A DNA stretch of 64,000 bases from an uncultured Ectothiorhodospiraceae bacterium (GTDB lineage: Bacteria > Pseudomonadota > Gammaproteobacteria > Nitrococcales > Nitrococcaceae). The notes below the pieces were generated by a model. The model worked only from the letters and a program-made list of their open reading frames with translations. It was not told where the DNA came from and made no database searches. The translations under genes and the position numbers were made by a program. The DNA is taken from NCBI GenBank assembly GCA_913057145.1, contig CAJXNJ010000002.1, forward strand, positions 1 through 64,000. Reading direction: 5' to 3'. Below, piece by piece: positions 1-64,000 of this stretch; the stretch's first letter is position 1, and the number at the start of each line of letters is the position of its first letter.

Positions 1-2
1 TG

Positions 3-3000
3 AACACCCGAATCCTCTCAGCCAGTGGCGATATCGGCCTGCTCGGCGCGGCCGGCGGTAAAACCGATGCTCAGGGTCAGAACAGCTACGGCATCTACTC
101 CACCGCACAGGCCATCTATATCGGCCGTGATGCCAGTCGTAGTACGGCCACCGGCGATATCCTGCTGCAGGCCGATTCCATGGAGTTCGTCAATGATTCC
201 GACCAGCGGCTGCAGGTCTCAAGCAGCGGTAATCTTTTGATTCGGCCTGAAAATTTGGATACAGATATTGAATTCGGCAACGCCGGGAGCCTCCCCGAAC
301 TCGGCGGTCAGAAGACGCTTTATTTGGGTGAGAACTGGTTTGATGGCAGTGAAACGGGTGTTTTTCTGTCTGCGCCGCTGGTGACTTCCTCCAGTGTCGA
401 TGGTGATACCCAAACGCTGGTTATCGAAGGGAACGCCGGTGGTGATTTCAAGCTGATCCTGCCGGACGGCAATGGCAGTTTTATTACGACCGCGGATATT
501 ACGTATACGGATGACCTGACCGCATTAGCCAGCTTGGTCGGTGCAGCGCTAAGCAACGCATCGATAGGGGTTGCCTCAGTTGTTCCCAATGCCGGAGCCG
601 GTGCACTGACCGTCAACTTTACAAACGAGCAGTCTGAGTTGCTACTAGGAGACACGACGGCTAACACAGTCAGCTTTCCGGCAATTTCGGTTGGAAATGA
701 AGCGCTCAGCGGCCAAATACGGGTCAATGCGTCCACGCAGTTCAGAGATAATCTCAACCTCCTCGCAGGCGAGCGTCGAGCCGGTGTGACGAAGAGCGTG
801 GTGATCAACTCGCCCCTCAGTGTGCAGGCACAGCCGAATAACGCTCTCGTGGGCGGCAATGCCGCGGGCGATGGGGACGGTGGGACGCTATTTATTAATG
901 CGGACTTTCTGGGAGTTAACCAGAGTGCCGGGGCAACCGCCAAGGCGCCTATTACCGCGGACACGCTCTTCCTCGCGGGGGACGAAGATTTCGTCATGAC
1001 CGGCGATAATCTGGTTAACCGTCTGGGCGCGTTCATTGACGGGCGACTGGCGTTCAACAACACCCGCGCGCTAACGCTCGATTCAGCATCGGTCGACTAT
1101 CGGGCGTTGAACAGTTTGAATGAAACAAATGGCGAACTGACGTTTGGCGCAGTAACCACAAGCACCTCCGGTGTCGGGGTCAGCCAGAATCAGCAGATTG
1201 ATATTCGTGTTACCGATGGTGATCTCACGCTCAATGCCGAGATCAGGGTCGCAGGCTCTCCGGATCCATTTACTCCGTCGACCGGCATTGTCAGTCTCGC
1301 CGCAACGGCCGGCAGGATCACACAAACGACGACTGACCCGGGCAACATTATTTTTGCCGATGCGCTTTACCTATCGGCCGATGAGGACACCAGCAGTCTC
1401 ACCAATGCCAATCAGGTCAATCATCTCGCGGGCGATTTCACGGCCGCCAATGATGCCGGGCTGACGCTCACTGTCGATCGCAGCCTCGAGATTGATCGCG
1501 TCTCAGTGACCACGCTCACTGCAGATCCGAACTCGGTGCTGGGAGCGGTGACAACAGGTTCAGTTGATCATGACGGGCTCATTGCCGCCGGCGGTACGGT
1601 CGTGCTGACGGTGGACGGCGATGGCGCTCAGGCCAATCTGACCCAGTCTGCCAATGGCCCGGTCCAAGTCGAGGCATTGCGGGTCAACCTGCCCAATGGC
1701 GCGTTGACACTGGAGAATGCCAGCAACCAGATCGATACCATTGCGGCGGATCTTCAGACCGGCAGCCGAGATTTCAGCTTACGCAATGCCGGCGGCATGA
1801 CAGTGGGCACGGTAGATTCGCTTAATGGGATCAGCCTCGGTTCGGGAGGCAATATCCGCATTGCTCTTGAATCCGGAACACTAACGCTGGAGCAAGCAAT
1901 TCTCACGAGCACAACGGGCACGCTTGATCTGCGCGCCGGGGGCGATATCGCCTTCGCCCCGGAGACGTCGATTACTGCACCTTTCAACAGCCTGTCGACA
2001 GGCACTGGCATAGCCCAGCTGATCGCTGGGGGTGCCATCACAACCACCAAGGCGGCCGGCAATGATTTTGTCGCCGTCAACTCAGGTGGCGCAGTCCGCC
2101 TGCAGGCGGTCACCGGCATCGGTACCGATGCCAACCGACTCGAACTGCGCAATGTCCCGACGCTGGCGGCGAGCGATGGCACTGGCGGGATCTGGATTAC
2201 GCGCACGGACATGAATACCTCTGGTGACTTGTTGACCGTTGGCAGTGTCGCAGCGCTCAATCCGGACTGGCCGGCCGCAACAACGGTAACGCCTGACCCG
2301 CTCACTGGTCTGACTACGACTGGCGATAACGCGCCTATTACGCTGGTCGCCGCCGGTACTGACGCCGACCTGAGCATCAGCAAGGCCGTTGACGCGAATG
2401 GCAGCGGGGATGTGGATCTTCGGGCAGGGGGTTCGGGTGGTCTTCTGATTGATTCCAACGATAGCGGTCTGGTGCATAGCGATTCAGGCACCATTCAGCT
2501 GATCGCGGGTGGAAATATTTCGGCGAACACTAATAGCAACACCACACCGGATAACGAAATCGAGACTACTGGCGCAGTCCTGCTCAACGCCGGTGGCGCT
2601 ATCGGTGCCAACGCTCAGCGAATCGAGCTATCCGGCAATGGGTTGACCATGGCGGCAAAAGCGGCTGACAGCATTTATCTTCGTCAGCACGATGGCAGTG
2701 CCACGGTCGGTAATGTGGCAGGCGTAAACGGTGCTGATTCGCTTGATGGCCTGGTGGCCACGGCGAATGACGGAAACATCGTTTTATCAAGCAGAGATGG
2801 TTCGCTAACGGTTGCACGCACCGTTCAGTCGCACGGCACAGGCTTTATCGATTTGCGGGCATCCGGTACAGGGTCCGATATCAATCTCAATTTGTTTACG
2901 ACTAATGATGACGACACAACGGCCGATGCAATTCTTGTGGCAGGCTCGAGCGGTTTAGTTCAAGTCATTGCCGAGGATGCGATTACAGTTGGCCAAGCAA

Positions 3001-6000
3001 CCGATGTCACCGCGCCGGCGGAAATTCAAACAGACGGCAGTGTGCTGTTGCAGGCCGGATCCACCATTGGCTCCCAAAGCAACGAACTTGAAATTGGTAG
3101 CAGCAGTAATTCCGGTTCGACCACGATTGCCACTCACAGTGGTAATGCCCAGTGGTTGGGTGGCACCAACGGCAATATCGTTGTCGGATCAGTGACCGCA
3201 CAACAAGACAACGCGATTGATCCCGATATTGTTGCTACCACTCGCTCTGGTCTCACGACCACGGCCAATAACGGCTCGATTACGCTGATCACCGACGGCG
3301 GCAATCTGACAGTGGCTCAGGCGGTTACTGCTCACGGCAGTGGCTACATCGATCTGCGCACGGGCGGTTCCGGTGACATCGCCATCGATAATGATGGTAC
3401 GGCCAGTGGTGGCGGCGCAGTAATTTCCGATATATCTGCAGGTAGTGACGCTGGCAAACTGATCTCGGGTACCGGAACGGTTCAGTTGTCGGCCGGAGGC
3501 GGATCTGGTGGCTCGATTACCGTCACGAGCGCGACCGACGGTGTGGCGGAAATCGATACCTCTGGTGATGTGTTTATGGAGGCCGGTGAAAATATCGGTG
3601 CCACTAATAAGCGCATCGAGATGGATGACGTGGCGACGCTGGCTGGGCGTACGCTGTCTGCTGGCGCGGATAACGCTATTTACCTACGCCGACTTGGTAC
3701 CAGCGCCACAGGGGACGCGATCACCGTGGGCTCGGTGACTTTGGTGGGTACGCCTGGCTCCCCGGTGATATCGGGCCTTACTACCGGCGGTAATAACGCC
3801 CCGATCACCCTGACCACGCAGGGCGGCAACCTGATCGTCACGCAGGATATCCAGGCAAATGGACACGGCAACGTAGACCTGCGCACGGCATCCGGACGGG
3901 CGGGCAGTATTCAGATCAATGGTGGACAGATCCGCTCCGGCGCCTCCGGTGATGGCACAGGCACCATTCAGCTGCTATCGGGCAGCGCGATAACCACCAC
4001 GGATACAACCGCTATCGATGAGATCGCCACTGCAGGCGCTGTCCTGTTAAGAGCCGATGGTGCTATCGGTTCGACCGATAATCGAATTGAGCTAGCCGGC
4101 GATCTGACGCTCAGCACGACCAGTACTGATGAGCAGTGGATCCGTCAGACGAGCGGTAATTTGCTGGTTCGGACGGTTTCTTCAATCGCCGATAATTTGG
4201 ATAACGCGGTTAGCGGTGATTTTTCCGGTCTCACGACGACCGCCAACAATGGCGCAATTGCTCTGACCGCGGACGCTGGCGATTTAACCATCGCACAGGT
4301 GGTTGAGGCGCATGGCAGTGGTGACATCGATCTGCGTACAGCGGATTCCGGCGATATCACGATCGATAACGATGGCAGCGGTGATACCGGTCAGTTGGTT
4401 GCCAATGATGCGACCAGTACTGTTCAGCTGATTGCCGGCGGCGCCATTACGACAACCAGCAGCAATGGTTCAGTCAACGAGGTTGCGTCACCCGGATTGG
4501 TACGTCTTGAGGCCGGTGATGAAATCGGCAGCACGACGAATCGTATCGAACTCGATAACGTCATCACCGTGGCCGCAGAGGCCGGCGAGGGCGGCCTTTG
4601 GCTGCGCGGAATGGAGAGCGCAGCGGTACTTACCATCGGTTCAGTGGATGGCGTCAATGGCGCTTCGACACTGAATGGGCTTACGACCGATTTTGCCGGT
4701 GCGCCAATCACTCTCAGTACGGTCGGTGGTGGTCTGACGGTGTTGGAAGACATCCAGACAGCTGGTAACGGCAACATCGATCTGCGCACGGGTAGCGCTG
4801 GCTCGGGTGATATCGCCATTAACAATGACGCTCAGATACGCTCGGGCGCCGCCGGCGATGGCACTGGCACCATTCAGCTGCTGTCGGCTGGCGCAATTAC
4901 GACGGATACGCTGTCAGGAGACGACACTCCTGATGATGAGATTGTCACCGGTGGAAGTGTGCTGTTGGATGCCGCCGGAGAAATTGGGTACGTCGGCGGA
5001 GATGGCGAAGACGATAATCGCATTGAGATTGCGGGTGCGAATGGCATTGCTGCGCGGAGTGGCGGGATTCAGTTGCTTCGTCAGACCGAGGGTGATGCCG
5101 TTGTCGGATCGGTGACAGCCATTGGAACGGACAATAACCTCGATAATCTGGCCAACACGCTCAATGGACTGGTGACGACGGATGGCAGTGGTTATGTCAG
5201 TTTCTTCGTTGCCGATGGCACCTTGACTATTACCGAGAATGTCGTCACTCATACTGCCGGGCCCATCGATTTGCGAACGGGTGGCACGGCAAAGAACATC
5301 GCGATCAATAACGGGGCCGCGCTTCTGCCCGGCGGTGGGACTGGCAGTGGCTTGATTCAGCTGATTGCCTCCGGCGGGATTCAGACTGATGGCACCAGTG
5401 ATGAGACGCCGCAGTTGCGGAACCAATTCGGCGTGCTGCTCACCGCGGACAGTGGCGCCATTGGTTCAGCCTCGAATCCGCTGCGTCTTGCCGGTAACAA
5501 CCAGGTAACGGCGAGTGCCTCTGGTGAGGGTCATGGTATCTATCTAAGGCAGGTCAGTGAGAACCTGACGATCGCCGGTGGAGTTGCCTTTCCGACAACG
5601 GATAGTAGTGATGATAATGCGGCCGTCGACCAGTCTGATCTTACGACTGAGTCTGGCCCGATTGTTGCGGTCAGCGTGGCGGGTAATTTGGTGCTGACCG
5701 ACGATACTTATGATGGTGTACGCATCAACGCTGGCGGCGCCGACGGCCATGTTCGGCTTGAGACGGAGACCAATCAGAACGTAACCCTCAACGCCGGCGT
5801 CACGGCGGGTGGTAGCGTCAGCCTCATCTCCGATGGGTCGCTGACGCAGGCAGCTGGAGTTGAAGTCATCTCCGGCACAGCAAGTACGGAGGATGACGGC
5901 ACCATCGCCGTTGAAGTGATCAGCGACATTACGATGGCCGGCGATTCCATCCTGCGCACCAATGGTGATGATGTGCTGGTGTTGTCGGCTTCCGGTGATA

Positions 6001-7544
6001 TCGCGCTGGGTCAGATCGATGCGACCGACAGCGGTTCAGCGCGCGTCTCTGCGGTTAAGGGCTCAATCACCAATGCCGATACCAGCGACAGCGAGACCAA
6101 TGTCACCGCCAACGGCGTCCAGCTCTTTGCTGAGAAGGCAATGGGTGTCGATACGAGGCCCATCGTGCTTGATGCGACAACCGTGGCCGCTGAGGCAACG
6201 ACGGGCGGTATTTTTATCGGCGGCGAGAGCAGCAGTGAGCTGAATATCGGCGAGGTGACTGCCATCACCGTGAACCGGGTCGGGACCAATGGCGGGATCA
6301 ATCAACTTGAAACCGACCAGATCACGGTTCTCTCGGGCCTCGCCACCGCCGGCGAGGATATCGACGTTAACACCAACGATGCCAACCTCAACATCGGTGG
6401 CACGGTCACCACGGGCGGCACCAATAATGGCAACATTTCACTGGGCACAACCGGAGGCACGGGTTCTCTGATCGCTCAGGACGGCGTCGATATCATCGGC
6501 AACACGCTGGTGGTGGATGTCGCAGGCGATGCGCTGCTTACACTGCCCAATCGCGCCGAAGGGGTTGATGGTACAACGCTTTTCGCTAACGCCTTTGGCC
6601 CGGAGAGTGTCAGTCGTATCAGCGGTTCTGTGGGTGGGGCTTTGTACTTCGCCCGCAATGGCGATGTCACGATTGTTCAGGCACCGGATGCAGCGGCTGA
6701 AGACCCGGGCATAAGCGCCGACTACGTCTGGATTCGCGCCGCGGACAACCTCACGCTAGACGCGCCGATTGTGCTGAACGCGGGCCGCACGGCACCGGAT
6801 AGCACCATCGCCAATCGCGGCGTCATCCTTGCCGCCGGTGATACCTTCCGCAACAACACCGGTGTCGGTGCGAATGCCATTCAGGCAGGCGATGCCGGCT
6901 GGCTGATTTATGACACTAACCCGCTTAATGACCTGACCCGTCTGGGTCAACTGCAGCCGCAGTTCCGCTTTTTTGAGCGCCGTTACGACAATGCCAAGCC
7001 CGGCATTATCCTGCCCCCGGGTAACGGCTATGTCTCCACCATGCCGTTGTATTTGCCCGAGACGCTCGATGTTGAGCTTGGTGATAGTGACGGCGGCAGC
7101 ATGGTTACCGTCGGCGCACCGCCGCTGCCGGTGGCCCCGACACCCATCGACACCACTACTATCCCGTTGCCGGTAGCTATCCCGGGCACGGATGTTGGGT
7201 TGCCGCGGGTGATTGCCCCGGGCAGCGATGCAGCAGGCTTTGGTGCTATGCTCGCGATCGCCGTTGAAGCCAACCGCGGCTTTAGTGCCTCGCTTGCCGA
7301 TGCCCTGGGGGATGCGCGATTTATCTCAGCACAGCTTGCCAACGGTGATCCTCTGCCGGATTGGCTTGAGGTGGTGGTTGACGGCGGGCAGCCGGTGTTA
7401 AAGGGCATGGTGCCGGTGGATTTCCGCGGCTCACTCACCGTTCGCATTAATGCCGGTGATGCCGAGGCCGGTGCGGTTGGCGCGGTCGAGCTGCAACTAA
7501 TCGCCGGCCTTGATGGAGCGCCTGATCTGACTCAGGCACCTTAA
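3..7544 (+). CDS. Giant haemagglutinin-like repeat protein (5' end outside window)
   Basis: The frame is open from base 3, so the gene begins upstream and the ATG at 180 is only internal; at least 2,513 residues are visible. The sequence is rich in Gly, Thr, Asp, Asn and Ser, and I saw no cysteine, as in secreted beta-helical adhesins. Between about 2380 and 5600 an imperfect unit of roughly 140-170 residues recurs about seven times, marked by IDLRTG, TIQLIAGGAI, NRIEL, LRQ, VGSV, GLTT and LTV. Near the C-terminus (about 6890-7050) is a WLIYDTNP...QPQFRFFERRY segment like those ending filamentous-haemagglutinin-type proteins. A putative Ig/cadherin-like domain follows (PLPDWLEV at about 7350). 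It is first in a run of co-directional export-like genes and is the likely cargo. No TpsB-type pore lies in the window. Family is inferred; the N-terminal secretion signal cannot be seen. Confidence 0.8.
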   Translation, partial: NTRILSASGDIGLLGAAGGKTDAQGQNSYGIYSTAQAIYIGRDASRSTATGDILLQADSMEFVNDSDQRLQVSSSGNLLIRPENLDTDIEFGNAGSLPELGGQKTLYLGENWFDGSETGVFLSAPLVTSSSVDGDTQTLVIEGNAGGDFKLILPDGNGSFITTADITYTDDLTALASLVGAALSNASIGVASVVPNAGAGALTVNFTNEQSELLLGDTTANTVSFPAISVGNEALSGQIRVNASTQFRDNLNLLAGERRAGVTKSVVINSPLSVQAQPNNALVGGNAAGDGDGGTLFINADFLGVNQSAGATAKAPITADTLFLAGDEDFVMTGDNLVNRLGAFIDGRLAFNNTRALTLDSASVDYRALNSLNETNGELTFGAVTTSTSGVGVSQNQQIDIRVTDGDLTLNAEIRVAGSPDPFTPSTGIVSLAATAGRITQTTTDPGNIIFADALYLSADEDTSSLTNANQVNHLAGDFTAANDAGLTLTVDRSLEIDRVSVTTLTADPNSVLGAVTTGSVDHDGLIAAGGTVVLTVDGDGAQANLTQSANGPVQVEALRVNLPNGALTLENASNQIDTIAADLQTGSRDFSLRNAGGMTVGTVDSLNGISLGSGGNIRIALESGTLTLEQAILTSTTGTLDLRAGGDIAFAPETSITAPFNSLSTGTGIAQLIAGGAITTTKAAGNDFVAVNSGGAVRLQAVTGIGTDANRLELRNVPTLAASDGTGGIWITRTDMNTSGDLLTVGSVAALNPDWPAATTVTPDPLTGLTTTGDNAPITLVAAGTDADLSISKAVDANGSGDVDLRAGGSGGLLIDSNDSGLVHSDSGTIQLIAGGNISANTNSNTTPDNEIETTGAVLLNAGGAIGANAQRIELSGNGLTMAAKAADSIYLRQHDGSATVGNVAGVNGADSLDGLVATANDGNIVLSSRDGSLTVARTVQSHGTGFIDLRASGTGSDINLNLFTTNDDDTTADAILVAGSSGLVQVIAEDAITVGQATDVTAPAEIQTDGSVLLQAGSTIGSQSNELEIGSSSNSGSTTIATHSGNAQWLGGTNGNIVVGSVTAQQDNAIDPDIVATTRSGLTTTANNGSITLITDGGNLTVAQAVTAHGSGYIDLRTGGSGDIAIDNDGTASGGGAVISDISAGSDAGKLISGTGTVQLSAGGGSGGSITVTSATDGVAEIDTSGDVFMEAGENIGATNKRIEMDDVATLAGRTLSAGADNAIYLRRLGTSATGDAITVGSVTLVGTPGSPVISGLTTGGNNAPITLTTQGGNLIVTQDIQANGHGNVDLRTASGRAGSIQINGGQIRSGASGDGTGTIQLLSGSAITTTDTTAIDEIATAGAVLLRADGAIGSTDNRIELAGDLTLSTTSTDEQWIRQTSGNLLVRTVSSIADNLDNAVSGDFSGLTTTANNGAIALTADAGDLTIAQVVEAHGSGDIDLRTADSGDITIDNDGSGDTGQLVANDATSTVQLIAGGAITTTSSNGSVNEVASPGLVRLEAGDEIGSTTNRIELDNVITVAAEAGEGGLWLRGMESAAVLTIGSVDGVNGASTLNGLTTDFAGAPITLSTVGGGLTVLEDIQTAGNGNIDLRTGSAGSGDIAINNDAQIRSGAAGDGTGTIQLLSAGAITTDTLSGDDTPDDEIVTGGSVLLDAAGEIGYVGGDGEDDNRIEIAGANGIAARSGGIQLLRQTEGDAVVGSVTAIGTDNNLDNLANTLNGLVTTDGSGYVSFFVADGTLTITENVVTHTAGPIDLRTGGTAKNIAINNGAALLPGGGTGSGLIQLIASGGIQTDGTSDETPQLRNQFGVLLTADSGAIGSASNPLRLAGNNQVTASASGEGHGIYLRQVSENLTIAGGVAFPTTDSSDDNAAVDQSDLTTESGPIVAVSVAGNLVLTDDTYDGVRINAGGADGHVRLETETNQNVTLNAGVTAGGSVSLISDGSLTQAAGVEVISGTASTEDDGTIAVEVISDITMAGDSILRTNGDDVLVLSASGDIALGQIDATDSGSARVSAVKGSITNADTSDSETNVTANGVQLFAEKAMGVDTRPIVLDATTVAAEATTGGIFIGGESSSELNIGEVTAITVNRVGTNGGINQLETDQITVLSGLATAGEDIDVNTNDANLNIGGTVTTGGTNNGNISLGTTGGTGSLIAQDGVDIIGNTLVVDVAGDALLTLPNRAEGVDGTTLFANAFGPESVSRISGSVGGALYFARNGDVTIVQAPDAAAEDPGISADYVWIRAADNLTLDAPIVLNAGRTAPDSTIANRGVILAAGDTFRNNTGVGANAIQAGDAGWLIYDTNPLNDLTRLGQLQPQFRFFERRYDNAKPGIILPPGNGYVSTMPLYLPETLDVELGDSDGGSMVTVGAPPLPVAPTPIDTTTIPLPVAIPGTDVGLPRVIAPGSDAAGFGAMLAIAVEANRGFSASLADALGDARFISAQLANGDPLPDWLEVVVDGGQPVLKGMVPVDFRGSLTVRINAGDAEAGAVGAVELQLIAGLDGAPDLTQAP
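2380..5600 (+). repeat. In-frame degenerate repeat array of the giant protein
   Basis: About seven imperfect copies of a 430-520 bp coding unit. Anchors are the segments encoding (V/I)DLR(T/A) at about 2415, 2845, 3350, 3877, 4327, 4777 and 5263. Each copy carries the same ordered short motifs (IDLRTG, GTIQL, VLL.AG..IG, RIEL, VGSV, GLTT, LTV). Copies are diverged at the DNA level, so this is old protein repetition, not recent tandem duplication. Confidence 0.75.
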
Positions 7545-7582
7545 GCGAAGCAATAAACAGTAGGAATAGTCTGGAGTGATAA

Positions 7583-7900
7583 ATGGCTGAGCAGAAAAAA
7601 ACCGCGGCTGATAGTGCCTCTGGCGCTGAGCAGCCCCAGGCCCCCGAGGTGCGCTGGGATGACAGCGAGATGCAGTCAAGCTATGCCAATGTCTGCAATG
7701 TGCAGGGCACCCGTGAGGAAATCGTGCTTTTATTTGGTGCCAACCAGTCACTGATGCAGGATCTCAGCCAGCCGGTCAACATCAAGCTCTCCAATCGCAT
7801 TATGCTGAATCCGGCAGCGGCCAAGCGCTTCTCGATCCTCTTGCAGATGGGCCTTGAGCAGTACGAAAAGAAATACGGTGAGATCAAGCTCAGCGAGTAG
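7583..7900 (+). CDS. DUF3467 family protein
   Basis: A 105-residue protein with a low-complexity N-terminus of about 30 residues, then a DUF3467-like core: SYANVCNVQGTREEIVLLFG, NIKLSNRIMLNPAAAKRF and a final LEQYEKKYGEI helix. There is no signal peptide or membrane segment, so it is probably cytoplasmic. The biochemical role of the family is unknown to me. The ATG at 7583 follows a GGAG-type ribosome site, 38 bases after the giant gene's stop. Its 3' end overlaps the start of the next gene, which argues for translational coupling. Its place between the giant protein and the HlyD/M50/SecA-like genes suggests an accessory or chaperone-like job in export, which is inference only. Confidence 0.8.
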   Translation: MAEQKKTAADSASGAEQPQAPEVRWDDSEMQSSYANVCNVQGTREEIVLLFGANQSLMQDLSQPVNIKLSNRIMLNPAAAKRFSILLQMGLEQYEKKYGEIKLSE

Positions 7901-9674
7901 CAGCGCCTGGTCCGGCCTGCTCGAGGAGAGCACCGAGGGCATCTTTCACACGGTATGGCTGGCCCGCCTGGCTGATGAGGTGGGCTGGCCGGATGAGCTG
8001 GTGCTGGTGCTCGGCCCGGAAAATACCGGGCCATTTGCGCCCGTTGCCACCTGGCCGCACCAGACCCCTTGTTCACAAGCTCTGCAGGCGCTCTGCGAGC
8101 AGTCGTTGGCAATGCGCCGGGCGGTCAGCGAGCAGCGCGACGGTCGCAGTTATTTGGCCCAACCGGTGCTGCGCGGTGCGGATATGCTGGGCGTGGTGGG
8201 GCTCGGCCTCGAGGGCCCGCTTAGCGTTGATTTGCGCAATCGCCTGAGCCTGGCATTGGGCTGGCTGCTGGCGCATCCCTCGCTGCATCCGGACAAAGGT
8301 GATGGTGAGCTTAGTGAGCGGCTGTTGCTGCTGCTCGAACTCCTGCTCTCAACACATGGTGAATCCCCTTCTACCGAAACCTTTCAGACCGTGCTCTCGG
8401 AGGCGGCGGTGCGGCTTGGTTGTGATCGGGTGTCACTCGGTAGTGTGCGCGGCCAGCGCATTCGATTGCTGGCGCTTTCACAGGCGGCCAACTTCTCACG
8501 TCGCATTGATTTAACCCGGGCCCTGGAAGAGGCCATGGATGAGGCGGCCGATCAGGCCAGCACGCTGCAGGTACCGGCCGATCCCGAAACGCTGGCTACA
8601 ACGCGCGCCCATCAGGCACTGGCCGCCGATCAGGGTAATGCCTGGATTACCACGGTGCCTTTTACCTTAAGTGAGGGCCATTACGGGGCGATGACCTTTG
8701 AATGGGCGGATGAGCCTGATGAGCAAACCCGCGGTGTCGCCGAGGGTATGGCCGCTGTGGTCGGGCGCGTACTGCTTGAGCGCGAGCTCTCGGATCTCTC
8801 GCTCTGGGGGGCGCTGCGCCGCTCAACCCGTCGTCAGCTGACCCGGTTATTCGGGCCGCGTTACCTGGGGCGTAAATTGCTTGCAGCCGCGTTGATCGCC
8901 ATCATCGGCTTTTTTAGTTTTGCCACCGGTGAGTTTCGGGTAAAAGCCGATGCCGCGCTTGAAGGTGCGGTGGTGCGCACGCTCTCGGCACCTTTTGATG
9001 GCTTTGTCGATGGCGCCTTTCATCGAGCCGGGCAGCGGGTATCGGCGGGTACAGTGATTGCCAGTCTGGATGATCGCGATCTGCGCCTTGAACTACTCGG
9101 GCAGGCCAGTCAGCAGGCACGCTTTGAGCGTGAAATGCGCTCGGCGCAGGCAACGCGCGATACTGCCGGCGGGCGGATTGCCGAGGCGCAGATGCGCCAG
9201 GCCGCCGCACAAATGGAAATGACACAGATGATGCTTGAGCGCACCGATATCGTGGCGCCGTTTGATGCCATCATCACCAGTGGCGATCTCTCACAACAAC
9301 TCGGCCGACCGGTGCAGCGCGGTGATGTGCTGTTTGAGCTTGCCCCGATTGCCGATTACCGCGTTGTCATTCAGGTGGATGAAACCGATATCGGTGAGAT
9401 AGCGCCGGGGCAGCGCGGCACGCTGGTGCTCAAAGCCTTCCCCGAGCGTGAAATTGGTTTTCAGGTCAGTCTGATTACCCCGGTTTCTCAACCTGCTGAG
9501 GGCAGCAACCGCTTTCGGGTCGAGGCCGAGCTTGATCAGGTGCTGCCTGCCATGCGCCCGGGCATGGCCGGTGTGGCGCGGGTCAGTATTGATCAGCGGC
9601 ATCTGATTGCCATTTGGACGCGCGATGCCCGTAACTGGCTCTCGCTTGCGTTGTGGCGCTGGTTCGGGGCCTAA
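7878..9674 (+). CDS. GAF-like domain fused to membrane-anchored HlyD-type adaptor
   Basis: A protein of about 598 residues. The first ~330 are soluble and include a GAF-like region (about 140-285, around AAVRLGCDRVSLGSVRG). One membrane helix follows at about 333-354 (LLAAALIAIIGFFSFATG), then a periplasmic HlyD-type region. That region has a biotinyl-lipoyl-like half (APFDGFVDGAFHRAGQRVSAG), a coiled-coil hairpin, the second half (ERTDIVAPFDAIITSGD) and a beta-barrel portion. I chose the GTG at 7878, which overlaps the DUF3467 gene by 23 bp; TTG at 7854 is also possible and neither has a strong ribosome site. HlyD proteins normally bridge an inner-membrane transporter to an outer-membrane channel. 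A cytoplasmic sensor-like domain on the same chain is unusual. The next gene starts 3 bases after this stop. Confidence 0.8.
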   Translation: MRSSSASSSAWSGLLEESTEGIFHTVWLARLADEVGWPDELVLVLGPENTGPFAPVATWPHQTPCSQALQALCEQSLAMRRAVSEQRDGRSYLAQPVLRGADMLGVVGLGLEGPLSVDLRNRLSLALGWLLAHPSLHPDKGDGELSERLLLLLELLLSTHGESPSTETFQTVLSEAAVRLGCDRVSLGSVRGQRIRLLALSQAANFSRRIDLTRALEEAMDEAADQASTLQVPADPETLATTRAHQALAADQGNAWITTVPFTLSEGHYGAMTFEWADEPDEQTRGVAEGMAAVVGRVLLERELSDLSLWGALRRSTRRQLTRLFGPRYLGRKLLAAALIAIIGFFSFATGEFRVKADAALEGAVVRTLSAPFDGFVDGAFHRAGQRVSAGTVIASLDDRDLRLELLGQASQQARFEREMRSAQATRDTAGGRIAEAQMRQAAAQMEMTQMMLERTDIVAPFDAIITSGDLSQQLGRPVQRGDVLFELAPIADYRVVIQVDETDIGEIAPGQRGTLVLKAFPEREIGFQVSLITPVSQPAEGSNRFRVEAELDQVLPAMRPGMAGVARVSIDQRHLIAIWTRDARNWLSLALWRWFGA

Positions 9675-9677
9675 AAA

Positions 9678-11831
9678 ATGGCCGATCGCTATTCTCAGGC
9701 CTGGTATCGCGTTGCCAATACAATCCCGCGGCTGCGCTCACAGGCCCGGGTGTTCCGGCACGTCTACCGCGGCAGTCCCTGGTATCTGATTCAGGATCTG
9801 GGTAGCGGTAAGTTTTTGCGCCTGAATGATTCGGCCTATCAGGTGGTGGCGCTGATTGATGGTTACCGAAGCCTTGAGCAGATCTGGCAGCACGCCAGTG
9901 AAAGGCTGGGTGAATCGGTACCCACCCAAGATGAAATCATCAGTCTGATTGCCCAGCTGCATCAGGCCAATGTGCTGGTGGCCGATCGGCTGCCGGATAT
10001 TGCCGAGCTGGAAGAGCGTCGGGCAAAAGATCTAAAAGCCCGGGTTAAACAGTATCTGGCTAACCCTATGGCGCTGCGTTTTCCGTTGCTTGACCCGGAT
10101 CGTTTTCTGACCCGGGTGGTGGCTGCGGTGCCGCGGTTTCTCTGGCCCTGGCTGCTTTTTGCCTGGCTTGGACTGATCGGCTATGGCGCGGTACTCGCGG
10201 TGATGCATTTTGGCGCGCTGACCGAGGACATCAGTCGCCTTGCCTTTAGCCCGCAGTACATCGGAATGCTTTTTATTGTCTTCCCGCTGCTTAAAGTCCT
10301 GCATGAAATCGGCCATGGTATCGCCATTAAGGCCCAGGGCGGGCAGTGCCATGAAATGGGCCTGATGCTGCTGGTGTTAATGCCCATCCCTTATGTGGAT
10401 GCCAGCCACAGCAGCGGATTTCGCAGCAAATACCAGCGCATGCTGGTGGCAGCAGCCGGCATGATTACCGAGCTGGGTCTGGCCAGTATTGCGCTGATGC
10501 TCTGGCTAGAAGTTGATCCCGGGCTTTTTCGGGTGTTTTTGCAGGAAGTGGTGCTGGTGGCGGGTGTCAGCGCGCTGCTTTTTAACATCAACCCGCTGCT
10601 GCGCCTTGATGGCTATTACATTCTCTCGGACTGGCTGGAAATTCCCAATCTGGGGCAACGGGCTAATCAGTATTTTGGCTACACCATAAAGCGCTATTTT
10701 CTGCGCGTGCGCCGGCATCTGGCAGCCCCGTCACTGGCTAAAGGCGAAGCGCCATGGCTGTGGTTTTACGCAATTCTCTCATTTGCCTATCGCATGTTTC
10801 TGGCCGCGATGATTACGCTTTTTGTCGCCGGTGAGCTCTTTTTTATCGGTGTGTTGCTCGCCGCCTGGGCTATTTACATGATGATCATCCTGCCCATTGC
10901 CAAAACCGCGCATGCCGCCTGGCACGACCCGGCCATCAGCCCCAGACGCCCGCGACTGGTGGCGATGACTATAACCACGGTTGCGCTGGTAGCAGGGCTG
11001 TTGTTTCTTGCCCCGGTGCCATCGGCCACGCGGGTGGATGGCGTTGTCTGGGTGCCCCAGGGTGCGGAGGTCAGTGCACCGCTTGGCTGTTTCGGGATCG
11101 AGGTGTTGAGCGGGCCTGGCCCTGTTGCCAGTGGCGCCCCGCTTTTGCGCTGTGAAGATCCGCTGCTTGCCGGTGAGCTTAAAGGACTGCGTGCCCAGGC
11201 GGATCAGTACCGCGCTGATCTGGCCAGCCAGCTGACTCAGGATACGGTGCTGGCCGCCAATATTCGCCAGGAGCTTGCCACCATTGAATCGGCCATCGAT
11301 GATCTGCAGCAGCGACTGGAGGATTCTGTGGTCAGAAGTCCGGCGGCCGGGCGCTTTGTCCCGAATACACAAATTGACTTTATTGACCGGTATTTTCGCC
11401 GCGGTGAAACCCTGGGTTATGTCATTGATGATCGGCGAATGACGGTGCTGGCCGCGGTCCCGCAGCGACAGGCCCAGCGGGTGTCGGCCGATCGGCAATC
11501 GGTTGCCGTGCGCCTTGCCGATGCCCCGCAGAACGAACATCGCATGCAAGTGGTGCGCGAGGTTCCCGCTGCCACTCGCGCGCTGCCCAGTCTTGTGCTC
11601 TCGCTTGAGGGTGGCGGGGATATCGGCCTTGACCCGCAGTCGCGCGAGCAGGCAACGCCGCTGGCACTTGAGCCGGTGTTTTTGCTAGAACTGGCCCCGT
11701 TGGACGTTGATTTTCCGGTTGAGGCGATTGGCCAGCGTGCGCATGTGCGCATCGGCCACACCCCCGAGCCCTTAGGGGTGCAAGCGTATCGGGTGATTCG
11801 CGATATTTTCCTTGAGCGGTTCATGATCTGA
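9678..11831 (+). CDS. PqqD-like / M50 site-2 protease / HlyD-like fusion
   Basis: A 717-residue polytopic membrane protein. Residues ~30-95 look PqqD-like (FLRLNDSAYQVVALIDGYRS); PqqD-type domains in other systems bind peptides. The M50 intramembrane zinc protease core has HEIGH at residues 209-213 and a second metal motif, NPLLRLDGYY, with Asp at ~311. Further hydrophobic helices run to ~460. The C-terminal third is HlyD-like, with two half-motifs (VWVPQGAEVSAPLGCFGIEV, SVVRSPAAGRFVPNTQIDFI) around a helical hairpin. ATG at 9678. The stop TGA shares its A with the ATG of the SecA-like gene, so the two are translationally coupled. A site-2 protease joined to an export adaptor could process or gate the exported protein, which is inference. 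Confidence 0.85.
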   Translation: MADRYSQAWYRVANTIPRLRSQARVFRHVYRGSPWYLIQDLGSGKFLRLNDSAYQVVALIDGYRSLEQIWQHASERLGESVPTQDEIISLIAQLHQANVLVADRLPDIAELEERRAKDLKARVKQYLANPMALRFPLLDPDRFLTRVVAAVPRFLWPWLLFAWLGLIGYGAVLAVMHFGALTEDISRLAFSPQYIGMLFIVFPLLKVLHEIGHGIAIKAQGGQCHEMGLMLLVLMPIPYVDASHSSGFRSKYQRMLVAAAGMITELGLASIALMLWLEVDPGLFRVFLQEVVLVAGVSALLFNINPLLRLDGYYILSDWLEIPNLGQRANQYFGYTIKRYFLRVRRHLAAPSLAKGEAPWLWFYAILSFAYRMFLAAMITLFVAGELFFIGVLLAAWAIYMMIILPIAKTAHAAWHDPAISPRRPRLVAMTITTVALVAGLLFLAPVPSATRVDGVVWVPQGAEVSAPLGCFGIEVLSGPGPVASGAPLLRCEDPLLAGELKGLRAQADQYRADLASQLTQDTVLAANIRQELATIESAIDDLQQRLEDSVVRSPAAGRFVPNTQIDFIDRYFRRGETLGYVIDDRRMTVLAAVPQRQAQRVSADRQSVAVRLADAPQNEHRMQVVREVPAATRALPSLVLSLEGGGDIGLDPQSREQATPLALEPVFLLELAPLDVDFPVEAIGQRAHVRIGHTPEPLGVQAYRVIRDIFLERFMI

Positions 11832-13801
11832 TGCAGCAGATTGCCCTTCGTGCCAGTCGTTACCCGCAGCGTCTTGAATGGCAGGAGCGGCCCTGGCTGG
11901 ATCGGCTCTGGGATGTCATTGCCACCCGGGCGCATCGTTACTTTGCTGCAGCAAAATGGCGTCAGTACTGGTTTGTCCGCCGGGTAATGGCAGCCCAGGC
12001 AAGGCTTGAGTCACTGGATACAGCGGAATCTCGCAAGGCGTTGCAAACGCTGCGCCTGGCGCTGCGCCGCGAGGGGGTGACGGATCGGCATCTTGCCGAG
12101 TGCTTTGCCCATGTGCGCCTGCAGACTCAACAGGTGCTGGGTGTCTCGCATTATCCGGTGCAGATTCGCGGCGGTTATCTGATGGCCCGCGGGTTGTTGG
12201 TGGAAATGGACACCGGTGAGGGCAAAACACTAACGGCTACGCTGCCGGCAGCGGCTATGGCGCTGGCCGGCTATCGGGTGCAGGTGATTACCGTTAATGA
12301 CTATCTGGCTGCCCGCGACGCCGCGCAATTATCCCCCGTTTATGCCCGGCTCGGGCTGCGCTGTGCGGTGGTGCGTGAAGATGATGATGAAGCCGCGCAC
12401 CGCGATGGCTTTGCTGCGGATATCTGTTATTGCACCGGCAAAACCCTCGCTTTTGATTATCTGCGTGATCGCATGGCGCTTGGCGATCGATTAAGCACGC
12501 TGGCGATGGATCTGGATGGCTTTACCGGGCGCTGGCAGCAGAATGTGCGTCTGCCCGGGCTGCAGTTTGCGCTTATCGATGAGGCGGACAGTATCTTAGT
12601 TGATGAGGCGCGAACCCCGTTGATTATCGCTGCCACGGCTGATCAGGCCGATGTTGATTTCTATGCGCGGGCCATCGAGCTTGCCCGGGCGCTGCGTAAG
12701 GATGAGGACTTTATCGAGGCCGGCGAGCAGCAGGGTTATGATCTAACCGGCAAGGGCCGAGAGCGGCTTGCCGACTGGTGCGCCGGTCTCGGCGGAGCTT
12801 GGTCACATCAGGCCCAGCGCGAATATGCGGTATGTCGGGCTTTGCTGGCTCTCCACGGCTTTCGCCGCGATGTGCACTACATCATTGATGAAGATGCCGT
12901 GGTCATTGTTGATGAGCAGACCGGGCGCGTGATGCCGGATAGAAGCTGGGAGGCGGGTATGCACCAGTTAATCGAGCTAAAGGAAGACGTGCCGGTAACC
13001 GCTCAGCGTCAAACCCTTGCGCGAATCAGCTACCAGCTCTTCTTCCAGCGGTTTTTGCACCTGGCCGGTATGTCGGGAACCGCTCGTGAGGTGGCCCATG
13101 AGCTGATTGGCCATTATGGACTGCCGGTGGTGCGTATCCCGCCGCACAGGCGCTCGCAACGCGCGAATGTAGGCCGGGCAATGTATGCCAGCCAGGTGCA
13201 GAAATGGCAGGCGGTGGTGGAGCGTTGCGAACAGTTTTACGCCAGTGGCCGGGCAGTGCTGGTGGGTACGCGCAGTATTGAGTCCGCCGAGGCACTGGCT
13301 GTGCGCATGCGCGAGCAGAATATCCCGTATCAGCTGCTGCATGCCCGTCAGGATGCCGAGGAGGCAGGTATTATTGCCCGCGCCGGTCAGCCTGGTCAGA
13401 TCACGATCGCCACCAACATGGCAGGGCGGGGTACCGATATCGCGCTACATGATGCGGTTCGCAGCCGCGGGGGCCTGCATGTCATTCTGACCGAAGGACA
13501 TGAAAGCCGTCGTATCGACCGTCAGCTGATCGGCCGTTGTGCGCGTCAGGGTGAGCCGGGTAGTTATGAAATGATGTTTTCACTTGAAGATGATCTGCTC
13601 AAAGACTCGCAGGCGGCGCGCTGGCTGGCCCTGCGCGAGCATGATGGTCTACTGCCAGGGATATGGCAGCCTCTGGCTTGGGGGTTATACCGAGCAGCCC
13701 AGCGCCGGCTTGAGCGTCGACACCGTCGGGTGCGGGCACAATTGCTGAGAACCGAGTATCGTTTGCGCCGCTCGTTGTCATTTACCGGGCGCATGGAGTA
13801 A
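11831..13801 (+). CDS. Short non-canonical SecA-like preprotein translocase ATPase
   Basis: A 656-residue SecA-type motor; housekeeping SecA is usually about 900. Walker A MDTGEGKT lies at ~126-133 and the DEAD-like segment LIDEADSILVDEARTPLI at ~246-263. A preprotein cross-linking region with IIDEDAVVIVDEQTGRVMPD follows, and NBD2 carries TNMAGRGTDI (~526) and GRCARQGEPGS. After NBD2 the chain ends within about 65 residues, so most of the helical scaffold/wing region and the C-terminal zinc-binding tail are missing. It sits between membrane adaptor genes, not beside secM/mutT as housekeeping secA often does, so it is probably a second, dedicated SecA. It likely powers translocation of the giant protein or another cargo from this locus (inference). 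Confidence 0.9.
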   Translation: MQQIALRASRYPQRLEWQERPWLDRLWDVIATRAHRYFAAAKWRQYWFVRRVMAAQARLESLDTAESRKALQTLRLALRREGVTDRHLAECFAHVRLQTQQVLGVSHYPVQIRGGYLMARGLLVEMDTGEGKTLTATLPAAAMALAGYRVQVITVNDYLAARDAAQLSPVYARLGLRCAVVREDDDEAAHRDGFAADICYCTGKTLAFDYLRDRMALGDRLSTLAMDLDGFTGRWQQNVRLPGLQFALIDEADSILVDEARTPLIIAATADQADVDFYARAIELARALRKDEDFIEAGEQQGYDLTGKGRERLADWCAGLGGAWSHQAQREYAVCRALLALHGFRRDVHYIIDEDAVVIVDEQTGRVMPDRSWEAGMHQLIELKEDVPVTAQRQTLARISYQLFFQRFLHLAGMSGTAREVAHELIGHYGLPVVRIPPHRRSQRANVGRAMYASQVQKWQAVVERCEQFYASGRAVLVGTRSIESAEALAVRMREQNIPYQLLHARQDAEEAGIIARAGQPGQITIATNMAGRGTDIALHDAVRSRGGLHVILTEGHESRRIDRQLIGRCARQGEPGSYEMMFSLEDDLLKDSQAARWLALREHDGLLPGIWQPLAWGLYRAAQRRLERRHRRVRAQLLRTEYRLRRSLSFTGRME

Positions 13802-13804
13802 ATC

Positions 13805-14530
13805 ATGCCGTTTTTCATCGGATTTTTATTGCTGATGCTACCGCTTGCTGTCAACGCCCAGGTCAATAGTTGCATTCTTGAGCCATCCAGCGACGTTGAG
13901 ATCGGCACACCGGCGCAGGGGTATCTGGTGGAAGTCACTGTTGATCGCTCGGATACGGTGTCGCGCGGTGATTTGCTGGCAAGACTTAATGATGGAGTAG
14001 AGCGCGCCGGTATTAGGCTTCAGGAAACCCGGGTTGCCTTTAATCAGCGTCATCTTGAGCGCACAGAGGATCTTGGCGCTCAGCGCATGATGTCGGATCA
14101 GGAAATTGATGAAATCCGAACCGACTATGAGCTTGCCCGTGCAGAGCTTGCCCGTGCGCGCGAGGAGCTGGCGCTGCGCGAAATTCGCAGTCCCATTGAT
14201 GGCGTTGTCGTTGAGCGGCGCTTTGGTGAGGGGGATCTGGTGCAGGGCGAGCCTGTGTTTCGGCTAATGGCGCTTGATCCTCTGCGTGTTGAAGTTGTGC
14301 TGCCGGTGGCCTATTTTGGCCGGCTGTCGATGGGTGAGGAAAAAATCATCTGGCTGCCGGAGATTAATCGCACGGCCAGTGCGCGCATTGTCAATATTGA
14401 CCGGGTTATCGACCCGCGCAGTGGCACGTTCAGGGTCAGGCTGCAGACCCCTAATCCGCAATTGGATATTCCCTCGGGCTTGCGCTGCGAGTTTGTCGAG
14501 GGCGAACTGGAAAGCATGGAGATTGAATAG
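13805..14530 (+). CDS. Periplasmic HlyD/RND-type membrane fusion protein
   Basis: A 241-residue protein with a cleavable-looking signal (MPFFIGFLLLMLPLAVNAQ). It has a biotinyl-lipoyl half, VEIGTPAQGYLVEVTVDRSD, a short coiled-coil hairpin, the second half EIRSPIDGVVVERRFGEGD, and a beta-barrel part ending in SGTFRVRLQTPNPQ. It resembles the periplasmic adaptors of efflux or type I systems but is short and lacks a membrane helix after the signal. The ATG lies 3 bases after the SecA-like stop, and two bases separate its own stop from the SapC start. This is the third HlyD-like module in the locus. Its inner- and outer-membrane partners are not identified. Confidence 0.85.
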   Translation: MPFFIGFLLLMLPLAVNAQVNSCILEPSSDVEIGTPAQGYLVEVTVDRSDTVSRGDLLARLNDGVERAGIRLQETRVAFNQRHLERTEDLGAQRMMSDQEIDEIRTDYELARAELARAREELALREIRSPIDGVVVERRFGEGDLVQGEPVFRLMALDPLRVEVVLPVAYFGRLSMGEEKIIWLPEINRTASARIVNIDRVIDPRSGTFRVRLQTPNPQLDIPSGLRCEFVEGELESMEIE

Positions 14531-14532
14531 CA

Positions 14533-15258
14533 ATGGCTGAGTTACTTTTCTACAGCGAGCCGGTAGCGCTTAACCGGGAAGAGCACAAGGGCTTTAAGGT
14601 AAATCCCCCGGGTGATTTTGGCTTTACCCGGCAGACCAACTCGGTGGTTCTGGCCGGAATTGAGTTTGCCGAAGCCTCGCGGCACTACCCGATCGTATTC
14701 ACCCGCAATGCTGATCAGATCATTCCTGTGGCAGTGCTGGGTATGCGCGATCAGGAAAACTTGTTTGTTGATGCCGAAGGAAAGTGGCAGGCCGGCTATA
14801 TTCCCGCGTTTGTGCGTCGCTATCCATTTGTGCTGGCCAATCGTCCGGACGATCAGGATCAGTTTTTGATCTGTGTTGATCAGTCAACGCTCAGCGAAGA
14901 GGAAGGTAACGCCCTTTTTGATGAGGCGGGTCAGGAGACTGAGTATCTTCAGAATGCTTCGCGTTTTATGCGCGAATACCATCAGCGCTTCTTACAGACC
15001 CTTGAGTTTGGCAAAAAGCTTGATGAGCTGGGGCTTCTGACTGAGATGAACGCCCGGGTAACTCGTGAGGATGAATCAGCCGTGGTGCTTGGACAGTTCT
15101 TAAGTGTTAACGAACAGGCGCTGATGCAGCTGACTACCGCACATGTCGATGAGCTCTTCCGTGCCGGTTATATGGGCTGGATTTATGCTCATCTGATCTC
15201 GATGGGGCTGTTCCCTGAGCTTGCCCGGCGCATGGGTGAGCTGGAAGCTGCCGCCTGA
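14533..15258 (+). CDS. SapC family protein
   Basis: A 241-residue soluble protein of the SapC family (PF07277-like). It has the typical start (LNREEHKGFKVNP), the central FVRRYPFVL segment, and the C-terminal VHDL-like part (AHVDELFRAGYMGWIYAHLI). No signal or membrane helix is seen. The family is named after the first gene of the Campylobacter fetus S-layer export locus sapCDEF; its molecular function is not established. It ends the export-like operon here, two bases after the HlyD stop, and converges on the next gene. The co-occurrence of a SapC protein, HlyD adaptors and a giant repetitive protein supports a surface-protein export role for the locus. Confidence 0.85.
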   Translation: MAELLFYSEPVALNREEHKGFKVNPPGDFGFTRQTNSVVLAGIEFAEASRHYPIVFTRNADQIIPVAVLGMRDQENLFVDAEGKWQAGYIPAFVRRYPFVLANRPDDQDQFLICVDQSTLSEEEGNALFDEAGQETEYLQNASRFMREYHQRFLQTLEFGKKLDELGLLTEMNARVTREDESAVVLGQFLSVNEQALMQLTTAHVDELFRAGYMGWIYAHLISMGLFPELARRMGELEAAA

Positions 15259-15280
15259 GCGTTCGCACTGTCTGAAAATC

Positions 15281-15317
15281 GGCATGGGTGGGGTGAGCTC
15301 TCACCTATGCTTTGTTG
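15281..15317. terminator. Weak hairpin between convergent genes
   Basis: A GGTGAG/CTCACC stem with an outer GCAT/ATGC pairing is followed by TTTGTTG. It sits in the 66-bp gap between the SapC gene and the yeiH-like gene. The left arm carries extra unpaired bases and the T-run is imperfect, so it is only a possible terminator. Confidence 0.3.
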
Positions 15318-15324
15318 TGCCGGC

Positions 15325-16359
15325 TCAGCCGATAATGCTGAGTACCGAGAGCACCCCAATTAACAGCGCCAGCGTCTCGATCACCATCAGCGCTACCGGC
15401 CGCCAGCCCATCTCGGCCAGCTTTTGCACCGAGGTCTTGACTCCCAGCGCACCAATGGCTGCGACCAGGCACCAGCGCGATGCGGTTTCCATGCCCTGCG
15501 CCAATCCACTCGGTATCCAGCCGGCGCTATTGATCGCCACCAGCACGATAAACGCGACCAGAAAGGCGGGTAGCAGGGGTATTCTGCTTGCCGCTGTCCC
15601 GTCTGAGCGGCGGCTTTGCCGGTAGAGCAGGGTAAAGGCGAGTACTACCGGTACCAACATGGCAACGCGCAGTAGTTTGATAATGGTTGAGGTGTCCCCG
15701 GTGGCGTCCGAAATCATGTAGCCCGCGCCGACCACTTGGGCGACATCATGAATGGTCGCCCCGAGGAAAATGCCGGCGGTGTGATCGGATAGCCCCAGAG
15801 CCGTGGCGATGATGGGATAAAGCACCATTGCAATGGTCGAGAGCGTGGTGACTCCCACCACGGTGAGAATCAAATGGCGTTCACTCTCCGTGTTCTTCGG
15901 CATGACGGATGAGAGTGCGAGTGCGGCCGACGCCCCGCAGATGGCAACAGATCCTCCGGTCAGCAGACCAAGATCCCTACTCAGCCCCAGGCGCCGTGCA
16001 ATAAAACCACCACTGATAATCAGCAGCGTCACACTGGCGATCACCAGCGCCAACGGCACCACGCCAAGCGCGGTGACCTGATCGACGGTGATTCTTGCCC
16101 CGAGCAGGGCCACACCAAGCCGCAGGATCGTGCGCGCCGTGAATTCAATGCCGGGGCGGCAGCCAGATTGTTCGCTTAGAAAATGCACTGCCATGCCGAA
16201 CAGCAGCGCATACAACAACGTCGGCCCACCGTAGTGATCGGCAATGAATGTGGAGGCAAGGGCAATCAGCAGACAGACCAGAATGCCCTGGTAGAGCGGC
16301 CGGGCGCGCTCAACGAGCGCTCCCGGATGCAGCATCGAAGCCATTTCAGATCTACTCAT
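15325..16359 (-). CDS. yeiH: YeiH family putative permease (UPF0324)
   Basis: A membrane protein of about 344 residues with ten or so hydrophobic helices and the family hallmarks LLYALLFGMAVHFLSEQ, LRLGVALLGARI, GLLTGGSVAICGASAALA and FLGATIHDVAQVVGAG. The family is often annotated as putative sulfate exporter; direct evidence for the substrate is thin. The ATG at 16359 overlaps the upstream MmgE/PrpD stop by 8 bases (ATGAGTAG); an in-frame ATG 12 bases upstream (16371) is an alternative. Co-transcription with the MmgE/PrpD gene suggests it exports or balances an anion arising from the same pathway, which is inference. Confidence 0.85.
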   Translation of the reverse strand: MSRSEMASMLHPGALVERARPLYQGILVCLLIALASTFIADHYGGPTLLYALLFGMAVHFLSEQSGCRPGIEFTARTILRLGVALLGARITVDQVTALGVVPLALVIASVTLLIISGGFIARRLGLSRDLGLLTGGSVAICGASAALALSSVMPKNTESERHLILTVVGVTTLSTIAMVLYPIIATALGLSDHTAGIFLGATIHDVAQVVGAGYMISDATGDTSTIIKLLRVAMLVPVVLAFTLLYRQSRRSDGTAASRIPLLPAFLVAFIVLVAINSAGWIPSGLAQGMETASRWCLVAAIGALGVKTSVQKLAEMGWRPVALMVIETLALLIGVLSVLSIIG

Positions 16360-17773
16360 GAACCGGGGCATTCAGCTGAATCGCCCCAATCAATGCATCA
16401 ACATCCTCGGTCTTCTCGATCGCCCAGATGCGATCAATGACATCGCGCTGTCGGGCACCATCAAGCAGCCCCTCGGTGCAGAGGCGGAATTTCTCTTCCA
16501 CCTCGGCGTCGGTCATCGGCTTGCTCGGCCCACCGCGGTAACGCTCGTCGGCCCATTGCACCAGTTTGCGACCGTCCTTGGTGGTGACTTCAATGCGCGA
16601 GCGGATCAGATCAAAGCCCATGGCCTCGATTTCCGGGTCGAGATGCACATGGGTGCGCTGCTGCATGGACTGCATCGCATCGCCGCCGACAAATTCATCA
16701 GTGAATTCGCGACGCCCGGCCTGGCGGCGTATCACCATCATGGCGAGCAGTGCCGGCATGGAGAATTTTGCTTGCAGGTGATTGCGCGCAATCGGATAGC
16801 GAATCGGTTCGATGATGTTGTTGGCGGCGAAGAAATCAATACGCTCAACTTCTTCGGGCTTTAAATCATGTTCGAGCACCAGATCCCGCATGGCATCCAT
16901 CGATTGATGGGTGAGAATTCCGGAGGGGTAGGGCTTGATGCTGACACCGGGGTTAACCATGGTCAGCGGGCTGCCGAAGCCTTCGCTGAGCTTCTCCTCG
17001 CTGAATCCGCCGCCCAGTACCGTCGGGAAACCCCAGCGACCATCCAGTATTTCCGGGTCGGCGGTGTAACCGCGCTGCGCGAGCAGGGCCGCGGTGATAC
17101 CGTTTTCACAGGCGCGCCCGACATGTAGGGGTTTTGTCATGGTGCCGAAGTTGGCCCGGATTCCGGATGCCATGCTGCCGGCGATGCCAAGTGCGGTGGC
17201 GATATGCGCCTGATCAAGCCCGAGCAGTCTTGCCGCTGTCGCAGCAGCGCCGAGCGTCCCGACAACGCCGCTTGAGTGCAGGCCGCGACGGTAGAGATCG
17301 GGCTTGGTCCATTCCGAGACCTTGCAGGCGACCTCATAACCGGCATGGAAGGCGGTCAGTAGTTCCCGGCCGTCAATGCCACCGACTTTCTGAGCCATCA
17401 CCAGCGCGGCGGTTAACGGTGGGGCGGACGGGTGCATAAGCAGGCCGTAGACATGTGCCGGGTCGTGGCTGACCTGGGTGTCATCCCAGTCATGGGCATG
17501 GGCTGCCGTGCCCATGACTCTTGCGGCCAGAGGGGCGGGGACTTTCATCGCTCCGGCCCCGAGCAACGTCGCATCCTCTCGGCCGCCCGTGTCTCTGGCG
17601 TCTTCAATCAGTATGTGAATGGAGTGTTCTGTCAGCCCGGCCACATAAAGCCCCATGGTGTCGAGAATGCAGCGCCGGGAGATATGCAATGCCTCCTCGC
17701 TGAGCTCGTCATAACGCAGGGATTGGACGAACTCAGCCGCAGCAGGGGTGACGGCATGGGGTTTGGTGGTCAT
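16352..17773 (-). CDS. MmgE/PrpD family protein (first copy)
   Basis: A 473-residue cytoplasmic enzyme of the MmgE/PrpD family (2-methylcitrate dehydratase, cis-aconitate decarboxylase and related enzymes). Recognisable parts are the N-terminal DTMGLYVAGL helix, AHAHDWDDTQVSHDPAHVYG, NFGTMTKPLHVGRACENGI, NPGVSIKPYPSGILTHQSMD and the C-terminal LVQWADERYRGGPSKPMT. The Asp-rich HAHDWDD stretch and the TKP(L)HxGRA segment are the usual active-site regions. Substrate cannot be told from sequence. A related protein of 485 residues is encoded at 21862-23319. Its start is preceded by GGAGAG and, 26-35 bases upstream, by a GTTAAC-centred putative operator. Confidence 0.9.
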   Translation of the reverse strand: MTTKPHAVTPAAAEFVQSLRYDELSEEALHISRRCILDTMGLYVAGLTEHSIHILIEDARDTGGREDATLLGAGAMKVPAPLAARVMGTAAHAHDWDDTQVSHDPAHVYGLLMHPSAPPLTAALVMAQKVGGIDGRELLTAFHAGYEVACKVSEWTKPDLYRRGLHSSGVVGTLGAAATAARLLGLDQAHIATALGIAGSMASGIRANFGTMTKPLHVGRACENGITAALLAQRGYTADPEILDGRWGFPTVLGGGFSEEKLSEGFGSPLTMVNPGVSIKPYPSGILTHQSMDAMRDLVLEHDLKPEEVERIDFFAANNIIEPIRYPIARNHLQAKFSMPALLAMMVIRRQAGRREFTDEFVGGDAMQSMQQRTHVHLDPEIEAMGFDLIRSRIEVTTKDGRKLVQWADERYRGGPSKPMTDAEVEEKFRLCTEGLLDGARQRDVIDRIWAIEKTEDVDALIGAIQLNAPVHE

Positions 17774-17793
17774 CGGGCTCTCTCCTCGGGAGT

Positions 17794-17810
17794 AAACAGT
17801 TAACAGTTTT
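17794..17810. promoter_or_regulatory. Putative GntR/FCD operator, double site
   Basis: AAACAGTTAACAGTTTT contains two abutting AACAGTT direct repeats around a palindromic GTTAAC. It lies just upstream of the MmgE/PrpD start (17773). The 10-mer GTTAACAGTT recurs in reverse orientation upstream of the enolase-family gene at 26326-26335, at almost the same distance from the start codon. Binding by the adjacent GntR protein is inferred. Confidence 0.5.
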
Positions 17811-17923
17811 GTGTAAAACCCGAATATCTACACAACCGATCGGCGGATGTAAAGTCAGCGCTTCTATCCATATCAGCTTTCAAACGCTTGGTATGCGGGG
17901 TTTAGACGGATTGGAAAAAAGTG

Positions 17924-17953
17924 TTGACAGTTTATGGTTAAACGGCGTATTCC
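17924..17953 (+). promoter_or_regulatory. Candidate promoter/operator of the GntR gene
   Basis: A perfect TTGACA (17924-17929) could serve as a -35 box, with a poor TATTCC-like -10 18 bases downstream. GACAGTTTA at 17926-17934 overlaps it and resembles the two GTTAAC-centred sites (shared pattern RACWGTTWA), so autoregulation is plausible. The 228-bp gap 17774-18001 holds only this and the operator at 17794. Confidence 0.4.
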
Positions 17954-18001
17954 TATTAAAAATTCAGCCGTAAACGGACATTCAGCAAGGAGGAGACAGG
18001 G

Positions 18002-18706
18002 TTGTCGACGCGTATTAACGACGGATTGGAAAGGCAGGGGCTCACCAGCGCCGTGCGCCAGGAGATTGAGCAGATGCTGGTCGATGGCGACCTGAAGATG
18101 GGCGATCGCATCAACGAGGTGGATCTGGCCAATCGCTTCGGGGTGAGCCGGGGGCCGATTCGCGAGGCATGTCGTGGTCTGGCTGAGCGGGGGTTGCTCA
18201 GTATGGTGCCCTACCGGGGCGCTTATGTCCGGGAGATCAGCCTCGCCGAAGCGCAGCAGCTCTACGAGCTCAGGGCGGGTGTTTTTGGTTATGCCGGCTA
18301 TGTGGCCGCACAGCAGCCCAACCCGGCATTGGTGGAGGAACTGCGCGAGCTGCATGCAGCCATGGGAGAAGAGGTAAGCGCCGGGCGGACGCGGAATTAC
18401 TACGCGCTCAATCTGAAATTCCACACAGCGATCCTTGAGCACACGGGCAACGAGGAGCTGATACGTAACTATCAGAATCTGGTTGCCAAATTGCATCTGT
18501 ATCGCGCGAGCGGACTGGTCCAGCGCGGCAGTCTGCAACAGTCCAATGTCGAGCATGGCGAGATTATCGATGCCATGGTGCTCGGCCAGCCGCTGCAGGC
18601 ATTTGAGGTTCTGCATCGGCATGTGCAGGCGGGGATGCGGAGGATGCTCTTCGCCCAGCCCTGCGATGAGAAAGCGAAGGAAGGTGTCCGGGATACCGGG
18701 ACCTGA
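18002..18706 (+). CDS. GntR family regulator, FadR/FCD subfamily
   Basis: A 234-residue DNA-binding regulator. The N-terminal winged helix (~10-75) has the GntR pattern MGDRINEVDLANRFGVSRGP followed by IREACRGLAERGLLSM. The C-terminal all-helical FCD ligand domain (~85-220) shows LYELRAGVFGYAG, FHTAILEHTGNEELI and the metal/ligand His near HRHVQAG. The start is TTG at 18002, supported by AAGGAGGAG 6-14 bases upstream. FCD regulators commonly sense organic acids and repress neighbouring catabolic genes. Position between two divergent catabolic units and nearby similar operator-like sites make it the likely local regulator. It ends 71 bases before the transporter gene. Confidence 0.9.
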   Translation: MSTRINDGLERQGLTSAVRQEIEQMLVDGDLKMGDRINEVDLANRFGVSRGPIREACRGLAERGLLSMVPYRGAYVREISLAEAQQLYELRAGVFGYAGYVAAQQPNPALVEELRELHAAMGEEVSAGRTRNYYALNLKFHTAILEHTGNEELIRNYQNLVAKLHLYRASGLVQRGSLQQSNVEHGEIIDAMVLGQPLQAFEVLHRHVQAGMRRMLFAQPCDEKAKEGVRDTGT

Positions 18707-18777
18707 CGCCAGGGGCAACCTTTATTGGTAAGCAGCAGGGAAGCGGTTGAAGTCAACTAAACTGGAGGAGAGAAGCG

Positions 18778-19761
18778 ATGTCAGCAATGACAAAGACGTT
18801 CAAACGTTCTGTTCTGGCAACCGTCGTGGCAACCACCGCAATGACCTTTGGTCTGAGCAGTGCGGTTGCGCAGAGTGATTTCCCTGAGCGGCCGGTGGAG
18901 GTCGTCACGCATGCCTCACCGGGTGGTGGCACGGATACGACGGCGCGTACGCTGCTGATCGGTACCCGCCGTGCGCTCGGTGAAGATATGCGGATCACAC
19001 CGCGCACCGGTGGCGGCGGTGTCCTTGCCATGAACTACGTCAATGAGGCCGATCGTGACGGTCACACGCTCATGGCAATTACACCCACCCACCTGTTCGC
19101 GATCGCGCGTAATCAGGGCCCGCTCGAGATTGATGATCTGGTCGGTGTGGTTCGTACCACCGATGACCCGGTCGTCGTCATGGTTCGCGCCGACAGTGAT
19201 TACGAGACTCTCGATGACCTGATCGAAGCCGGTCGTGACAATCCGATTAAGTGGGGCACCACGCAGATCGGCGGTATTGACCATGTGGCAGGCGCCACGC
19301 TGGCCGACGAGGCGGACACCGAGATCAGCGTTGTTCCCTTCTCCGGTGGTGGCGAGATCGTGACCAACCTGATGGGCGGTAACATCGACGCTTCGGGTCT
19401 GAATATCACCGAGGCCATCGATCAGATCGAAGGTGGTGATTTCCGGGCGCTGGCCGTTATGGCCAAAGAGCGGATGAGCGTTCTGCCGGATGTCCCGACC
19501 ACGGTCGAGCTCGGTTATGACGTCACCTTCTCGACGGTCCGTGGTGTGGTGGCCTTGAAGGGTGTTCCGCAGGAGCGGCTCGATATCCTTGAAGAGGCCA
19601 TGCTCGAGGGTATGCAGCATTCCGCCTATCAGGCCTACCTCACGGGTACCGGTCTTGACGGCAGCTCGGTCGGTAATGCCGAGGAGTGGAATGAGCAGAT
19701 CCGTGACCTCTACGAGGCCGCTGAGAAAGCCATGATCGATCTCGGCATGGTTGAGCAGTAA
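18778..19761 (+). CDS. tctC: Tripartite tricarboxylate transporter substrate-binding protein
   Basis: A 327-residue periplasmic binding protein of the TctC/Bug family. It has a signal peptide (about residues 1-31, ending SSAVAQ), then the family start FPERPVEVVTHASPGGGTDT. The GGGVLAMNYV and GGGEIVTNLMGGNIDASGLN loops that line the ligand pocket are present. The ATG at 18778 follows GGAGGAG. It delivers a carboxylate to the TctAB membrane pair encoded immediately downstream. A hairpin with a short T-run separates it from tctB, consistent with higher expression of the binding protein. The substrate is unknown; the surrounding MmgE/PrpD and enolase-family genes suggest a di- or tricarboxylic or hydroxy acid. 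Confidence 0.9.
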   Translation: MSAMTKTFKRSVLATVVATTAMTFGLSSAVAQSDFPERPVEVVTHASPGGGTDTTARTLLIGTRRALGEDMRITPRTGGGGVLAMNYVNEADRDGHTLMAITPTHLFAIARNQGPLEIDDLVGVVRTTDDPVVVMVRADSDYETLDDLIEAGRDNPIKWGTTQIGGIDHVAGATLADEADTEISVVPFSGGGEIVTNLMGGNIDASGLNITEAIDQIEGGDFRALAVMAKERMSVLPDVPTTVELGYDVTFSTVRGVVALKGVPQERLDILEEAMLEGMQHSAYQAYLTGTGLDGSSVGNAEEWNEQIRDLYEAAEKAMIDLGMVEQ

Positions 19762-19785
19762 GCACGCAATAATCTGCGTTCTTTT

Positions 19786-19819
19786 CCCTGGGCGGCCAGA
19801 CCGGCCGCTCAGGGCTTTT
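19786..19819 (+). terminator. Intra-operon hairpin between tctC and tctB
   Basis: Two 12-base arms, CCCTGGGCGGCC (19786-19797) and GGCCGCTCAGGG (19803-19814), pair along their whole length with one G-T wobble around a 5-base loop, followed by CTTTTC. It is a good intrinsic-terminator shape with a short T-run, and may act as a partial terminator or 3' stabiliser of the tctC message. Confidence 0.6.
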
Positions 19820-19851
19820 CCAAGGATAATGACTGCCAGAGGGTTTTAGCC

Positions 19852-20346
19852 ATGACCAATGTGTCAGGGGTTAGTGCGCGCGGACTGCATCACGATGTCT
19901 ATGTCGGGCTGGTGTTGCTGATTTTCTGCGCGGTGACTTTCTACATCACCACCACATTCGATTCCGTGCCGGCCATGCTCTCGCAGAACATTCCGGCCAC
20001 CTTTTTCCCGCGACTGATTCTGTTTGTGATCGCGGGGCTGAGCGTAATCCTGATCGTCTCGGGGTTGCGGCGCACACCGGAGAAGCTCGGTGGTATTCCC
20101 GGCTCCGTTTTTTTAACGGCCGGGGTCATTACCCTTGCGATTTTTCTGGTTAAACCACTGGGTACGCTACTCACTGTCTCCCTGCTCTCCATGACGCTGA
20201 CCTGGCTGTGGGGGGAGCGCAGTAAGACCCGAATCATTTCGCTGGCGATCGGTCTGCCGGCGGCCATCTATCTTATTTTCGCCATCGGCCTGCAGGTTCG
20301 CTTCCCCGCAGGCGTTGTTCTGGCGTTGTTCGGTGCTGGAGGTTAA
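19852..20346 (+). CDS. tctB: Tripartite tricarboxylate transporter small membrane subunit
   Basis: A 164-residue protein with four hydrophobic helices typical of TctB: VYVGLVLLIFCAVTFYITT, FPRLILFVIAGLSVILIV, a third near VFLTAGVITLAIFLV and a last pair near the C-terminus. It pairs with TctA in the inner membrane. It starts with ATG at 19852 after the intercistronic hairpin and ends three bases before tctA, so the two are co-translated. Confidence 0.85.
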   Translation: MTNVSGVSARGLHHDVYVGLVLLIFCAVTFYITTTFDSVPAMLSQNIPATFFPRLILFVIAGLSVILIVSGLRRTPEKLGGIPGSVFLTAGVITLAIFLVKPLGTLLTVSLLSMTLTWLWGERSKTRIISLAIGLPAAIYLIFAIGLQVRFPAGVVLALFGAGG

Positions 20347-20349
20347 GTC

Positions 20350-21834
20350 ATGCCCGGTTTGGAAGTTGCACTCCAGGTCATAACCGACCCCTATATCCTC
20401 GGGTTGATTTTCATCGGCACCATTGGCGGTGTGCTGGTGGGTGCCCTCCCGGGGCTTTCATCATCCATGGCAACAGCACTTCTGCTGCCGTTTTCACTTT
20501 ATCTCGACCCGATTCCCGCGATTGCGTTGCTGGCCTCGCTCTACTGCGCCGGGACGTTCGGCGGCTCGATTACCGCCATTCTGATCAACGCCCCTGGCGC
20601 GCCACCGGCCGCTGCAACGGCATTTGATGGCTACCCGATGGCACAGCGCGGTGAGGCCGGCCGGGCGTTGGGTCTTGCCGCCGTCTCTTCGGTCATCGGC
20701 GGGACATTCTCGGTTCTGGTGCTGTTGATTGCCGCTCCGATGCTGGCCCGGGTGGCTTACAGCTTCGGCCCTGCCGAGTACTTCGCGTTGGCCGTTTTTG
20801 GTTTGTCCATGCTCTCGTCCATCAGTGGCAAGGGGGCCGTGAAAAACCTCATCGGGGGTTGTTTCGGTCTGCTCATCGCAACCGTCGGTGTTGATCTCAC
20901 CACCGGGGTGGAGCGATTTACCTTTGGGATGCCGGAGCTCTATGAGGGGATTCATTTCATCCCTGTGTTAATTGGTCTGTTCGCCATTACGGAGTTGCTC
21001 TCGCAGGCGGCGAAGTTGCGGCAGGAGGTGGTCGCCATCGGTGTCTCCGCGCTCAAACTGCCGAGCTGGGCGGACTTTAATAAGGTCAAGTACACCATCA
21101 TGCGCTCCTGCGGGATTGGTACGTTTATCGGTATCCTCCCGGCAGAAGGGAGCACCATGGCGGCGATGATCGGTTACAACGAGTCCAAGCGTTGGTCGAA
21201 AAACCCCGAGCAGTTCGGCGAAGGGGCGGTTGAGGGCATCGCCGGGCCGGAAGCGGCCAATAATGCGGCGACCGGTGGCTCATTGGTGCCGACGCTGGCG
21301 CTGGGGATCCCCGGCAGTGCAACGGCTGCGGTTATTCTTGGCGGGCTTCAGGTCCAGGGTCTGCGACCCGGGCCTTATCTCTTCGAGCAACAGCCGGCAC
21401 TGCTCTACGGCATCTTCTTCTCGATGCTGTTGGCCAATTTCCTCTTCCTCGGCTTCGGTCTGGTGGGTGCCAAGGTCTTCTCGCGCATCACGCAGGTCCC
21501 GCGGGCGCTGCTCTGGCCAACCGTGTTCGCGCTTTGCTTTGTCGGTGCCTACGGCCTCGAGCAGTCCATGAAGGATGTCTGGGTCATGCTGGCGGCCGGT
21601 CTGGTTGGCTTCATTCTCAAGCGCTACGGCTTTGCACCGGCACCGATCATCATGGGCCTTGTGCTCGGCAAGTTGACCGAGAACTCGCTTGCCCAGGCCA
21701 TGATTATTTTCGATCAGCAGTGGACCGGTTTTCTTGGCCGGCCGATTGCCATGTCGTTCTTTGCCTTGGCGTTGCTCAGTGTGTTTGCCGCGCCGATCAA
21801 GCGCTTGGTCATGCAGCGCGTACGGCTTACCTGA
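20350..21834 (+). CDS. tctA: Tripartite tricarboxylate transporter large membrane subunit
   Basis: A 494-residue protein with about 11-12 membrane helices. The conserved N-terminal region reads [20 protein letters not shown], then [18 protein letters not shown] and [20 protein letters not shown]. The internal-repeat counterpart [20 protein letters not shown] is in the second half, with [19 protein letters not shown]. It forms the sodium- or proton-coupled channel that takes ligand from TctC. It sits between tctB (3 bases) and the second MmgE/PrpD gene (27 bases), suggesting that import and the first metabolic step are co-expressed. Confidence 0.92.
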
Positions 21835-21861
21835 TTAAGAATTCTGACAAGGAGATTATCG

Positions 21862-23319
21862 ATGACTGGACAACAGGATGGCGGCATCAAGCACTACACG
21901 CCGGATATCAACTCGAAAAAGGGCGAAGGCCTCACCCGCGAAGTAGCGGACTTTGTCCTCAACACCCGTTATGAGGAACTCCCGGATGAGCTGATTGCAC
22001 TGGGTAAAAAATCGATCCTCGATGGCTTTGGGCTGGCGCTCTCCGGCTCGGTTGCCGAGAGCGGTCGTATCGTCCAGGACTACCTGCGGGCGCAGGGTGT
22101 GGATGCTGGAGCCGGGGCGGCGACGGTGATTGGCACGGGTATGAAAACACCGGCGCGCTTTGCTGCCTTTGCCAATGGTGTGGGTATTCATGCCGATGAT
22201 TATGATGACACGCAGCTTGCCGTCGGGCCCGATCGTGTCTACGGGTTGCTGACCCATCCAACGGCTCCCTGTCTGCCGGCGGCACTGGCGATTGCCGAGC
22301 AACAGGGCAATAACGGCAAGGACCTGATGCTGGCTTATCACCTCGGCGTCGAGGTGGAGACAAAAATCGCCGAGGCCATCTCGCCACGGCACTATCAGCA
22401 TGGTTTTCACGCAACGGCCACCTGCGGGACTTTTGCCGCGGCGAGTGCGGCGGGTCGTCTGCAGGGGCTGGATGGCGAGACCATGCAACGGGCGCTGGCG
22501 ATTGCTGCCAGCCAGTCGGCCGGCCTGCGGGAGAACTTTGGCACCATGACCAAACCGTTCCATGCCGGCCGTTCCTCGGAATCCGGCGTTGTTGCCGTTG
22601 ATTTTGCCCGTGCGGGTTGGACGGCCACCGATCGCATCCTGGAGTCTCCGCGCGGATTCTTCCAGGCCCATGGCGGCGGCTACGACCTGGAGTTCATCGC
22701 CGGTAAGCTTGGTGCCCCGTGGACGTTCATTGACCCGGGTGTCTCCATCAAACCCAACCCCTCAGGTTCACTGACCCATCCGGGGATGACCAAAATGCTT
22801 GAGCTCATCCTTGAGAACGACATCAAGCCAGAGGATGTGGAGCGTGTGGATGTGGGCACCAATCACAACATGCCCAATGCGCTGATTCATCATCAGCCAA
22901 AGAATGAGCTGCAGGCCAAGTTCTCGATGGAATTCTGTATGGCGATCCTTTTACTGGAACGCCGCGGCGGACTGCCGGAGTTCACCGATGAGGTGGTCAA
23001 TCGTGATGACGTCCAGGCGATGATTGCCAAGGTGAAATTCGGGGTGCATCCGGAGGCCGAGGCTGCCGGGTATGACAAGATGACGACCATTATTGATATT
23101 CACCTCAAGGATGGCCGCACGATCTCCGGTCGCTCGGACTTTGGTAAGGGCAGCCCCGCCAATCCGATGAGTTATGACGAGGAGGCGGATAAGTTCCGCG
23201 GCTGCGCTGAGTTTGCCGGCTGGGATCAGGCTCGCACCGAGGCGCTGATTGAGCAGGTCCGTCATCTCGAGGATGTCGATTCGGTTGCCGATATCACGCG
23301 GTTGCTTGCCAAAGGCTAG
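21862..23319 (+). CDS. MmgE/PrpD family protein (second copy)
   Basis: A 485-residue paralogue-like relative of the 16352-17773 product, sharing HADDYDDTQLAVGPDRVYG, NFGTMTKPFHAGRSSESGV and DPGVSIKPNPSGSLTHPGM at corresponding places. The ATG at 21862 has an AAGGAGAT ribosome site. Family members dehydrate or decarboxylate 2-methylcitrate, aconitate and related acids. Two divergent copies controlled from one locus suggest successive or stereospecific steps on related substrates (inference). It is followed after 11 bases by an SDR gene in the same direction. Confidence 0.9.
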   Translation: MTGQQDGGIKHYTPDINSKKGEGLTREVADFVLNTRYEELPDELIALGKKSILDGFGLALSGSVAESGRIVQDYLRAQGVDAGAGAATVIGTGMKTPARFAAFANGVGIHADDYDDTQLAVGPDRVYGLLTHPTAPCLPAALAIAEQQGNNGKDLMLAYHLGVEVETKIAEAISPRHYQHGFHATATCGTFAAASAAGRLQGLDGETMQRALAIAASQSAGLRENFGTMTKPFHAGRSSESGVVAVDFARAGWTATDRILESPRGFFQAHGGGYDLEFIAGKLGAPWTFIDPGVSIKPNPSGSLTHPGMTKMLELILENDIKPEDVERVDVGTNHNMPNALIHHQPKNELQAKFSMEFCMAILLLERRGGLPEFTDEVVNRDDVQAMIAKVKFGVHPEAEAAGYDKMTTIIDIHLKDGRTISGRSDFGKGSPANPMSYDEEADKFRGCAEFAGWDQARTEALIEQVRHLEDVDSVADITRLLAKG

Positions 23320-23330
23320 GGGACGATCCA

Positions 23331-24080
23331 ATGCAATGCACTCCGAATCTTGCCGGGGAAGTCGCCGTGGTGACCGGCGGCACGCGGAATATCGGCCTTG
23401 CCATTGCCCGGACGCTCGCCGCCCACGGGGCGAGCGTCTGTGTCACCGGGCAGGCTGATCAGGCAGCGCTTGAGCGTGCGCTTGCCACGCTGACTGCAGA
23501 TGGCGCACAGGCAACCGGGCTGCTCGGTGATGTGGCCGATCCACAGATCGCGCAACGGGTGTTTGATCAGGCCGAAGGCGCTCTCGGCGGTCCGGTCAGT
23601 ATTCTTGTCAACGGTGCGGCCAGCCGGCCGCATACCCCGTTGCTTGAGATCGAACCGGATGAGTGGAATGCAGTGCTGGGGACAGTGCTTGGAGGTGCGT
23701 TCTATATGGCGCAGCGGCTATTTGCCCGGTTACCGGCCGAGCGTAAGGGGGCGGTCGTCAACCTCGGTGGGTTGAGCGCTCATCGCCCTGCCGTCGATCG
23801 GCCGCACGTGATTGCGGCGAAAACCGGACTCGAGGGGCTCACCCGGGCGCTTGCCGAAGAGGGCCTCGGGCGGATTCGGGCCAATTGCATTGTCCCGGGA
23901 GCCATTGAAACCGAACGCCGTCCGGGGCAGTCGGCACCGCATAAAGCGGAGCAGGGACCGGCGCGGATGACCGGGACGTCAGAGGATGTTGCCGCAGCAG
24001 TTCTGCCTTTTTGTGATCCGACTCAGAGCTATGTGACCGGGCAGACGGTTCACGTTGACGGCGGTCGTTACATGCCGTGA
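23331..24080 (+). CDS. SDR family oxidoreductase-like protein lacking the catalytic Tyr
   Basis: A 249-residue Rossmann-fold protein. The cofactor motif TGGTRNIGLAIA is near the N-terminus, ILVNGAASRP replaces NNAG, and the active-site Ser region is VNLGGLSAH. In the expected YxxxK position the sequence reads VIAAK, preceded by His (RPHVIAAKTGLEGL): the Lys is kept but the Tyr is replaced. The C-terminus has the usual GQTVHVDGGRYMP. It therefore belongs to a divergent SDR group whose proton donor, if any, differs. It follows the second MmgE/PrpD gene by 11 bases and overlaps the next start by 4 bases (GTGA). Confidence 0.85.
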   Translation: MQCTPNLAGEVAVVTGGTRNIGLAIARTLAAHGASVCVTGQADQAALERALATLTADGAQATGLLGDVADPQIAQRVFDQAEGALGGPVSILVNGAASRPHTPLLEIEPDEWNAVLGTVLGGAFYMAQRLFARLPAERKGAVVNLGGLSAHRPAVDRPHVIAAKTGLEGLTRALAEEGLGRIRANCIVPGAIETERRPGQSAPHKAEQGPARMTGTSEDVAAAVLPFCDPTQSYVTGQTVHVDGGRYMP

Positions 24081-25141
24081 CGGCCCTCTCCCTGCTTCGT
24101 CTAACCCTGATCATTGCGGTTGCGACGCTCGCCGGCTGGTTCGGCGAGCGGCTTGATATCCCGCTGCCATGGATTATCGGTCCGATGCTGGTCTCAACGG
24201 CAGTCGGGCTTGCCGGCTATGGCATTGGTGAAAGCCGTTGGATTCGACGCGGGGCACAGGTCGTTGTGGGGACCACGGTCGGGCACACCCTCTCGGCGAG
24301 CATCCTGTTCGGCCTGCTCAGTGTGCTGCCCTTTATGATTGCCGCGGCGCTGATCAGCATTTTTATCGCGGTGCTGGCATCCGAGCTTTTAGCCAAAAAA
24401 GCGCGACTGGATCGACGTACGGCCTTGTTGGCGAATCTGCCTGGCGGCGTTGCCGAGATGGCTTTTCTTGGCGATGGCCGCGCTGGAGCAAGTACTGCGA
24501 TTGCGTTGATTCAGGCAATGCGGGTGAGCTCGATTGTCCTGGTCATCCCGCCCATACTCACGTTTTTTGTGACTTCCGGCGAACCAACGCTCGGTTATGA
24601 GCTTGGTCATGGCCGCTTTGATTGGGCGCTTGGGCTGATTCTCGTGCTCGGTTGGCTTGGCGGGCTCGGGCTGACCCGATTCGGGATTAAGAACGCATTT
24701 GTGGTCTCGGCGCTTGCGGTCTCCCTGATCGACACCATGATTGGCTTTCCGGGTGCTACGGTCCCGACCATTCTTTTTATCGTCGCGCAGATCAGTATTG
24801 GTCTTGCGCTTGGGGCGAGATTCCGTCGGGAGGATGTCCTGCGGCTGCCCCGCCTTCTAGGCATCGGGCTTGTGCTTTCTTTGCTGACATCGGCGCTGAT
24901 TATCGGCGTCGTGCTCGGCCTTGCCGTGGTGGTTGAACTGGAGCTTGACCTGGCCACCATGGCGCTTGCGGTGGCTCCAGGAGGGATTGCCGAGATGGTC
25001 ATCACCGCGGCCGCCCTGGGGCTTGGTGTCCCGGAGGTGGTGATGTTCCAGACCGTGCGCATTATTGTCGTGAATATGCTCGCCGGTTGGGTGGCCGATC
25101 TCTGGGTGCGCTGGCGATCATCGACCGCCAGCGCCGATTGA
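24077..25141 (+). CDS. AbrB-type (PF05145) membrane protein
   Basis: A 354-residue, very hydrophobic protein with about ten helices and two internal-repeat signatures: LPWIIGPMLVS...GAQVVVGTTVGHTL and LANLPGGVAEMAFLGDGRAG in the first half, and FPGATVPTILFIVAQISIG with VAPGGIAEMVITAAALGLGV in the second. Proteins of this family are often labelled AbrB or ammonia monooxygenase, but they are membrane proteins of unproven function and not the Bacillus AbrB regulator. They are frequent neighbours of TctABC systems. The GTG start overlaps the SDR stop by four bases. It closes the plus-strand catabolic unit. Confidence 0.85.
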   Translation: MTALSLLRLTLIIAVATLAGWFGERLDIPLPWIIGPMLVSTAVGLAGYGIGESRWIRRGAQVVVGTTVGHTLSASILFGLLSVLPFMIAAALISIFIAVLASELLAKKARLDRRTALLANLPGGVAEMAFLGDGRAGASTAIALIQAMRVSSIVLVIPPILTFFVTSGEPTLGYELGHGRFDWALGLILVLGWLGGLGLTRFGIKNAFVVSALAVSLIDTMIGFPGATVPTILFIVAQISIGLALGARFRREDVLRLPRLLGIGLVLSLLTSALIIGVVLGLAVVVELELDLATMALAVAPGGIAEMVITAAALGLGVPEVVMFQTVRIIVVNMLAGWVADLWVRWRSSTASAD

Positions 25142-25146
25142 GCCTT

Positions 25147-26301
25147 TTATTGGCTGTAGGTCTTGGAGTCCGCGTTGATGGTCACCGTCTCGATGGCCAT
25201 GGCATCCAGCTTCTCTTCATCCAGCTCAACACCCAGACCCGGGGCTTCGCCCAGGTGGACATGGCCATCAACCACTTCCGGATAGGCCGCCTCGGCGATA
25301 TCGATCAGTGGCGAGTCTTCCTCCCAGTACTCCGCGACGGTGCGCTCCGGCGCCGCTGCTGCCAGGTGCAGTGCCGCGAGTCCATTGACGACCGATGAAG
25401 CACCGACATGACCGGAGAATTTAATCGAATGCGGCAGGGCGGCATGCTGCATGTAACGCACACCGGTGGGCCCGCCGACACGGCCGGCATTGGGCTGGAA
25501 GATATCGATCAGCCCTTCGGCGAGCAGCGGCTCTGCGCTGAATACAGTGAACTCCGATTGCCCGGCAGCGATGCCGACCGGTGAGACCTGACGCAGCCTC
25601 CGGTAGCCTCTGAGGTTATCCGGCGGCACCGGCTCTTCAAAAAACAGGAGATCGACATCCTGTGCGGCCACCGCAAAGCGCACGGCTTCATTGGTCTCGT
25701 AGCTTGAGTTGGCATCAATGCAAAGATCGATGGACTCGCCAAAGCGCTCGCGGATGCCGCGCAGGACCGCAAGGTCGTAAGCTCGCTCGCGACCGGCAAC
25801 CATCACCTTCACGGTCTGATGGCCGGCATCCACAAAGGCCTGGGCCTTGTCGATGGCTTCTTCAACCCGATCAAAGACCCTGACCGCCGAGGCATACACC
25901 GGCACACGGGGCTCGCCAACACCTCGGAGCGCGCGCCACAGGGGCTCGCCGCGGCGGCGTGCATCGAGATCCCAGAGTGCCATGTCGATGCCGCTCATGG
26001 CCTTGAGATAGAAGCCGCGGGTATGTCCTCTGGGCCGGCCGCGTCGGAACATCGACCACCAGATGCCCTCGATATCGCGGGAATCACGACCGATGACGGA
26101 TGTCGCCAGGTGATCACGGATGGTGGCAAGCCCCGCCCTTGGTGCGGTGCGCAGATTGGTCTCACCGACGCCGGTGTGTCCGTCCTCGGTGGTGAGCTTT
26201 ACCAATACCGTGTTGATTCGGCTCCAGCTCTGGCCGGAAATTCGCCACTCACCCCCCAGTGATTCCGAGAGTGCCCAGACGCGTATTTCGCTGACATTCA
26301 T
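25147..26301 (-). CDS. Enolase-superfamily (mandelate racemase/muconate lactonizing) enzyme
   Basis: A 384-residue protein. After an N-terminal capping domain, the barrel carries VKVMVAG (general-base Lys), metal ligands in LCIDANSSY (Asp), FFEEPVPP (Glu) and AAGQSE (Glu), and a C-terminal His in SGHVGASSVVNGLAALHLAA. This set fits the mandelate racemase subgroup, many of which dehydrate sugar acids or racemise alpha-hydroxy acids. Substrate is not deducible. The ATG at 26301 has AGGAGGAG, and a GTTAAC-centred site lies 25-34 bases upstream. It converges on the AbrB-type gene, 5 bases apart, and is read as part of the same regulon. Confidence 0.88.
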   Translation of the reverse strand: MNVSEIRVWALSESLGGEWRISGQSWSRINTVLVKLTTEDGHTGVGETNLRTAPRAGLATIRDHLATSVIGRDSRDIEGIWWSMFRRGRPRGHTRGFYLKAMSGIDMALWDLDARRRGEPLWRALRGVGEPRVPVYASAVRVFDRVEEAIDKAQAFVDAGHQTVKVMVAGRERAYDLAVLRGIRERFGESIDLCIDANSSYETNEAVRFAVAAQDVDLLFFEEPVPPDNLRGYRRLRQVSPVGIAAGQSEFTVFSAEPLLAEGLIDIFQPNAGRVGGPTGVRYMQHAALPHSIKFSGHVGASSVVNGLAALHLAAAAPERTVAEYWEEDSPLIDIAEAAYPEVVDGHVHLGEAPGLGVELDEEKLDAMAIETVTINADSKTYSQ

Positions 26302-26320
26302 GCCGCTTTCTCCTCCTTAT

Positions 26321-26339
26321 GTGTCAACTGTTAACAATT
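26321..26339. promoter_or_regulatory. Putative GntR/FCD operator upstream of the enolase-family gene
   Basis: GTGTCAACTGTTAACAATT contains AACTGTTAAC (26326-26335), the exact reverse complement of GTTAACAGTT at 17799-17808. Both lie about 25-35 bases upstream of a start codon. Shared sequence and spacing at two loci 8.5 kb apart support a common regulator. Confidence 0.5.
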
Positions 26340-26377
26340 TACCACGAAACGGTTGGAGGATCGTTGTTGAAACTTCC

Positions 26378-26406
26378 TTGACGCCAGCAGTCTGCCTGCC
26401 TATTAT
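26378..26406 (+). promoter_or_regulatory. Sigma-70 type promoter of tRNA-Glu
   Basis: TTGACG (26378-26383), a 17-base spacer and TATTAT (26401-26406), followed by a GC-rich discriminator typical of stable-RNA promoters. The tRNA 5' end lies 21 bases downstream of the -10 box. Confidence 0.75.
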
Positions 26407-26427
26407 CCGCAGCGTCGTTTGGACAGC

Positions 26428-26504
26428 GTCCCCATCGTCTAGCCGGCCTAGGACACCACCCTTTCAAGGTGGCGACACGGGTTCGAATCCCGTTGGGGAC
26501 GCCA
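26428..26504 (+). tRNA. gltT: tRNA-Glu (anticodon TTC), CCA encoded
   Basis: A 77-base cloverleaf. The acceptor GTCCCCA pairs with TGGGGAC, the anticodon stem is CCACC/GGTGG with loop CTTTCAA (anticodon TTC at 26463-26465), the T-loop reads GGTTCGAATCC, the discriminator is G and the CCA is encoded at 26502-26504. It closely matches gammaproteobacterial tRNA-Glu. It stands alone with its own promoter. The exact gene symbol is uncertain. Confidence 0.96.
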
Positions 26505-26578
26505 TTTCTCCCGCCTGATTCACACTTCTGTAACACAATAGGTCAACAATCCTGCGTTAAACGACAGGAGGACGGATC

Positions 26579-26896
26579 ATGTCTGCGGAAATCACCAGCA
26601 TTACTGCCCGCAATCGCAGCCGGGATTTCAACCGCATCATGAGTGATGCGCTGAGCCTGAATGTGCTCACCAGCCTCCACGAAGCCGGCGAGTTGGAAGC
26701 CGGTGAACTTGCGGATGCGCTACTGGTTGATGTCGAGGAAGTCCGTCAACTGTTGATTGCTCTGAGCCGCGGCGGCCTGCTTGCCGAGCGTCGTGACCGT
26801 TTCCGTCGCCTCTACCGGCTCGCTGAAGAGCTCCCCGCCTGGGTGGTCATTGCCCTTGGCACGGCGCGCAGCCCTGGCGAAGCCGCCAGGGCCTGA
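26579..26896 (+). CDS. Small winged-helix-like protein, function unknown
   Basis: A 105-residue, strongly helical, charged protein. The core (about 25-85) has the helix-turn-helix rhythm of small winged-helix proteins: SLNVLTSLHEAGELEAGELA, then VDVEEVRQLLIALSRGGLLA and a wing-like RDRFRRLYRL. There is no metal-binding cysteine and no membrane segment. The ATG at 26579 is preceded by ACAGGAGG, which supports real translation. It lies between the tRNA gene and the convergent TrpB2 gene. The wHTH assignment rests on pattern only. Confidence 0.55.
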   Translation: MSAEITSITARNRSRDFNRIMSDALSLNVLTSLHEAGELEAGELADALLVDVEEVRQLLIALSRGGLLAERRDRFRRLYRLAEELPAWVVIALGTARSPGEAARA

Positions 26897-26921
26897 CGGC
26901 CGCGCCGGCCATTGCCTGTTG

Positions 26922-28280
26922 TTAAACGCCCGGCAGGCCGGCGAGGGCCATCGACTGCTCGGCATCGCTCGCCTGGTCATCGGTGAGATTGCCGGCGAGA
27001 TAGTCCGTGTAGGCCTGCATGTCAAAATGCCCATGGCCGCAGAGATTGAACAGCAACGCCTTGGACTCCCCTGATTCACGGCAGGCGATGGCCTCATCGA
27101 TGGTGGCCTTGACCGCATGGTTTGCCTCCGGAGCCGGGATGATGCCCTCGGCGCGGGCGAACTCAAGGCCGGCGGCAAAACACTCGAGCTGGCCATAGGC
27201 GCGCGGTTTGATATAGCCAAGCTCAGTCAGATGACTGATCTGCGGGGCCATGCCGTGATAGCGCAGCCCGCCGGCATGGAAGCCGGGCGGGACAAAGCCG
27301 GATCCGAGCGTGTGCATCTTGGTCAACGGGGTCAGATGCCCGGTATCGCCCCAGTCATAGGCAAATTTTCCTTTGGTCAGCGTCGGGCAGGACGCCGGCT
27401 CCACGGCGATGAATTCCGTCTCGGGCCCGCCGCGCAGACGCTCGCCCAGAAACGGAAAGGCGATGCCGGCAAAGTTCGAGCCACCACCGGTGCAGCCGAT
27501 GACCTTGTCCGGATAATCATCCACCATCGCGAGCTGGCGCATCGCCTCAAGCCCGGAGACTGTCTGGTGCAGCAGCACGTGGTTGAGGACACTGCCCAGT
27601 GCATATTTGGTGTCATCGCGTTGGGCAGCCAGTTCCACGGCTTCACTGATGGCGATACCGAGGCTGCCGGTGGAGTCCGGATGTTCGGCCAATACCGCCC
27701 GGCCGGCGGCGGTGGTGTTGCTGGGGCTTGCGATGCAGGTAGCGCCGAAGCTCTCCATGAAAGCCCGGCGATAGGGTTTCTGGTTGAAGCTGACCTTGAC
27801 CATGAAAACTTCAATTTCAAGGCCGAACATGGCGCCGGCGAGCGAGAGTGACGAGCCCCACTGCCCGGCACCGGTCTCGGTGGTGATGCGCTTCACGCCC
27901 TCTGCCTGGTTGTAGAAGGCCTGGGCGATGGCCGTGTTGGGTTTATGGCTGCCGGCAGGGCTGATGCCTTCGTACTTATAGTAGATACGCGCCGGTGTAT
28001 TCAGGGCTTTCTCAAGCCGCCGGGCCCGGTAGAGCGGGGAAGGACGCCACTGGCGGTAGACATCGCGCACCGGCTCGGGAATCTCGATTTCCCGCTCCGT
28101 GCTCATCTCCTGTTCGATGACCGCTTGCGGGAACAGTGGGGCAAGGTCATCGGGGCCGACCGGTTCGTAGGTGACCGGGTGCAGTACCGGCGCCATGGGA
28201 GAGGGTAGGTCGGCATTGATGTTGTACCAATGCCGCGGGATGTCGGTTTCAGGCAGGACGGTTTTTACGCTGTCGCTCAT
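26922..28280 (-). CDS. TrpB2-type tryptophan synthase beta-like PLP enzyme
   Basis: A 452-residue PLP enzyme of the TrpB2 class. It shows [13 protein letters not shown], the PLP-lysine region [31 protein letters not shown] and the phosphate-binding [16 protein letters not shown]. TrpB2 proteins are longer than TrpB1 (about 400), act on indole plus serine or phosphoserine and usually work without TrpA; no trpA is present here. I chose ATG 28280, which has an AAGGGC ribosome site, over a TTG 33 bases upstream. Monocistronic and convergent with the small gene at 26579. It may salvage indole or act as a serine deaminase. Confidence 0.88.
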
Positions 28281-28334
28281 GCGGGCTTGCCCTTTGTTCT
28301 GAGTGGGTTGCAATGAGCAAAAGATACCATTTGT

Positions 28335-29690
28335 TCAGGGGGCGATGAGCGCTTTTGCCAGAGTGTTGTGTCGGGCCACCATGGCCGGAATGTCGTGGCC
28401 GATCAGCTCGCCTTTTTGCACGCGCATTTCGCCGCCGATGATTACCAGATCCGCGCGCGGCGGCGGGCAGAAAACGAGCGCTGCGAGCGGGTCATGGACC
28501 GCGCCACCGGCCATCTCCAGGGCATCCAGGCGAAATCCGGCGATATCCGCACAAAGGCCGGGTGCCAGTGCGCCGATGTCATCGCGCCCGAGGATGCTGG
28601 CCCCACCGCGGGTGGCCATGCTCAATGCCTGCTCCGCGGTCATCGCGGCTGCCCCCTGGTCAACACGCTGCAGCAGCATGGCTTGTCGGGTTTCGGCCAA
28701 AAGCCCCCCGCCATCATTCGACGCTGCTCCATCAACACCGATGCCGATGTTCACACCCCGGGCCAGCATCGCCTGGATCGGGGCAATGCCATTGCCAAGG
28801 CGCATATTGGAGCACGGACAATGCGCCACACCCGCACCACTCATGCCCAATCGGATCACCTCAGGCGCTGAGAGCGTGATCATGTGGGCAAACCAGGCGT
28901 CCTCGGCAAGCCAGCCCAGATCCTCAATATGCCCAAGCGGTGTCTGGCCGAGATTCTCCAGGCACCAGGCCTGCTCATCGGCACCCTCGGCCAGATGGGT
29001 ATGCAGCCGCACGCCCTCACGACGGGCGAGGGCCGCGGTGCGCTCCATGAAATCCGCGCTGACCGAGTAAGGCGAGCAGGGGGCAAGAATGATCTGCAGA
29101 AAGCTGCCTTTGCCAGGATCATGATATTGGCTGATCGCCCGCTCACAGTCGGCGAGCACGCTGTCCTCATCCTCGGCCACCGAATCCGGGGTGATACCGC
29201 CTTGCGACTCGCCAATCGTCACCGACCCGCGTGCAACATGAAAGCGCATCCCCATGGCCTGCATGGCCTCGATCTGGTCATCGATCCGGCAGCCATTGGG
29301 CCAGAGATAATTGTGATCGACCGTGGTGGTGCAGCCACTGAGCAGTAGTTCGGCAGCACGGATCTGTGTGGCACTGCGCAGCGCCTCTGGAGTGGCACGT
29401 GACCAGATTGGATTGTGCACATGCAGCCAGTCCATCAGCCCGACATCCTGCCCGGCCGGTAACGCCCGGGTGAGGCACTCAAGAAAGTGGTCATGGGTAT
29501 TGATGAGCCCGGGTATCAGGACCAGGCCACTGGCATCAATGCATTCAAGCCCGCGGGTATCGATCTCGGCCGCCGGGCCGATTTCGCGGATGATCCCATC
29601 GCGGATAATCAGGCTTGCATCGGCAAGCGGTGGCGTCCCGCTGCCAGGGCTGAAAACCCAGCTTGCGTTGACGATGGCGCGTTCGGTCAT
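28335..29690 (-). CDS. Amidohydrolase, 8-oxoguanine deaminase-like
   Basis: A 451-residue metal-dependent deaminase of the TRZ/ATZ/8-oxoguanine deaminase group. The zinc motif is LINTHDHFLECLTRALPAG, the middle His region is VRLHTHLAEGADEQAW, then SGAGVAHCPCSNMRLG and the final Asp in GVDGAASNDGG. The TTVDHNYLWPNG segment resembles proven 8-oxoguanine deaminases, which release ammonia from oxidised guanine for purine salvage; guanine or triazine substrates remain possible. The ATG at 29690 is fixed by AAGGAG eight bases upstream. Divergent from lon across a 94-bp gap. Confidence 0.85.
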   Translation of the reverse strand: MTERAIVNASWVFSPGSGTPPLADASLIIRDGIIREIGPAAEIDTRGLECIDASGLVLIPGLINTHDHFLECLTRALPAGQDVGLMDWLHVHNPIWSRATPEALRSATQIRAAELLLSGCTTTVDHNYLWPNGCRIDDQIEAMQAMGMRFHVARGSVTIGESQGGITPDSVAEDEDSVLADCERAISQYHDPGKGSFLQIILAPCSPYSVSADFMERTAALARREGVRLHTHLAEGADEQAWCLENLGQTPLGHIEDLGWLAEDAWFAHMITLSAPEVIRLGMSGAGVAHCPCSNMRLGNGIAPIQAMLARGVNIGIGVDGAASNDGGGLLAETRQAMLLQRVDQGAAAMTAEQALSMATRGGASILGRDDIGALAPGLCADIAGFRLDALEMAGGAVHDPLAALVFCPPPRADLVIIGGEMRVQKGELIGHDIPAMVARHNTLAKALIAP

Positions 29691-29711
29691 GCCTTGTCTC
29701 CTTGCTGGTGA

Positions 29712-29740
29712 CTTGAACAATACGCCTTTCGCCTCCATTT
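29712..29740 (+). promoter_or_regulatory. Candidate sigma-32 heat-shock promoter of lon
   Basis: CTTGAA (29712-29717), a 15-base spacer and CTCCATTT (29733-29740) match the sigma-32 pattern CTTGAA / CCCCATNT with one mismatch. It lies 45 bases upstream of the lon start; lon is a classic sigma-32 target. Confidence 0.6.
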
Positions 29741-29784
29741 CGCTTGCATAGCCCGCGGGATTTCCCCAATGCGTGGAGGTAAGA

Positions 29785-32277
29785 ATGACAAGCGATGAAA
29801 TGAGCAGTGAACACCCGTCAGGCGCAGAGGCGGTGGTGGAGCCATCGCGCAGTCTGGTTATTCCCAGGCTGCCGGATGATGCGCTGATTCTGCTGCCGGT
29901 GCGCAATATGGTGCTCTTTCCCAATATGCTCGTGCCGGTGGGTGTCGGGCGGTCCAAATCCATTCTGGCAGCGCGTCAGGCAGTCCAGCATGACCAGCCC
30001 ATTGGTGTGCTGCTGCAGAAAGACGCCAGTATCGAAGACCCCGGCCCGGACGATCTCCACGTCATGGGGGGTGTTGCCAATGTAATGCGCTTTGTGAATG
30101 GCCGTGAGGGCCACCATCACCTGGTACTGCAGGGCACCGAGCGATTTCGGGTAACCGAATTCCTTGAAGGTTATCCGTTCCTCGTGGGCCGTGTTGAGCG
30201 CATCGAAGAAGTCCAGCCCGAGGGCCCGGAAGTCGAGGCACGGATGCTGGCGCTGCGTGATAAAGCGCTCGAGGCACTGGAGTTGCTGCCGCAGGCGCCC
30301 CAGGAAATCGGTGGCGTTATTGCGAGTATTGATGAGCCGGGTGTCCTCGCGGACTCGGTGGCCGGCTATCTCGATCTGAAAAGCGATGAGCGTCAGGAGC
30401 TTCTGGAGACGCTGGATGTCGAGGCCCGTCTGGAGCGGGTCCTCTCTCTGGTCGATTATCGTGTCGAGGTCCTCAAGCTCTCGCAGAAAATCAGTGCGCG
30501 GACGCAGGAGACGATGTCCGAGCGTCAGCGTGAGGCGCTTTTGCGCGAACAGCTTCGCTCGATTCAGGAAGAGCTCGGCGAAGGCGATGAGAAGGGCGAG
30601 GAGATTCGGGAGCTCGAGGCGCGTATTGATGAGGCGAACATGCCCGAGGAGGTAGAAAAGCAGGCGCGCAAGGAGCTGCGTCGGCTTGAGCGCATGCCTG
30701 AGGCGGCCGGTGAGTACAGCATGCTGCGGACTTATCTTGATTGGTTGCTTGAGCTGCCCTGGGATATCGAGCGGGCCGAAGATATCGATATTGAGCGCTC
30801 ACGCGAGATTCTCGATGCGGATCATTATGGTCTTGAGCCTGTAAAAAAGCGCATTCTGGAGCATCTTGCCGTGCGCAAGCTGAATCCCGAGGGCCGCAGT
30901 CCGATTCTCTGCTTTGTCGGCCCGCCCGGGGTTGGCAAGACCTCTCTCGGGCAGAGCATCGCCCGGGCGACGGGGCGGGATTTCATGCGCGCGAGCCTTG
31001 GCGGCGTGCATGATGAGGCGGAGATCCGTGGCCATCGCCGCACCTACCTCGGCGCACTGCCCGGCAAGATCATCCAGAGTATCCACAAGGCCGGCTCGCG
31101 CAATCCGGTGTTAATGCTCGATGAAATGGACAAGCTTGGTGGCGGGATTCACGGTGACCCCTCGGCAGCGCTCCTTGAAGTGCTCGACCCGGCACAGAAT
31201 GGGACATTCCAGGACAATTACCTGGGTGTGCCGTTTGATTTAAGTGGCGTATTTTTTATCGCCACAGCCAATGTGCCGGATCAGATCCCGGGGCCGCTTC
31301 GCGATCGCATGGAGATGATCGAGATCCCCGGCTATACCCAGGAAGAGAAGGTGGAGATTGCCAAGCGTTACCTGCTGGCGCGTCAGCGCGAGAGTGCCGG
31401 ACTCACCGCCGGGCAGTTGACGATCACGGATGAAGGATTGCACCGGCTGGTCTCTGAATACACCCGCGAGGCGGGTTGTCGGCAGCTCGAGCGGGAACTC
31501 GGTGCGGTTGCCCGGCAGATTGCCGTTCAGGTCGCCGAGGGCAAAACCAATGAGGCAGTGGTCGGCCCCGATGACCTGCCGGGACTGCTCGGGTCGCCCA
31601 AATTCGAGAATGAAGTCGCGATGCGCACCAGTGTGCCGGGCGTGGCGACCGGGCTGGCCTGGACCCCGGTGGGCGGGGATATTCTTTTCATCGAGGCAAG
31701 CCGCTCGCGGGGCAGTGGCCGGCTCGTTCTCACCGGTCAGCTCGGCGATGTCATGAAAGAAAGTGCGCAGACCGCACTCAGTCTCATCAAGGCGCGAGCC
31801 GAGGCGCTTGATATCGACCTTGAGGCCCTGCAGAACGACGATATACATGTGCACGTGCCCGCCGGTGCCATTCCCAAGGATGGCCCGAGTGCGGGTGTGG
31901 CCATGTATAACGCGCTCGTCTCGCTGCTTACCGGGCGTTGCGTGCGTGAAGATGTGGCCATGACCGGTGAGGTGACGTTGCGCGGTCTGGTGTTACCGGT
32001 CGGTGGGATCAAGGAGAAGGTACTGGCTGCACGTCGCGCCGGTATCCATACCGTTCTGCTGCCGAGCCGCAATCGCAAGGATTACGAGGATATTCCTGAG
32101 TCGGCCCGGGCGGACATGCAGTTCCACTGGATTGAGCATGTTGAGCAGGCAAGCGCTATTGCGCTTCGAGAGGCGGGATCATCGGCCCGAGATAACGCAG
32201 ATGACTCCGACAGCCATTCCGACAGTCAGAGGCCCCAAAGCCCTGAACCAGAACCGCTCCACTCAATGACTGATTGA
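29785..32277 (+). CDS. lon: ATP-dependent protease La (Lon)
   Basis: An 830-residue cytosolic AAA+ protease that degrades misfolded and regulatory proteins. The N-terminal substrate domain (~20-215) begins LPVRNMVLFPNMLVPV, then comes a helical region. The AAA module has Walker A GPPGVGKTS (~379), and the proteolytic domain has Ser702 in KDGPSAGVAM with the partner Lys745 in GGIKEKVLAARR. I chose ATG 29785, five bases after GGAGGT; GTG 29773 is less likely because it overlaps the ribosome site. The C-terminal tail (SSARDNADDSDSHSDSQR) is low-complexity and its DNA is shared antisense with the DUF123 gene end. Confidence 0.95.
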   Translation: MTSDEMSSEHPSGAEAVVEPSRSLVIPRLPDDALILLPVRNMVLFPNMLVPVGVGRSKSILAARQAVQHDQPIGVLLQKDASIEDPGPDDLHVMGGVANVMRFVNGREGHHHLVLQGTERFRVTEFLEGYPFLVGRVERIEEVQPEGPEVEARMLALRDKALEALELLPQAPQEIGGVIASIDEPGVLADSVAGYLDLKSDERQELLETLDVEARLERVLSLVDYRVEVLKLSQKISARTQETMSERQREALLREQLRSIQEELGEGDEKGEEIRELEARIDEANMPEEVEKQARKELRRLERMPEAAGEYSMLRTYLDWLLELPWDIERAEDIDIERSREILDADHYGLEPVKKRILEHLAVRKLNPEGRSPILCFVGPPGVGKTSLGQSIARATGRDFMRASLGGVHDEAEIRGHRRTYLGALPGKIIQSIHKAGSRNPVLMLDEMDKLGGGIHGDPSAALLEVLDPAQNGTFQDNYLGVPFDLSGVFFIATANVPDQIPGPLRDRMEMIEIPGYTQEEKVEIAKRYLLARQRESAGLTAGQLTITDEGLHRLVSEYTREAGCRQLERELGAVARQIAVQVAEGKTNEAVVGPDDLPGLLGSPKFENEVAMRTSVPGVATGLAWTPVGGDILFIEASRSRGSGRLVLTGQLGDVMKESAQTALSLIKARAEALDIDLEALQNDDIHVHVPAGAIPKDGPSAGVAMYNALVSLLTGRCVREDVAMTGEVTLRGLVLPVGGIKEKVLAARRAGIHTVLLPSRNRKDYEDIPESARADMQFHWIEHVEQASAIALREAGSSARDNADDSDSHSDSQRPQSPEPEPLHSMTD

Positions 32278-32542
32278 GGGTGCATTCCGCGATGTGGTGC
32301 AGGTTGACATCAATGATCTCTACGCCCGGTTGTACAAGCAGGTAGTCGATATGCCAGCGCAGCCGCCGTTCGCGATGGCCCAGATGGCGCCAGAGCCGGG
32401 CGGCGGTATTGCGCTTGGCACTGCCGACATAGCGATAAGCACCGCCGGGGAAATCATGGCAGCCGAGCGCCCCCACGTTAAGGCGCAAGGGCCGCTCCAG
32501 CCAGATTGTCAGTGCATAGGTCAGGGCATCATCCGCTGGCAT
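32156..32542 (-). CDS. DUF123 / GIY-YIG-like protein overlapping the lon 3' end
   Basis: A 128-residue protein with the DUF123 pattern: YRYVGSAKRNTAARLWRHLG, then RRLRWHIDYLL, AECTLNQSL and the C-terminal GFGASDCRNGCRSHLRYL. The family is distantly related to GIY-YIG nucleases; activity is unproven. The last 122 bases (32156-32277) are antisense to the end of lon, and the Cys/His-containing C-terminal motif lies inside that overlap, so the overlap is real coding on both strands. Start ATG 32542. Confidence 0.8.
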   Translation of the reverse strand: MPADDALTYALTIWLERPLRLNVGALGCHDFPGGAYRYVGSAKRNTAARLWRHLGHRERRLRWHIDYLLVQPGVEIIDVNLHHIAECTLNQSLSGAVLVQGFGASDCRNGCRSHLRYLGPMIPPLEAQ

Positions 32543-32658
32543 GGCGATAGATTAAGCGCCTGCTTCGGTCTTGACGAGGGGCAAGCCATGCTTGTGGCTC
32601 TCTGCCCATGGCGCGGCGGCTGTGGCACCATCTCGGTGAACAGTTCAGGGAGCAGGCT

Positions 32659-33837
32659 ATGAGGCCCTCAGACATACTCATCGTGGGTGGTGGCATGGTT
32701 GGTGCGGCGCTTGCGATGGATCTTGGCCGTCGCGGTATTCCGGCCCGGGTGCTCGAGGCAAGGCCGCCCGAGTGGCCGGCGGCCGATGAACCACCAAGGC
32801 TGCGGGTTTCCGCGCTTAATCGACGCTCGATCGAATATCTCCAGGAAATTGGCGCGTGGTCATGGCTTGATCAGGCGCGGGTGGCCGATTTTGATGAGGT
32901 CGTGACCTGGGATATCTCCGGCGAAGGCCGGCTCTCATTCACGGCCGCTGAGCTTGGGCTTGATCGACTGGGCGTTTTCGTTGAAAACCAGCATCTGCAG
33001 GCAGCACTCCTTGCTGCCGTGGGAGAACTGCAAGCCGTGCAGTTGGATGCGCCGGCGGCAACCCTGCATATCGAGCCCGGCGAAAACGGCCCGGCGCTCT
33101 CGCTTGAGGGGGAAGGTCTGCTGGAGCCGGGCCTGGTGGTCGCCGCGGATGGTGCGATGTCACCGCTGCGGGATGCAGCGGGTATCGGTGTCTGGGAGGG
33201 TGACTATGATCAGCATGCTGTCGTGGCCAGTGTGCGACCGCGGCCGCTTGCCGGGCGCACGACCTGGCAGCGTTTCACGCCCGAAGGGCCGCAGGCACTG
33301 CTGCCACTGGCGGATGGCAATGCCTCGCTGGTCTGGTATGTCAAACCGGCGAAGGCCAGAGAGCTGCTGGCCCTGAGTGACAAGCAATTCATCCACGCGG
33401 TTGAAGATGCGTTCCCTTCTGATCTGGGTCTCATTGATGTGCTGTACGACCGGGGCAGTTTCCCAATCCGCCGGCGGCATGCACGGCGTTACTGGCAGGG
33501 TAATCTGGTGCTGGTTGGAGACTCTGCGCATGCAATCCACCCGTTGGCGGGGCAGGGCGTGAACCTCGGCCTGCGTGATGCCCGGGATCTGGCAGCGCGT
33601 ATCGCCGAGGCCCACCGCAAAGCGCTACCGGTGGCGCATTCGCCCATGCTTGCTGCCTATGAGCGCGCCCGGCGTCCGGATAATCAGCTCATGCAGTCGA
33701 CCATGAGTCTTTTCCATTGGGGCTTTACCGCCCCGCTGGGCCCGCTTGCCCGGGTGAGAAGTGCCGGTCTGGGGCTTGCCGGTAGAGGCGGTTGGTTGAA
33801 GCGGCGTGTCCTGCGCTACGCCCTAGAGGGCCGCTAA
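32659..33837 (+). CDS. UbiH/UbiF/VisC family FAD-dependent hydroxylase
   Basis: A 392-residue flavoprotein monooxygenase. The dinucleotide-binding ILIVGGGMVGAALAMDLGRR is at the N-terminus, a DG motif in LVVAADGAMSPLRDAAGI, and the second FAD motif is GDSAHAIHPLAGQGVNLGLR. These mark ring hydroxylases of ubiquinone synthesis (UbiH, UbiI, UbiF); which ring position is used cannot be told here. I chose ATG 32659, preceded by GGGAGCAGG; an upstream in-frame ATG at 32608 would add an atypical 17 residues. Its stop overlaps the convergent chrA stop by four bases. Confidence 0.88.
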   Translation: MRPSDILIVGGGMVGAALAMDLGRRGIPARVLEARPPEWPAADEPPRLRVSALNRRSIEYLQEIGAWSWLDQARVADFDEVVTWDISGEGRLSFTAAELGLDRLGVFVENQHLQAALLAAVGELQAVQLDAPAATLHIEPGENGPALSLEGEGLLEPGLVVAADGAMSPLRDAAGIGVWEGDYDQHAVVASVRPRPLAGRTTWQRFTPEGPQALLPLADGNASLVWYVKPAKARELLALSDKQFIHAVEDAFPSDLGLIDVLYDRGSFPIRRRHARRYWQGNLVLVGDSAHAIHPLAGQGVNLGLRDARDLAARIAEAHRKALPVAHSPMLAAYERARRPDNQLMQSTMSLFHWGFTAPLGPLARVRSAGLGLAGRGGWLKRRVLRYALEGR

Positions 33838-35006
33838 CCGGAGATCATTGCCGCGAGCTGCCCGGCGATTGCGCAGCCGGCAACAATCCAATAGGGCGGA
33901 ATACGCAGCCCCGCCAGGGCGGCGAGCGCAATCAGGACGATCAGCCCGTCGACCGGGCCACTAATGCCGCGGGTGATAATCGGATCCCAGAGGACCGCTG
34001 CAAGCAACCCCACGACCGCTGCGTTCATCCCAAGCAGGGCGCTTCGCATGGGGCGATACGCCGAGAGCGTCTGCCAGAACGGTAAAACCGCCACAACCAG
34101 CAGCATACCCGGTGCGAAGATCATCAGCGTTGCCAGAAGCCCGCTGAGAAGGCTGCTGCCGAGCCCCGCCTGCGCCCCGAGATAACCGGCAAACGAGAAA
34201 ATCGGCCCGGGAATTGCCTGAGCCGCGCCGTAACCGGCAAGAAAACGATCACCATCCACGAAACCGGGTGCGACCAGCCCGCTCTCAAGCAGTGGCAGGA
34301 CCACATGACCGCCGCCAAAAACGAGCGCACCACTGCGATAGAGAACACCCCAGAGCGGGGACAGGCCAGGCAGATTGAGGCTGAATACGGCAAGGCCGAT
34401 AAGGAAGATGACAAGAGCAATGAGGCCGGTCCGCCGGCTGATGGCAGCAGGCGCTGCCTTGTGGCCCTCGAGTGCTGGCGCTTGAATGAACAGCAGTGCC
34501 GCAACCGCGCCCATTGCGATCATGCTGATTTGACCGCCAAGCCCGCTGATCCAAGTGGCACCGAGGGCTGCCGTGAGCGCAATCAGCGCTCTTTTCGCAT
34601 CCGGGCAGAGTTGGCGGGCCATGCCGTAGAGTGCGTGCGCCACAATCGCAGCCGCGGCAAGTTTCAGGCCCTGTAGCCAGCCACTGGTCGCGAAGTCTCC
34701 CAGCAAGAGCACCCCGGCCCCGAGAGCGATCATGATCATCGCCGATGGCAGGGTAAAGCCGAGCCAGGCGGCGAGCCCGCCGGGCAGTCCGCCGCGGTGC
34801 AGGCCAATGGCAAACCCGGTCTGGCTGCTTGCCGGGCCGGGCAGCATTTGTGACAGGGCGACCAGCTCGGCGTAGCCGGCATCACTCAGCCAGCGACGCT
34901 GTTCAACAAATTCGCGGCGGAAAAACGCCAAATGCGCAACAGGCCCGCCAAACGCGATGAGCCCCAGGCGCAGAAATATCCAGAAGGTTTCAATATGCTG
35001 CTTCAC
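33834..35006 (-). CDS. chrA: Chromate transporter, long-chain CHR type
   Basis: A 390-residue inner-membrane protein with two CHR halves. The N-terminal half has LGLIAFGGPVAHLAFFRREF, LSQMLPGPASSQTGFAIG and GLPGGLAAWLGFTLPS; the C-terminal half has VFGGGHVVLPLLESGLVAPG and AAQAIPGPIFSFAGYLGAQ. Long CHR proteins export chromate, with sulfate as the presumed natural analogue. The GTG at 35006 follows AAGGAA; the open frame extends 30 codons further upstream but without family resemblance. Monocistronic. Confidence 0.9.
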   Translation of the reverse strand: MKQHIETFWIFLRLGLIAFGGPVAHLAFFRREFVEQRRWLSDAGYAELVALSQMLPGPASSQTGFAIGLHRGGLPGGLAAWLGFTLPSAMIMIALGAGVLLLGDFATSGWLQGLKLAAAAIVAHALYGMARQLCPDAKRALIALTAALGATWISGLGGQISMIAMGAVAALLFIQAPALEGHKAAPAAISRRTGLIALVIFLIGLAVFSLNLPGLSPLWGVLYRSGALVFGGGHVVLPLLESGLVAPGFVDGDRFLAGYGAAQAIPGPIFSFAGYLGAQAGLGSSLLSGLLATLMIFAPGMLLVVAVLPFWQTLSAYRPMRSALLGMNAAVVGLLAAVLWDPIITRGISGPVDGLIVLIALAALAGLRIPPYWIVAGCAIAGQLAAMISG

Positions 35007-35059
35007 GATTTGACGGTTCCTTGCTCGCCGATGCCCGGGTGAGCTGTTAGCATTGTCCT

Positions 35060-35167
<108 letters not shown>

Positions 35168-35188
35168 CTTTCCTTATACTCGGTCTTC

Positions 35189-36853
35189 ATGACATATCAG
35201 GTGCTCGCCCGTAAATGGCGCCCGCGTAGTTTCGCGGAAATGGTCGGCCAAAGCCATGTGCTGCGTGCACTGAGCAACGGCCTTGCGCAAGGCCGTCTTC
35301 ATCATGCTTATCTTTTCACCGGGACGCGCGGTGTGGGCAAGACCACGGTGGCGCGCATTCTGGCGAAATGCCTCAATTGTGAAGCCAATGGCGTCACCGA
35401 TGCTCCCTGTGGCGAATGCGCGGCCTGCATGGAAATCGATGGCGGCCGTTTTGTTGATCTGATTGAAGTCGATGCGGCCTCCCGGACCAAGGTTGAAGAC
35501 ACGCGGGATCTGCTCGATAACGTGCAGTATGCCCCCACTCGCGGGCGCTTCAAGATCTATCTGATCGATGAAGTGCACATGCTCTCGACGCACAGCTTCA
35601 ATGCGCTTTTGAAAACGCTTGAAGAGCCACCGGAGCATGTGAAATTTCTGCTCGCCACCACCGATCCGCAGAAGCTGCCGGTAACCGTGCTCTCACGGTG
35701 TCTGCAATTCAATTTAAAGCCGCTGCTGCCGGATATGATCGCCCGGCACCTGCTTGAGATCGCCACAGCCGAGTCGCTTGAAGCCGAGCCGGCGGCCGTC
35801 GAGCAGATTGCCCGGGCCGCCGAGGGCAGCCTGCGCGATGCGCTCAGTCTCATGGATCAGGCCATTGCCTTTGGCAGCGGAGCGCTGCGTCAGGCCGAAG
35901 TCCGGGACATGCTCGGTAGCCTCGAGCAGTCGTTCATCATCGAGCTGCTTGAAGCGCTTGCCGATGGTGACGGCACAGCGCTGCTTGCCACGGTCGATCG
36001 CATGGCCGAGGCCTCTCCCGATTTCGCCGATGCCCTGGCAGAGCTCATTGCTCTGCTGCATCGAATCGGACTGGGCCAGATTATCCCGGATGTCATCGAT
36101 GAACATGCGCCTGATGGCGACCGACTCCGTCAGCTCAGTCAACGCTTTGATGCACCGGCCGTGCAGCTGCTCTACCAGATCGCGCTGCATGGCCGGCGGG
36201 ACCTGCCGCTTGCTCCCGACCCGAAAGCCGGGTTTGAGATGACTTTGCTGCGCATGCTGGCCTTCCAGCCGGATCTGGCGGATCAGTCCGCGCAGCCCGC
36301 GACCCCGGCAAAGACGAATAAAGTCCCGGCCGCGCCGCCGGTGACCCCGGCAAGGACGCAAAAGGCCCCGGCCGCGCCGCCCGCGACCCCGGCAGAGACG
36401 AACAGCGCTCAGGCCGATCCACCGGCACACACAGCCGAGGCACAAACCGCCGGCGATGAGCAGACACCTGACTGGCATCAACTGGTGGCGGTGCTCGATT
36501 TGTCCGGGATGGCGAAGGCGCTGGCGGATCATTGTGAATGGGCCGGGCGCGAGGGTGATCGGGTGACACTCTCCATTGATGACGGTCATGACCATTTGAT
36601 CAATGACAATGTCGTACAGCGCCTTGAAGAAGCGCTGTCAGAGCATTTTGGAGCGGCATTGAAGGTGCACCTGCAGGTTGGCAAGGTGGCCGGTGAAACG
36701 CCGGCAGCGGCAGCCCAACGGGCGGCTGATGAGCGGAATGCGGCAGCCCGGCAGGCCATTGAGACCGATCCCAATATCAAGGCACTTAAAGAGTCTTTTG
36801 ATGCCGAAGTAATACCGGATTCCATACGTCCCAGAGACCAGGAGAAGACATGA
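35189..36853 (+). CDS. dnaX: DNA polymerase III subunits gamma/tau
   Basis: A 554-residue clamp-loader ATPase. It starts [20 protein letters not shown], then Walker [13 protein letters not shown], a four-Cys zinc module (CLNCEANG...CGECAAC), Walker B LIDEVHML and the SRC finger [11 protein letters not shown]. Domain III ends near residue 365. A Pro/Ala-rich linker with a 14-residue repeat follows, then a tau-like C-terminal domain that would bind polymerase alpha and DnaB. I see no A-rich slippery heptamer like the E. coli frameshift site, so a separate gamma form is not predicted. The 3' end overlaps ebfC by 4 bases. Confidence 0.95.
36296..36400 (+). repeat. 42-bp tandem repeat in the dnaX linker
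   Basis: Two and a half copies of a 42-bp unit (36296-36337, 36338-36379, partial 36380-36400) encode 14-residue Pro/Ala-rich units of the form [14 protein letters not shown]. The number is a multiple of three, so copy changes lengthen or shorten the tau linker without frameshift. Confidence 0.85.
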
Positions 36854-37170
36854 AGGGCGGACTAGGCAACATGATGAAGCAGGCCCAGCGCATGCAGGAG
36901 GAAATGCAGAAAGCGCAGGCCGAGCTCGCAGAACTCGAGGTGACCGGCCAGGCCGGCGGCGGCATGGTCAGCGTGGTGATGACCGGTCGTCATGAAGTAC
37001 GACGGGTGACGATTGATGAGACGGTCTATGACGATCGGGAGATGGTCGAGGATCTGGTGGCGGCAGCCTGTAACGATGCGGTGCAGAAGCTCGAACAGGT
37101 CACCCAGGAGCGCATGTCCAGTCTCACCCAGGGGCTCAACCTGCCACCCGGCATGAAGATGCCCTTTTAA
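36850..37170 (+). CDS. ebfC: YbaB/EbfC nucleoid-associated protein
   Basis: A 106-residue DNA-binding protein with the family signatures [39 protein letters not shown] and the C-terminal [12 protein letters not shown]. It is a dimeric nucleoid-associated protein normally encoded between dnaX and recR. Its ATG lies inside the dnaX stop (ATGA) and its TAA shares a base with the recR ATG, so the three genes are translationally coupled. Confidence 0.95.
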
Positions 37171-37769
37171 TGGCCTATTCACCGCTTGTTCGCGAGCTCA
37201 TGGAGGCATTTCGCTGCCTGCCGGGTGTGGGGCCGAAATCAGCCCAGCGAATGACTTTTACCCTGTTGCAGCATGACCGCGCCGGAGCCCGGAGACTGGC
37301 ACGCGCGCTCGAGGATGCGGCGCAGTCCGTTGGAGAATGCGCGGACTGTCGCAATCTCACCGAGGCCGAGCGTTGCCCGCTCTGCCTCAATGACCGGCGT
37401 GACCCCGCGGTGCTTTGTATTGTCGAGAATCCCTCGGATGTCCAGGCGCTTGAGGACGCCACGGATTATCAGGGTCGCTATTTCGTGCTCAAGGGACGGC
37501 TCTCGCCCCTTGATGGGATCGGCCCGGGTGAGCTCGGGCTCGAGGCGCTGGAGGCTCGACTGCAGGGGGGTGGAGTGCGTGAGGTGATTCTGGCCATCAG
37601 CCCCACTGTCGAGGGTGAGGCGACCGGACAGTACATCGCCCAAATGGCCCGCGATGCCGGTGTCAGTGTCTCGCGCATTGCGCATGGCGTGCCGCTCGGC
37701 GGAGACCTCGATTACGTCGATGCCGGTACCCTCTCGCATGCCTTCGCCGGCCGCGGTCAATACCAGTAG
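37170..37769 (+). CDS. recR: Recombination mediator RecR
   Basis: A 199-residue protein of the RecFOR pathway that helps load RecA on gapped DNA. It has the helix-hairpin-helix [14 protein letters not shown], a four-Cys zinc finger (CADC...CPLC), a Toprim domain ([15 protein letters not shown]) and the terminal [16 protein letters not shown]. Length is normal for the family. The following gap of about 210 bases to the usp gene holds no feature I can support. Confidence 0.95.
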
Positions 37770-37980
37770 TGGCGATACCCCCGTTGCCGTGATTCAGCCT
37801 TTCGTCGGTTGACGGGGCTCGTTCATTTGTCTCAGGGTGGTAAGGGCTTAAAAAAGCTTACTCGGTGATGCTGCGGGCCAATTCGGTCTCGTGGCCGTAA
37901 TCAGTTTGCATTGATCTTTATCTTTGTTCTCGCTCAGTTGCTCGCGCATCACCCCAACGTCATGCAAGGAGCCACTGCGC

Positions 37981-38403
37981 ATGTTTAAAAAAATTCTTGT
38001 CCCGGTTGATCTCGCGCATCTCGAGGCGATCAAGCGCGCGATTTCGGCCAGTGCCGATCTGGCTCGGCACTATGCGGCCGAGGTCTGTTATCTGGGGATC
38101 ACCAGTTCACAGCCCGGGAGCGTCGCGCGCACCCCCGAGGAGTACGCGCAAAAGCTTGAAGCATTTGCCGAAGAACAGCACAGCATTCATGGACAGGCGA
38201 CGAGCGCGCGCTGCATCAACTCCCCCGATCCGATTGCCGATCTGGATGACACCATCATCAAAGCAATCGACAGTGAGGGTGCGGATCTTGTCGTCATGGC
38301 AACGCATCTGCCTAAACACCTCGATGCCGTGATCCCGGCCCATGGCGGCAAAATCGCGACGCACACCGATGTCTCGGTTTTCCTGGTCCGCCCGGCTGAC
38401 TGA
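37981..38403 (+). CDS. Universal stress protein (UspA family)
   Basis: A 140-residue protein starting FKKILVPVDLAHLEAIKRAI and ending GADLVVMATHLPK...HTDVSVFLVRP. The glycine-rich ATP-loop near the end is reduced (PAHGGKIATHTDVSVF), so nucleotide binding may be altered. ATG 37981 is chosen because the family begins there and AAGGAG lies 9-14 bases upstream. It is 20 bases upstream of a BCCT transporter. In Halomonas a similar small Usp (TeaD) modulates an ectoine transporter, so a link to osmolyte uptake is plausible. Confidence 0.88.
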   Translation: MFKKILVPVDLAHLEAIKRAISASADLARHYAAEVCYLGITSSQPGSVARTPEEYAQKLEAFAEEQHSIHGQATSARCINSPDPIADLDDTIIKAIDSEGADLVVMATHLPKHLDAVIPAHGGKIATHTDVSVFLVRPAD

Positions 38404-38423
38404 TTCGACAAGGGAGTTTTTTG

Positions 38424-40082
38424 ATGACTGACAAGAACAACGAACTCGAACAGGCGGAGTCGGTGGGCGTGCCCGCCCCCGAGGGCCCGGCTGATCTGAT
38501 TGATACCGATTATGTGATCGGTCAGGACAACGTCACGACCACCGCACTGGGTGTCGATATCGACCTGCATGGCAAGGTCTTTACCTTCTCGGCGCTGGTT
38601 GTGTTGCTGTTTGTAATTCTCACTCTGGCGCTGCAGGACTCGCTGGCGCCGTTATTCGGCGACCTGCGAGTATGGCTGACCAGCAATCTGTCCTGGTTTT
38701 TCCTCGCGGGTGCCAATGTCTTTGTGCTGCTCTCGGTGGTGCTGATTTTTACACCGCTCGGCCGGGTCCGGCTCGGCGGTCAACATGCCAAGCCCGATTT
38801 CAGCTATCTCGGTTGGTTTGCCATGCTCTTTGCCGCCGGTATGGGTATCGGGCTGATGTATTTTGGTGTCTCAGAACCGCTCAGCCATTACGGGACCGCG
38901 ATCGGCGGGACCAGCATGGAAGGAGGTGTTCGCACCGACTGGGCACCCCTGGGGGCCGCAGCCGGTGATCAGGATGCCGCGATATCGCTGGGTATGGCAG
39001 CCACGATCTTTCACTGGGGACTGCATCCCTGGGCGATTTATGCGGTGGTGGCGTTATCGCTGGCGCTTTTCTCTTTTAACAAAGGGCTGCCGCTGACCAT
39101 GCGCTCGGTCTTCTATCCCATTCTCGGGGAGCGTGTCTGGGGCTGGCCCGGGCATGTGATCGATATCCTTGCTGTTTTTGCCACGCTGTTCGGGCTGGCG
39201 ACCTCCCTGGGTCTGGGCGCGCAGCAGGCAACGGCCGGGCTTTCGCACCTCTTTGGTGTCCCCGGTAATGAAGTCACCATGGTCTTGCTCATCATGGGGA
39301 TTACGGTGGTTGCACTGATGTCCGTGGTGCTTGGTGTGGATAAGGGCGTCCAGCGTCTCTCCCAGATCAACATGGTGCTGGCCGCGCTGTTGCTGCTTTT
39401 TGTGATTCTGGTGGGGCCAACGCTGCTGATTCTGACCGGATTTTTTGAATATCTGGTTTCTTATGCGGCACATCTGCCTGCGCTCTCCAACCCGTTTGGC
39501 CGTGAAGATGCCAATTTCTCTCAGGGTTGGACGGCGTTCTATTGGGCCTGGTGGATCTCCTGGTCACCGTTTGTCGGCATGTTCATCGCCCGGGTCAGCC
39601 GGGGACGGACGGTGCGCGAATTCCTGATCGCGGTGCTCATTATCCCGACGCTGATCTCGGTGCTCTGGATGACCGCGCTTGGTGGAACGGCCATCGATCA
39701 GGTGGTGAACCGCGGGCTTGAGGGCGTGGCCGCTGCGAGCGGTGATCTACAGCTCTTTGAGATGCTGGCGAATCTCCCGCTTGCCACGATCACATCGCTG
39801 ATCGCGATATTCCTGGTGATCGTGTTCTTTGTGACCTCATCGGACTCCGGTTCGCTGGTCATCGATGCCATTACCGCCGGTGGTAAGGTCGATGCACCCA
39901 AGCCGCAGCGTGTTTTCTGGGCCATTATCGAGGGTGCGATTGCCATTGCGCTCCTGTTAGGCGGTGGTCTTACTGCCTTGCAGGCGATGGCGGTCTCCGC
40001 CGGCTTCCCGTTCACGATCGTGTTGCTGGTGGCCTGCTATGCGATTGTCAAAGGCCTGATGTCCGAGCCCAGAGGCGCTTAG
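38424..40082 (+). CDS. BCCT family osmolyte transporter
   Basis: A 552-residue inner-membrane transporter with 12 helices. It shows FAAGMGIGLMYFGVSEPLSH, FHWGLHPWAIYAVVALSLAL and the family box in FYWAWWISWSPFVGMFIARV followed by SRGRTVREF, then FFVTSSDSGSLVIDAITAGG. BCCT proteins import betaine, carnitine, choline or ectoine with sodium. The N-terminal ~45 residues are acidic and cytoplasmic. ATG 38424 follows AAGGGAG. The substrate is not fixed; osmoprotectant uptake in a halophile is the likely job. Confidence 0.93.
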   Translation: MTDKNNELEQAESVGVPAPEGPADLIDTDYVIGQDNVTTTALGVDIDLHGKVFTFSALVVLLFVILTLALQDSLAPLFGDLRVWLTSNLSWFFLAGANVFVLLSVVLIFTPLGRVRLGGQHAKPDFSYLGWFAMLFAAGMGIGLMYFGVSEPLSHYGTAIGGTSMEGGVRTDWAPLGAAAGDQDAAISLGMAATIFHWGLHPWAIYAVVALSLALFSFNKGLPLTMRSVFYPILGERVWGWPGHVIDILAVFATLFGLATSLGLGAQQATAGLSHLFGVPGNEVTMVLLIMGITVVALMSVVLGVDKGVQRLSQINMVLAALLLLFVILVGPTLLILTGFFEYLVSYAAHLPALSNPFGREDANFSQGWTAFYWAWWISWSPFVGMFIARVSRGRTVREFLIAVLIIPTLISVLWMTALGGTAIDQVVNRGLEGVAAASGDLQLFEMLANLPLATITSLIAIFLVIVFFVTSSDSGSLVIDAITAGGKVDAPKPQRVFWAIIEGAIAIALLLGGGLTALQAMAVSAGFPFTIVLLVACYAIVKGLMSEPRGA

Positions 40083-40810
40083 ACCCAAAGCCTGCCCACC
40101 GGGGTCGAGTCGCTGTAGTGATGCGCAATCTGCGCCTGCAGCAACTCGGCCGTCCCGAGGGCATCCAATACGGCCTGATGCCCCTCATAGGGGGGCAGGC
40201 CGTAGCGGATGCGGCTGTCATTCAGGCGAATGGATACGGGCGGGCGTCCGATGATTGCGCGTAATCGTGAGCGCCAGTTGTGTCGGTAGCGCCGGCTCTC
40301 GATGGCCATGGTGTCAATGACTGGGAAGCGAAAGCTCTCGCCCTGGCTGCGTCGTACCGCCCGGTCGAGGAATTCCCGTTCAATCGGGTGGTAGTGCACC
40401 ACCGGAATGCGGCCGCGGATGGCCTGCAGAATCTCGGGCAAGACACTCTGGAATTCAGGGGCAAGCTCGGTATCGGTATGCGTGATGCCATGAAAGACGA
40501 CTGTCTCCCCAGAGAAGCCGGCACGGGGTCTGACCACCCAATGACGTCGCTCACTCAGGCGGATCCGCCCTAGCGTGAAGGGCAGTATGCCAATGCTGAG
40601 GATGGCGTGACGCTTGGGGTCAAGGCCGCTTGTCTCGAGGTCAATCGCCACCAGTGGCAACTCGCCGACAGGCATTTCACCATCACTCGGAAAAGCCTCA
40701 TAGAAATCGCGCAACTCTGCTGAATTCGAGGCTCGGGCGCGGCGGGCAAGACTTGCCTGCCAGTCGCCCGCTCGACCCTTCCAGCCCTTTTCTCCTCGAT
40801 TCGCTCGCAT
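40079..40810 (-). CDS. DnaQ-like 3'-5' exonuclease (DEDDh)
   Basis: A 243-residue protein. After about 50 basic residues comes the exonuclease fold with ExoI motif LVAIDLETSGLDP, ExoII in PVVHYHPIEREFLDRAV and ExoIII EGHQAVLDALGTAELLQA (His...Asp). It is related to the Pol III epsilon subunit but lacks its clamp-binding C-terminus. The ATG directly follows the TGA of the upstream cNMP/CBS/DUF294 gene, a pairing I recall from other gammaproteobacteria, often near acetate or osmolyte transporters. Its role is unknown. Confidence 0.85.
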   Translation of the reverse strand: MRANRGEKGWKGRAGDWQASLARRARASNSAELRDFYEAFPSDGEMPVGELPLVAIDLETSGLDPKRHAILSIGILPFTLGRIRLSERRHWVVRPRAGFSGETVVFHGITHTDTELAPEFQSVLPEILQAIRGRIPVVHYHPIEREFLDRAVRRSQGESFRFPVIDTMAIESRRYRHNWRSRLRAIIGRPPVSIRLNDSRIRYGLPPYEGHQAVLDALGTAELLQAQIAHHYSDSTPVGRLWV

Positions 40811-42718
40811 TCAACCGGGCGGTGGGTAGCGGAAGCGCAGAAATTTCTGCGCGTCACTGAGCGCGCGAAAGGCCGCCTTGATCTCAGCGCGCTCTTTCGG
40901 GGGGACATTCTCCGGCTCGATATTGTTATCCGGTTCGCGTTCCTCGTTGATATCAATCGCCTGATGACGCAGTCGGGTCAGGCTCAAGACCTCCAGGGCA
41001 TAACTCAACCGATCGGCCACACCGGGGCCGAGTAACTGCGTCTCAGCGATATCGGAGAGCCGTTCAAAAGAGTTCTGTGCCTGCGATCCGCAGGCAAGTG
41101 CGTGAATACGGATGAGGTCTGTCAGCGGTGCAGTCCCGCGGCGCTTCACGTTGATGGAGTTGTTCTGCCGGCCATCTTTTTCCATGACGAAATCACGGAA
41201 AAAGCCAAGCGGTGGGGTGCGGTTGAGGGCATTGCGTGCCATCGCGGCCAGGAAAGCGGGGCTCTCGGCGGCTTTGTTGGAGACAATTTCCTGGAGCGAC
41301 TCCACAAAGCGTTCCTCACCGTAGACATTATCAAGGTCGAAAAAGATATTGCTATGCAGCAGTCGCTCCGGATTCGGCGCATCAATCCAGCGGGTGAAAT
41401 AGCGCTGCCAGACATGCAGCGGCTGTCGCCAGCGCGGGTTGGTCGCCATGATCTCGCCTTTGCAGCGTGCATAGCCGCATTCATGCAGCCCATCACTGAC
41501 CAGCTTGGCCAGCGCATAGAAATAGCTGTCATGTTCATCCGGTGAGTAACTGTCATCGAGCACCAGGGCATTGTCCTGATCGGTCACCAGGGTCTGTTCG
41601 CCGCGTGCCATTGATCCCATGCACATGAACGCATAAGGCACCGGGGGCGGCCCGAGTGAATCTTCGGCGAGCTCGATCAGCCGGCGGGTGAAGCTGCGGC
41701 CGATGGAAGATAACGCCGTGCCGATGGTCCTCGAGTCGGCTTCCTCCTCGATCATGCGCACCGCGGAGCGGCGGACATCGGGTAGCAGAGCGGCGAGCCC
41801 CTGGACATGGTCCTGGGCGAAAATATTATCGATGAGGTAGAGACTGCTCTGGGTCTCAAAACGCACCACATCCTCAAGCCGCACCAGGCCGATCGGACGC
41901 CGACGATGAACCACGGCGAGATGATGCACGTTGTGCCGCAGCATCATCAGCATCGCCTCCTGCACGGTTTCATCGGACTGAACAGCAATCAAATGATCTC
42001 TTACGATCTCGCCGATGGGCGTCTCATTGGAGCGGTCTTCGGCAATGATGCGCTCTCGAAAATCGGCATCGGTGAGAATGCCGCGGACCTGCCAGGCAGC
42101 CCCTTCGGCATCGGTGTAGGTATAGCGCGGATCATCGCTTTCGGCATCGACAACGAGCAGCGCGGCGGTCGGTTCATTGGCCAGTTTCAGCGAGGCCTCA
42201 CGAGCCGTCTCGGTGGCCTCGGCGATGAGCGGCGGGCGTGTCACCAGCTTGCGGATGCGGGTTGCCATGAGGTTGTTGCTGTCGGGCTCTCGCGCCGTGT
42301 TGCGCTCAGGGCTACTGTCCAGTCGCGGCCGTCCCAGCTCAACAAAATCGGCAAAAGCGGCATCCTGCTCGCACAACTCATCAAAGCGGTCTGCCGGGAT
42401 GTGGTAGATCAGCGTGTCTTCAATCGCGATGGCCGGGTAGTGGACGCGACGGCCGCGCAGCAACCCGTAATGGCCAAAAATATTGCCTTCACCCAATCGG
42501 TCGAAAAGATCGCCGGTTCGCCGGTAGACCTCCACCGCGCCACTGCGGATGTAACAGAGCCCCTCGATGGCCTCTCCGGCGGTGAGAATCTGATGCCCGG
42601 CGCGGTAGTAGCTGATTTCAACCTGTTCAACAACGCGGTCCAGCTGCTCGTCAGACAGATCGTCAAATGGCGGGTAGCTGCCAAGATGGCGCCGGATTTC
42701 AAGCAGCTCAGGATCCAT
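40811..42718 (-). CDS. cNMP-binding / CBS / DUF294 nucleotidyltransferase-like protein
   Basis: A 635-residue cytoplasmic multidomain protein. Residues ~10-120 form a cyclic-nucleotide-binding-like barrel (ILTAGEAIEGLCYIRSGAVE), ~155-300 a CBS pair (VRGILTDADFRERI, VVHRRRPIGLVRLEDV). Residues ~320-460 are a DUF294 nucleotidyltransferase-like domain with MGSMARGEQTLVTDQDNALV, and the rest is its helical substrate-binding partner. The GSxARGE and DxD elements are intact, so nucleotidyl transfer, as in GlnD-like enzymes, is conceivable. Start ATG 42718. It is translationally coupled to the exonuclease gene downstream. Confidence 0.88.
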   Translation of the reverse strand: MDPELLEIRRHLGSYPPFDDLSDEQLDRVVEQVEISYYRAGHQILTAGEAIEGLCYIRSGAVEVYRRTGDLFDRLGEGNIFGHYGLLRGRRVHYPAIAIEDTLIYHIPADRFDELCEQDAAFADFVELGRPRLDSSPERNTAREPDSNNLMATRIRKLVTRPPLIAEATETAREASLKLANEPTAALLVVDAESDDPRYTYTDAEGAAWQVRGILTDADFRERIIAEDRSNETPIGEIVRDHLIAVQSDETVQEAMLMMLRHNVHHLAVVHRRRPIGLVRLEDVVRFETQSSLYLIDNIFAQDHVQGLAALLPDVRRSAVRMIEEEADSRTIGTALSSIGRSFTRRLIELAEDSLGPPPVPYAFMCMGSMARGEQTLVTDQDNALVLDDSYSPDEHDSYFYALAKLVSDGLHECGYARCKGEIMATNPRWRQPLHVWQRYFTRWIDAPNPERLLHSNIFFDLDNVYGEERFVESLQEIVSNKAAESPAFLAAMARNALNRTPPLGFFRDFVMEKDGRQNNSINVKRRGTAPLTDLIRIHALACGSQAQNSFERLSDIAETQLLGPGVADRLSYALEVLSLTRLRHQAIDINEEREPDNNIEPENVPPKERAEIKAAFRALSDAQKFLRFRYPPPG

Positions 42719-42728
42719 GATGCCTTAC

Positions 42729-43715
42729 TCAGCAGCCTTCGTCGGGCAACAGCGGCTCGAGGCTTTGCATTAGCGCGGCCCGCTCCTCGCTGCTACGCGC
42801 CTGGATGGCCTGATTGACCACCGTTTCGGTGAGATGGGGCGCGAAGGTGCTGATGAATGCATACATAAAGCGGCGCAGGTAGGTGTTGCGGCGAAAACCG
42901 ATCCGCGTTGTGCTGGCGGTAAACAGATGACTGGCATCGAGGGCTACCAGACCACGGTCACGTTCCGGCTCAAAAGCCATGCTGGCCATGATGCCGACGC
43001 CAAGGCCGAGTTGTACATAGGTCTTAATGACCTCGGAGTCGGTGGCGGTGAAGACCACATCGGGCTTGAGGCCACGGGCATTGAATGCCTCATCCAGTTG
43101 CGAGCGGCCGGTAAAGCCGAAGACATAGGTGACCAGCGGGTATTCAGCGATGGCTTCCAGTGTCAGTGGCGCTGCATCGCATAGTGGATGCCCCTCGGGG
43201 ACGATAATGCTGCGATTCCAGCGATAGCAGGGCAGCATGACCAGATCCTGGTAGAGATCGAGCGCCTCGGTGGCGATGGCAAAATCAACCTTGCCGGCCG
43301 TTGCCAATTCCGCGATCTGCACCGGTGTGCCCTGATGGAAATGCAGGCTCACATCGGGAAAGCACTCACGAAATCGCTGTACGGCCGTTGGCAGCGCATG
43401 GCGGGCCTGAGTGTGGGTGGTGGCAATCGTCAGGCTGCCGCGTCGGTCATCACCGTGTTCCTCGGCAATCGCCGTGATATTGCGGCTCTCGGCGAGAATG
43501 CGTTCGGCCACTTCGATGATGTTTCTGCCGGCTGCGGTGAGCCCGACGAAATGCTTGCCACTGCGCTCGAAAATGGGCACCCCGAGCTCTTCTTCCAGCA
43601 GCCGGATCTGTTTGCTCACACCCGGCTGAGAGGTGTAGAGCGCTTCAGCGGCCGCAGAGACATTCAGCCCCTGGCGATTGACCTCGACGATGTAGCGCAG
43701 TTGGTTGAGTTTCAC
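42729..43715 (-). CDS. cysB: CysB-type LysR transcriptional regulator
   Basis: A 328-residue LysR regulator whose start (MKLNQLRYIVEVNRQGLNVS, then AAAEALYTSQPGVSKQIRLL) is that of CysB/Cbl. The effector domain includes TIATTHTQARHALPTAVQRF, the sulfate/acetylserine pocket residues in this TTHTQAR stretch, and LGVGIMASMAF. It controls sulfur assimilation in response to O-acetylserine. Start is GTG at 43715, with AAGG upstream. A 16-base perfect palindrome lies 16-31 bases before the start and could be its own operator. Confidence 0.9.
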   Translation of the reverse strand: MKLNQLRYIVEVNRQGLNVSAAAEALYTSQPGVSKQIRLLEEELGVPIFERSGKHFVGLTAAGRNIIEVAERILAESRNITAIAEEHGDDRRGSLTIATTHTQARHALPTAVQRFRECFPDVSLHFHQGTPVQIAELATAGKVDFAIATEALDLYQDLVMLPCYRWNRSIIVPEGHPLCDAAPLTLEAIAEYPLVTYVFGFTGRSQLDEAFNARGLKPDVVFTATDSEVIKTYVQLGLGVGIMASMAFEPERDRGLVALDASHLFTASTTRIGFRRNTYLRRFMYAFISTFAPHLTETVVNQAIQARSSEERAALMQSLEPLLPDEGC

Positions 43716-43730
43716 AGCAGACCTTTAAGC

Positions 43731-43746
43731 TTAATTACGTAATTAA
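43731..43746. promoter_or_regulatory. 16-bp perfect palindrome upstream of cysB
   Basis: TTAATTACGTAATTAA is a perfect palindrome and contains a LysR-type T-N11-A spacing. It is AT-rich against GC-rich surroundings and lies just before the cysB start, which fits autoregulation. Confidence 0.5.
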
Positions 43747-43786
43747 AGCAATAATCAGTATGCCTTTAGAGCATAACAGCCTGCAA

Positions 43787-43825
43787 AGAAAAAGCCCCAT
43801 CCGGTAATCGAATGGGGCTTTTTCT
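43787..43825. terminator. Bidirectional rho-independent terminator
   Basis: Perfect 14-base arms AGAAAAAGCCCCAT (43787-43800) and ATGGGGCTTTTTCT (43812-43825) with an 11-base loop. It has A/T runs on both sides, so it can stop transcription in either direction. It ends the BI-1 family gene, protecting cysB from readthrough. Confidence 0.93.
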
Positions 43826-43868
43826 TCTAAAGCGCCCCGCCACCAGGGCGGTGCGCCGGCCGTCTTCC

Positions 43869-44552
43869 CTAGCGCTCGCCGGCAAACGCCGAGAGCAGTT
43901 GCAGCAGGCTGAGGAAGAGGTTGTAGATGCTCACATAGAGCGTGATGGTGGCCATGATGTAGTTGGTCTCACCGCCGTTGATGATTTCACCGGTCTGGTA
44001 GAGGATCAGCGCACTCATCAACACGACAAAGGCCGTACTCACCGCAAGCGAGAGGGCCGGAATCGAGAAGACAATCGCGGCAATCGAGCCAATGAAGGCC
44101 ACCAGAATACCGGCGAAAATAAAGCCGCGCATGAAGCTGAAATCACGCTGGCTGGTGAGCGCGTAGGCGGAGAGTCCGAGGAACATGACACCCGTGCCGC
44201 CAAGCGCCATCATGACAAGCTCTGCCCCATTACTGAATGCAGTGAGGTAGAGGCTGAGGATTGGCCCGAGGGTAAAACCCATGAAGCCGGTCAGCGCAAA
44301 GACACTGACCAGACCCCAGACGCTGTTTCTCAGCGAGGTGGTCAGGAACAACAGGCCAAAGTATCCACCCAACACCAGCAGCCAATGCATGGGTGGGGCA
44401 TTCGTTGCCATGGCAACCCCCGCCATGGCGGCACTGAACAACAGTGTCATGGCAAGCAGTGCGTAAGTGTTACGCAGCACCTTGTTGGTGGCCAGTACCG
44501 ATCCACCGGTTGCGGTGCGGTTGGCTGTCACTGCGCGAAAATCCTGGGCCAT
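43869..44552 (-). CDS. Bax inhibitor-1/YccA family membrane protein
   Basis: A 227-residue protein with seven hydrophobic helices. It shows LRNTYALLAMTLLFSAAMAG, LLFLTTSLRNSVWGLV, FALTGFMGFTLGPILSLYL and the C-terminal ATITLYVSIYNLFLSLLQLL. Bacterial members include YccA, an FtsH modulator, and YetJ, a pH-dependent calcium leak; the exact role here is not determined. ATG 44552 is supported by GGAGGAG eight bases upstream. It is divergent from thrH across 174 bases in which I see no clear signal. Confidence 0.9.
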   Translation of the reverse strand: MAQDFRAVTANRTATGGSVLATNKVLRNTYALLAMTLLFSAAMAGVAMATNAPPMHWLLVLGGYFGLLFLTTSLRNSVWGLVSVFALTGFMGFTLGPILSLYLTAFSNGAELVMMALGGTGVMFLGLSAYALTSQRDFSFMRGFIFAGILVAFIGSIAAIVFSIPALSLAVSTAFVVLMSALILYQTGEIINGGETNYIMATITLYVSIYNLFLSLLQLLSAFAGER

Positions 44553-44726
44553 CGTTAACTCCTCCGTGGATCCCATTACAAACAACGTTCAACATGCCAT
44601 TAGATAGGGCCAATGTCACGTTGGTTCAATGGTATGACGTATTGATGACAACTGATGGGTGCGGCTTGCAGTTCCCGGGGAAAAGGCTTACTGTCCGCCA
44701 CCCCCGCGTTGAAGAGACCCGATGCC

Positions 44727-45335
44727 GTGAAGATTGTCTGCCTTGACCTAGAGGGCGTTCTCGTCCCCGAGATCTGGATTGATTTTGCTGAACTCACCGG
44801 CATCGATGCGCTCAAGGCGACAACGCGTGATATCGCCGATTACGATGAGCTCATGCGCATGCGCCTGGAGACGCTGGATGCGCACGGGCTCGGGCTGCCG
44901 GATATCGAGCGGGTGATCGACCGGATGAGCCCGCTCGAAGGGGCAGCCGAGTTTCTGCGTGATTTGCGTGCGGATTATCAGCTGGTCATTCTCTCGGATA
45001 CTTTCTATGAGTTTGCGCGCCCACTGATGGCACAGCTCGATTGGCCCACGCTCTTCTGCCATACACTCAACACGGACGATAGCGGTCGCATCACCGGCTA
45101 TCAGCTGCGGCTTGCGGATCACAAACGTGCCGCGGTTGAGGCTTTCCGGCAGCTGAACTTCCAGGTCGTGGCCGCGGGTGACTCCTATAACGACACCGCG
45201 ATGCTTGGTGCTGCCAATCAGGGCATTCTCTTTAGTGCACCGGATAACGTCATCGCGGAGTTTCCGCAGTTTCCGGTGACCAACGATTATCAGCATCTCC
45301 GCGCTCTGATCGATGACGCCTTTAGCAGGGCATGA
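44727..45335 (+). CDS. thrH: Phosphoserine phosphatase / homoserine phosphotransferase ThrH
   Basis: A 202-residue HAD hydrolase, normal length for ThrH. HAD motif I is LDLEGVLVPEIW, in which Glu replaces the second Asp of DxD as in ThrH proteins; motif II Ser is in LVILSDTFYEF, motif III Lys in ADHKRAAVEAF, and motif IV is VAAGDSYNDTAML. It dephosphorylates phosphoserine and can transfer the phosphate to homoserine, linking serine and threonine synthesis. GTG 44727 gives the family N-terminus VKIVCLDLEG. The stop overlaps the next start by four bases. Confidence 0.92.
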   Translation: MKIVCLDLEGVLVPEIWIDFAELTGIDALKATTRDIADYDELMRMRLETLDAHGLGLPDIERVIDRMSPLEGAAEFLRDLRADYQLVILSDTFYEFARPLMAQLDWPTLFCHTLNTDDSGRITGYQLRLADHKRAAVEAFRQLNFQVVAAGDSYNDTAMLGAANQGILFSAPDNVIAEFPQFPVTNDYQHLRALIDDAFSRA

Positions 45336-45919
45336 GCAGTTCCGCGCTACGCGTCGCCATTCTTGCCGACACACACGGCTTTCTTGACGCGCGAGTGGCC
45401 GAGCAGGTTGCCGGCTGCCAGATCGCTGTGCATGCCGGCGATATCGGAGGGGCGGATATTCTGCTTGCCCTGCAGCCGACCGAGTCGGTGACAGCCATCC
45501 GCGGCAATAACGACGACGCTGATCACTGGTCGGAAACCGAACTGGATGTCCTTGAGAAACTGCCTCGTGAGACGGAGGTCGCGTTGCCGGGTGGCAAGCT
45601 CAAGGTCATCCATGGCGATGACTGGGGTACTGTCGAGCAGAGACATAAACGCTATCGGACCCGCTTCAGCGACTACCGCGGCATTGTCTACGGACACACG
45701 CACCGACAACTCGTGGATACCAGCGGGTCACCCTGGCTTCTCAACCCCGGCGCTGCCGGGCGCACTCGCACCTATGAAGGGCCTGGTTGTTTGATTCTCA
45801 CCTGCCAGGGCGAGGACTGGCAGATTGAGCCTCTGCGCTTCCCGCCTCGCCAATATCGCGCCAAACGGCGTCGTAACGGGGCTGCAAAGCAGGAGGGCCC
45901 GGGGCAGGCGGATGACTGA
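45332..45919 (+). CDS. YfcE/MJ0936-type metallophosphoesterase
   Basis: A 195-residue phosphodiesterase-like protein with all calcineurin-fold motifs in order: LADTHG, HAGDIGG, RGNNDD, VIHGDDWG and YGHTHR, ending with LNPGAAGRTRTYEG. Homologues are manganese-dependent phosphodiesterases with unclear natural substrates. The C-terminal ~20 residues are basic and unlike the family. It overlaps thrH by four bases and hrpA by eight, so the three form one operon. Confidence 0.88.
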   Translation: MSSSALRVAILADTHGFLDARVAEQVAGCQIAVHAGDIGGADILLALQPTESVTAIRGNNDDADHWSETELDVLEKLPRETEVALPGGKLKVIHGDDWGTVEQRHKRYRTRFSDYRGIVYGHTHRQLVDTSGSPWLLNPGAAGRTRTYEGPGCLILTCQGEDWQIEPLRFPPRQYRAKRRRNGAAKQEGPGQADD

Positions 45920-48900
45920 GCGTGGATCCCGCCCCGCGCGCGAGGCCGTGCATTTACGGCCGCAGTTCGACCTCGATCTGCCTGTTCTCGAGCATGCCGA
46001 GGAGATCTCCAAGGCCGTTGCGGATCATCAAGTGGTCGTGATCTGTGGCGAGACCGGTTCCGGCAAAAGCACCCAGTTGCCAAAGCTCATGCTCGCCCTC
46101 GGCCGCGGGCTTGAGGGCGCCATCGGTCATACCCAGCCCCGGCGCATAGCCGCTCGCAGTCTTGCCGCACGCGTCGCCGAGGAGTGCGGAACCCGAGTGG
46201 GTGAGGGGGTGGGCTATCGGGTGCGCTTTGGTGATCGCACCGGGCCCGGGACGCGGGTCAAGCTTCTAACCGACGGCATGCTGCTTGCCGAGACCCAGAG
46301 TGATCGTGATCTCAAGGCCTATGACACGCTCATTATTGATGAGGCGCATGAGCGAAGTCTTAATATCGACTTCCTGCTTGGTTATCTCAAACGACTGCTG
46401 CCGAGGCGTCCCGACCTGCGGGTCATCATCACCTCGGCGACCATCGACCCGCAGCGTTTCTCGGCACATTTCAACGACGCGCCGATCATCGAAGTCTCGG
46501 GCCGGACCTATCCGGTCGATGTGCGCTATCGCCCCCTGCTTGCACAGAATGACGACGAACGTGAGGTCAGTCTGCGTCAGGGCGTGTTGAACGCCATCGA
46601 CGAGCTCGCCGGGCTTGGCCGCGGTGATGTCCTTGTTTTCCTCCCCGGTGAGCGCGAGATCCGCCAATGCGCTGAGGCGCTGAGAAAACACCATCCGCCG
46701 CATACGGAAGTCCTGCCGCTCTACGGCCGACTCTCGGCGGCCGAGCAGCAGCGGGTTTTCGCACCGCATCGGGGCCGCCGTATTGTGCTAGCAACCAATG
46801 TGGCCGAGACATCGTTGACGGTCCCGGGCATCCGTTATGTTGTTGACAGCGGGCTTGCGCGGATCAGTCGCTACAGCTATCGCACCAAGGTCCAGCGTCT
46901 GCCGGTTGAACCGATTGCCCAGTCCAGCGCCAATCAGCGTGCCGGGCGTTGCGGCCGTGAGGGCCCGGGTGTCTGCATTCGTCTCTATGCCGAAGAAGAT
47001 TTTCAGAGTCGTCCGCTTTTCACCGAGCCGGAGATCCTGCGTACCAACCTGGCCTCGGTGATTCTGCAGATGAAGCATCTGCGGCTGGGTGCCATTGAGC
47101 AGTTTCCGTTTATCGAGCCACCGGATCCACGCTATGTCCGTGATGGGCTGAAACTGCTTGATGAGTTGGGGGCGGTTGACCGCAGACAGAACCTGACGCG
47201 GCTCGGTCGCCAGCTCGCCCGGCTACCCATTGATCCCCGCTTGGCCCGTATCCTTCTCGCCGGCGATCGGGAAGGGGCGTTGCGCGAAGCGCTGGTGCTG
47301 GCCGCGGCGCTGTCGATTCAGGATCCTCGGGAGCGTCCCATGGATCAACGCGAGGCGGCAGATGCGGCCCAGGCGCCCTGGCGTGATCGGCAGTCAGATT
47401 TTGCCGGATTACTGCGGCTCTGGGATGACTATCAGGAACAATCGCATCACTTAAGCCGACGCAAGCTGCAGGCCTGGTGCCACAGTCATTTTCTCTCGCA
47501 TGTGCGAATGCGTGAATGGGCCGAAGTCCATGGCCAGCTGCATGGGCTGATTCGGGGCATGAAGTTTGTGGAGAATGACAAGCCGGCTGAGGGCATTGCT
47601 GTGCATCGGGCACTGCTCAGCGGGTTTCTCTCGAATGTCGCCAGACGCGATGAGGGCCAGGAGTTCATCGGCCCACGCGGGCTCAAGCTTGCCATTCATC
47701 CGGCCTCCGGGGTGGCCAAAAAACCGCCGCGCTGGATCGTTGCCGCCGAACTGGTGGAAACCCGGCGGGTTTTTGCCCGCACCGTGGGGGAGGTGAGGCC
47801 AGAGTGGATCGAGCCGCTTGCCCGGCATCTGCTCAAACATCGCTTTCACAGTCCCTGGTGGTCACCCAAGCAGGGCAAGGTCTTTGGCCGCGAGGATGCG
47901 ACCCTTTACGGGCTGCCGGTTGTGAACAACCGCAAGGTGGATTACGCGCGGGTTGAGCCGCAAAAGGCGCGGGAGGTCTTTATTCGTGACGGCCTGCTCG
48001 ATGACCCCGGACCGCATCCGCCGGCTTTCCTTAAAGCCAATCAGGCATTGACTGGCGAAATTGAAGCGCTTGAAGCCAAGACGCGACGGCGCGATGTGTT
48101 GATCGACTCGGAGGCTTTGTACGCCTTTTATGACGGGGCGCTGCCCGCTGAGGTGGTCGATGGCGTGAGTCTGAAGCGCTGGCTCGATCGTGGTGGAGAT
48201 GACAGGCCGTTGCGATTGACGCGCGATCAGCTCATGGCCCGGGGCGTGGAAGTCGGCGCTGTCGATTATCCCGATCATCTGCGGGTCAATGGCATTGAGC
48301 TGCCGCTTCGCTATCACTTCTCGCCGGGCAGTGACGATGATGGGGTGACCGTGCGCATTCCGATTGCTGCTTTGAATGCGCTCACCCCGGAGCCTTTTGA
48401 GTGGCTGGTGCCGGCGTTGCTTGAGGAGAAGGTCATTATGTTGATCCGCTCGCTGCCCAAAGGGCTGCGGCGGAATTTCGTGCCGGTCCCGGATTTTGCC
48501 CAGGCGGTGCTTGAGGCCCTGCCCGAGCGAGAGGGCTCGCTGGAAGATGCCGTGCGGGTCGAGCTGCGTCGGATGACCGGCGTCGATCTGCCAGCGGATA
48601 TCTGGGATGAAGTTGATGTGCCTGAGCATCTGACCATGCGCTTTGCGGTGGTGAACGCCAAAGGCGAAGTGATCGCCGAGAGTCGCGATCTGCCTGCATT
48701 GCAGCGGGAATATGCCGGTGAGGCCTCAGCACAGTTCGAGCAGGGGCCGAGCAGCGATTTTGAGCGTACCGGGATTACGGACTGGGATTTTGGTGATTTG
48801 CCGGAACAGGTGGCCTTTGAGCAGGGCGGTATTACCCTGCAGGGGTATCCCGCGCTTTGTGCCGAGGCCGATGGGGTGGCACTGCGGCTCATGGATGGGG

Positions 48901-49622
48901 CAGAACGCGCGCTCACCGCTCATCGCGCCGGTGTGCGGGCGCTTTTGATGAAGCGTTTTGCGCAACAGGCGAGACACCTGCGCCGCGGCATCCCGGAGCT
49001 TGATCGGCTCGCTATCGATTATCGCGAGGTGGATAGCGCGGATGCGCTGAAAAGAGATTTTGCCGCTGCAGCGTTCGAGGAGGCTTTTCTCGATGATTCG
49101 TTGCCGCGTACGCGCAGTGAGTGGCTTGCCTGTTGTGAGCGCGGCCGGGGGCGGGTGATTGAAGTCGGTGAGCGGCTTCTGGAGCGTGTCTCTGATATCC
49201 TCTCGCGCGGAAGAGCGGTGCGTCGGAGCCTCAAGGGTAATATTCCGCTCGGGCTGATGGACAGTTATCAGGATCTGCAGCATCAGCTCGATGGACTGAT
49301 TCATCCGGGATTTCTGCTCAGCACTCCCGCTGATCGGCTGGCCGACCTGCCGCGGTACCTGACCGCGATGGAGCGGCGGGTCGAGCGCCTGACGCGGGAT
49401 CCGAGCCGGGATCAGGCAGGCCTTGCGGCAGTGCTGCCGCATCAGCGGCGACTCGATGAGGCGCTGGAGCGGCACGCCCGCAAGGGGATTCGTGACCCGG
49501 CGCTCACGGAGGTGCGATGGCTGCTCGAGGAGTATCGCGTCTCGCTTTTCGCCCAGGAATTGGGTACGCGGGAGAGGGTGTCCGAAAAGCGCCTCGCCCG
49601 GGCCTGGGAAGCCGTTCGCTAG
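45912..49622 (+). CDS. hrpA: ATP-dependent RNA helicase HrpA
   Basis: A 1,236-residue DEAH-box helicase. Motif I is CGETGSGKSTQLPK (~43-56), motif II IIDEAHERSLN (Asp ~141), motif III TSATID, and motif VI SSANQRAGRCGREGPG. Then come the winged-helix, ratchet and OB parts and the long C-terminal region found only in HrpA (DUF3418-like). In E. coli HrpA has been linked to fimbrial mRNA processing and rescue of stalled ribosomes. I chose ATG 45912 as the start: the upstream frame lies within the phosphoesterase gene and does not resemble the family. It is about 60 residues shorter than E. coli HrpA at the N-terminus. Confidence 0.93.
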   Translation: MTERGSRPAREAVHLRPQFDLDLPVLEHAEEISKAVADHQVVVICGETGSGKSTQLPKLMLALGRGLEGAIGHTQPRRIAARSLAARVAEECGTRVGEGVGYRVRFGDRTGPGTRVKLLTDGMLLAETQSDRDLKAYDTLIIDEAHERSLNIDFLLGYLKRLLPRRPDLRVIITSATIDPQRFSAHFNDAPIIEVSGRTYPVDVRYRPLLAQNDDEREVSLRQGVLNAIDELAGLGRGDVLVFLPGEREIRQCAEALRKHHPPHTEVLPLYGRLSAAEQQRVFAPHRGRRIVLATNVAETSLTVPGIRYVVDSGLARISRYSYRTKVQRLPVEPIAQSSANQRAGRCGREGPGVCIRLYAEEDFQSRPLFTEPEILRTNLASVILQMKHLRLGAIEQFPFIEPPDPRYVRDGLKLLDELGAVDRRQNLTRLGRQLARLPIDPRLARILLAGDREGALREALVLAAALSIQDPRERPMDQREAADAAQAPWRDRQSDFAGLLRLWDDYQEQSHHLSRRKLQAWCHSHFLSHVRMREWAEVHGQLHGLIRGMKFVENDKPAEGIAVHRALLSGFLSNVARRDEGQEFIGPRGLKLAIHPASGVAKKPPRWIVAAELVETRRVFARTVGEVRPEWIEPLARHLLKHRFHSPWWSPKQGKVFGREDATLYGLPVVNNRKVDYARVEPQKAREVFIRDGLLDDPGPHPPAFLKANQALTGEIEALEAKTRRRDVLIDSEALYAFYDGALPAEVVDGVSLKRWLDRGGDDRPLRLTRDQLMARGVEVGAVDYPDHLRVNGIELPLRYHFSPGSDDDGVTVRIPIAALNALTPEPFEWLVPALLEEKVIMLIRSLPKGLRRNFVPVPDFAQAVLEALPEREGSLEDAVRVELRRMTGVDLPADIWDEVDVPEHLTMRFAVVNAKGEVIAESRDLPALQREYAGEASAQFEQGPSSDFERTGITDWDFGDLPEQVAFEQGGITLQGYPALCAEADGVALRLMDGAERALTAHRAGVRALLMKRFAQQARHLRRGIPELDRLAIDYREVDSADALKRDFAAAAFEEAFLDDSLPRTRSEWLACCERGRGRVIEVGERLLERVSDILSRGRAVRRSLKGNIPLGLMDSYQDLQHQLDGLIHPGFLLSTPADRLADLPRYLTAMERRVERLTRDPSRDQAGLAAVLPHQRRLDEALERHARKGIRDPALTEVRWLLEEYRVSLFAQELGTRERVSEKRLARAWEAVR

Positions 49623-49647
49623 CGCAGAAGACAAACAGAGGATAAAC

Positions 49648-50746
49648 GTGCTCGATATCAATCCAATCGCCAATCAGCTTGATGATCTCAAGGGACGCAC
49701 CGAGTCCCTGAGGGGGTATCTTTGACCTCCCGGGTCAGCAGGAGCGTTTCGAAGAAGTCAGTCGCGAGCTTGAGCAGCCGGATGTCTGGAATGACCCGGA
49801 GCGTGCCCAGGCCCTGAATCGCGAGCGCGCCTCGCTGGAGAAAGTGGTCGGCGGGCTGCAATCACTGATCAGCGGTCTGGAAGATGCCGGTGAGCTCCTT
49901 GAGATGGCGCGTGAGGAGAATGACGAGGACACCCTCGCCGCGGTGGCGAGCGATCTCACCGAGTACGAGCAGATTATCGAGGGGCTTGAGTTTCGGCGGA
50001 TGTTCTCCGGTGAGATGGATGCGGCCAACTGCTTTGTCGATATCCAGGCCGGCTCCGGCGGTACCGAAGCACAGGATTGGGCTGAGATGCTGCTGCGGAT
50101 GTATTTGCGCTGGATTGAAGCCAAGGGCTTTAACGGGGAGCTGATCGAGGTCTCCGAAGGCGAGCAGGCCGGGATTAAATCCGCGACGATTCGGGTGGAA
50201 GGCGATCATGCTTTTGGCTGGCTGCGCACCGAGACCGGAGTACACCGGCTGGTGCGCAAATCCCCGTTTGACTCGGGTAATCGTCGTCACACCTCGTTTG
50301 CCTCGGTCTATGTCAGCCCGGAGCTGGATGAGGATGTCGAGATTGAAATTGACCCCTCTGATCTGCGCATTGATGTCTACCGGGCGAGTGGCGCAGGCGG
50401 GCAGCACGTCAACCGAACCGAGTCGGCGGTGCGCATCACCCACATGCCCACCGGCATCGTTGTGCAATGTCAGAATGACCGGTCGCAGCATAAGAACAAG
50501 GCAACGGCCATGAAGCAGTTGCGCGCCAAGCTCTACGAAAGGGAGATGGAGGCGCAACGGGTCCAGGCCGCTGCCCTGGAAGAATCCAAGGCGGATATCG
50601 GCTGGGGCAGTCAGATCCGCTCATATGTGCTCGATCAAAGCCGGATCAAGGATTTGCGCACTGGTGTGGAAGTTGGAAACACGCAGGCCGTACTCGATGG
50701 TGAGCTTGATCAGTTTATCGAGGCCAGTCTCAAGGCGGGGCTCTAG
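49648..50746 (+). CDS. prfB: Peptide chain release factor 2 with programmed +1 frameshift
   Basis: The coding sequence is 49648-49722 joined to 49724-50746, giving 365 residues, the length of E. coli RF2. The first 25 codons from GTG ([20 protein letters not shown]) end at AGG GGG TAT CTT TGA C. This is the canonical RF2 autoregulatory site: an internal Shine-Dalgarno-like AGGGGG, the slippery CTT, and the in-frame TGA at 49723-49725. After the +1 shift the chain continues [20 protein letters not shown]. The peptidyl-release motif [13 protein letters not shown] is intact. RF2 reads UGA and UAA, and low RF2 favours the shift. It lies 12 bases upstream of lysS. Confidence 0.96.
49711..49726 (+). 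promoter_or_regulatory. RF2 programmed frameshift signal
   Basis: AGGGGGTATCTTTGAC: the internal Shine-Dalgarno element, CTT slippery codon, UGA stop and following C match the conserved prfB recoding site exactly. Confidence 0.96.
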
Positions 50747-50758
50747 GAGAAAAGAACG

Positions 50759-52246
50759 ATGACCGATGCCGAGGAAGAACACCGTTTAATCGCCGATCGC
50801 CGGCGCAAGCTTGATGCCTGGCGCGAGACGGGGACGGCCTTTCCGAATGATTTCCGCCGCGAGGATATGGCTGGCGACCTGCAGGCGCGTTGTGAGGAGA
50901 TGGATGCCGAGCGGCTGCAGGCCGAGGCCATTACGGTGCGTCTGGCCGGGCGGATTGTCTTAAAGCGCGTCATGGGCAAAGCGAGCTTTGTCACCCTGCG
51001 CGATATGAGTGGCGATATACAGTTGTTCCTGCGCCGTGATGATCTGCCCGAGGGTGTCTATGAGGCTTTCAAGGGCTATGACGTGGGCGATATTGTCGGT
51101 GCTTCCGGCACGTTGATGCGCACACGAACCGGCGAGCTTACGGTGCATTGTGACTCGCTTGTACTGCTCACCAAGTCGCTGCGCCCGCTGCCCGAGAAAT
51201 ACCATGGTCTCGGCGATACCGAGGCGCGCTATCGTCAGCGCTATCTTGATTTGATGACCAACCCGGAGGCCCGGCGGGTTTTCAATACCCGCAGCCGCAT
51301 CGTCCGCTACATCCGGGATTTCTTCCATGACCGTGGTTTTCTCGAAGTCGAGACACCGATGATGCAGCCTATCCCGGGCGGTGCCGCGGCGAGGCCTTTT
51401 GTCACCCATCACAACGCCCTGGAGCTGGACTTGTATCTGCGGGTTGCCCCGGAGCTTTATTTAAAGCGCCTTGTGGTGGGCGGCATCGAGCGGGTCTATG
51501 AGATCAACCGCAACTTCCGCAATGAGGGTGTCTCCACGCGACACAACCCTGAATTCACCATGCTCGAGTTCTACGAGGCCTATGCCGATTATCGGGATGC
51601 CATGGATATGACCGAGGCATTGATGCGCGGCCTGGCGCGGGATGTCACCGGCAGCGAGCAGATCACCTGGCAGGGGGTGGAGATTGATTTGGGCAAGCCC
51701 TTCGCGCGTGTCTCCGTTGCCGATGCCGTGCTCGCGCGCAACCCGATGCTCGAGGGCAGGCTCAATGAACGCGAAGCGCTTGCCGCGCGTGCCGCAGAGC
51801 TTGGGATCGAGCCGCAGTCACAGTGGGGTGAGGGCAAGTTATTGCTGGAGATCTTCGAGAAAACCGCCGAGGGCGAGCTCGAGCAGCCGACTTTTGTCAC
51901 GGACTATCCAACGGAGGTTTCACCGCTGGCGAGGCCACGGGATGATGACCCGAGTATTACCGAGCGCTTTGAGCTGATTATTGCCGGCCGTGAGATTGCC
52001 AACGGGTTCTCCGAGCTCAATGACGCCGAAGATCAGGCCCGGCGTTTTCGTCGTCAGGCCGAAGAGAAGGCCGCCGGCGATGAAGAGGCCATGCATTACG
52101 ATGAGGACTATGTCCAGGCACTGGAGTACGGGATGCCACCTGCTGTCGGCGAGGGCATCGGCATCGATCGGCTGGTGATGCTGCTGACCGACAGCGCCTC
52201 GATTCGTGATGTGCTCTTGTTCCCGACCATGCGCCCGAGAGGCTGA
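50759..52246 (+). CDS. lysS: Lysyl-tRNA synthetase, class II
   Basis: A 495-residue enzyme with an N-terminal OB-fold anticodon domain ([20 protein letters not shown]) and class II catalytic motifs. Motif 1 is [20 protein letters not shown], motif 2 is [20 protein letters not shown], and motif 3 is [20 protein letters not shown]. It charges tRNA-Lys. The prfB-lysS order is conserved in gammaproteobacteria. ATG 50759 lies 12 bases after the prfB stop with AGGAGAAA. It converges on ygfZ, 12 bases apart. Confidence 0.96.
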
Positions 52247-52258
52247 GATCCGGTCAGT

Positions 52259-53224
52259 TCAATCGCCCGGCGGCGGATAGGGTAGATCCAGCAAGGCAAG
52301 GGGCTGCTCGTCGACAAAGAGCTCCCCGGTCTTTGCGGCATCAATACGCAATACCGCCAGCAATTCACTGCCGCCCTCGGGCGAAGGTGCAGCGCTGACC
52401 ACCGTCCCGGCTGTGCCACCTTTGGCATCAACGACGCTTGCCGCGGCGCCCGGCGGTGGGCCAGCCATGCCTGCTCGGTACAGGCGACGTTTGAGTTGGC
52501 CGAGATAGTGCATCCGCGCCACCACTTCCTGGCCCGGGTAGCAGCCCTTCTCGTAACTGATCCCGCCCAGCGGCTCAAGATTGAGCATGGTCGGGATGAT
52601 CGACTCCTGGACAGGCAGGGTGACCTCCGGCAGTCCAGAGCGGATATCGAGCAGTCGCCAGAAGGCTTCATCACCAGGCGTGAGTGCCTGCTCGGCGCGT
52701 GTCTGAATTTCTTCAAGTTGACCGGATGGTGCCAGCATCAGGTAACGCAGAGCTTCGCCATGCGGCAGGGCGATGATATGCAAATCACCGGCGCGTGTGA
52801 GTTCACCGGGCCGGGTGGGCAGCGAGCCGGCGATCTCGGTGAGCAGCACTTCAGCGGCAGGCCCGGCAAAGCCAAGAAATCCTTCGCTGTCGGTCAGGTT
52901 GGTGAGCGCGACTTGCGCGCGCAGCACGAACATCTGCAGCTTGGGTTGAACCGCAGCGAGGACTTCACTGTCGGTGATGAGGAGCAGGCCAGTGTCACTC
53001 GGGACCATGCGAAAGAGGGCCCGGGTCCGGCCTTTGGCATTGCACCAGGCAGCAAGCCGGGTCTCGGTCTCGGCAAAATCCCGGGCCGATTGCGTGAGCT
53101 GATTGTGCAGAAAGTCAGTGGCGTCGTCGCCGGTGACATGCAGTATGCCGAGCGAGGGTAGCGGGCAGACCACCCCGCCCTGTTCGGCGGCGAGTGCAAT
53201 GGATGACAGATCAGATGTGTTCAT
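52259..53224 (-). CDS. ygfZ: Folate-binding YgfZ protein
   Basis: A 321-residue GcvT-like protein with the defining motif KGCYPGQEVVARM (Cys used in the family) and an N-terminal LHVTGDDATDFLHNQL. YgfZ binds tetrahydrofolate and supports repair or assembly of certain Fe-S enzymes. The ATG at 53224 fits the family start. It is divergent from the SDHAF4-like gene and the Fe-S-containing succinate dehydrogenase operon, a sensible neighbourhood. Confidence 0.9.
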   Translation of the reverse strand: MNTSDLSSIALAAEQGGVVCPLPSLGILHVTGDDATDFLHNQLTQSARDFAETETRLAAWCNAKGRTRALFRMVPSDTGLLLITDSEVLAAVQPKLQMFVLRAQVALTNLTDSEGFLGFAGPAAEVLLTEIAGSLPTRPGELTRAGDLHIIALPHGEALRYLMLAPSGQLEEIQTRAEQALTPGDEAFWRLLDIRSGLPEVTLPVQESIIPTMLNLEPLGGISYEKGCYPGQEVVARMHYLGQLKRRLYRAGMAGPPPGAAASVVDAKGGTAGTVVSAAPSPEGGSELLAVLRIDAAKTGELFVDEQPLALLDLPYPPPGD

Positions 53225-53276
53225 GCGTAGAATAATGCCATTCACGCCCTGCGAAATGTAACCGGAGGTCGGTTCA

Positions 53277-53438
53277 ATGAGCTGTGACAAAGACGAAAAA
53301 AAGCCCGAGGAAGAAACCCGGGAGCAGGTCGATTGGGAGAAGCCGCAGACCTGGCCGAAAGAGGTCGGTGGCAGCAAGGGGCCTGAACCGACCCGCTACG
53401 GTGATTGGGAGAATAACGGGCGTTGCACGGATTTCTGA
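53277..53438 (+). CDS. DUF1674 / SDHAF4-like succinate dehydrogenase assembly factor
   Basis: A 53-residue protein that short-ORF filters would miss. A charged N-terminus (MSCDKDEKKPEEETREQVDW) leads to the diagnostic C-terminal DUF1674 motif GGSKGPEPTRYGDWENNGRC plus TDF. Mitochondrial SDHAF4 carries this motif and protects or assembles flavinylated SdhA. The ATG at 53277 has GGAGGT about eight bases upstream. It lies 107 bases upstream of sdhC in the same direction, so context and motif agree. Whether it is co-transcribed with sdhC is open, since a separate promoter candidate lies in between. Confidence 0.9.
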   Translation: MSCDKDEKKPEEETREQVDWEKPQTWPKEVGGSKGPEPTRYGDWENNGRCTDF

Positions 53439-53446
53439 GCGTTTTT

Positions 53447-53473
53447 GATCGTTGATGTTGCATCGCAACGATC
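53447..53473. repeat. Inverted repeat upstream of sdhC
   Basis: Perfect 8-base arms GATCGTTG (53447-53454) and CAACGATC (53466-53473) with an 11-base centre. No T-run follows, so it is more likely an operator than a terminator. It abuts the candidate -35 box of the sdh promoter. Confidence 0.5.
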
Positions 53474-53502
53474 TTGCGAAAAACGGCCGGTCGGCGTAGA
53501 TT
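53474..53502 (+). promoter_or_regulatory. Candidate sigma-70 promoter of sdhCDAB
   Basis: TTGCGA (53474-53479), an exact 17-base spacer and TAGATT (53497-53502), each 4 of 6 to consensus. It sits 44 bases before the sdhC ATG and directly after an inverted repeat. Confidence 0.45.
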
Positions 53503-53545
53503 ATCGCAACAATTCCAAATAACACCGCGCCCGGAGAGTAAGCCG

Positions 53546-53926
53546 ATGAGCTCGGACAATCGCCCGCTTTCACCTCACCTGCAGGTCTATCGCCTGCCCT
53601 TTACTGCCATCACCTCGATCAGTCATCGCATCTCCGGTGTGATGCTCTCAGGCGGCGCGCTTGTGCTCGTCTACTGGGTGTTCGCGGCTGCCTCGGGCCC
53701 GCAGGCCTATGCGACGGCGAGTGCCTTCCTGGGCAGTCTTCCGGTGCAGCTGCTGATGTTCATCTGGAGCTTTGTGCTCTTCTACCATCTGTGCAACGGC
53801 ATCCGACACCTCATCTGGGATGCCGGGTATGGATTCGAGCTCGATGCCGCTCGCCGGGGCGGGCAGATCGTCATCGGCAGTGCGGCGGCCCTGACGCTGA
53901 TCGCCTGGCTGATTGCGCTGGTCTAA
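53546..53926 (+). CDS. sdhC: Succinate dehydrogenase cytochrome b556 subunit
   Basis: A 126-residue inner-membrane subunit with three helices. RPLSPHLQVYRLPFTAITSI at the N-terminus leads to SHRISGVML, with the quinone-site Ser/Arg, and HLCNGIRHLIWDAG carries the haem-ligand His. ATG 53546 follows GGAGAG. It anchors SdhAB to the membrane together with SdhD, 12 bases downstream. Confidence 0.94.
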   Translation: MSSDNRPLSPHLQVYRLPFTAITSISHRISGVMLSGGALVLVYWVFAAASGPQAYATASAFLGSLPVQLLMFIWSFVLFYHLCNGIRHLIWDAGYGFELDAARRGGQIVIGSAAALTLIAWLIALV

Positions 53927-53938
53927 AGGAGACGGGAT

Positions 53939-54319
53939 ATGCAGTTTCGGACCCCCATCAAGCAGGCCCGAGGCCTGGGCGCGTCTCACCATGGCGCGAG
54001 TCACTGGACCGCACAACGCCTCTCGGCGATTGGCATGGTGCCGCTCATGCTCTGGCTGGTCATTGGTATCGCCAGCCATGCCGGCGCCGGCTACAGCGAG
54101 ACGATTGCATGGATGGCAAGCCCGTTTAATGCTGTCCTGCTGGTGCTGATGTTCGGTGTGCTCTTCTATCACGCCTCGCTTGGCCTGCAAGTGGTGCTCG
54201 AGGACTACGTCAGCCACAAGGGCGTGCGTCTGGCGCTTTTGATCGGCGTGCGTTTCCTCGCCCTGCTCCTCGCAACGACGGGCATTTTCGCCGTCCTTAA
54301 GATCGCATTCGGAGGCTGA
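53939..54319 (+). CDS. sdhD: Succinate dehydrogenase hydrophobic anchor subunit
   Basis: A 126-residue membrane protein with three helices. [20 protein letters not shown] is followed by [17 protein letters not shown], whose His is the likely second haem ligand and whose Asp-Tyr pair belongs to the quinone site. It ends four bases before sdhA. Together with SdhC it forms the quinone-reducing anchor of complex II. Confidence 0.93.
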
Positions 54320-54323
54320 CTCG

Positions 54324-56111
54324 ATGAGCAGCGATTACGAGATTATTGACCACACTTACGACGTGGTGGTTGTTGGCGCCGGCGGCGCCGGGTTGCGCGC
54401 CACTTTCGGCATGGCCGAGAAAGGACTCAAGACCGCCTGCGTGACCAAGGTATTCCCGACCCGTAGCCACACCGTGGCTGCTCAGGGCGGAGTCAGTGCC
54501 GCACTCGGCAACATGGGTGAGGATGACTGGCGCTGGCATGCCTACGACACCATCAAGGGGTCGGATTGGCTCGGGGATCAGGATGCGATCGAGTACATGT
54601 GCCGCGAAGCCATTCCGGCCATCATCGAGCTTGAACACTACGGCGTGCCGTTCTCCAGAACGGAGGAAGGCAAGATCTATCAGCGCCCGTTCGGAGGCAT
54701 GACCACGCACTTCGGTGAGGGCACCGCGCAGCGTACCTGTGCGGCCGCCGACCGCACCGGCCATGCCATCCTGCACACGCTCTACCAACAGTCCCTGGCG
54801 CATCAGGCCGAGTTCTACATCGAGTTCTTCGCGCTGGACCTGATCATGGAAGACGGCGCCTGTCGTGGCGTGATTGCGCTTGAGCTTGCCACCGGCAAGA
54901 TTCATCGCTTCCGCGCCCATATCGTCGTACTCGCCACCGGCGGTTACGGTCGGGCCTGGTTCTCCTGCACCTCTGCGCATACCTGCACGGGTGACGGTGG
55001 TGGCATGGTCCTGCGGGCCGGTCTGCCGCTGCAGGATATGGAATTCACGCAGTTCCATCCGACCGGCGTTTACGGGGCGGGCTGCCTGATTACCGAAGGC
55101 TCCCGTGGCGAGGGCGGTTATCTCACCAACTCCGAAGGCGAGCGCTTCATGGAGCGCTATGCGCCAAATGCCAAGGACCTTGCATCGCGTGATGTTGTCT
55201 CGCGCTCGATGACCATTGAGATTCGCGAGGGCCGTGGCGTGGGGCCGAAGGCTGACCATATCCATCTGCATCTTGAGCATCTCGGCCCTGAGGTGATTAA
55301 CCAGCGCCTGCCGGGCATTGCCGAGACAGCGCGGATTTTCGCCGGTGTGGATGTCACCAAAGAGCCCATTCCTGTGCTGCCGACGGTGCACTACAACATG
55401 GGCGGCATCCCCACCAATTACCGGGCTGAGGTTGTTGCCCCACGCGATGGTGACCCGGACGCGGTTGTCCCCGGTCTCATGGCCATTGGCGAGGCCGGCT
55501 GTATTTCGGTCCACGGGGCCAACCGACTGGGGTCCAACTCTCTGCTCGATCTTGTGGTCTTTGGCCGGGCGGCTGCCATTCGGGCAGCGGAAATCGTCGC
55601 CGAGACCGGTGAGCACAAGCCTCTGCAGGCCGATAGCGCGGAACCCGCGCTGGCCCGGCTCGATCGCCTGCGCAACGCCAAGGGCAGTCACACGACCGCC
55701 TCGCTGCGTGATCAGATGCAACAGGCGATGCAGACCTACTCTGCGGTTTTCCGCACGGCGGAGACGCTGGAGGAGGGCAGCAAGCTCATCCATGACATCT
55801 ACGCCAAGTTCGCCGACGTCAATGTCTCCGACCGGTCCCTGGTCTGGAATACCGATCTGGTCGAGACGCTGGAGCTTGAGAATCTGCTCGGCAATGCCGT
55901 AGTCAGCATGGATTCAGCGCTCAACCGCCAGGAGAGTCGCGGCGCCCATGCCCGCGAGGACTTCGGTGAGCGTGATGATGAGCAGTGGATGAAGCACACG
56001 GTCTCCTGGATGCAGGAAGACGGTGGTGTTCAGCTTGATTACCGTCCGGTGCATATGACGACGCTCACGGATGAGATGGAAGTCATCCCGCCGAAGAAGC
56101 GCGTGTACTGA
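54324..56111 (+). CDS. sdhA: Succinate dehydrogenase flavoprotein subunit
   Basis: A 595-residue FAD enzyme. The FAD-binding fold [20 protein letters not shown] is followed by the covalent FAD-His region [20 protein letters not shown]. Substrate-site residues lie in [20 protein letters not shown] and [10 protein letters not shown]-like [14 protein letters not shown], and the end is [15 protein letters not shown]. It oxidises succinate to fumarate in the TCA cycle. Length and order are normal; flavinylation would involve the SdhE encoded at 56911. Confidence 0.97.
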
Positions 56112-56129
56112 CGCTAAGGAGAAATAACC

Positions 56130-56909
56130 ATGGCCCAGTTTGTTCTGCCTCCCAATTCGCGCATTCAGTCCGGTGAACATCATCCGGCACCGAAAGGCGC
56201 CCAGAACACGCGCATTTTCAAGGTTTATCGCTGGGAACCGGACTCCGGTGCCAACCCGCGGCTCGATACTTACGAAGTCGATCTGGATACCTGCGGCCCG
56301 ATGGTGCTCGATGCGCTGATCAAGATTAAAAATGAAATCGATCCGACGCTCACCTTCCGGCGTTCATGCCGTGAAGGCATCTGTGGCTCCTGTGCCATGA
56401 ATATTGACGGGCGCAATACGCTTGCCTGCACCAAGGCCATCGATGAGATTGAGGGGGATGTGCGCATCTACCCGCTGCCATCCATGCGCGTGGTCAAGGA
56501 TCTGGTTCCGGATATGACGCATTTCTATGCGCAGTACGCCTCGATCCGGCCGTGGATTCGCACGCAGACGCCGCCGCCACCGGATCAGGAACGTCTGCAG
56601 AGCCCCGAGGACCGTGAAGAGCTGGACGGGCTCTATGAATGCATCCTTTGTGCCTGCTGCCAGACTTCCTGCCCGAGCTACTGGTGGAATCCGGATCGCT
56701 ATCTCGGCCCTGCCGTGCTGCTGCAGGCCTATCGCTGGATCGCCGACAGTCGTGACGAAGACACCGGTGGTCGGCTGGATGATCTCGATGACGCCTTCAA
56801 GCTCTACCGTTGTCATACCATCATGAACTGCGCTTCGGCCTGCCCCAAGGGATTGAATCCGGCCAAAGCCATTGCCGAGATCAAACGGCTGATGGTGGCC
56901 CGTCAGTAA
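56130..56909 (+). CDS. sdhB: Succinate dehydrogenase iron-sulfur subunit
   Basis: A 259-residue subunit with three cluster motifs: [2Fe-2S] [21 protein letters not shown], and [4Fe-4S]/[3Fe-4S] [16 protein letters not shown] and [17 protein letters not shown]. It passes electrons from SdhA to quinone. Its N-terminal ~25-residue extension before [12 protein letters not shown] is somewhat longer than in E. coli. The stop is one base before the sdhE start. Confidence 0.96.
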
Positions 56910-56910
56910 A

Positions 56911-57153
56911 GTGGGGCGACTGCATTGGCGCTGCCGTCGGGGCACAACCGAGCTTGATCGGTTGCTGACCCGTTTTCTCGATGCTGAAGAGAATGGCTAT
57001 GAAAGCCTCGATGCCGAGGGGCGCGAGGCTTTTGAACGGCTCCTCGACTGCGAAGACGATTTACTGATTGACTGGCTTTTGAACGGTGAGCGGCCCACGG
57101 AGGGTGCCCTTGTCGATATCTCACGCCGAGTCCGCGCTGCATCCGGTTTATAG
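56911..57153 (+). CDS. sdhE: FAD assembly factor SdhE
   Basis: An 80-residue acidic helical protein with the SdhE signature RRGTTELDRLLTRFL near the N-terminus and FERLLDCEDDLLIDWL later. SdhE promotes covalent attachment of FAD to SdhA. The family usually has RRGMxELD; here Met is Thr, a mild change. GTG start one base after sdhB. Having both an SdhE and a DUF1674/SDHAF4-like protein in one locus covers two steps of SdhA maturation. Confidence 0.9.
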   Translation: MGRLHWRCRRGTTELDRLLTRFLDAEENGYESLDAEGREAFERLLDCEDDLLIDWLLNGERPTEGALVDISRRVRAASGL

Positions 57154-57547
57154 AATCAGCCCCAGTCTCTGCCTACGCGGCGCACTGGTTGTCCTGCCTG
57201 CGCTCAGCCTGCTTGCCGCTTTTTATGCCGGCGCGTTGCCGACGGCCATGCGGGTAGCGCTTGCGGTCTTCACGCTGTTCATCGCTGTTGTGGCGGCCCG
57301 TTACCACTGGCCGGGCGCGGCCGCGACGGTTACGTATTTTCAGATACTCCCCGACAGGCGTTGTCTTTTCTGGCAGCGGGATGGGGCATGTGGTGAGGGT
57401 GTGATCGATGATCACCTGGTCACTCCCTGGCTTGTGATAATGACGCTGTCGCTCGGGCGATGGCGCCGTCGAGCGCTGGTGTTGCCTGCCGATGCGCTGC
57501 CTGCCGAAGCGCATCGCAGGCTGAGAAGGCAGATTTTGGCATGTTAA
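57110..57547 (+). CDS. ygfX: YgfX/CptA-like membrane protein
   Basis: About 145 residues with two adjacent N-terminal helices (LRGALVVLPALSLLAAFYAG and MRVALAVFTLFIAVVAARYH), then a beta-rich cytoplasmic tail ending RRRALVLPADALPAEAHRRL, as in YgfX proteins encoded next to sdhE. E. coli YgfX (CptA) has been proposed to act on FtsZ and MreB, but a toxin role is disputed. The start is uncertain: TTG 57110 has GGAGG spaced correctly and overlaps sdhE by 44 bases; GTG 57086 or 57104 are alternatives. Confidence 0.75.
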   Translation: MSISHAESALHPVYRISPSLCLRGALVVLPALSLLAAFYAGALPTAMRVALAVFTLFIAVVAARYHWPGAAATVTYFQILPDRRCLFWQRDGACGEGVIDDHLVTPWLVIMTLSLGRWRRRALVLPADALPAEAHRRLRRQILAC

Positions 57548-57593
57548 GCCGATTGCCCCCGGCGCCCACCGCGGCTAGCCTGCTACCTATGTT

Positions 57594-57620
57594 GAACTTC
57601 TTTCATTATCCTCGGTCAAT
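57594..57620 (+). promoter_or_regulatory. Candidate sigma-E autoregulatory promoter
   Basis: GAACTT (57594-57599), a 16-base spacer and TCAAT (57616-57620) resemble the sigma-E/AlgU pattern GAACTT-N16-TCTRA. It lies 49 bases upstream of rpoE, which is normally self-activated. Confidence 0.5.
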
Positions 57621-57668
57621 CTTCTCGGATGGCGGGACGCCATACCGGGCACTGGGGCTGGAGGAATA

Positions 57669-58256
57669 ATGAGTACCGCGAATGCGGATAAGGAGTTGGT
57701 GGAGCGTGTACAGGCTGGCGACAAGCAGGCATTCGATCTGTTGGTGCTCAAATACCAGCACAAGCTCGTCAAGCTTGTCTCGCGTTATGTCCACGATCAC
57801 GCCGAAGCGCTGGATGTCGCCCAGGAAGCCTTCATCAAGGCCTATCGAGCGCTGCCACGATTCCGAGGCGATAGCAGCTTCTACACCTGGCTCTACCGCA
57901 TCGGTATCAACACCGCCAAGAATCACCTCGTCTCGCAGGGCAGGCGTCCTCCGGATAGTGATATCGACGCCCAGGATGCCGAGCGATACGACATCGAATC
58001 CCGTCTCAAGGACCATGAATCGCCGGAAGCACTGGCGCAGCGTGATCAGGTCCAGGAGACGGTGATGAGCGCGATTAATGAACTCCCGGAAGATCTGCGT
58101 ATGGCCATTACCCTGCGTGAGTTTGAAGGGCTGACTTACGATGAAATTGCCCAGGCTATGGACTGCCCGATTGGCACGGTGCGGTCACGGATTTTTCGTG
58201 CCCGTGAAGCGATTGACCGGCGGTTGCGGCCGCTTTTGTCTGGTACCAATGGTTAG
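57669..58256 (+). CDS. rpoE: RNA polymerase sigma factor RpoE (AlgU/sigma-E)
   Basis: A 195-residue ECF sigma factor. Region 2 contains FDLLVLKYQHKLVKLVSRYV and AEALDVAQEAFIKAYRALPR; region 4 has LPEDLRMAITLREFEGLTYD then EIAQAMDCPIGTVRSRIFRA. It directs the envelope-stress response. ATG 57669 has GGAGGA. It is followed by rseA after two bases and the full regulatory set rseA-rseB-mucD, as in the Pseudomonas algU-mucAB-mucD operon. Confidence 0.96.
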   Translation: MSTANADKELVERVQAGDKQAFDLLVLKYQHKLVKLVSRYVHDHAEALDVAQEAFIKAYRALPRFRGDSSFYTWLYRIGINTAKNHLVSQGRRPPDSDIDAQDAERYDIESRLKDHESPEALAQRDQVQETVMSAINELPEDLRMAITLREFEGLTYDEIAQAMDCPIGTVRSRIFRAREAIDRRLRPLLSGTNG

Positions 58257-58258
58257 CG

Positions 58259-58834
58259 ATGATGCAAAACGATCTCGATGAAAAACTCTCGGCGATGGCA
58301 GATGGGGAGCTGGGTGCAGAAGAAACCCGCTTTCTGATTCGCCGTCTCGCCAACGACCCCGAAGCCCGTGCACAACTCTCGCGCTATCACGCAATCTCAG
58401 CGGCGGCCCGGCAGGAATATGTCCCCGGGGCCGATTCGCTCAGTTCGCGGGTTGCAGAGGCCCTTGCCGCAGAGCCTGTGCATGAATACGCCTCACCGCG
58501 CTGGCAGCGCTGGCTGCAGCCGGTAGCCGGTGGGGCCATTGCGGCCACGGTGGCGCTGGCATTGGTGCTCGCCTGGCCCATGTTCTCTGATACACCGCAG
58601 CGCTCAGCGCCCATCGCCCAGAGCGATACGCTGACCCCGCCGCTTGCCTCAACAACGGCGGTGGGCCGGGATGAGCGCCTGCAGCTCGCCAGTCAGCCCA
58701 ATGACATGCGGGATGCGCAGATTCGTCAGCGGCTTAATCCCTATCTGGTCAATCACAGCGAACATGCCTCGGGCGGGCAGCTTGGTGGAACGCTTAAATA
58801 TGCGCGTATCGTCAGCCATGATGCGGATCGCTGA
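58259..58834 (+). CDS. rseA: Anti-sigma-E factor RseA (MucA)
   Basis: A 191-residue single-pass membrane protein. The cytoplasmic N-terminus (MMQNDLDEKLSAMADGELGA, then EETRFLIRRL) is the sigma-binding RseA_N domain, and a helix at ~90-110 (GGAIAATVALALVLAWPMF) crosses the membrane. The periplasmic tail would be cut by DegS and bound by RseB. It holds RpoE inactive until regulated proteolysis. The stop overlaps the rseB start by 17 bases. Confidence 0.9.
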   Translation: MMQNDLDEKLSAMADGELGAEETRFLIRRLANDPEARAQLSRYHAISAAARQEYVPGADSLSSRVAEALAAEPVHEYASPRWQRWLQPVAGGAIAATVALALVLAWPMFSDTPQRSAPIAQSDTLTPPLASTTAVGRDERLQLASQPNDMRDAQIRQRLNPYLVNHSEHASGGQLGGTLKYARIVSHDADR

Positions 58835-59819
58835 AAACTGCACAGCCCTGCATCGCTGGGTGCTCGCATTCTCCCTCGCGGTCGTTGCCAACGCAGCAAT
58901 CGCCGAGCAGCCGAAAACGGCTTCCGAGTGGATTGAATGGGCCAGTGTGGCGCGTGAGGCGCACAGCTTTGTTGGTGAGTTTGTTTATCAGCACGGCGAT
59001 GACATCGAGACCATGCGTATCTGGCGCTCAGTAGATGAGACCAACGGGGTGCGTGAACGTCTGCATTCACTCTCCGGGGAGCCCCGCGAGGTGCTGCGCG
59101 GTGACGACTCGGTGACCTGCATCCTGCCCAACAGCGATTCCATGTTGATCGATGAGCGACAGTTCCGCCGGTCGATCAGTGAACGGATCCCGGCGGATGT
59201 CAGTGCTCTGCAGCCGCATTACGGCCTGCGCCTGGTGGGGGAGGACCGTGTCGCCGGGCGGGCGACAACCCGGATAGCCCTCGAGCCTCAGGATCATCTG
59301 CGCTACGGCTATGCCATCTGGATTGATCAGCGTACCGGCCTGCTGCTGCGCGCCGAGGTCATGACGCCGGACGGGGAGATGATTGAGCGTTTGATGATGC
59401 TGAGCATGGAGTTGCGTGATCACATCGACGAGCGTGATCTCGAACCCATGCTGCCCGATGATGGATTTGTCCGGGTGACAGCGGCGGCGGCCGACACCGA
59501 TGAGCAGCGCCAGTCGCTGCCGGTCTGGCGCGTCACTGATCCGCCAAGCGGGTATCAGCTCGAAGTTGATAAGATTCAGCAGCTGCCGGGCAGGCCGCAT
59601 GCCGTTCGACACATGGTGTACTCTGACGGCCTGGCAACGGTATCTGTCTATGTCGAACCGGCCGCTCAGGCCGATGCCATGCATGGTCCACTTCGCATGG
59701 GCGCCATGAATGCCTATGCCAAAGCGCTTGAGAACCATCAAGCCATCGTGGTGGGCGAAGTGCCGGCGGCGACGGTGGAGCAGATTGCTCAGTCGCTTGC
59801 CCTGCAATCCGCACGATAA
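58818..59819 (+). CDS. rseB: Periplasmic sigma-E regulator RseB (MucB)
   Basis: A 333-residue protein with a signal peptide (hydrophobic RWVLAFSLAVVANAAIAEQ). An N-terminal LolA/LolB-like domain (SFVGEFVYQHGDDIETMRIW) and a C-terminal MucB/RseB domain (VYSDGLATVSVYVEP) follow. It binds the RseA periplasmic tail and blocks its cleavage until off-pathway LPS or lipids accumulate. ATG 58818 (or 58821) overlaps rseA; longer upstream frames are antisense to nothing and lack family resemblance. Confidence 0.92.
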   Translation: MMRIAENCTALHRWVLAFSLAVVANAAIAEQPKTASEWIEWASVAREAHSFVGEFVYQHGDDIETMRIWRSVDETNGVRERLHSLSGEPREVLRGDDSVTCILPNSDSMLIDERQFRRSISERIPADVSALQPHYGLRLVGEDRVAGRATTRIALEPQDHLRYGYAIWIDQRTGLLLRAEVMTPDGEMIERLMMLSMELRDHIDERDLEPMLPDDGFVRVTAAAADTDEQRQSLPVWRVTDPPSGYQLEVDKIQQLPGRPHAVRHMVYSDGLATVSVYVEPAAQADAMHGPLRMGAMNAYAKALENHQAIVVGEVPAATVEQIAQSLALQSAR

Positions 59820-59836
59820 CCAACGGGACGAGACCT

Positions 59837-61285
59837 ATGAAACATCCAATGCGTATGCGCCAACTGTGCGTTGGCACCGTGGCTTTTTTGCTCCTGATGG
59901 TGGCCAGTAACAGCACGCTGGCGCAGGGATTGCCCGATTTCACGGAGATGGTGCGCGAAAACAGCCCCGCGGTGGTGAACATCAGCACCACCCAGGAGAT
60001 GCAGCCGCATCGCGGCGGTATGCCGGATATCCCCGGGATGCCGGATCCTGATCAGCTGCCCGAAGGCCATCCGTTTCGTGATTTCATGGACCGGTTCATG
60101 GATGAGGATGGGCGACCAGGCCCGAGATTCGACTCGCAGTCGCTCGGCTCCGGCTTCATCATCTCCGAGGACGGCTACATTCTCACCAATCATCATGTCG
60201 TCGATGGCGCGAGCGAAATTATCGTCCGCCTCAATGATCGCCGGCAGATGACCGCCGAGTTGATTGGTGAGGACGATCGCACGGATCTCGCTTTGCTCAA
60301 GGTGGACGCCGAGGACCTGCCCACCGTGCGCACCGGAAAGTCTTCGCAGGTAGAGGCCGGAGAGTGGGTGCTTGCCATCGGCTCGCCGTTTGGTTTTGAG
60401 TATTCCGTCACCGCCGGCATCGTCAGCGCCAAGGGCCGTAACCTGCCCACCGAGAACTATGTCCCGTTCCTGCAGACCGATGTTGCCATCAACCCGGGTA
60501 ACTCCGGCGGGCCCCTGTTCAACCTCGACGGCGAGGTCATCGGTGTTAACTCGCATATTTACAGCCGCTCAGGGGGGTTCCAGGGGATTTCCTTTGCCAT
60601 TCCGATCGAGTTGGCAATGGATGTTGCCGATCAGCTGCGTGAGCGTGGCTCCGTCAGCAGAGCCTGGCTGGGTGTCGTGATTCAGGATGTCACCCGCGAA
60701 CTTGCCGAATCCTTCGGCATGGATCGGCCAGAAGGTGCGCTGGTTGCCCAAGTGCTGCCGGGCAGCCCCGCGGAGGCCGCTGGCCTTGAGCCGGGTGATG
60801 TCATCGTTGAATTCAATGACCGGGAAATTCCCAACTCCGGTGCGTTGCCGCCGATTGTGGGGCGCACACCGGTGGGATCCACAGCGCCGGTTGTGGTGGT
60901 GCGCGATGGCGAGCGTCAGCGCATCGATGTGGAGCTCGCTGAACTCCCGGAAGATGCCATGGCCGGGCGGAGTGAGGGATCACGCGGGCCCAATGGTGAC
61001 TTCGAAGAATTGGGCCTCTCGGTGGAACCGCTCGATGCCGAACAGCGTGAGGCGCTCGGTCTTGATGCCGAAATCAATGGCGTCGTTGTCACGGGCGTGG
61101 CCGGCGGCCCGGCGGCCGATGCCGGCCTGGCACCCGGTGATGTCATCACGCGGGTGAACCGTGAGCCGATCCAGGACATCCGGGATCTGCGTGAAATTAT
61201 CGCGGGGGTGGAGTCCGGTCGCAGTGTCCCGCTGCTTGTTCTTCGACAGCAGAGTCAGCGTTTTCTTGCCCTGCGTATCCCCTGA
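59837..61285 (+). CDS. mucD: Periplasmic serine protease Do/MucD (DegP family)
   Basis: A 482-residue HtrA protease with signal peptide (VGTVAFLLLMVASNSTLAQG). The catalytic triad is His in ILTNHHVVDGA, Asp in DRTDLALLKVD and Ser in NPGNSGGPLFN. Two PDZ domains follow (LGVVIQDVTRELAESFG; LGLSVEPLDAEQREALG). The Gly/Pro/Met-rich insert after QEMQPHRGG is the usual LA-loop region. It degrades or refolds misfolded periplasmic proteins and in Pseudomonas restrains AlgU. It is 17 bases after rseB. Confidence 0.93.
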   Translation: MKHPMRMRQLCVGTVAFLLLMVASNSTLAQGLPDFTEMVRENSPAVVNISTTQEMQPHRGGMPDIPGMPDPDQLPEGHPFRDFMDRFMDEDGRPGPRFDSQSLGSGFIISEDGYILTNHHVVDGASEIIVRLNDRRQMTAELIGEDDRTDLALLKVDAEDLPTVRTGKSSQVEAGEWVLAIGSPFGFEYSVTAGIVSAKGRNLPTENYVPFLQTDVAINPGNSGGPLFNLDGEVIGVNSHIYSRSGGFQGISFAIPIELAMDVADQLRERGSVSRAWLGVVIQDVTRELAESFGMDRPEGALVAQVLPGSPAEAAGLEPGDVIVEFNDREIPNSGALPPIVGRTPVGSTAPVVVVRDGERQRIDVELAELPEDAMAGRSEGSRGPNGDFEELGLSVEPLDAEQREALGLDAEINGVVVTGVAGGPAADAGLAPGDVITRVNREPIQDIRDLREIIAGVESGRSVPLLVLRQQSQRFLALRIP

Positions 61286-61306
61286 TCGGTATCGTATCGC
61301 GCCTAC

Positions 61307-63103
61307 ATGGAACAAATTAGAAATTTCTCGATTATTGCGCATATCGATCACGGCAAATCCACGTTAGCGGACCGCCTGATTGAGCGGTCCGCGCATTACA
61401 ATGCGCGGCATGCCAACGCGCAGATGCTCGATTCGATGGATCTTGAGCGTGAGCGGGGCATCACGATCAAAGCCCAGAGCGTCTCGCTCGACTACACGGC
61501 TGCCGATGGCAGGACCTATCAGCTCAACTTCATCGACACACCCGGGCATGTCGATTTCTCCTACGAGGTCAGTCGCTCGTTGTACGCCTGTGACGGTGCG
61601 CTGCTGCTCGTCGACGCCTCTCAAGGGGTAGAAGCGCAGAGCGTTGCCAACTGCTACACCGCTGTGGAGCAGGGCCTTGAGGTCATTCCGGTCCTCAACA
61701 AGATTGATCTGCCCTCTGCAGAGCCCGATCGGGTGATCCAGCAGGTTGAAGAGATTATTGGCCTTGATGGCGCCGATGTCCTGCCAATCAGTGCCAAGAC
61801 CGGGCTCGGTATTGATGATCTGCTCGAGGCCATTGTCGAGCGTGTGCCGGCCCCGCAGGGTGACCCGGAAGCGCCACTGAAGGCCCTGATTATTGACTCC
61901 TGGTTTGATAATTATCTCGGTGTGGTGTGTCTGGTGCGCATTTTCGATGGTCAGTTGACCAAGGGTGATCGCATTAAAGTGATGTCCACCGGGCGTGAGT
62001 TCCAGGTGGATGATCTAGGAATTTTCACACCGCAACGTCTCTCCTCGGATGCCCTCACGGCCGGCAAGGTCGGTTTTGTGGTTGCCGGGATCAAGGATAT
62101 TGACGGTGCGCCGGTGGGCGATACGCTCACTCATGCCAAGGCCCCGACGGCCGAGCCGCTACCGGGGTTCAAACTGGTCCAGCCGCGGGTTTTTGCCGGC
62201 GTGTTTCCAACCAGTGCCGATGACTATGAGGCCTTTCGCGATGCGCTTGGCAAACTGCGCCTGAATGACGCGGCGCTGCATTATGAGCCGGAGAATTCCG
62301 AGGCGCTCGGGTTCGGCTTTCGTTGCGGATTCCTTGGCATGCTGCACATGGAAATCGTCCAGGAGCGGCTTGAGCGCGAATACAACCTGGATCTGATTAC
62401 CACCGCGCCCACGGTTGTGCATGAGGTCATTGATAAAGATGGCGAAGCTCATCTGGTGCACAACCCCTCCGAGCTGCCGCCGACCAATTCAGTCGATGAG
62501 ATTCGAGAGCCGATTATCCATGCCAGCATCCTGGTGCCGCAGGATTATGTCGGTGCGGTGATCAAGCTCTGTGAGGACAAACGCGGCACACAAAAAGGCA
62601 TGCAGTACGTGGGTAACCAGATTTCGCTTGAGTACGAAATGCCCATGGGTGAGGTGGTGCTGGATTTCTTTGACCGATTGAAATCCGCCTCGCGTGGATA
62701 TGCGTCGTTCGACTATGAATTCCGCCGGTTTCAGGCCGAGCGTCTGGTGAAGCTCGATGTTCTGGTTAATGGCGATAAGGTTGATGCACTCTCGGTGATT
62801 GTCCATCGGGACCAGGCTGAGAGCCGAGGCCGGGAGTTGACGGAAAAGCTCAAGGAAATCATTCCGCGACAGATGTTCGAGGTGGCCATCCAGGCGGCTG
62901 TCGGTTCGAAAGTGATTGCCCGCTCGACGGTCAAGGCGCTGCGCAAAAACGTCACCGCAAAATGCTATGGTGGCGACATCACAAGAAAGAAAAAGCTGCT
63001 GGAGAAGCAGAAAGAGGGCAAGCGGCGCATGAAACAAGTGGGCCGGGTGGAGATTCCTCAGGATGCCTTCCTCGCCGTGCTGCAGGTTGACCAGGGCAAA
63101 TAA
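61307..63103 (+). CDS. lepA: Elongation factor 4 (LepA)
   Basis: A 598-residue translational GTPase of normal length. G1 is [11 protein letters not shown]2 the [10 protein letters not shown] segment, G3 [16 protein letters not shown] and G4 [10 protein letters not shown]. The LepA-specific C-terminal domain ends [20 protein letters not shown]. It acts on stalled or assembling ribosomes. It starts 21 bases after mucD and precedes lepB, the conserved order. Confidence 0.96.
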
Positions 63104-63126
63104 CGGCAGGGGCCGGAAGAGACAAT

Positions 63127-63864
63127 ATGCTGGATTTTGAGCTGCTACTGGTCGTGCTCACTGCGGTGAGCGGCGTGATCTGGGTTTATGACCGCTTCCG
63201 GCGCAGGCACCGCGCGGCTGATGCCAAGGTCTCCTGGCTGGTCGATCTGGGCCGCTCGCTCTTCCCCGTCATCCTGATTGTCCTGGTGATCCGCTCTTTT
63301 GTCGTCGAGCCATTCCGCATCCCCTCAGGCTCGATGCTGCCAACCCTCGAGGCCGGGGACTTTATTCTGGTGAGCAAATTCGGCTATGGCCTGCGCCTGC
63401 CGGTGACCCATCAACTCATCGCCCCGATCGGGGATCCTGAACGCGGCGATGTGGCGGTATTCCGGTATCCGGTCGAGCCCTCGCAGGACTACATCAAGCG
63501 CATCGTCGGCATGCCGGGCGATACCATCGGCTACGTCAACAAGCGGCTGGTCATCAACGGTGAGCCGGTGCCGGTCGAGTCGATGGGGCCGTGGATTGAA
63601 GATGCGGATTTCACCGAGTTTCGAGAGCGGCTCGGTGACGGCTGGCACCAGGCACTGGTTCACAGTCAGTCTTCGGTAAGGGATTTCAGCTTCACTGTCC
63701 CTGAAGACCATTATTTCGTCATGGGCGATAACCGCGACCGCAGCAGCGACAGCCGCTTCTGGGGGCCAGTGCCGCGCGACCATCTGGTTGGCCGGGCCTT
63801 TTTCATCTGGTTGAGCTGGAATGGTGGCCCCAACTGGTCACGCATGGGTGATGTCATTCGATGA
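63127..63864 (+). CDS. lepB: Signal peptidase I
   Basis: A 245-residue membrane protease with an N-terminal helix ([18 protein letters not shown]), a second helix ([20 protein letters not shown]), the catalytic Ser in [20 protein letters not shown], the catalytic Lys in [15 protein letters not shown] and the conserved [14 protein letters not shown]. It removes signal peptides of exported proteins. It is somewhat shorter than E. coli LepB (324). Its TGA overlaps the rnc ATG. Confidence 0.95.
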
Positions 63865-64000
63865 GCGATCTTGGCGAACTGGCAAACCGGATCGGCTGGG
63901 CGTTCGAAGACGAGCAGCTTTTGCAACAGGCGGTCACTCACCGCAGTGCTGCCGGCGCCAATAACGAGCGTCTGGAGTTTCTGGGAGACGCCATTCTCAA
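63861..64000 (+). CDS. rnc: Ribonuclease III (3' end outside window)
   Basis: The first 46 residues of RNase III: helix [26 protein letters not shown]-like [11 protein letters not shown] and the signature [12 protein letters not shown] with the metal-binding Glu/Asp. ATG 63861 overlaps the lepB stop by four bases (ATGA). It processes rRNA and double-stranded RNA. The gene is cut by the window end. Confidence 0.93.

Follow-up and report, generated by a model that had tools for sequence, protein, structure and literature searches.

Architecture of the locus

The window, by which we mean the whole stretch of 64,000 nucleotides analysed here, opens with seven genes in the order giant open reading frame, DUF3467 protein, GAF-HlyD adaptor, PqqD-M50-HlyD fusion, SecA-like ATPase, HlyD protein and SapC protein (Table 1). 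The adaptor frame has a GTG start and encodes 598 aa, with an alternative TTG start possible at 7854, and its 5' end shares 23 bases with the DUF3467 gene upstream. Residues 334 to 352 form the only 19-residue hydrophobic segment above 1.6 on the hydropathy scale. Since an Arg/Lys-rich stretch precedes this sole helix, the first approximately 330 residues of the adaptor should be cytoplasmic; the preliminary description, which had placed them there, is judged right on this inferred orientation.

The remainder of the protein resembles known periplasmic adaptors. HlyD_3 (E 1.1e-20) and HlyD_D23 (E 5.8e-15) each scored above their cut-offs, PDB profile matches were to MacA- and EmrA-type adaptors, and the barrel-sandwich domains are combined with a membrane anchor of one hydrophobic segment, as in HlyD/periplasmic adaptors. 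For comparison we used 52 GAF-HlyD loci, comprising the window, 11 loci from the first searches and 40 hand-picked neighbourhoods (20 each from a class and a phylum sample); some loci are cut by contig ends and some genomes appear twice. HlyD domains were matched in all 52 members (E<=0.01), and W593 in the C-terminal tail was invariant in 12 of 12 aligned sequences.

Table 1. Coordinates of the adaptor gene, its parts and its neighbours in the window
Feature	Position	Strand	Basis
Giant protein, 3' part, at least 2513 aa, open at contig start; likely cargo	3..7544	+	Open frame
DUF3467 protein, 105 aa, small conserved partner	7583..7900	+	PF11950 E 2.8e-22
HlyD adaptor gene with probable tandem GAF domains (the finding)	7878..9674	+	Reading frame, profile matches
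Putative GAF-A, residues ~11-132	7908..8273	+	AlphaFold2 model, VIA-align
Putative GAF-B, residues ~143-305	8304..8792	+	Pfam GAF_2 sub-threshold, VIA-align, family profile
Single transmembrane helix, residues 334-352	8877..8933	+	Hydropathy
Periplasmic HlyD/barrel-sandwich part with short hairpin, residues ~362-580	8961..9617	+	HlyD_3, HlyD_D23, PDB profile matches
Conserved Trp-rich C-terminal tail	9618..9671	+	Alignment
PqqD + M50 (HExxH) + HlyD fusion, six hydrophobic segments	9678..11831	+	PF05402, PF02163, PF13437
Secondary SecA-like ATPase, no SecA_SW detected	11831..13801	+	SecA_DEAD E 3e-88
Short HlyD-type adaptor	13805..14530	+	HlyD_3 E 2.8e-14; RND_mfp 117.6 bits, above cut-off
SapC-family protein	14533..15258	+	PF07277 E 3.5e-72

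Putative GAF domains ahead of the membrane helix

The preliminary description had called the large region before the helix GAF-like and had proposed a GAF profile search and structure prediction as checks; the profiles of relatives and the fold matches bear the assignment out. The profile search gave a divided result. The window adaptor alone stayed below threshold with both Pfam GAF_2 (23.4 bits, E 7.6e-5, cut-off 28.6) and Pfam GAF (PF01590; 20.4 bits, cut-off 22.4), whereas 38 of the family's 52 members, a set that includes the window adaptor, matched Pfam GAF at E<=0.01, the strongest at 1.6e-15. When ten relatives were scanned singly, eight exceeded the PF01590 cut-off (for example L084 at 28.3, L018 at 40.9 and L020 at 50.1), L099 fell under it and L015 had no GAF match. 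GAF was undetectable in seven of ten scanned adaptors that are more distant or lack SecA.

AlphaFold2 returned a low-to-moderate model for residues 1-336 (mean pLDDT 60.6), the second domain of which, GAF-B, best matched CodY (8c7o; Z 13.7, rmsd 2.7 over 143 residues). Modelling was better for residues 10-142 by themselves (pLDDT 82.1, pTM 0.80), and for this domain, GAF-A, the best VIA-align match was 3e0y (Z 14.1, rmsd 2.6 over 123 residues). A few related or other folds, Rag-like GTPases and Roadblock, also occur in the match lists of both domains at Z 11-12. The family profile matched the GAF sensor 3o5y within GAF-B (E 4.4e-4), and comparison of the GAF-A and GAF-B profiles gave P 1.1e-4, but an HHalign probability of 56%. 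Because both modelled domains match solved GAF domains, the N-terminus most likely forms a tandem GAF pair; the single domain of the preliminary description was thus correct as to fold and understated as to number. An artefactual GAF call was rejected, as two fold comparisons are in accord with the profiles of relatives. So was the presence of only one GAF domain, since residues 10-142 match GAF domains when modelled on their own.

Residue conservation, computed on the 37 of 52 members that are at least 27% identical to the window adaptor, was lowest in GAF-A among the three folded domains (score 0.382, compared with 0.422 for GAF-B and 0.529 for HlyD). Six of the 52 members, L006 included, are too short N-terminally to hold GAF-A, and the NKFDE-type motif of cyclic-nucleotide-binding GAF domains, NK(x)nF(x)3DE, was found in none of the 52. 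These observations favour an explanation in which the pair senses nothing and is a dimerisation and docking scaffold holding the ATPase, the PqqD domain or a cargo leader at the adaptor, and GAF folds can indeed act as dimer scaffolds. Against it, GAF-B keeps M220, E222 and H245 in 37, 36 and 35 of the 37 core members, and these residues are placed between its strands, where GAF domains usually hold their ligands. The GAF match also persists in three genomes in which SecA matches in a single frame of canonical length (G236, 920 aa; G356, 943 aa; G567, 929 aa). Two of these genomes are drafts, in 60 and 160 contigs, and G567 has a GAF score of 22.2 against the cut-off of 22.4. Docking the SecA-like ATPase is therefore probably not the only role of the GAF domains, and we rejected the proposal that they exist solely for that purpose. 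A scaffold that senses nothing is a serious possibility, which we nevertheless consider somewhat improbable. The signal-dependent reading, proposed in the preliminary description as export gated by an intracellular signal, is reasonable as a hypothesis.

A conserved gene cluster around the adaptor

Among the 52 loci, the M50 gene shares the strand of the adaptor gene in 49, and in 48 it follows immediately downstream. Other neighbours are a short HlyD protein (38 loci), a SecA-like protein (35, counting two weak matches, L098 and L109), DUF3467 or SapC (29, with DUF3467 in 20 and SapC in 12) and TolC (4). The M50 protein of the window matched PF05402 (E 2.1e-6) and PF13437, while PF02163 remained sub-threshold (E 0.0015). 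HExxH was present in all 49 M50 frames, H210, E211 and H214 were invariant in 21 of 21 aligned sequences, and a PqqD domain was found in 13 of 21 members. The DUF3467 and SapC profiles yielded no convincing solved relative.

SecA_SW, the helical scaffold and wing domain of canonical SecA, was not detected in any of the 17 SecA-like members scanned (E<=0.01), setting them apart from canonical SecA. Half of the 20 genomes searched had no second SecA-like frame, and since all ten of these have an adaptor-family match, the SecA-like ATPase is not a universal motor. By gene content and order, the adaptor belongs to a conserved cluster that encodes a PqqD-M50-HlyD protein and a giant protein, together with DUF3467 and/or SapC, a second HlyD protein and, in many loci, a SecA-like ATPase; the preliminary description makes no mention of this cluster.

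The giant protein and LEPR-XLL frames

The window starts at base 1 of its contig (C2), and the 5' end of the giant frame is therefore cut. Pfam gave nothing for the fragment at E<=0.1, and its DNA showed no tandem repeat above threshold. Large frames in another genome, G143, resemble it (E 1e-82 and 7e-41) and lie next to the same genes; they differ from the open frame in G143 that carries a LEPR-XLL start. A second contig of the window's own genome, C33, ends in TolC, HlyD and a LEPR-XLL frame that runs off the contig end (20.9 bits, cut-off 17). No exact overlap of 15-299 bases was found between the end of C33 and the start of C2, so the link between the contigs, and with it the assignment of the C33 start to the window giant, is one that we infer. 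For the C33 TolC and HlyD, comparison with stretches of G143 and G419 gave nothing outside C33 at E<=1e-3, apart from a resemblance between the short HlyD of the window and the C33 HlyD.

Adaptor matches were found in approximately one in ten genomes, 36 of 370 in the gammaproteobacterial (class) sample and 44 of 397 in the Pseudomonadota (phylum) sample. With strong LEPR-XLL matches defined as >=23 bits in the former and E<=3e-4 in the latter, GAF-HlyD occurred in 26 of 29 strong LEPR-XLL genomes of the class sample, compared with 10 of the remaining 341, and in 30 of 37 of the phylum sample, compared with 14 of the remaining 360; the Fisher tests on this co-occurrence make no correction for relatedness, and some genomes are in both samples. 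At a 20-bit cut the overlap in the class sample was 27 of 34. Conversely, 3 of 29 (class) and 7 of 37 (phylum) LEPR-XLL genomes had no GAF-HlyD. Strong LEPR-XLL frames lay within 15 kb of a GAF-HlyD gene in 15 of 39 cases in the class sample, all 15 on the same strand, and in 26 of 47 cases in the phylum sample, 23 on the same strand. The other 24 and 21 frames were not near such a gene, in part because contigs are short. In the phylum sample the 47 LEPR-XLL open frames reach 19,427 residues, with a median of 5,359. Among 13 genomes of the same genus, only G003 (close) and G011 (divergent) had an adaptor homologue at E<=1e-20, and a scan of viral contigs found no relative.

These data bear on the alternative that the protein is a conventional adaptor of a tripartite efflux or type I secretion system, serving small molecules or proteins other than the giant one, beside whose gene it would lie by coincidence. 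The HlyD and RND_mfp similarity would suit that explanation, as would the GAF-HlyD genomes that have no strong LEPR-XLL match (10 of 36 and 14 of 44, the window's own among both), although G567 was scored LEPR-negative despite a LEPRLLFSA start in the 2771-aa frame beside its adaptor. The repeated closeness of GAF-HlyD to LEPR-XLL frames argues against it, as does the gene content of the window cluster, in which no ABC, RND or MFS transporter was identified among the seven genes, and we regard it as improbable. Least probable of all is that the PqqD-M50 partner indicates a RiPP (peptide-maturation) exporter of the daptide kind: the PqqD domain and the daptide_HExxH (145 bits) and LiaK-type (31 bits) scores of the window M50 protein point that way, but both scores are far under the curated cut-offs (300 and 225) and, with frames of the region listed at >=150 aa only, the conserved substrate-like gene nearby is that of the giant protein.

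Comparison with known systems

Type I adaptors (HlyD, LipC) and the MacA and EmrA types share with the window adaptor an inner-membrane anchor and a periplasmic HlyD/barrel-sandwich part. Unlike them, it has a predicted cytoplasmic tandem GAF region and is encoded in a cluster with no identified ABC transporter. PelD, a GAF protein of the inner membrane that takes part in exporting Pel polysaccharide, likewise has a GAF fold within an export apparatus (4dn0 and 4etz are among the GAF-A fold matches), but PelD is not known to be a HlyD adaptor.

In 2015 Kamneva, Poudel and Ward reported a protein with GAF and HlyD domains, encoded together with a secondary SecA, an M50 peptidase and HlyD proteins (PMC4452313). 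The SecA_DEAD ATPase, helix-bearing M50 protein, GAF-HlyD and HlyD of that account all lie within 7878-14530 of the window, the M50 call there resting on a profile below cut-off and the presence of HExxH. The GAF-HlyD idea itself is not new, as their text already suggested a regulatory and sensory role for GAF, while calling the broader role of the locus completely unknown (PMC4452313). It also relates that Methylobacterium extorquens AM1, which has the locus as MexAM1_META1p2402 to 2399, expressed the GAF gene in exponential growth and the rest of the operon not or hardly at all. Kamneva et al. reached the reading as a secretion locus independently (PMC4452313). In the main text of that paper the terms PqqD, DUF3467, SapC, LEPR and giant never occur. 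The second GAF domain, the further cluster partners and the likely giant cargo are additions made here to the 2015 locus.

LEPR-XLL proteins (NCBIfam NF012209, LEPR-8K) are large frames with an N-terminal LEPR-XLL, found near the adaptor in many genomes; the model covers only the N-terminus of the cargo. The passages that use the term LEPR-XLL in PMC10868602 and PMC9611531 tie it to no exporter, and within the open literature, subscription papers and preprints being outside our scope, a giant cargo for the GAF-HlyD locus was not found in print.

Proposed function

Taken on balance, the tandem-GAF adaptor is probably the control and docking part of a conserved exporter, which most likely has as its cargo the giant LEPR-XLL-type protein encoded next to it. 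The LEPR-XLL leader at the N-terminus would mark the giant protein for recognition, for which the PqqD domain may be responsible, and the SecA-like ATPase would push the protein. The M50 part may form the membrane step or process the protein there, and the HlyD proteins and a TolC channel would carry it outward. The GAF pair would be the cytoplasmic control and docking module of the adaptor, possibly switching the exporter on a small-molecule cue. A more specific version, to which we commit only tentatively and which is unlikely to hold in full, is an ABC-free exporter dedicated to LEPR-XLL proteins, in which the PqqD domain of an intramembrane M50 fusion protein reads the leader, a subtype of the exporter draws its push from the SecA-like ATPase, and the tandem GAF region acts as a metabolite or nucleotide gate.

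The recurrent link with LEPR-XLL frames suggests a cargo that experiments can test, and offers candidates for the export signal and the control domain. The cluster could explain how giant proteins are exported with no identified ABC transporter among its genes.

The adaptor and its GAF pair

The adaptor frame proved to be real (see the table of features), with a TTG at 7854 as a possible alternative start and a 23-base overlap with the upstream DUF3467 gene. HlyD_3 and HlyD_D23 domains occupy approximately residues 364-563, and hydropathy gives a single strongly hydrophobic segment, residues 334-352, in agreement with the preliminary description of an HlyD adaptor with one membrane helix. Since this helix is preceded by an Arg/Lys-rich stretch, residues 1 to approximately 330 should be cytoplasmic, an orientation deduced from the sequence. 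The C-terminal tail (window 9618-9671) is Trp-rich and conserved.

Features of the proposed exporter locus and of contig C33 of the same genome
Feature	Contig	Position	Strand	Remarks
Giant ORF	C2 (window)			upstream of DUF3467; open at contig start
DUF3467	C2 (window)	7583-7900		upstream of adaptor gene
GAF-HlyD adaptor	C2 (window)	7878-9674	+	598 aa, GTG start
PqqD, M50 and HlyD fusion	C2 (window)	9678-11831		downstream of adaptor
SecA-like ATPase	C2 (window)	11831-13801		downstream of adaptor
Short HlyD protein	C2 (window)	13805-14530		downstream of adaptor
SapC-family protein	C2 (window)	14533-15258		downstream of adaptor
TolC-family gene	C33	11413-13314		near contig end
HlyD gene	C33	13199-14041		near contig end
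LEPR-XLL frame	C33	start 14052		leaves contig end at 14251

The soluble region had been described as one GAF-like domain. The GAF assignment stood, based on the profiles of relatives and on two fold comparisons, but two domains were predicted instead of one. By itself the window protein falls under the Pfam cut-offs, scoring 23.4 bits for GAF_2 (cut-off 28.6) and 20.4 bits for GAF (cut-off 22.4). Most relatives match: 9 of 12 family members, window included, at E ≤ 0.1, and 38 of 52 at E ≤ 0.01 (best E 1.6e-15). Scanned singly, eight of ten relatives passed the cut-off, and a sequence profile of the 52 members matched the solved GAF sensor 3o5y (E 4.4e-4).

Structure prediction, proposed earlier as a check, was carried out using AlphaFold2, and both predicted halves aligned best with GAF domains. 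The model of residues 1-336 (four sequences, mean pLDDT 60.6) had tandem PAS-GAF-PHY and PDE GAF structures as its top Foldseek matches (best E 3.3e-6), and its second domain aligned with CodY 8c7o (Z 13.7, rmsd 2.7, 143 residues) and the GAF domain 3ci6 (Z 13.2). Residues 10-142 modelled alone (pLDDT 82.1, pTM 0.80) aligned with GAF 3e0y (Z 14.1, rmsd 2.6, 123 residues, Foldseek TM 0.72), 5hl6 (Z 13.6) and 3ci6 (Z 13.4). The fold lists of both models also contain a few Rag-like GTPase or Roadblock rows at Z 11-12. Profile comparison of GAF-A (approximately residues 11-132) with GAF-B (143-305) gave P 1.1e-4 over 48 columns and an HHalign probability of only 56%. From these profiles and models we conclude that the window protein is a predicted tandem-GAF adaptor.

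Between the window protein and L005, a homologue 82% identical to it, identity is 0.72 in GAF-A, 0.88 in GAF-B and 0.86 in the HlyD part. Among the 37 core members of the family (identity to the window of at least 27%), M220, E222, H245, P233, P261 and E275 are retained in 35-37, and the GAF-A residues W27, W59, P60, P96 and W129 in 30-35. In the 1-336 model M220, E222 and H245 map to helices between the second and third GAF-B strands, a region that commonly holds the ligand in GAF domains. A cyclic-nucleotide NKFDE-type motif was found in none of the 52 members.

Spread of the family and its partners

Using a 12-row profile at E ≤ 1e-30, GAF-HlyD matches were found in 36 of 370 gammaproteobacterial and 44 of 397 Pseudomonadota genomes, two samples that both include the window's genome and overlap in some others (for example G103, G144 and G250). 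Among 13 genomes of the same genus, G003 carries one close and one divergent copy and G011 a divergent copy; the remaining 11 had no homologue at E ≤ 1e-20.

Partner genes were assessed in 52 loci, comprising the window, 11 relatives from the first searches and 40 hand-picked from the two samples, some of them incomplete at contig ends. An M50 gene is on the adaptor's strand in 49 loci and directly downstream in 48; a short HlyD gene is present in 38, a SecA-like gene in 35, DUF3467 in 20, SapC in 12, at least one of the latter two in 29, and TolC in 4. DUF3467 and SapC mostly occupy separate loci, occurring together in only three, and their profiles found no convincing solved relative. All 49 M50 frames contain HExxH and 40 a looser second M50 motif, and a PqqD domain is detectable in 13 of 21 members. 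SecA_DEAD is present in all 17 SecA-like proteins scanned, for which no SecA_SW was listed. At one otherwise typical locus (L098:7661-9481, G771:C4) the SecA-like protein scores only 108 bits on the family profile and has lost Walker A, which suggests a non-ATPase relic or variant. Annotated genes for a GntR regulator and a tripartite tricarboxylate transporter adjoin the exporter on a Pseudosulfitobacter plasmid (L018 27116-30830), and apparently the same genes lie at window 18002-21834, judged by eye from translations and the frame list; these shared neighbours may reflect chance or shared transfer.

LEPR-XLL giants as candidate cargo

On a Thalassospira plasmid a relative of the adaptor lies near a 4033-aa protein with a LEPR-XLL domain (NCBIfam NF012209) at residues 36-52. 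Co-occurrence of the two is striking across both samples. In the class sample GAF-HlyD is present in 26 of the 29 genomes with a LEPR-XLL match of at least 23 bits and in 10 of the 341 others (Fisher P 1.4e-28, ignoring relatedness of genomes); in the phylum sample, with the match threshold at E ≤ 3e-4, it is present in 30 of the 37 positive genomes and in 14 of the other 360 (P 8e-28). This overlap may be a lower bound, because G567, although counted as negative, carries a 2771-aa frame with a LEPRLLFSA start next to its adaptor. Fourteen control genomes gave no match at E 3e-4 or better; at E ≤ 1 seven had a match, one above the cut-off.

Many strong LEPR-XLL frames also lie near the adaptor gene. 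Within 15 kb were 15 of the 39 class-sample frames, all of them on the adaptor's strand; for the phylum sample the figure was 26 of 47, of which 23 share that strand. The other 24 class-sample frames comprise one distant on the same contig and 23 on other contigs or in genomes lacking GAF-HlyD. The longest open frame, 19,427 residues, has its LEPR-XLL start at G470:C115:112865-112924 and ends approximately 1 kb from a GAF-HlyD gene.

The window is bases 1-64000 of contig C2 in a fragmented assembly (1.6 Mb, 78 contigs). The frame at the end of contig C33 contains LEQRILLDA (14115-14168; 20.9 bits against a cut-off of 17) and probably represents the 5' part of the same giant gene that reaches its 3' end in the window. 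This join is putative; no exact overlap of 15-299 bases between the C33 end and the C2 start was found. In G143 a LEPRYLLSA start lies upstream of a gene order identical to that of the window. G143 also has large frames similar to the window's giant fragment. These are separate from the frame that carries the LEPRYLLSA sequence, and in the stretches compared nothing matched the C33 TolC gene.

Proposed mechanism and relation to earlier work

The domains, topology and gene order of the exporter locus are shown or predicted here. In the proposed mechanism, the LEPR-XLL leader would tag the cargo and may be read by the PqqD domain, kin of a precursor-peptide chaperone (PMC8939145). The M50 protein contains six hydrophobic segments and would provide the membrane step or cut the leader, the SecA-like ATPase would power one subtype of the exporter, and the HlyD proteins and TolC would finish the path. 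The GAF pair would be the adaptor's control and docking module. G236, G356 and G567 have SecA matches in one frame only, of canonical length, and retain the GAF match (E 2e-9, 7.5e-5 and 2.2e-4), so the GAFs probably do more than dock the SecA-like ATPase. Of the ten scanned adaptors that are more distant or SecA-less, seven have no detectable GAF. Overall, the observation in the preliminary description was confirmed and extended, while its interpretation, export gated by an intracellular signal, is supported in part only.

Kamneva, Poudel and Ward described in 2015 a locus of secondary SecA_DEAD, M50, GAF-HlyD and HlyD proteins (PMC4452313), the same set as in the window. They suggested a regulatory and sensory role for GAF, called the broader role "completely unknown", and reported expression in Methylobacterium extorquens AM1, where exponentially growing cells express the GAF gene but the other genes of the operon hardly or not at all. 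The GAF-HlyD finding was therefore known in outline. PqqD, DUF3467, SapC, LEPR and "giant" are absent from the main text of that paper, and open-access passages using LEPR-XLL contained no exporter link. As far as the open-access literature searched shows, what the present analysis adds to the 2015 locus is the second GAF domain that makes a tandem, the further partners and the link to a candidate cargo. The cargo link makes the broader role of this locus testable.
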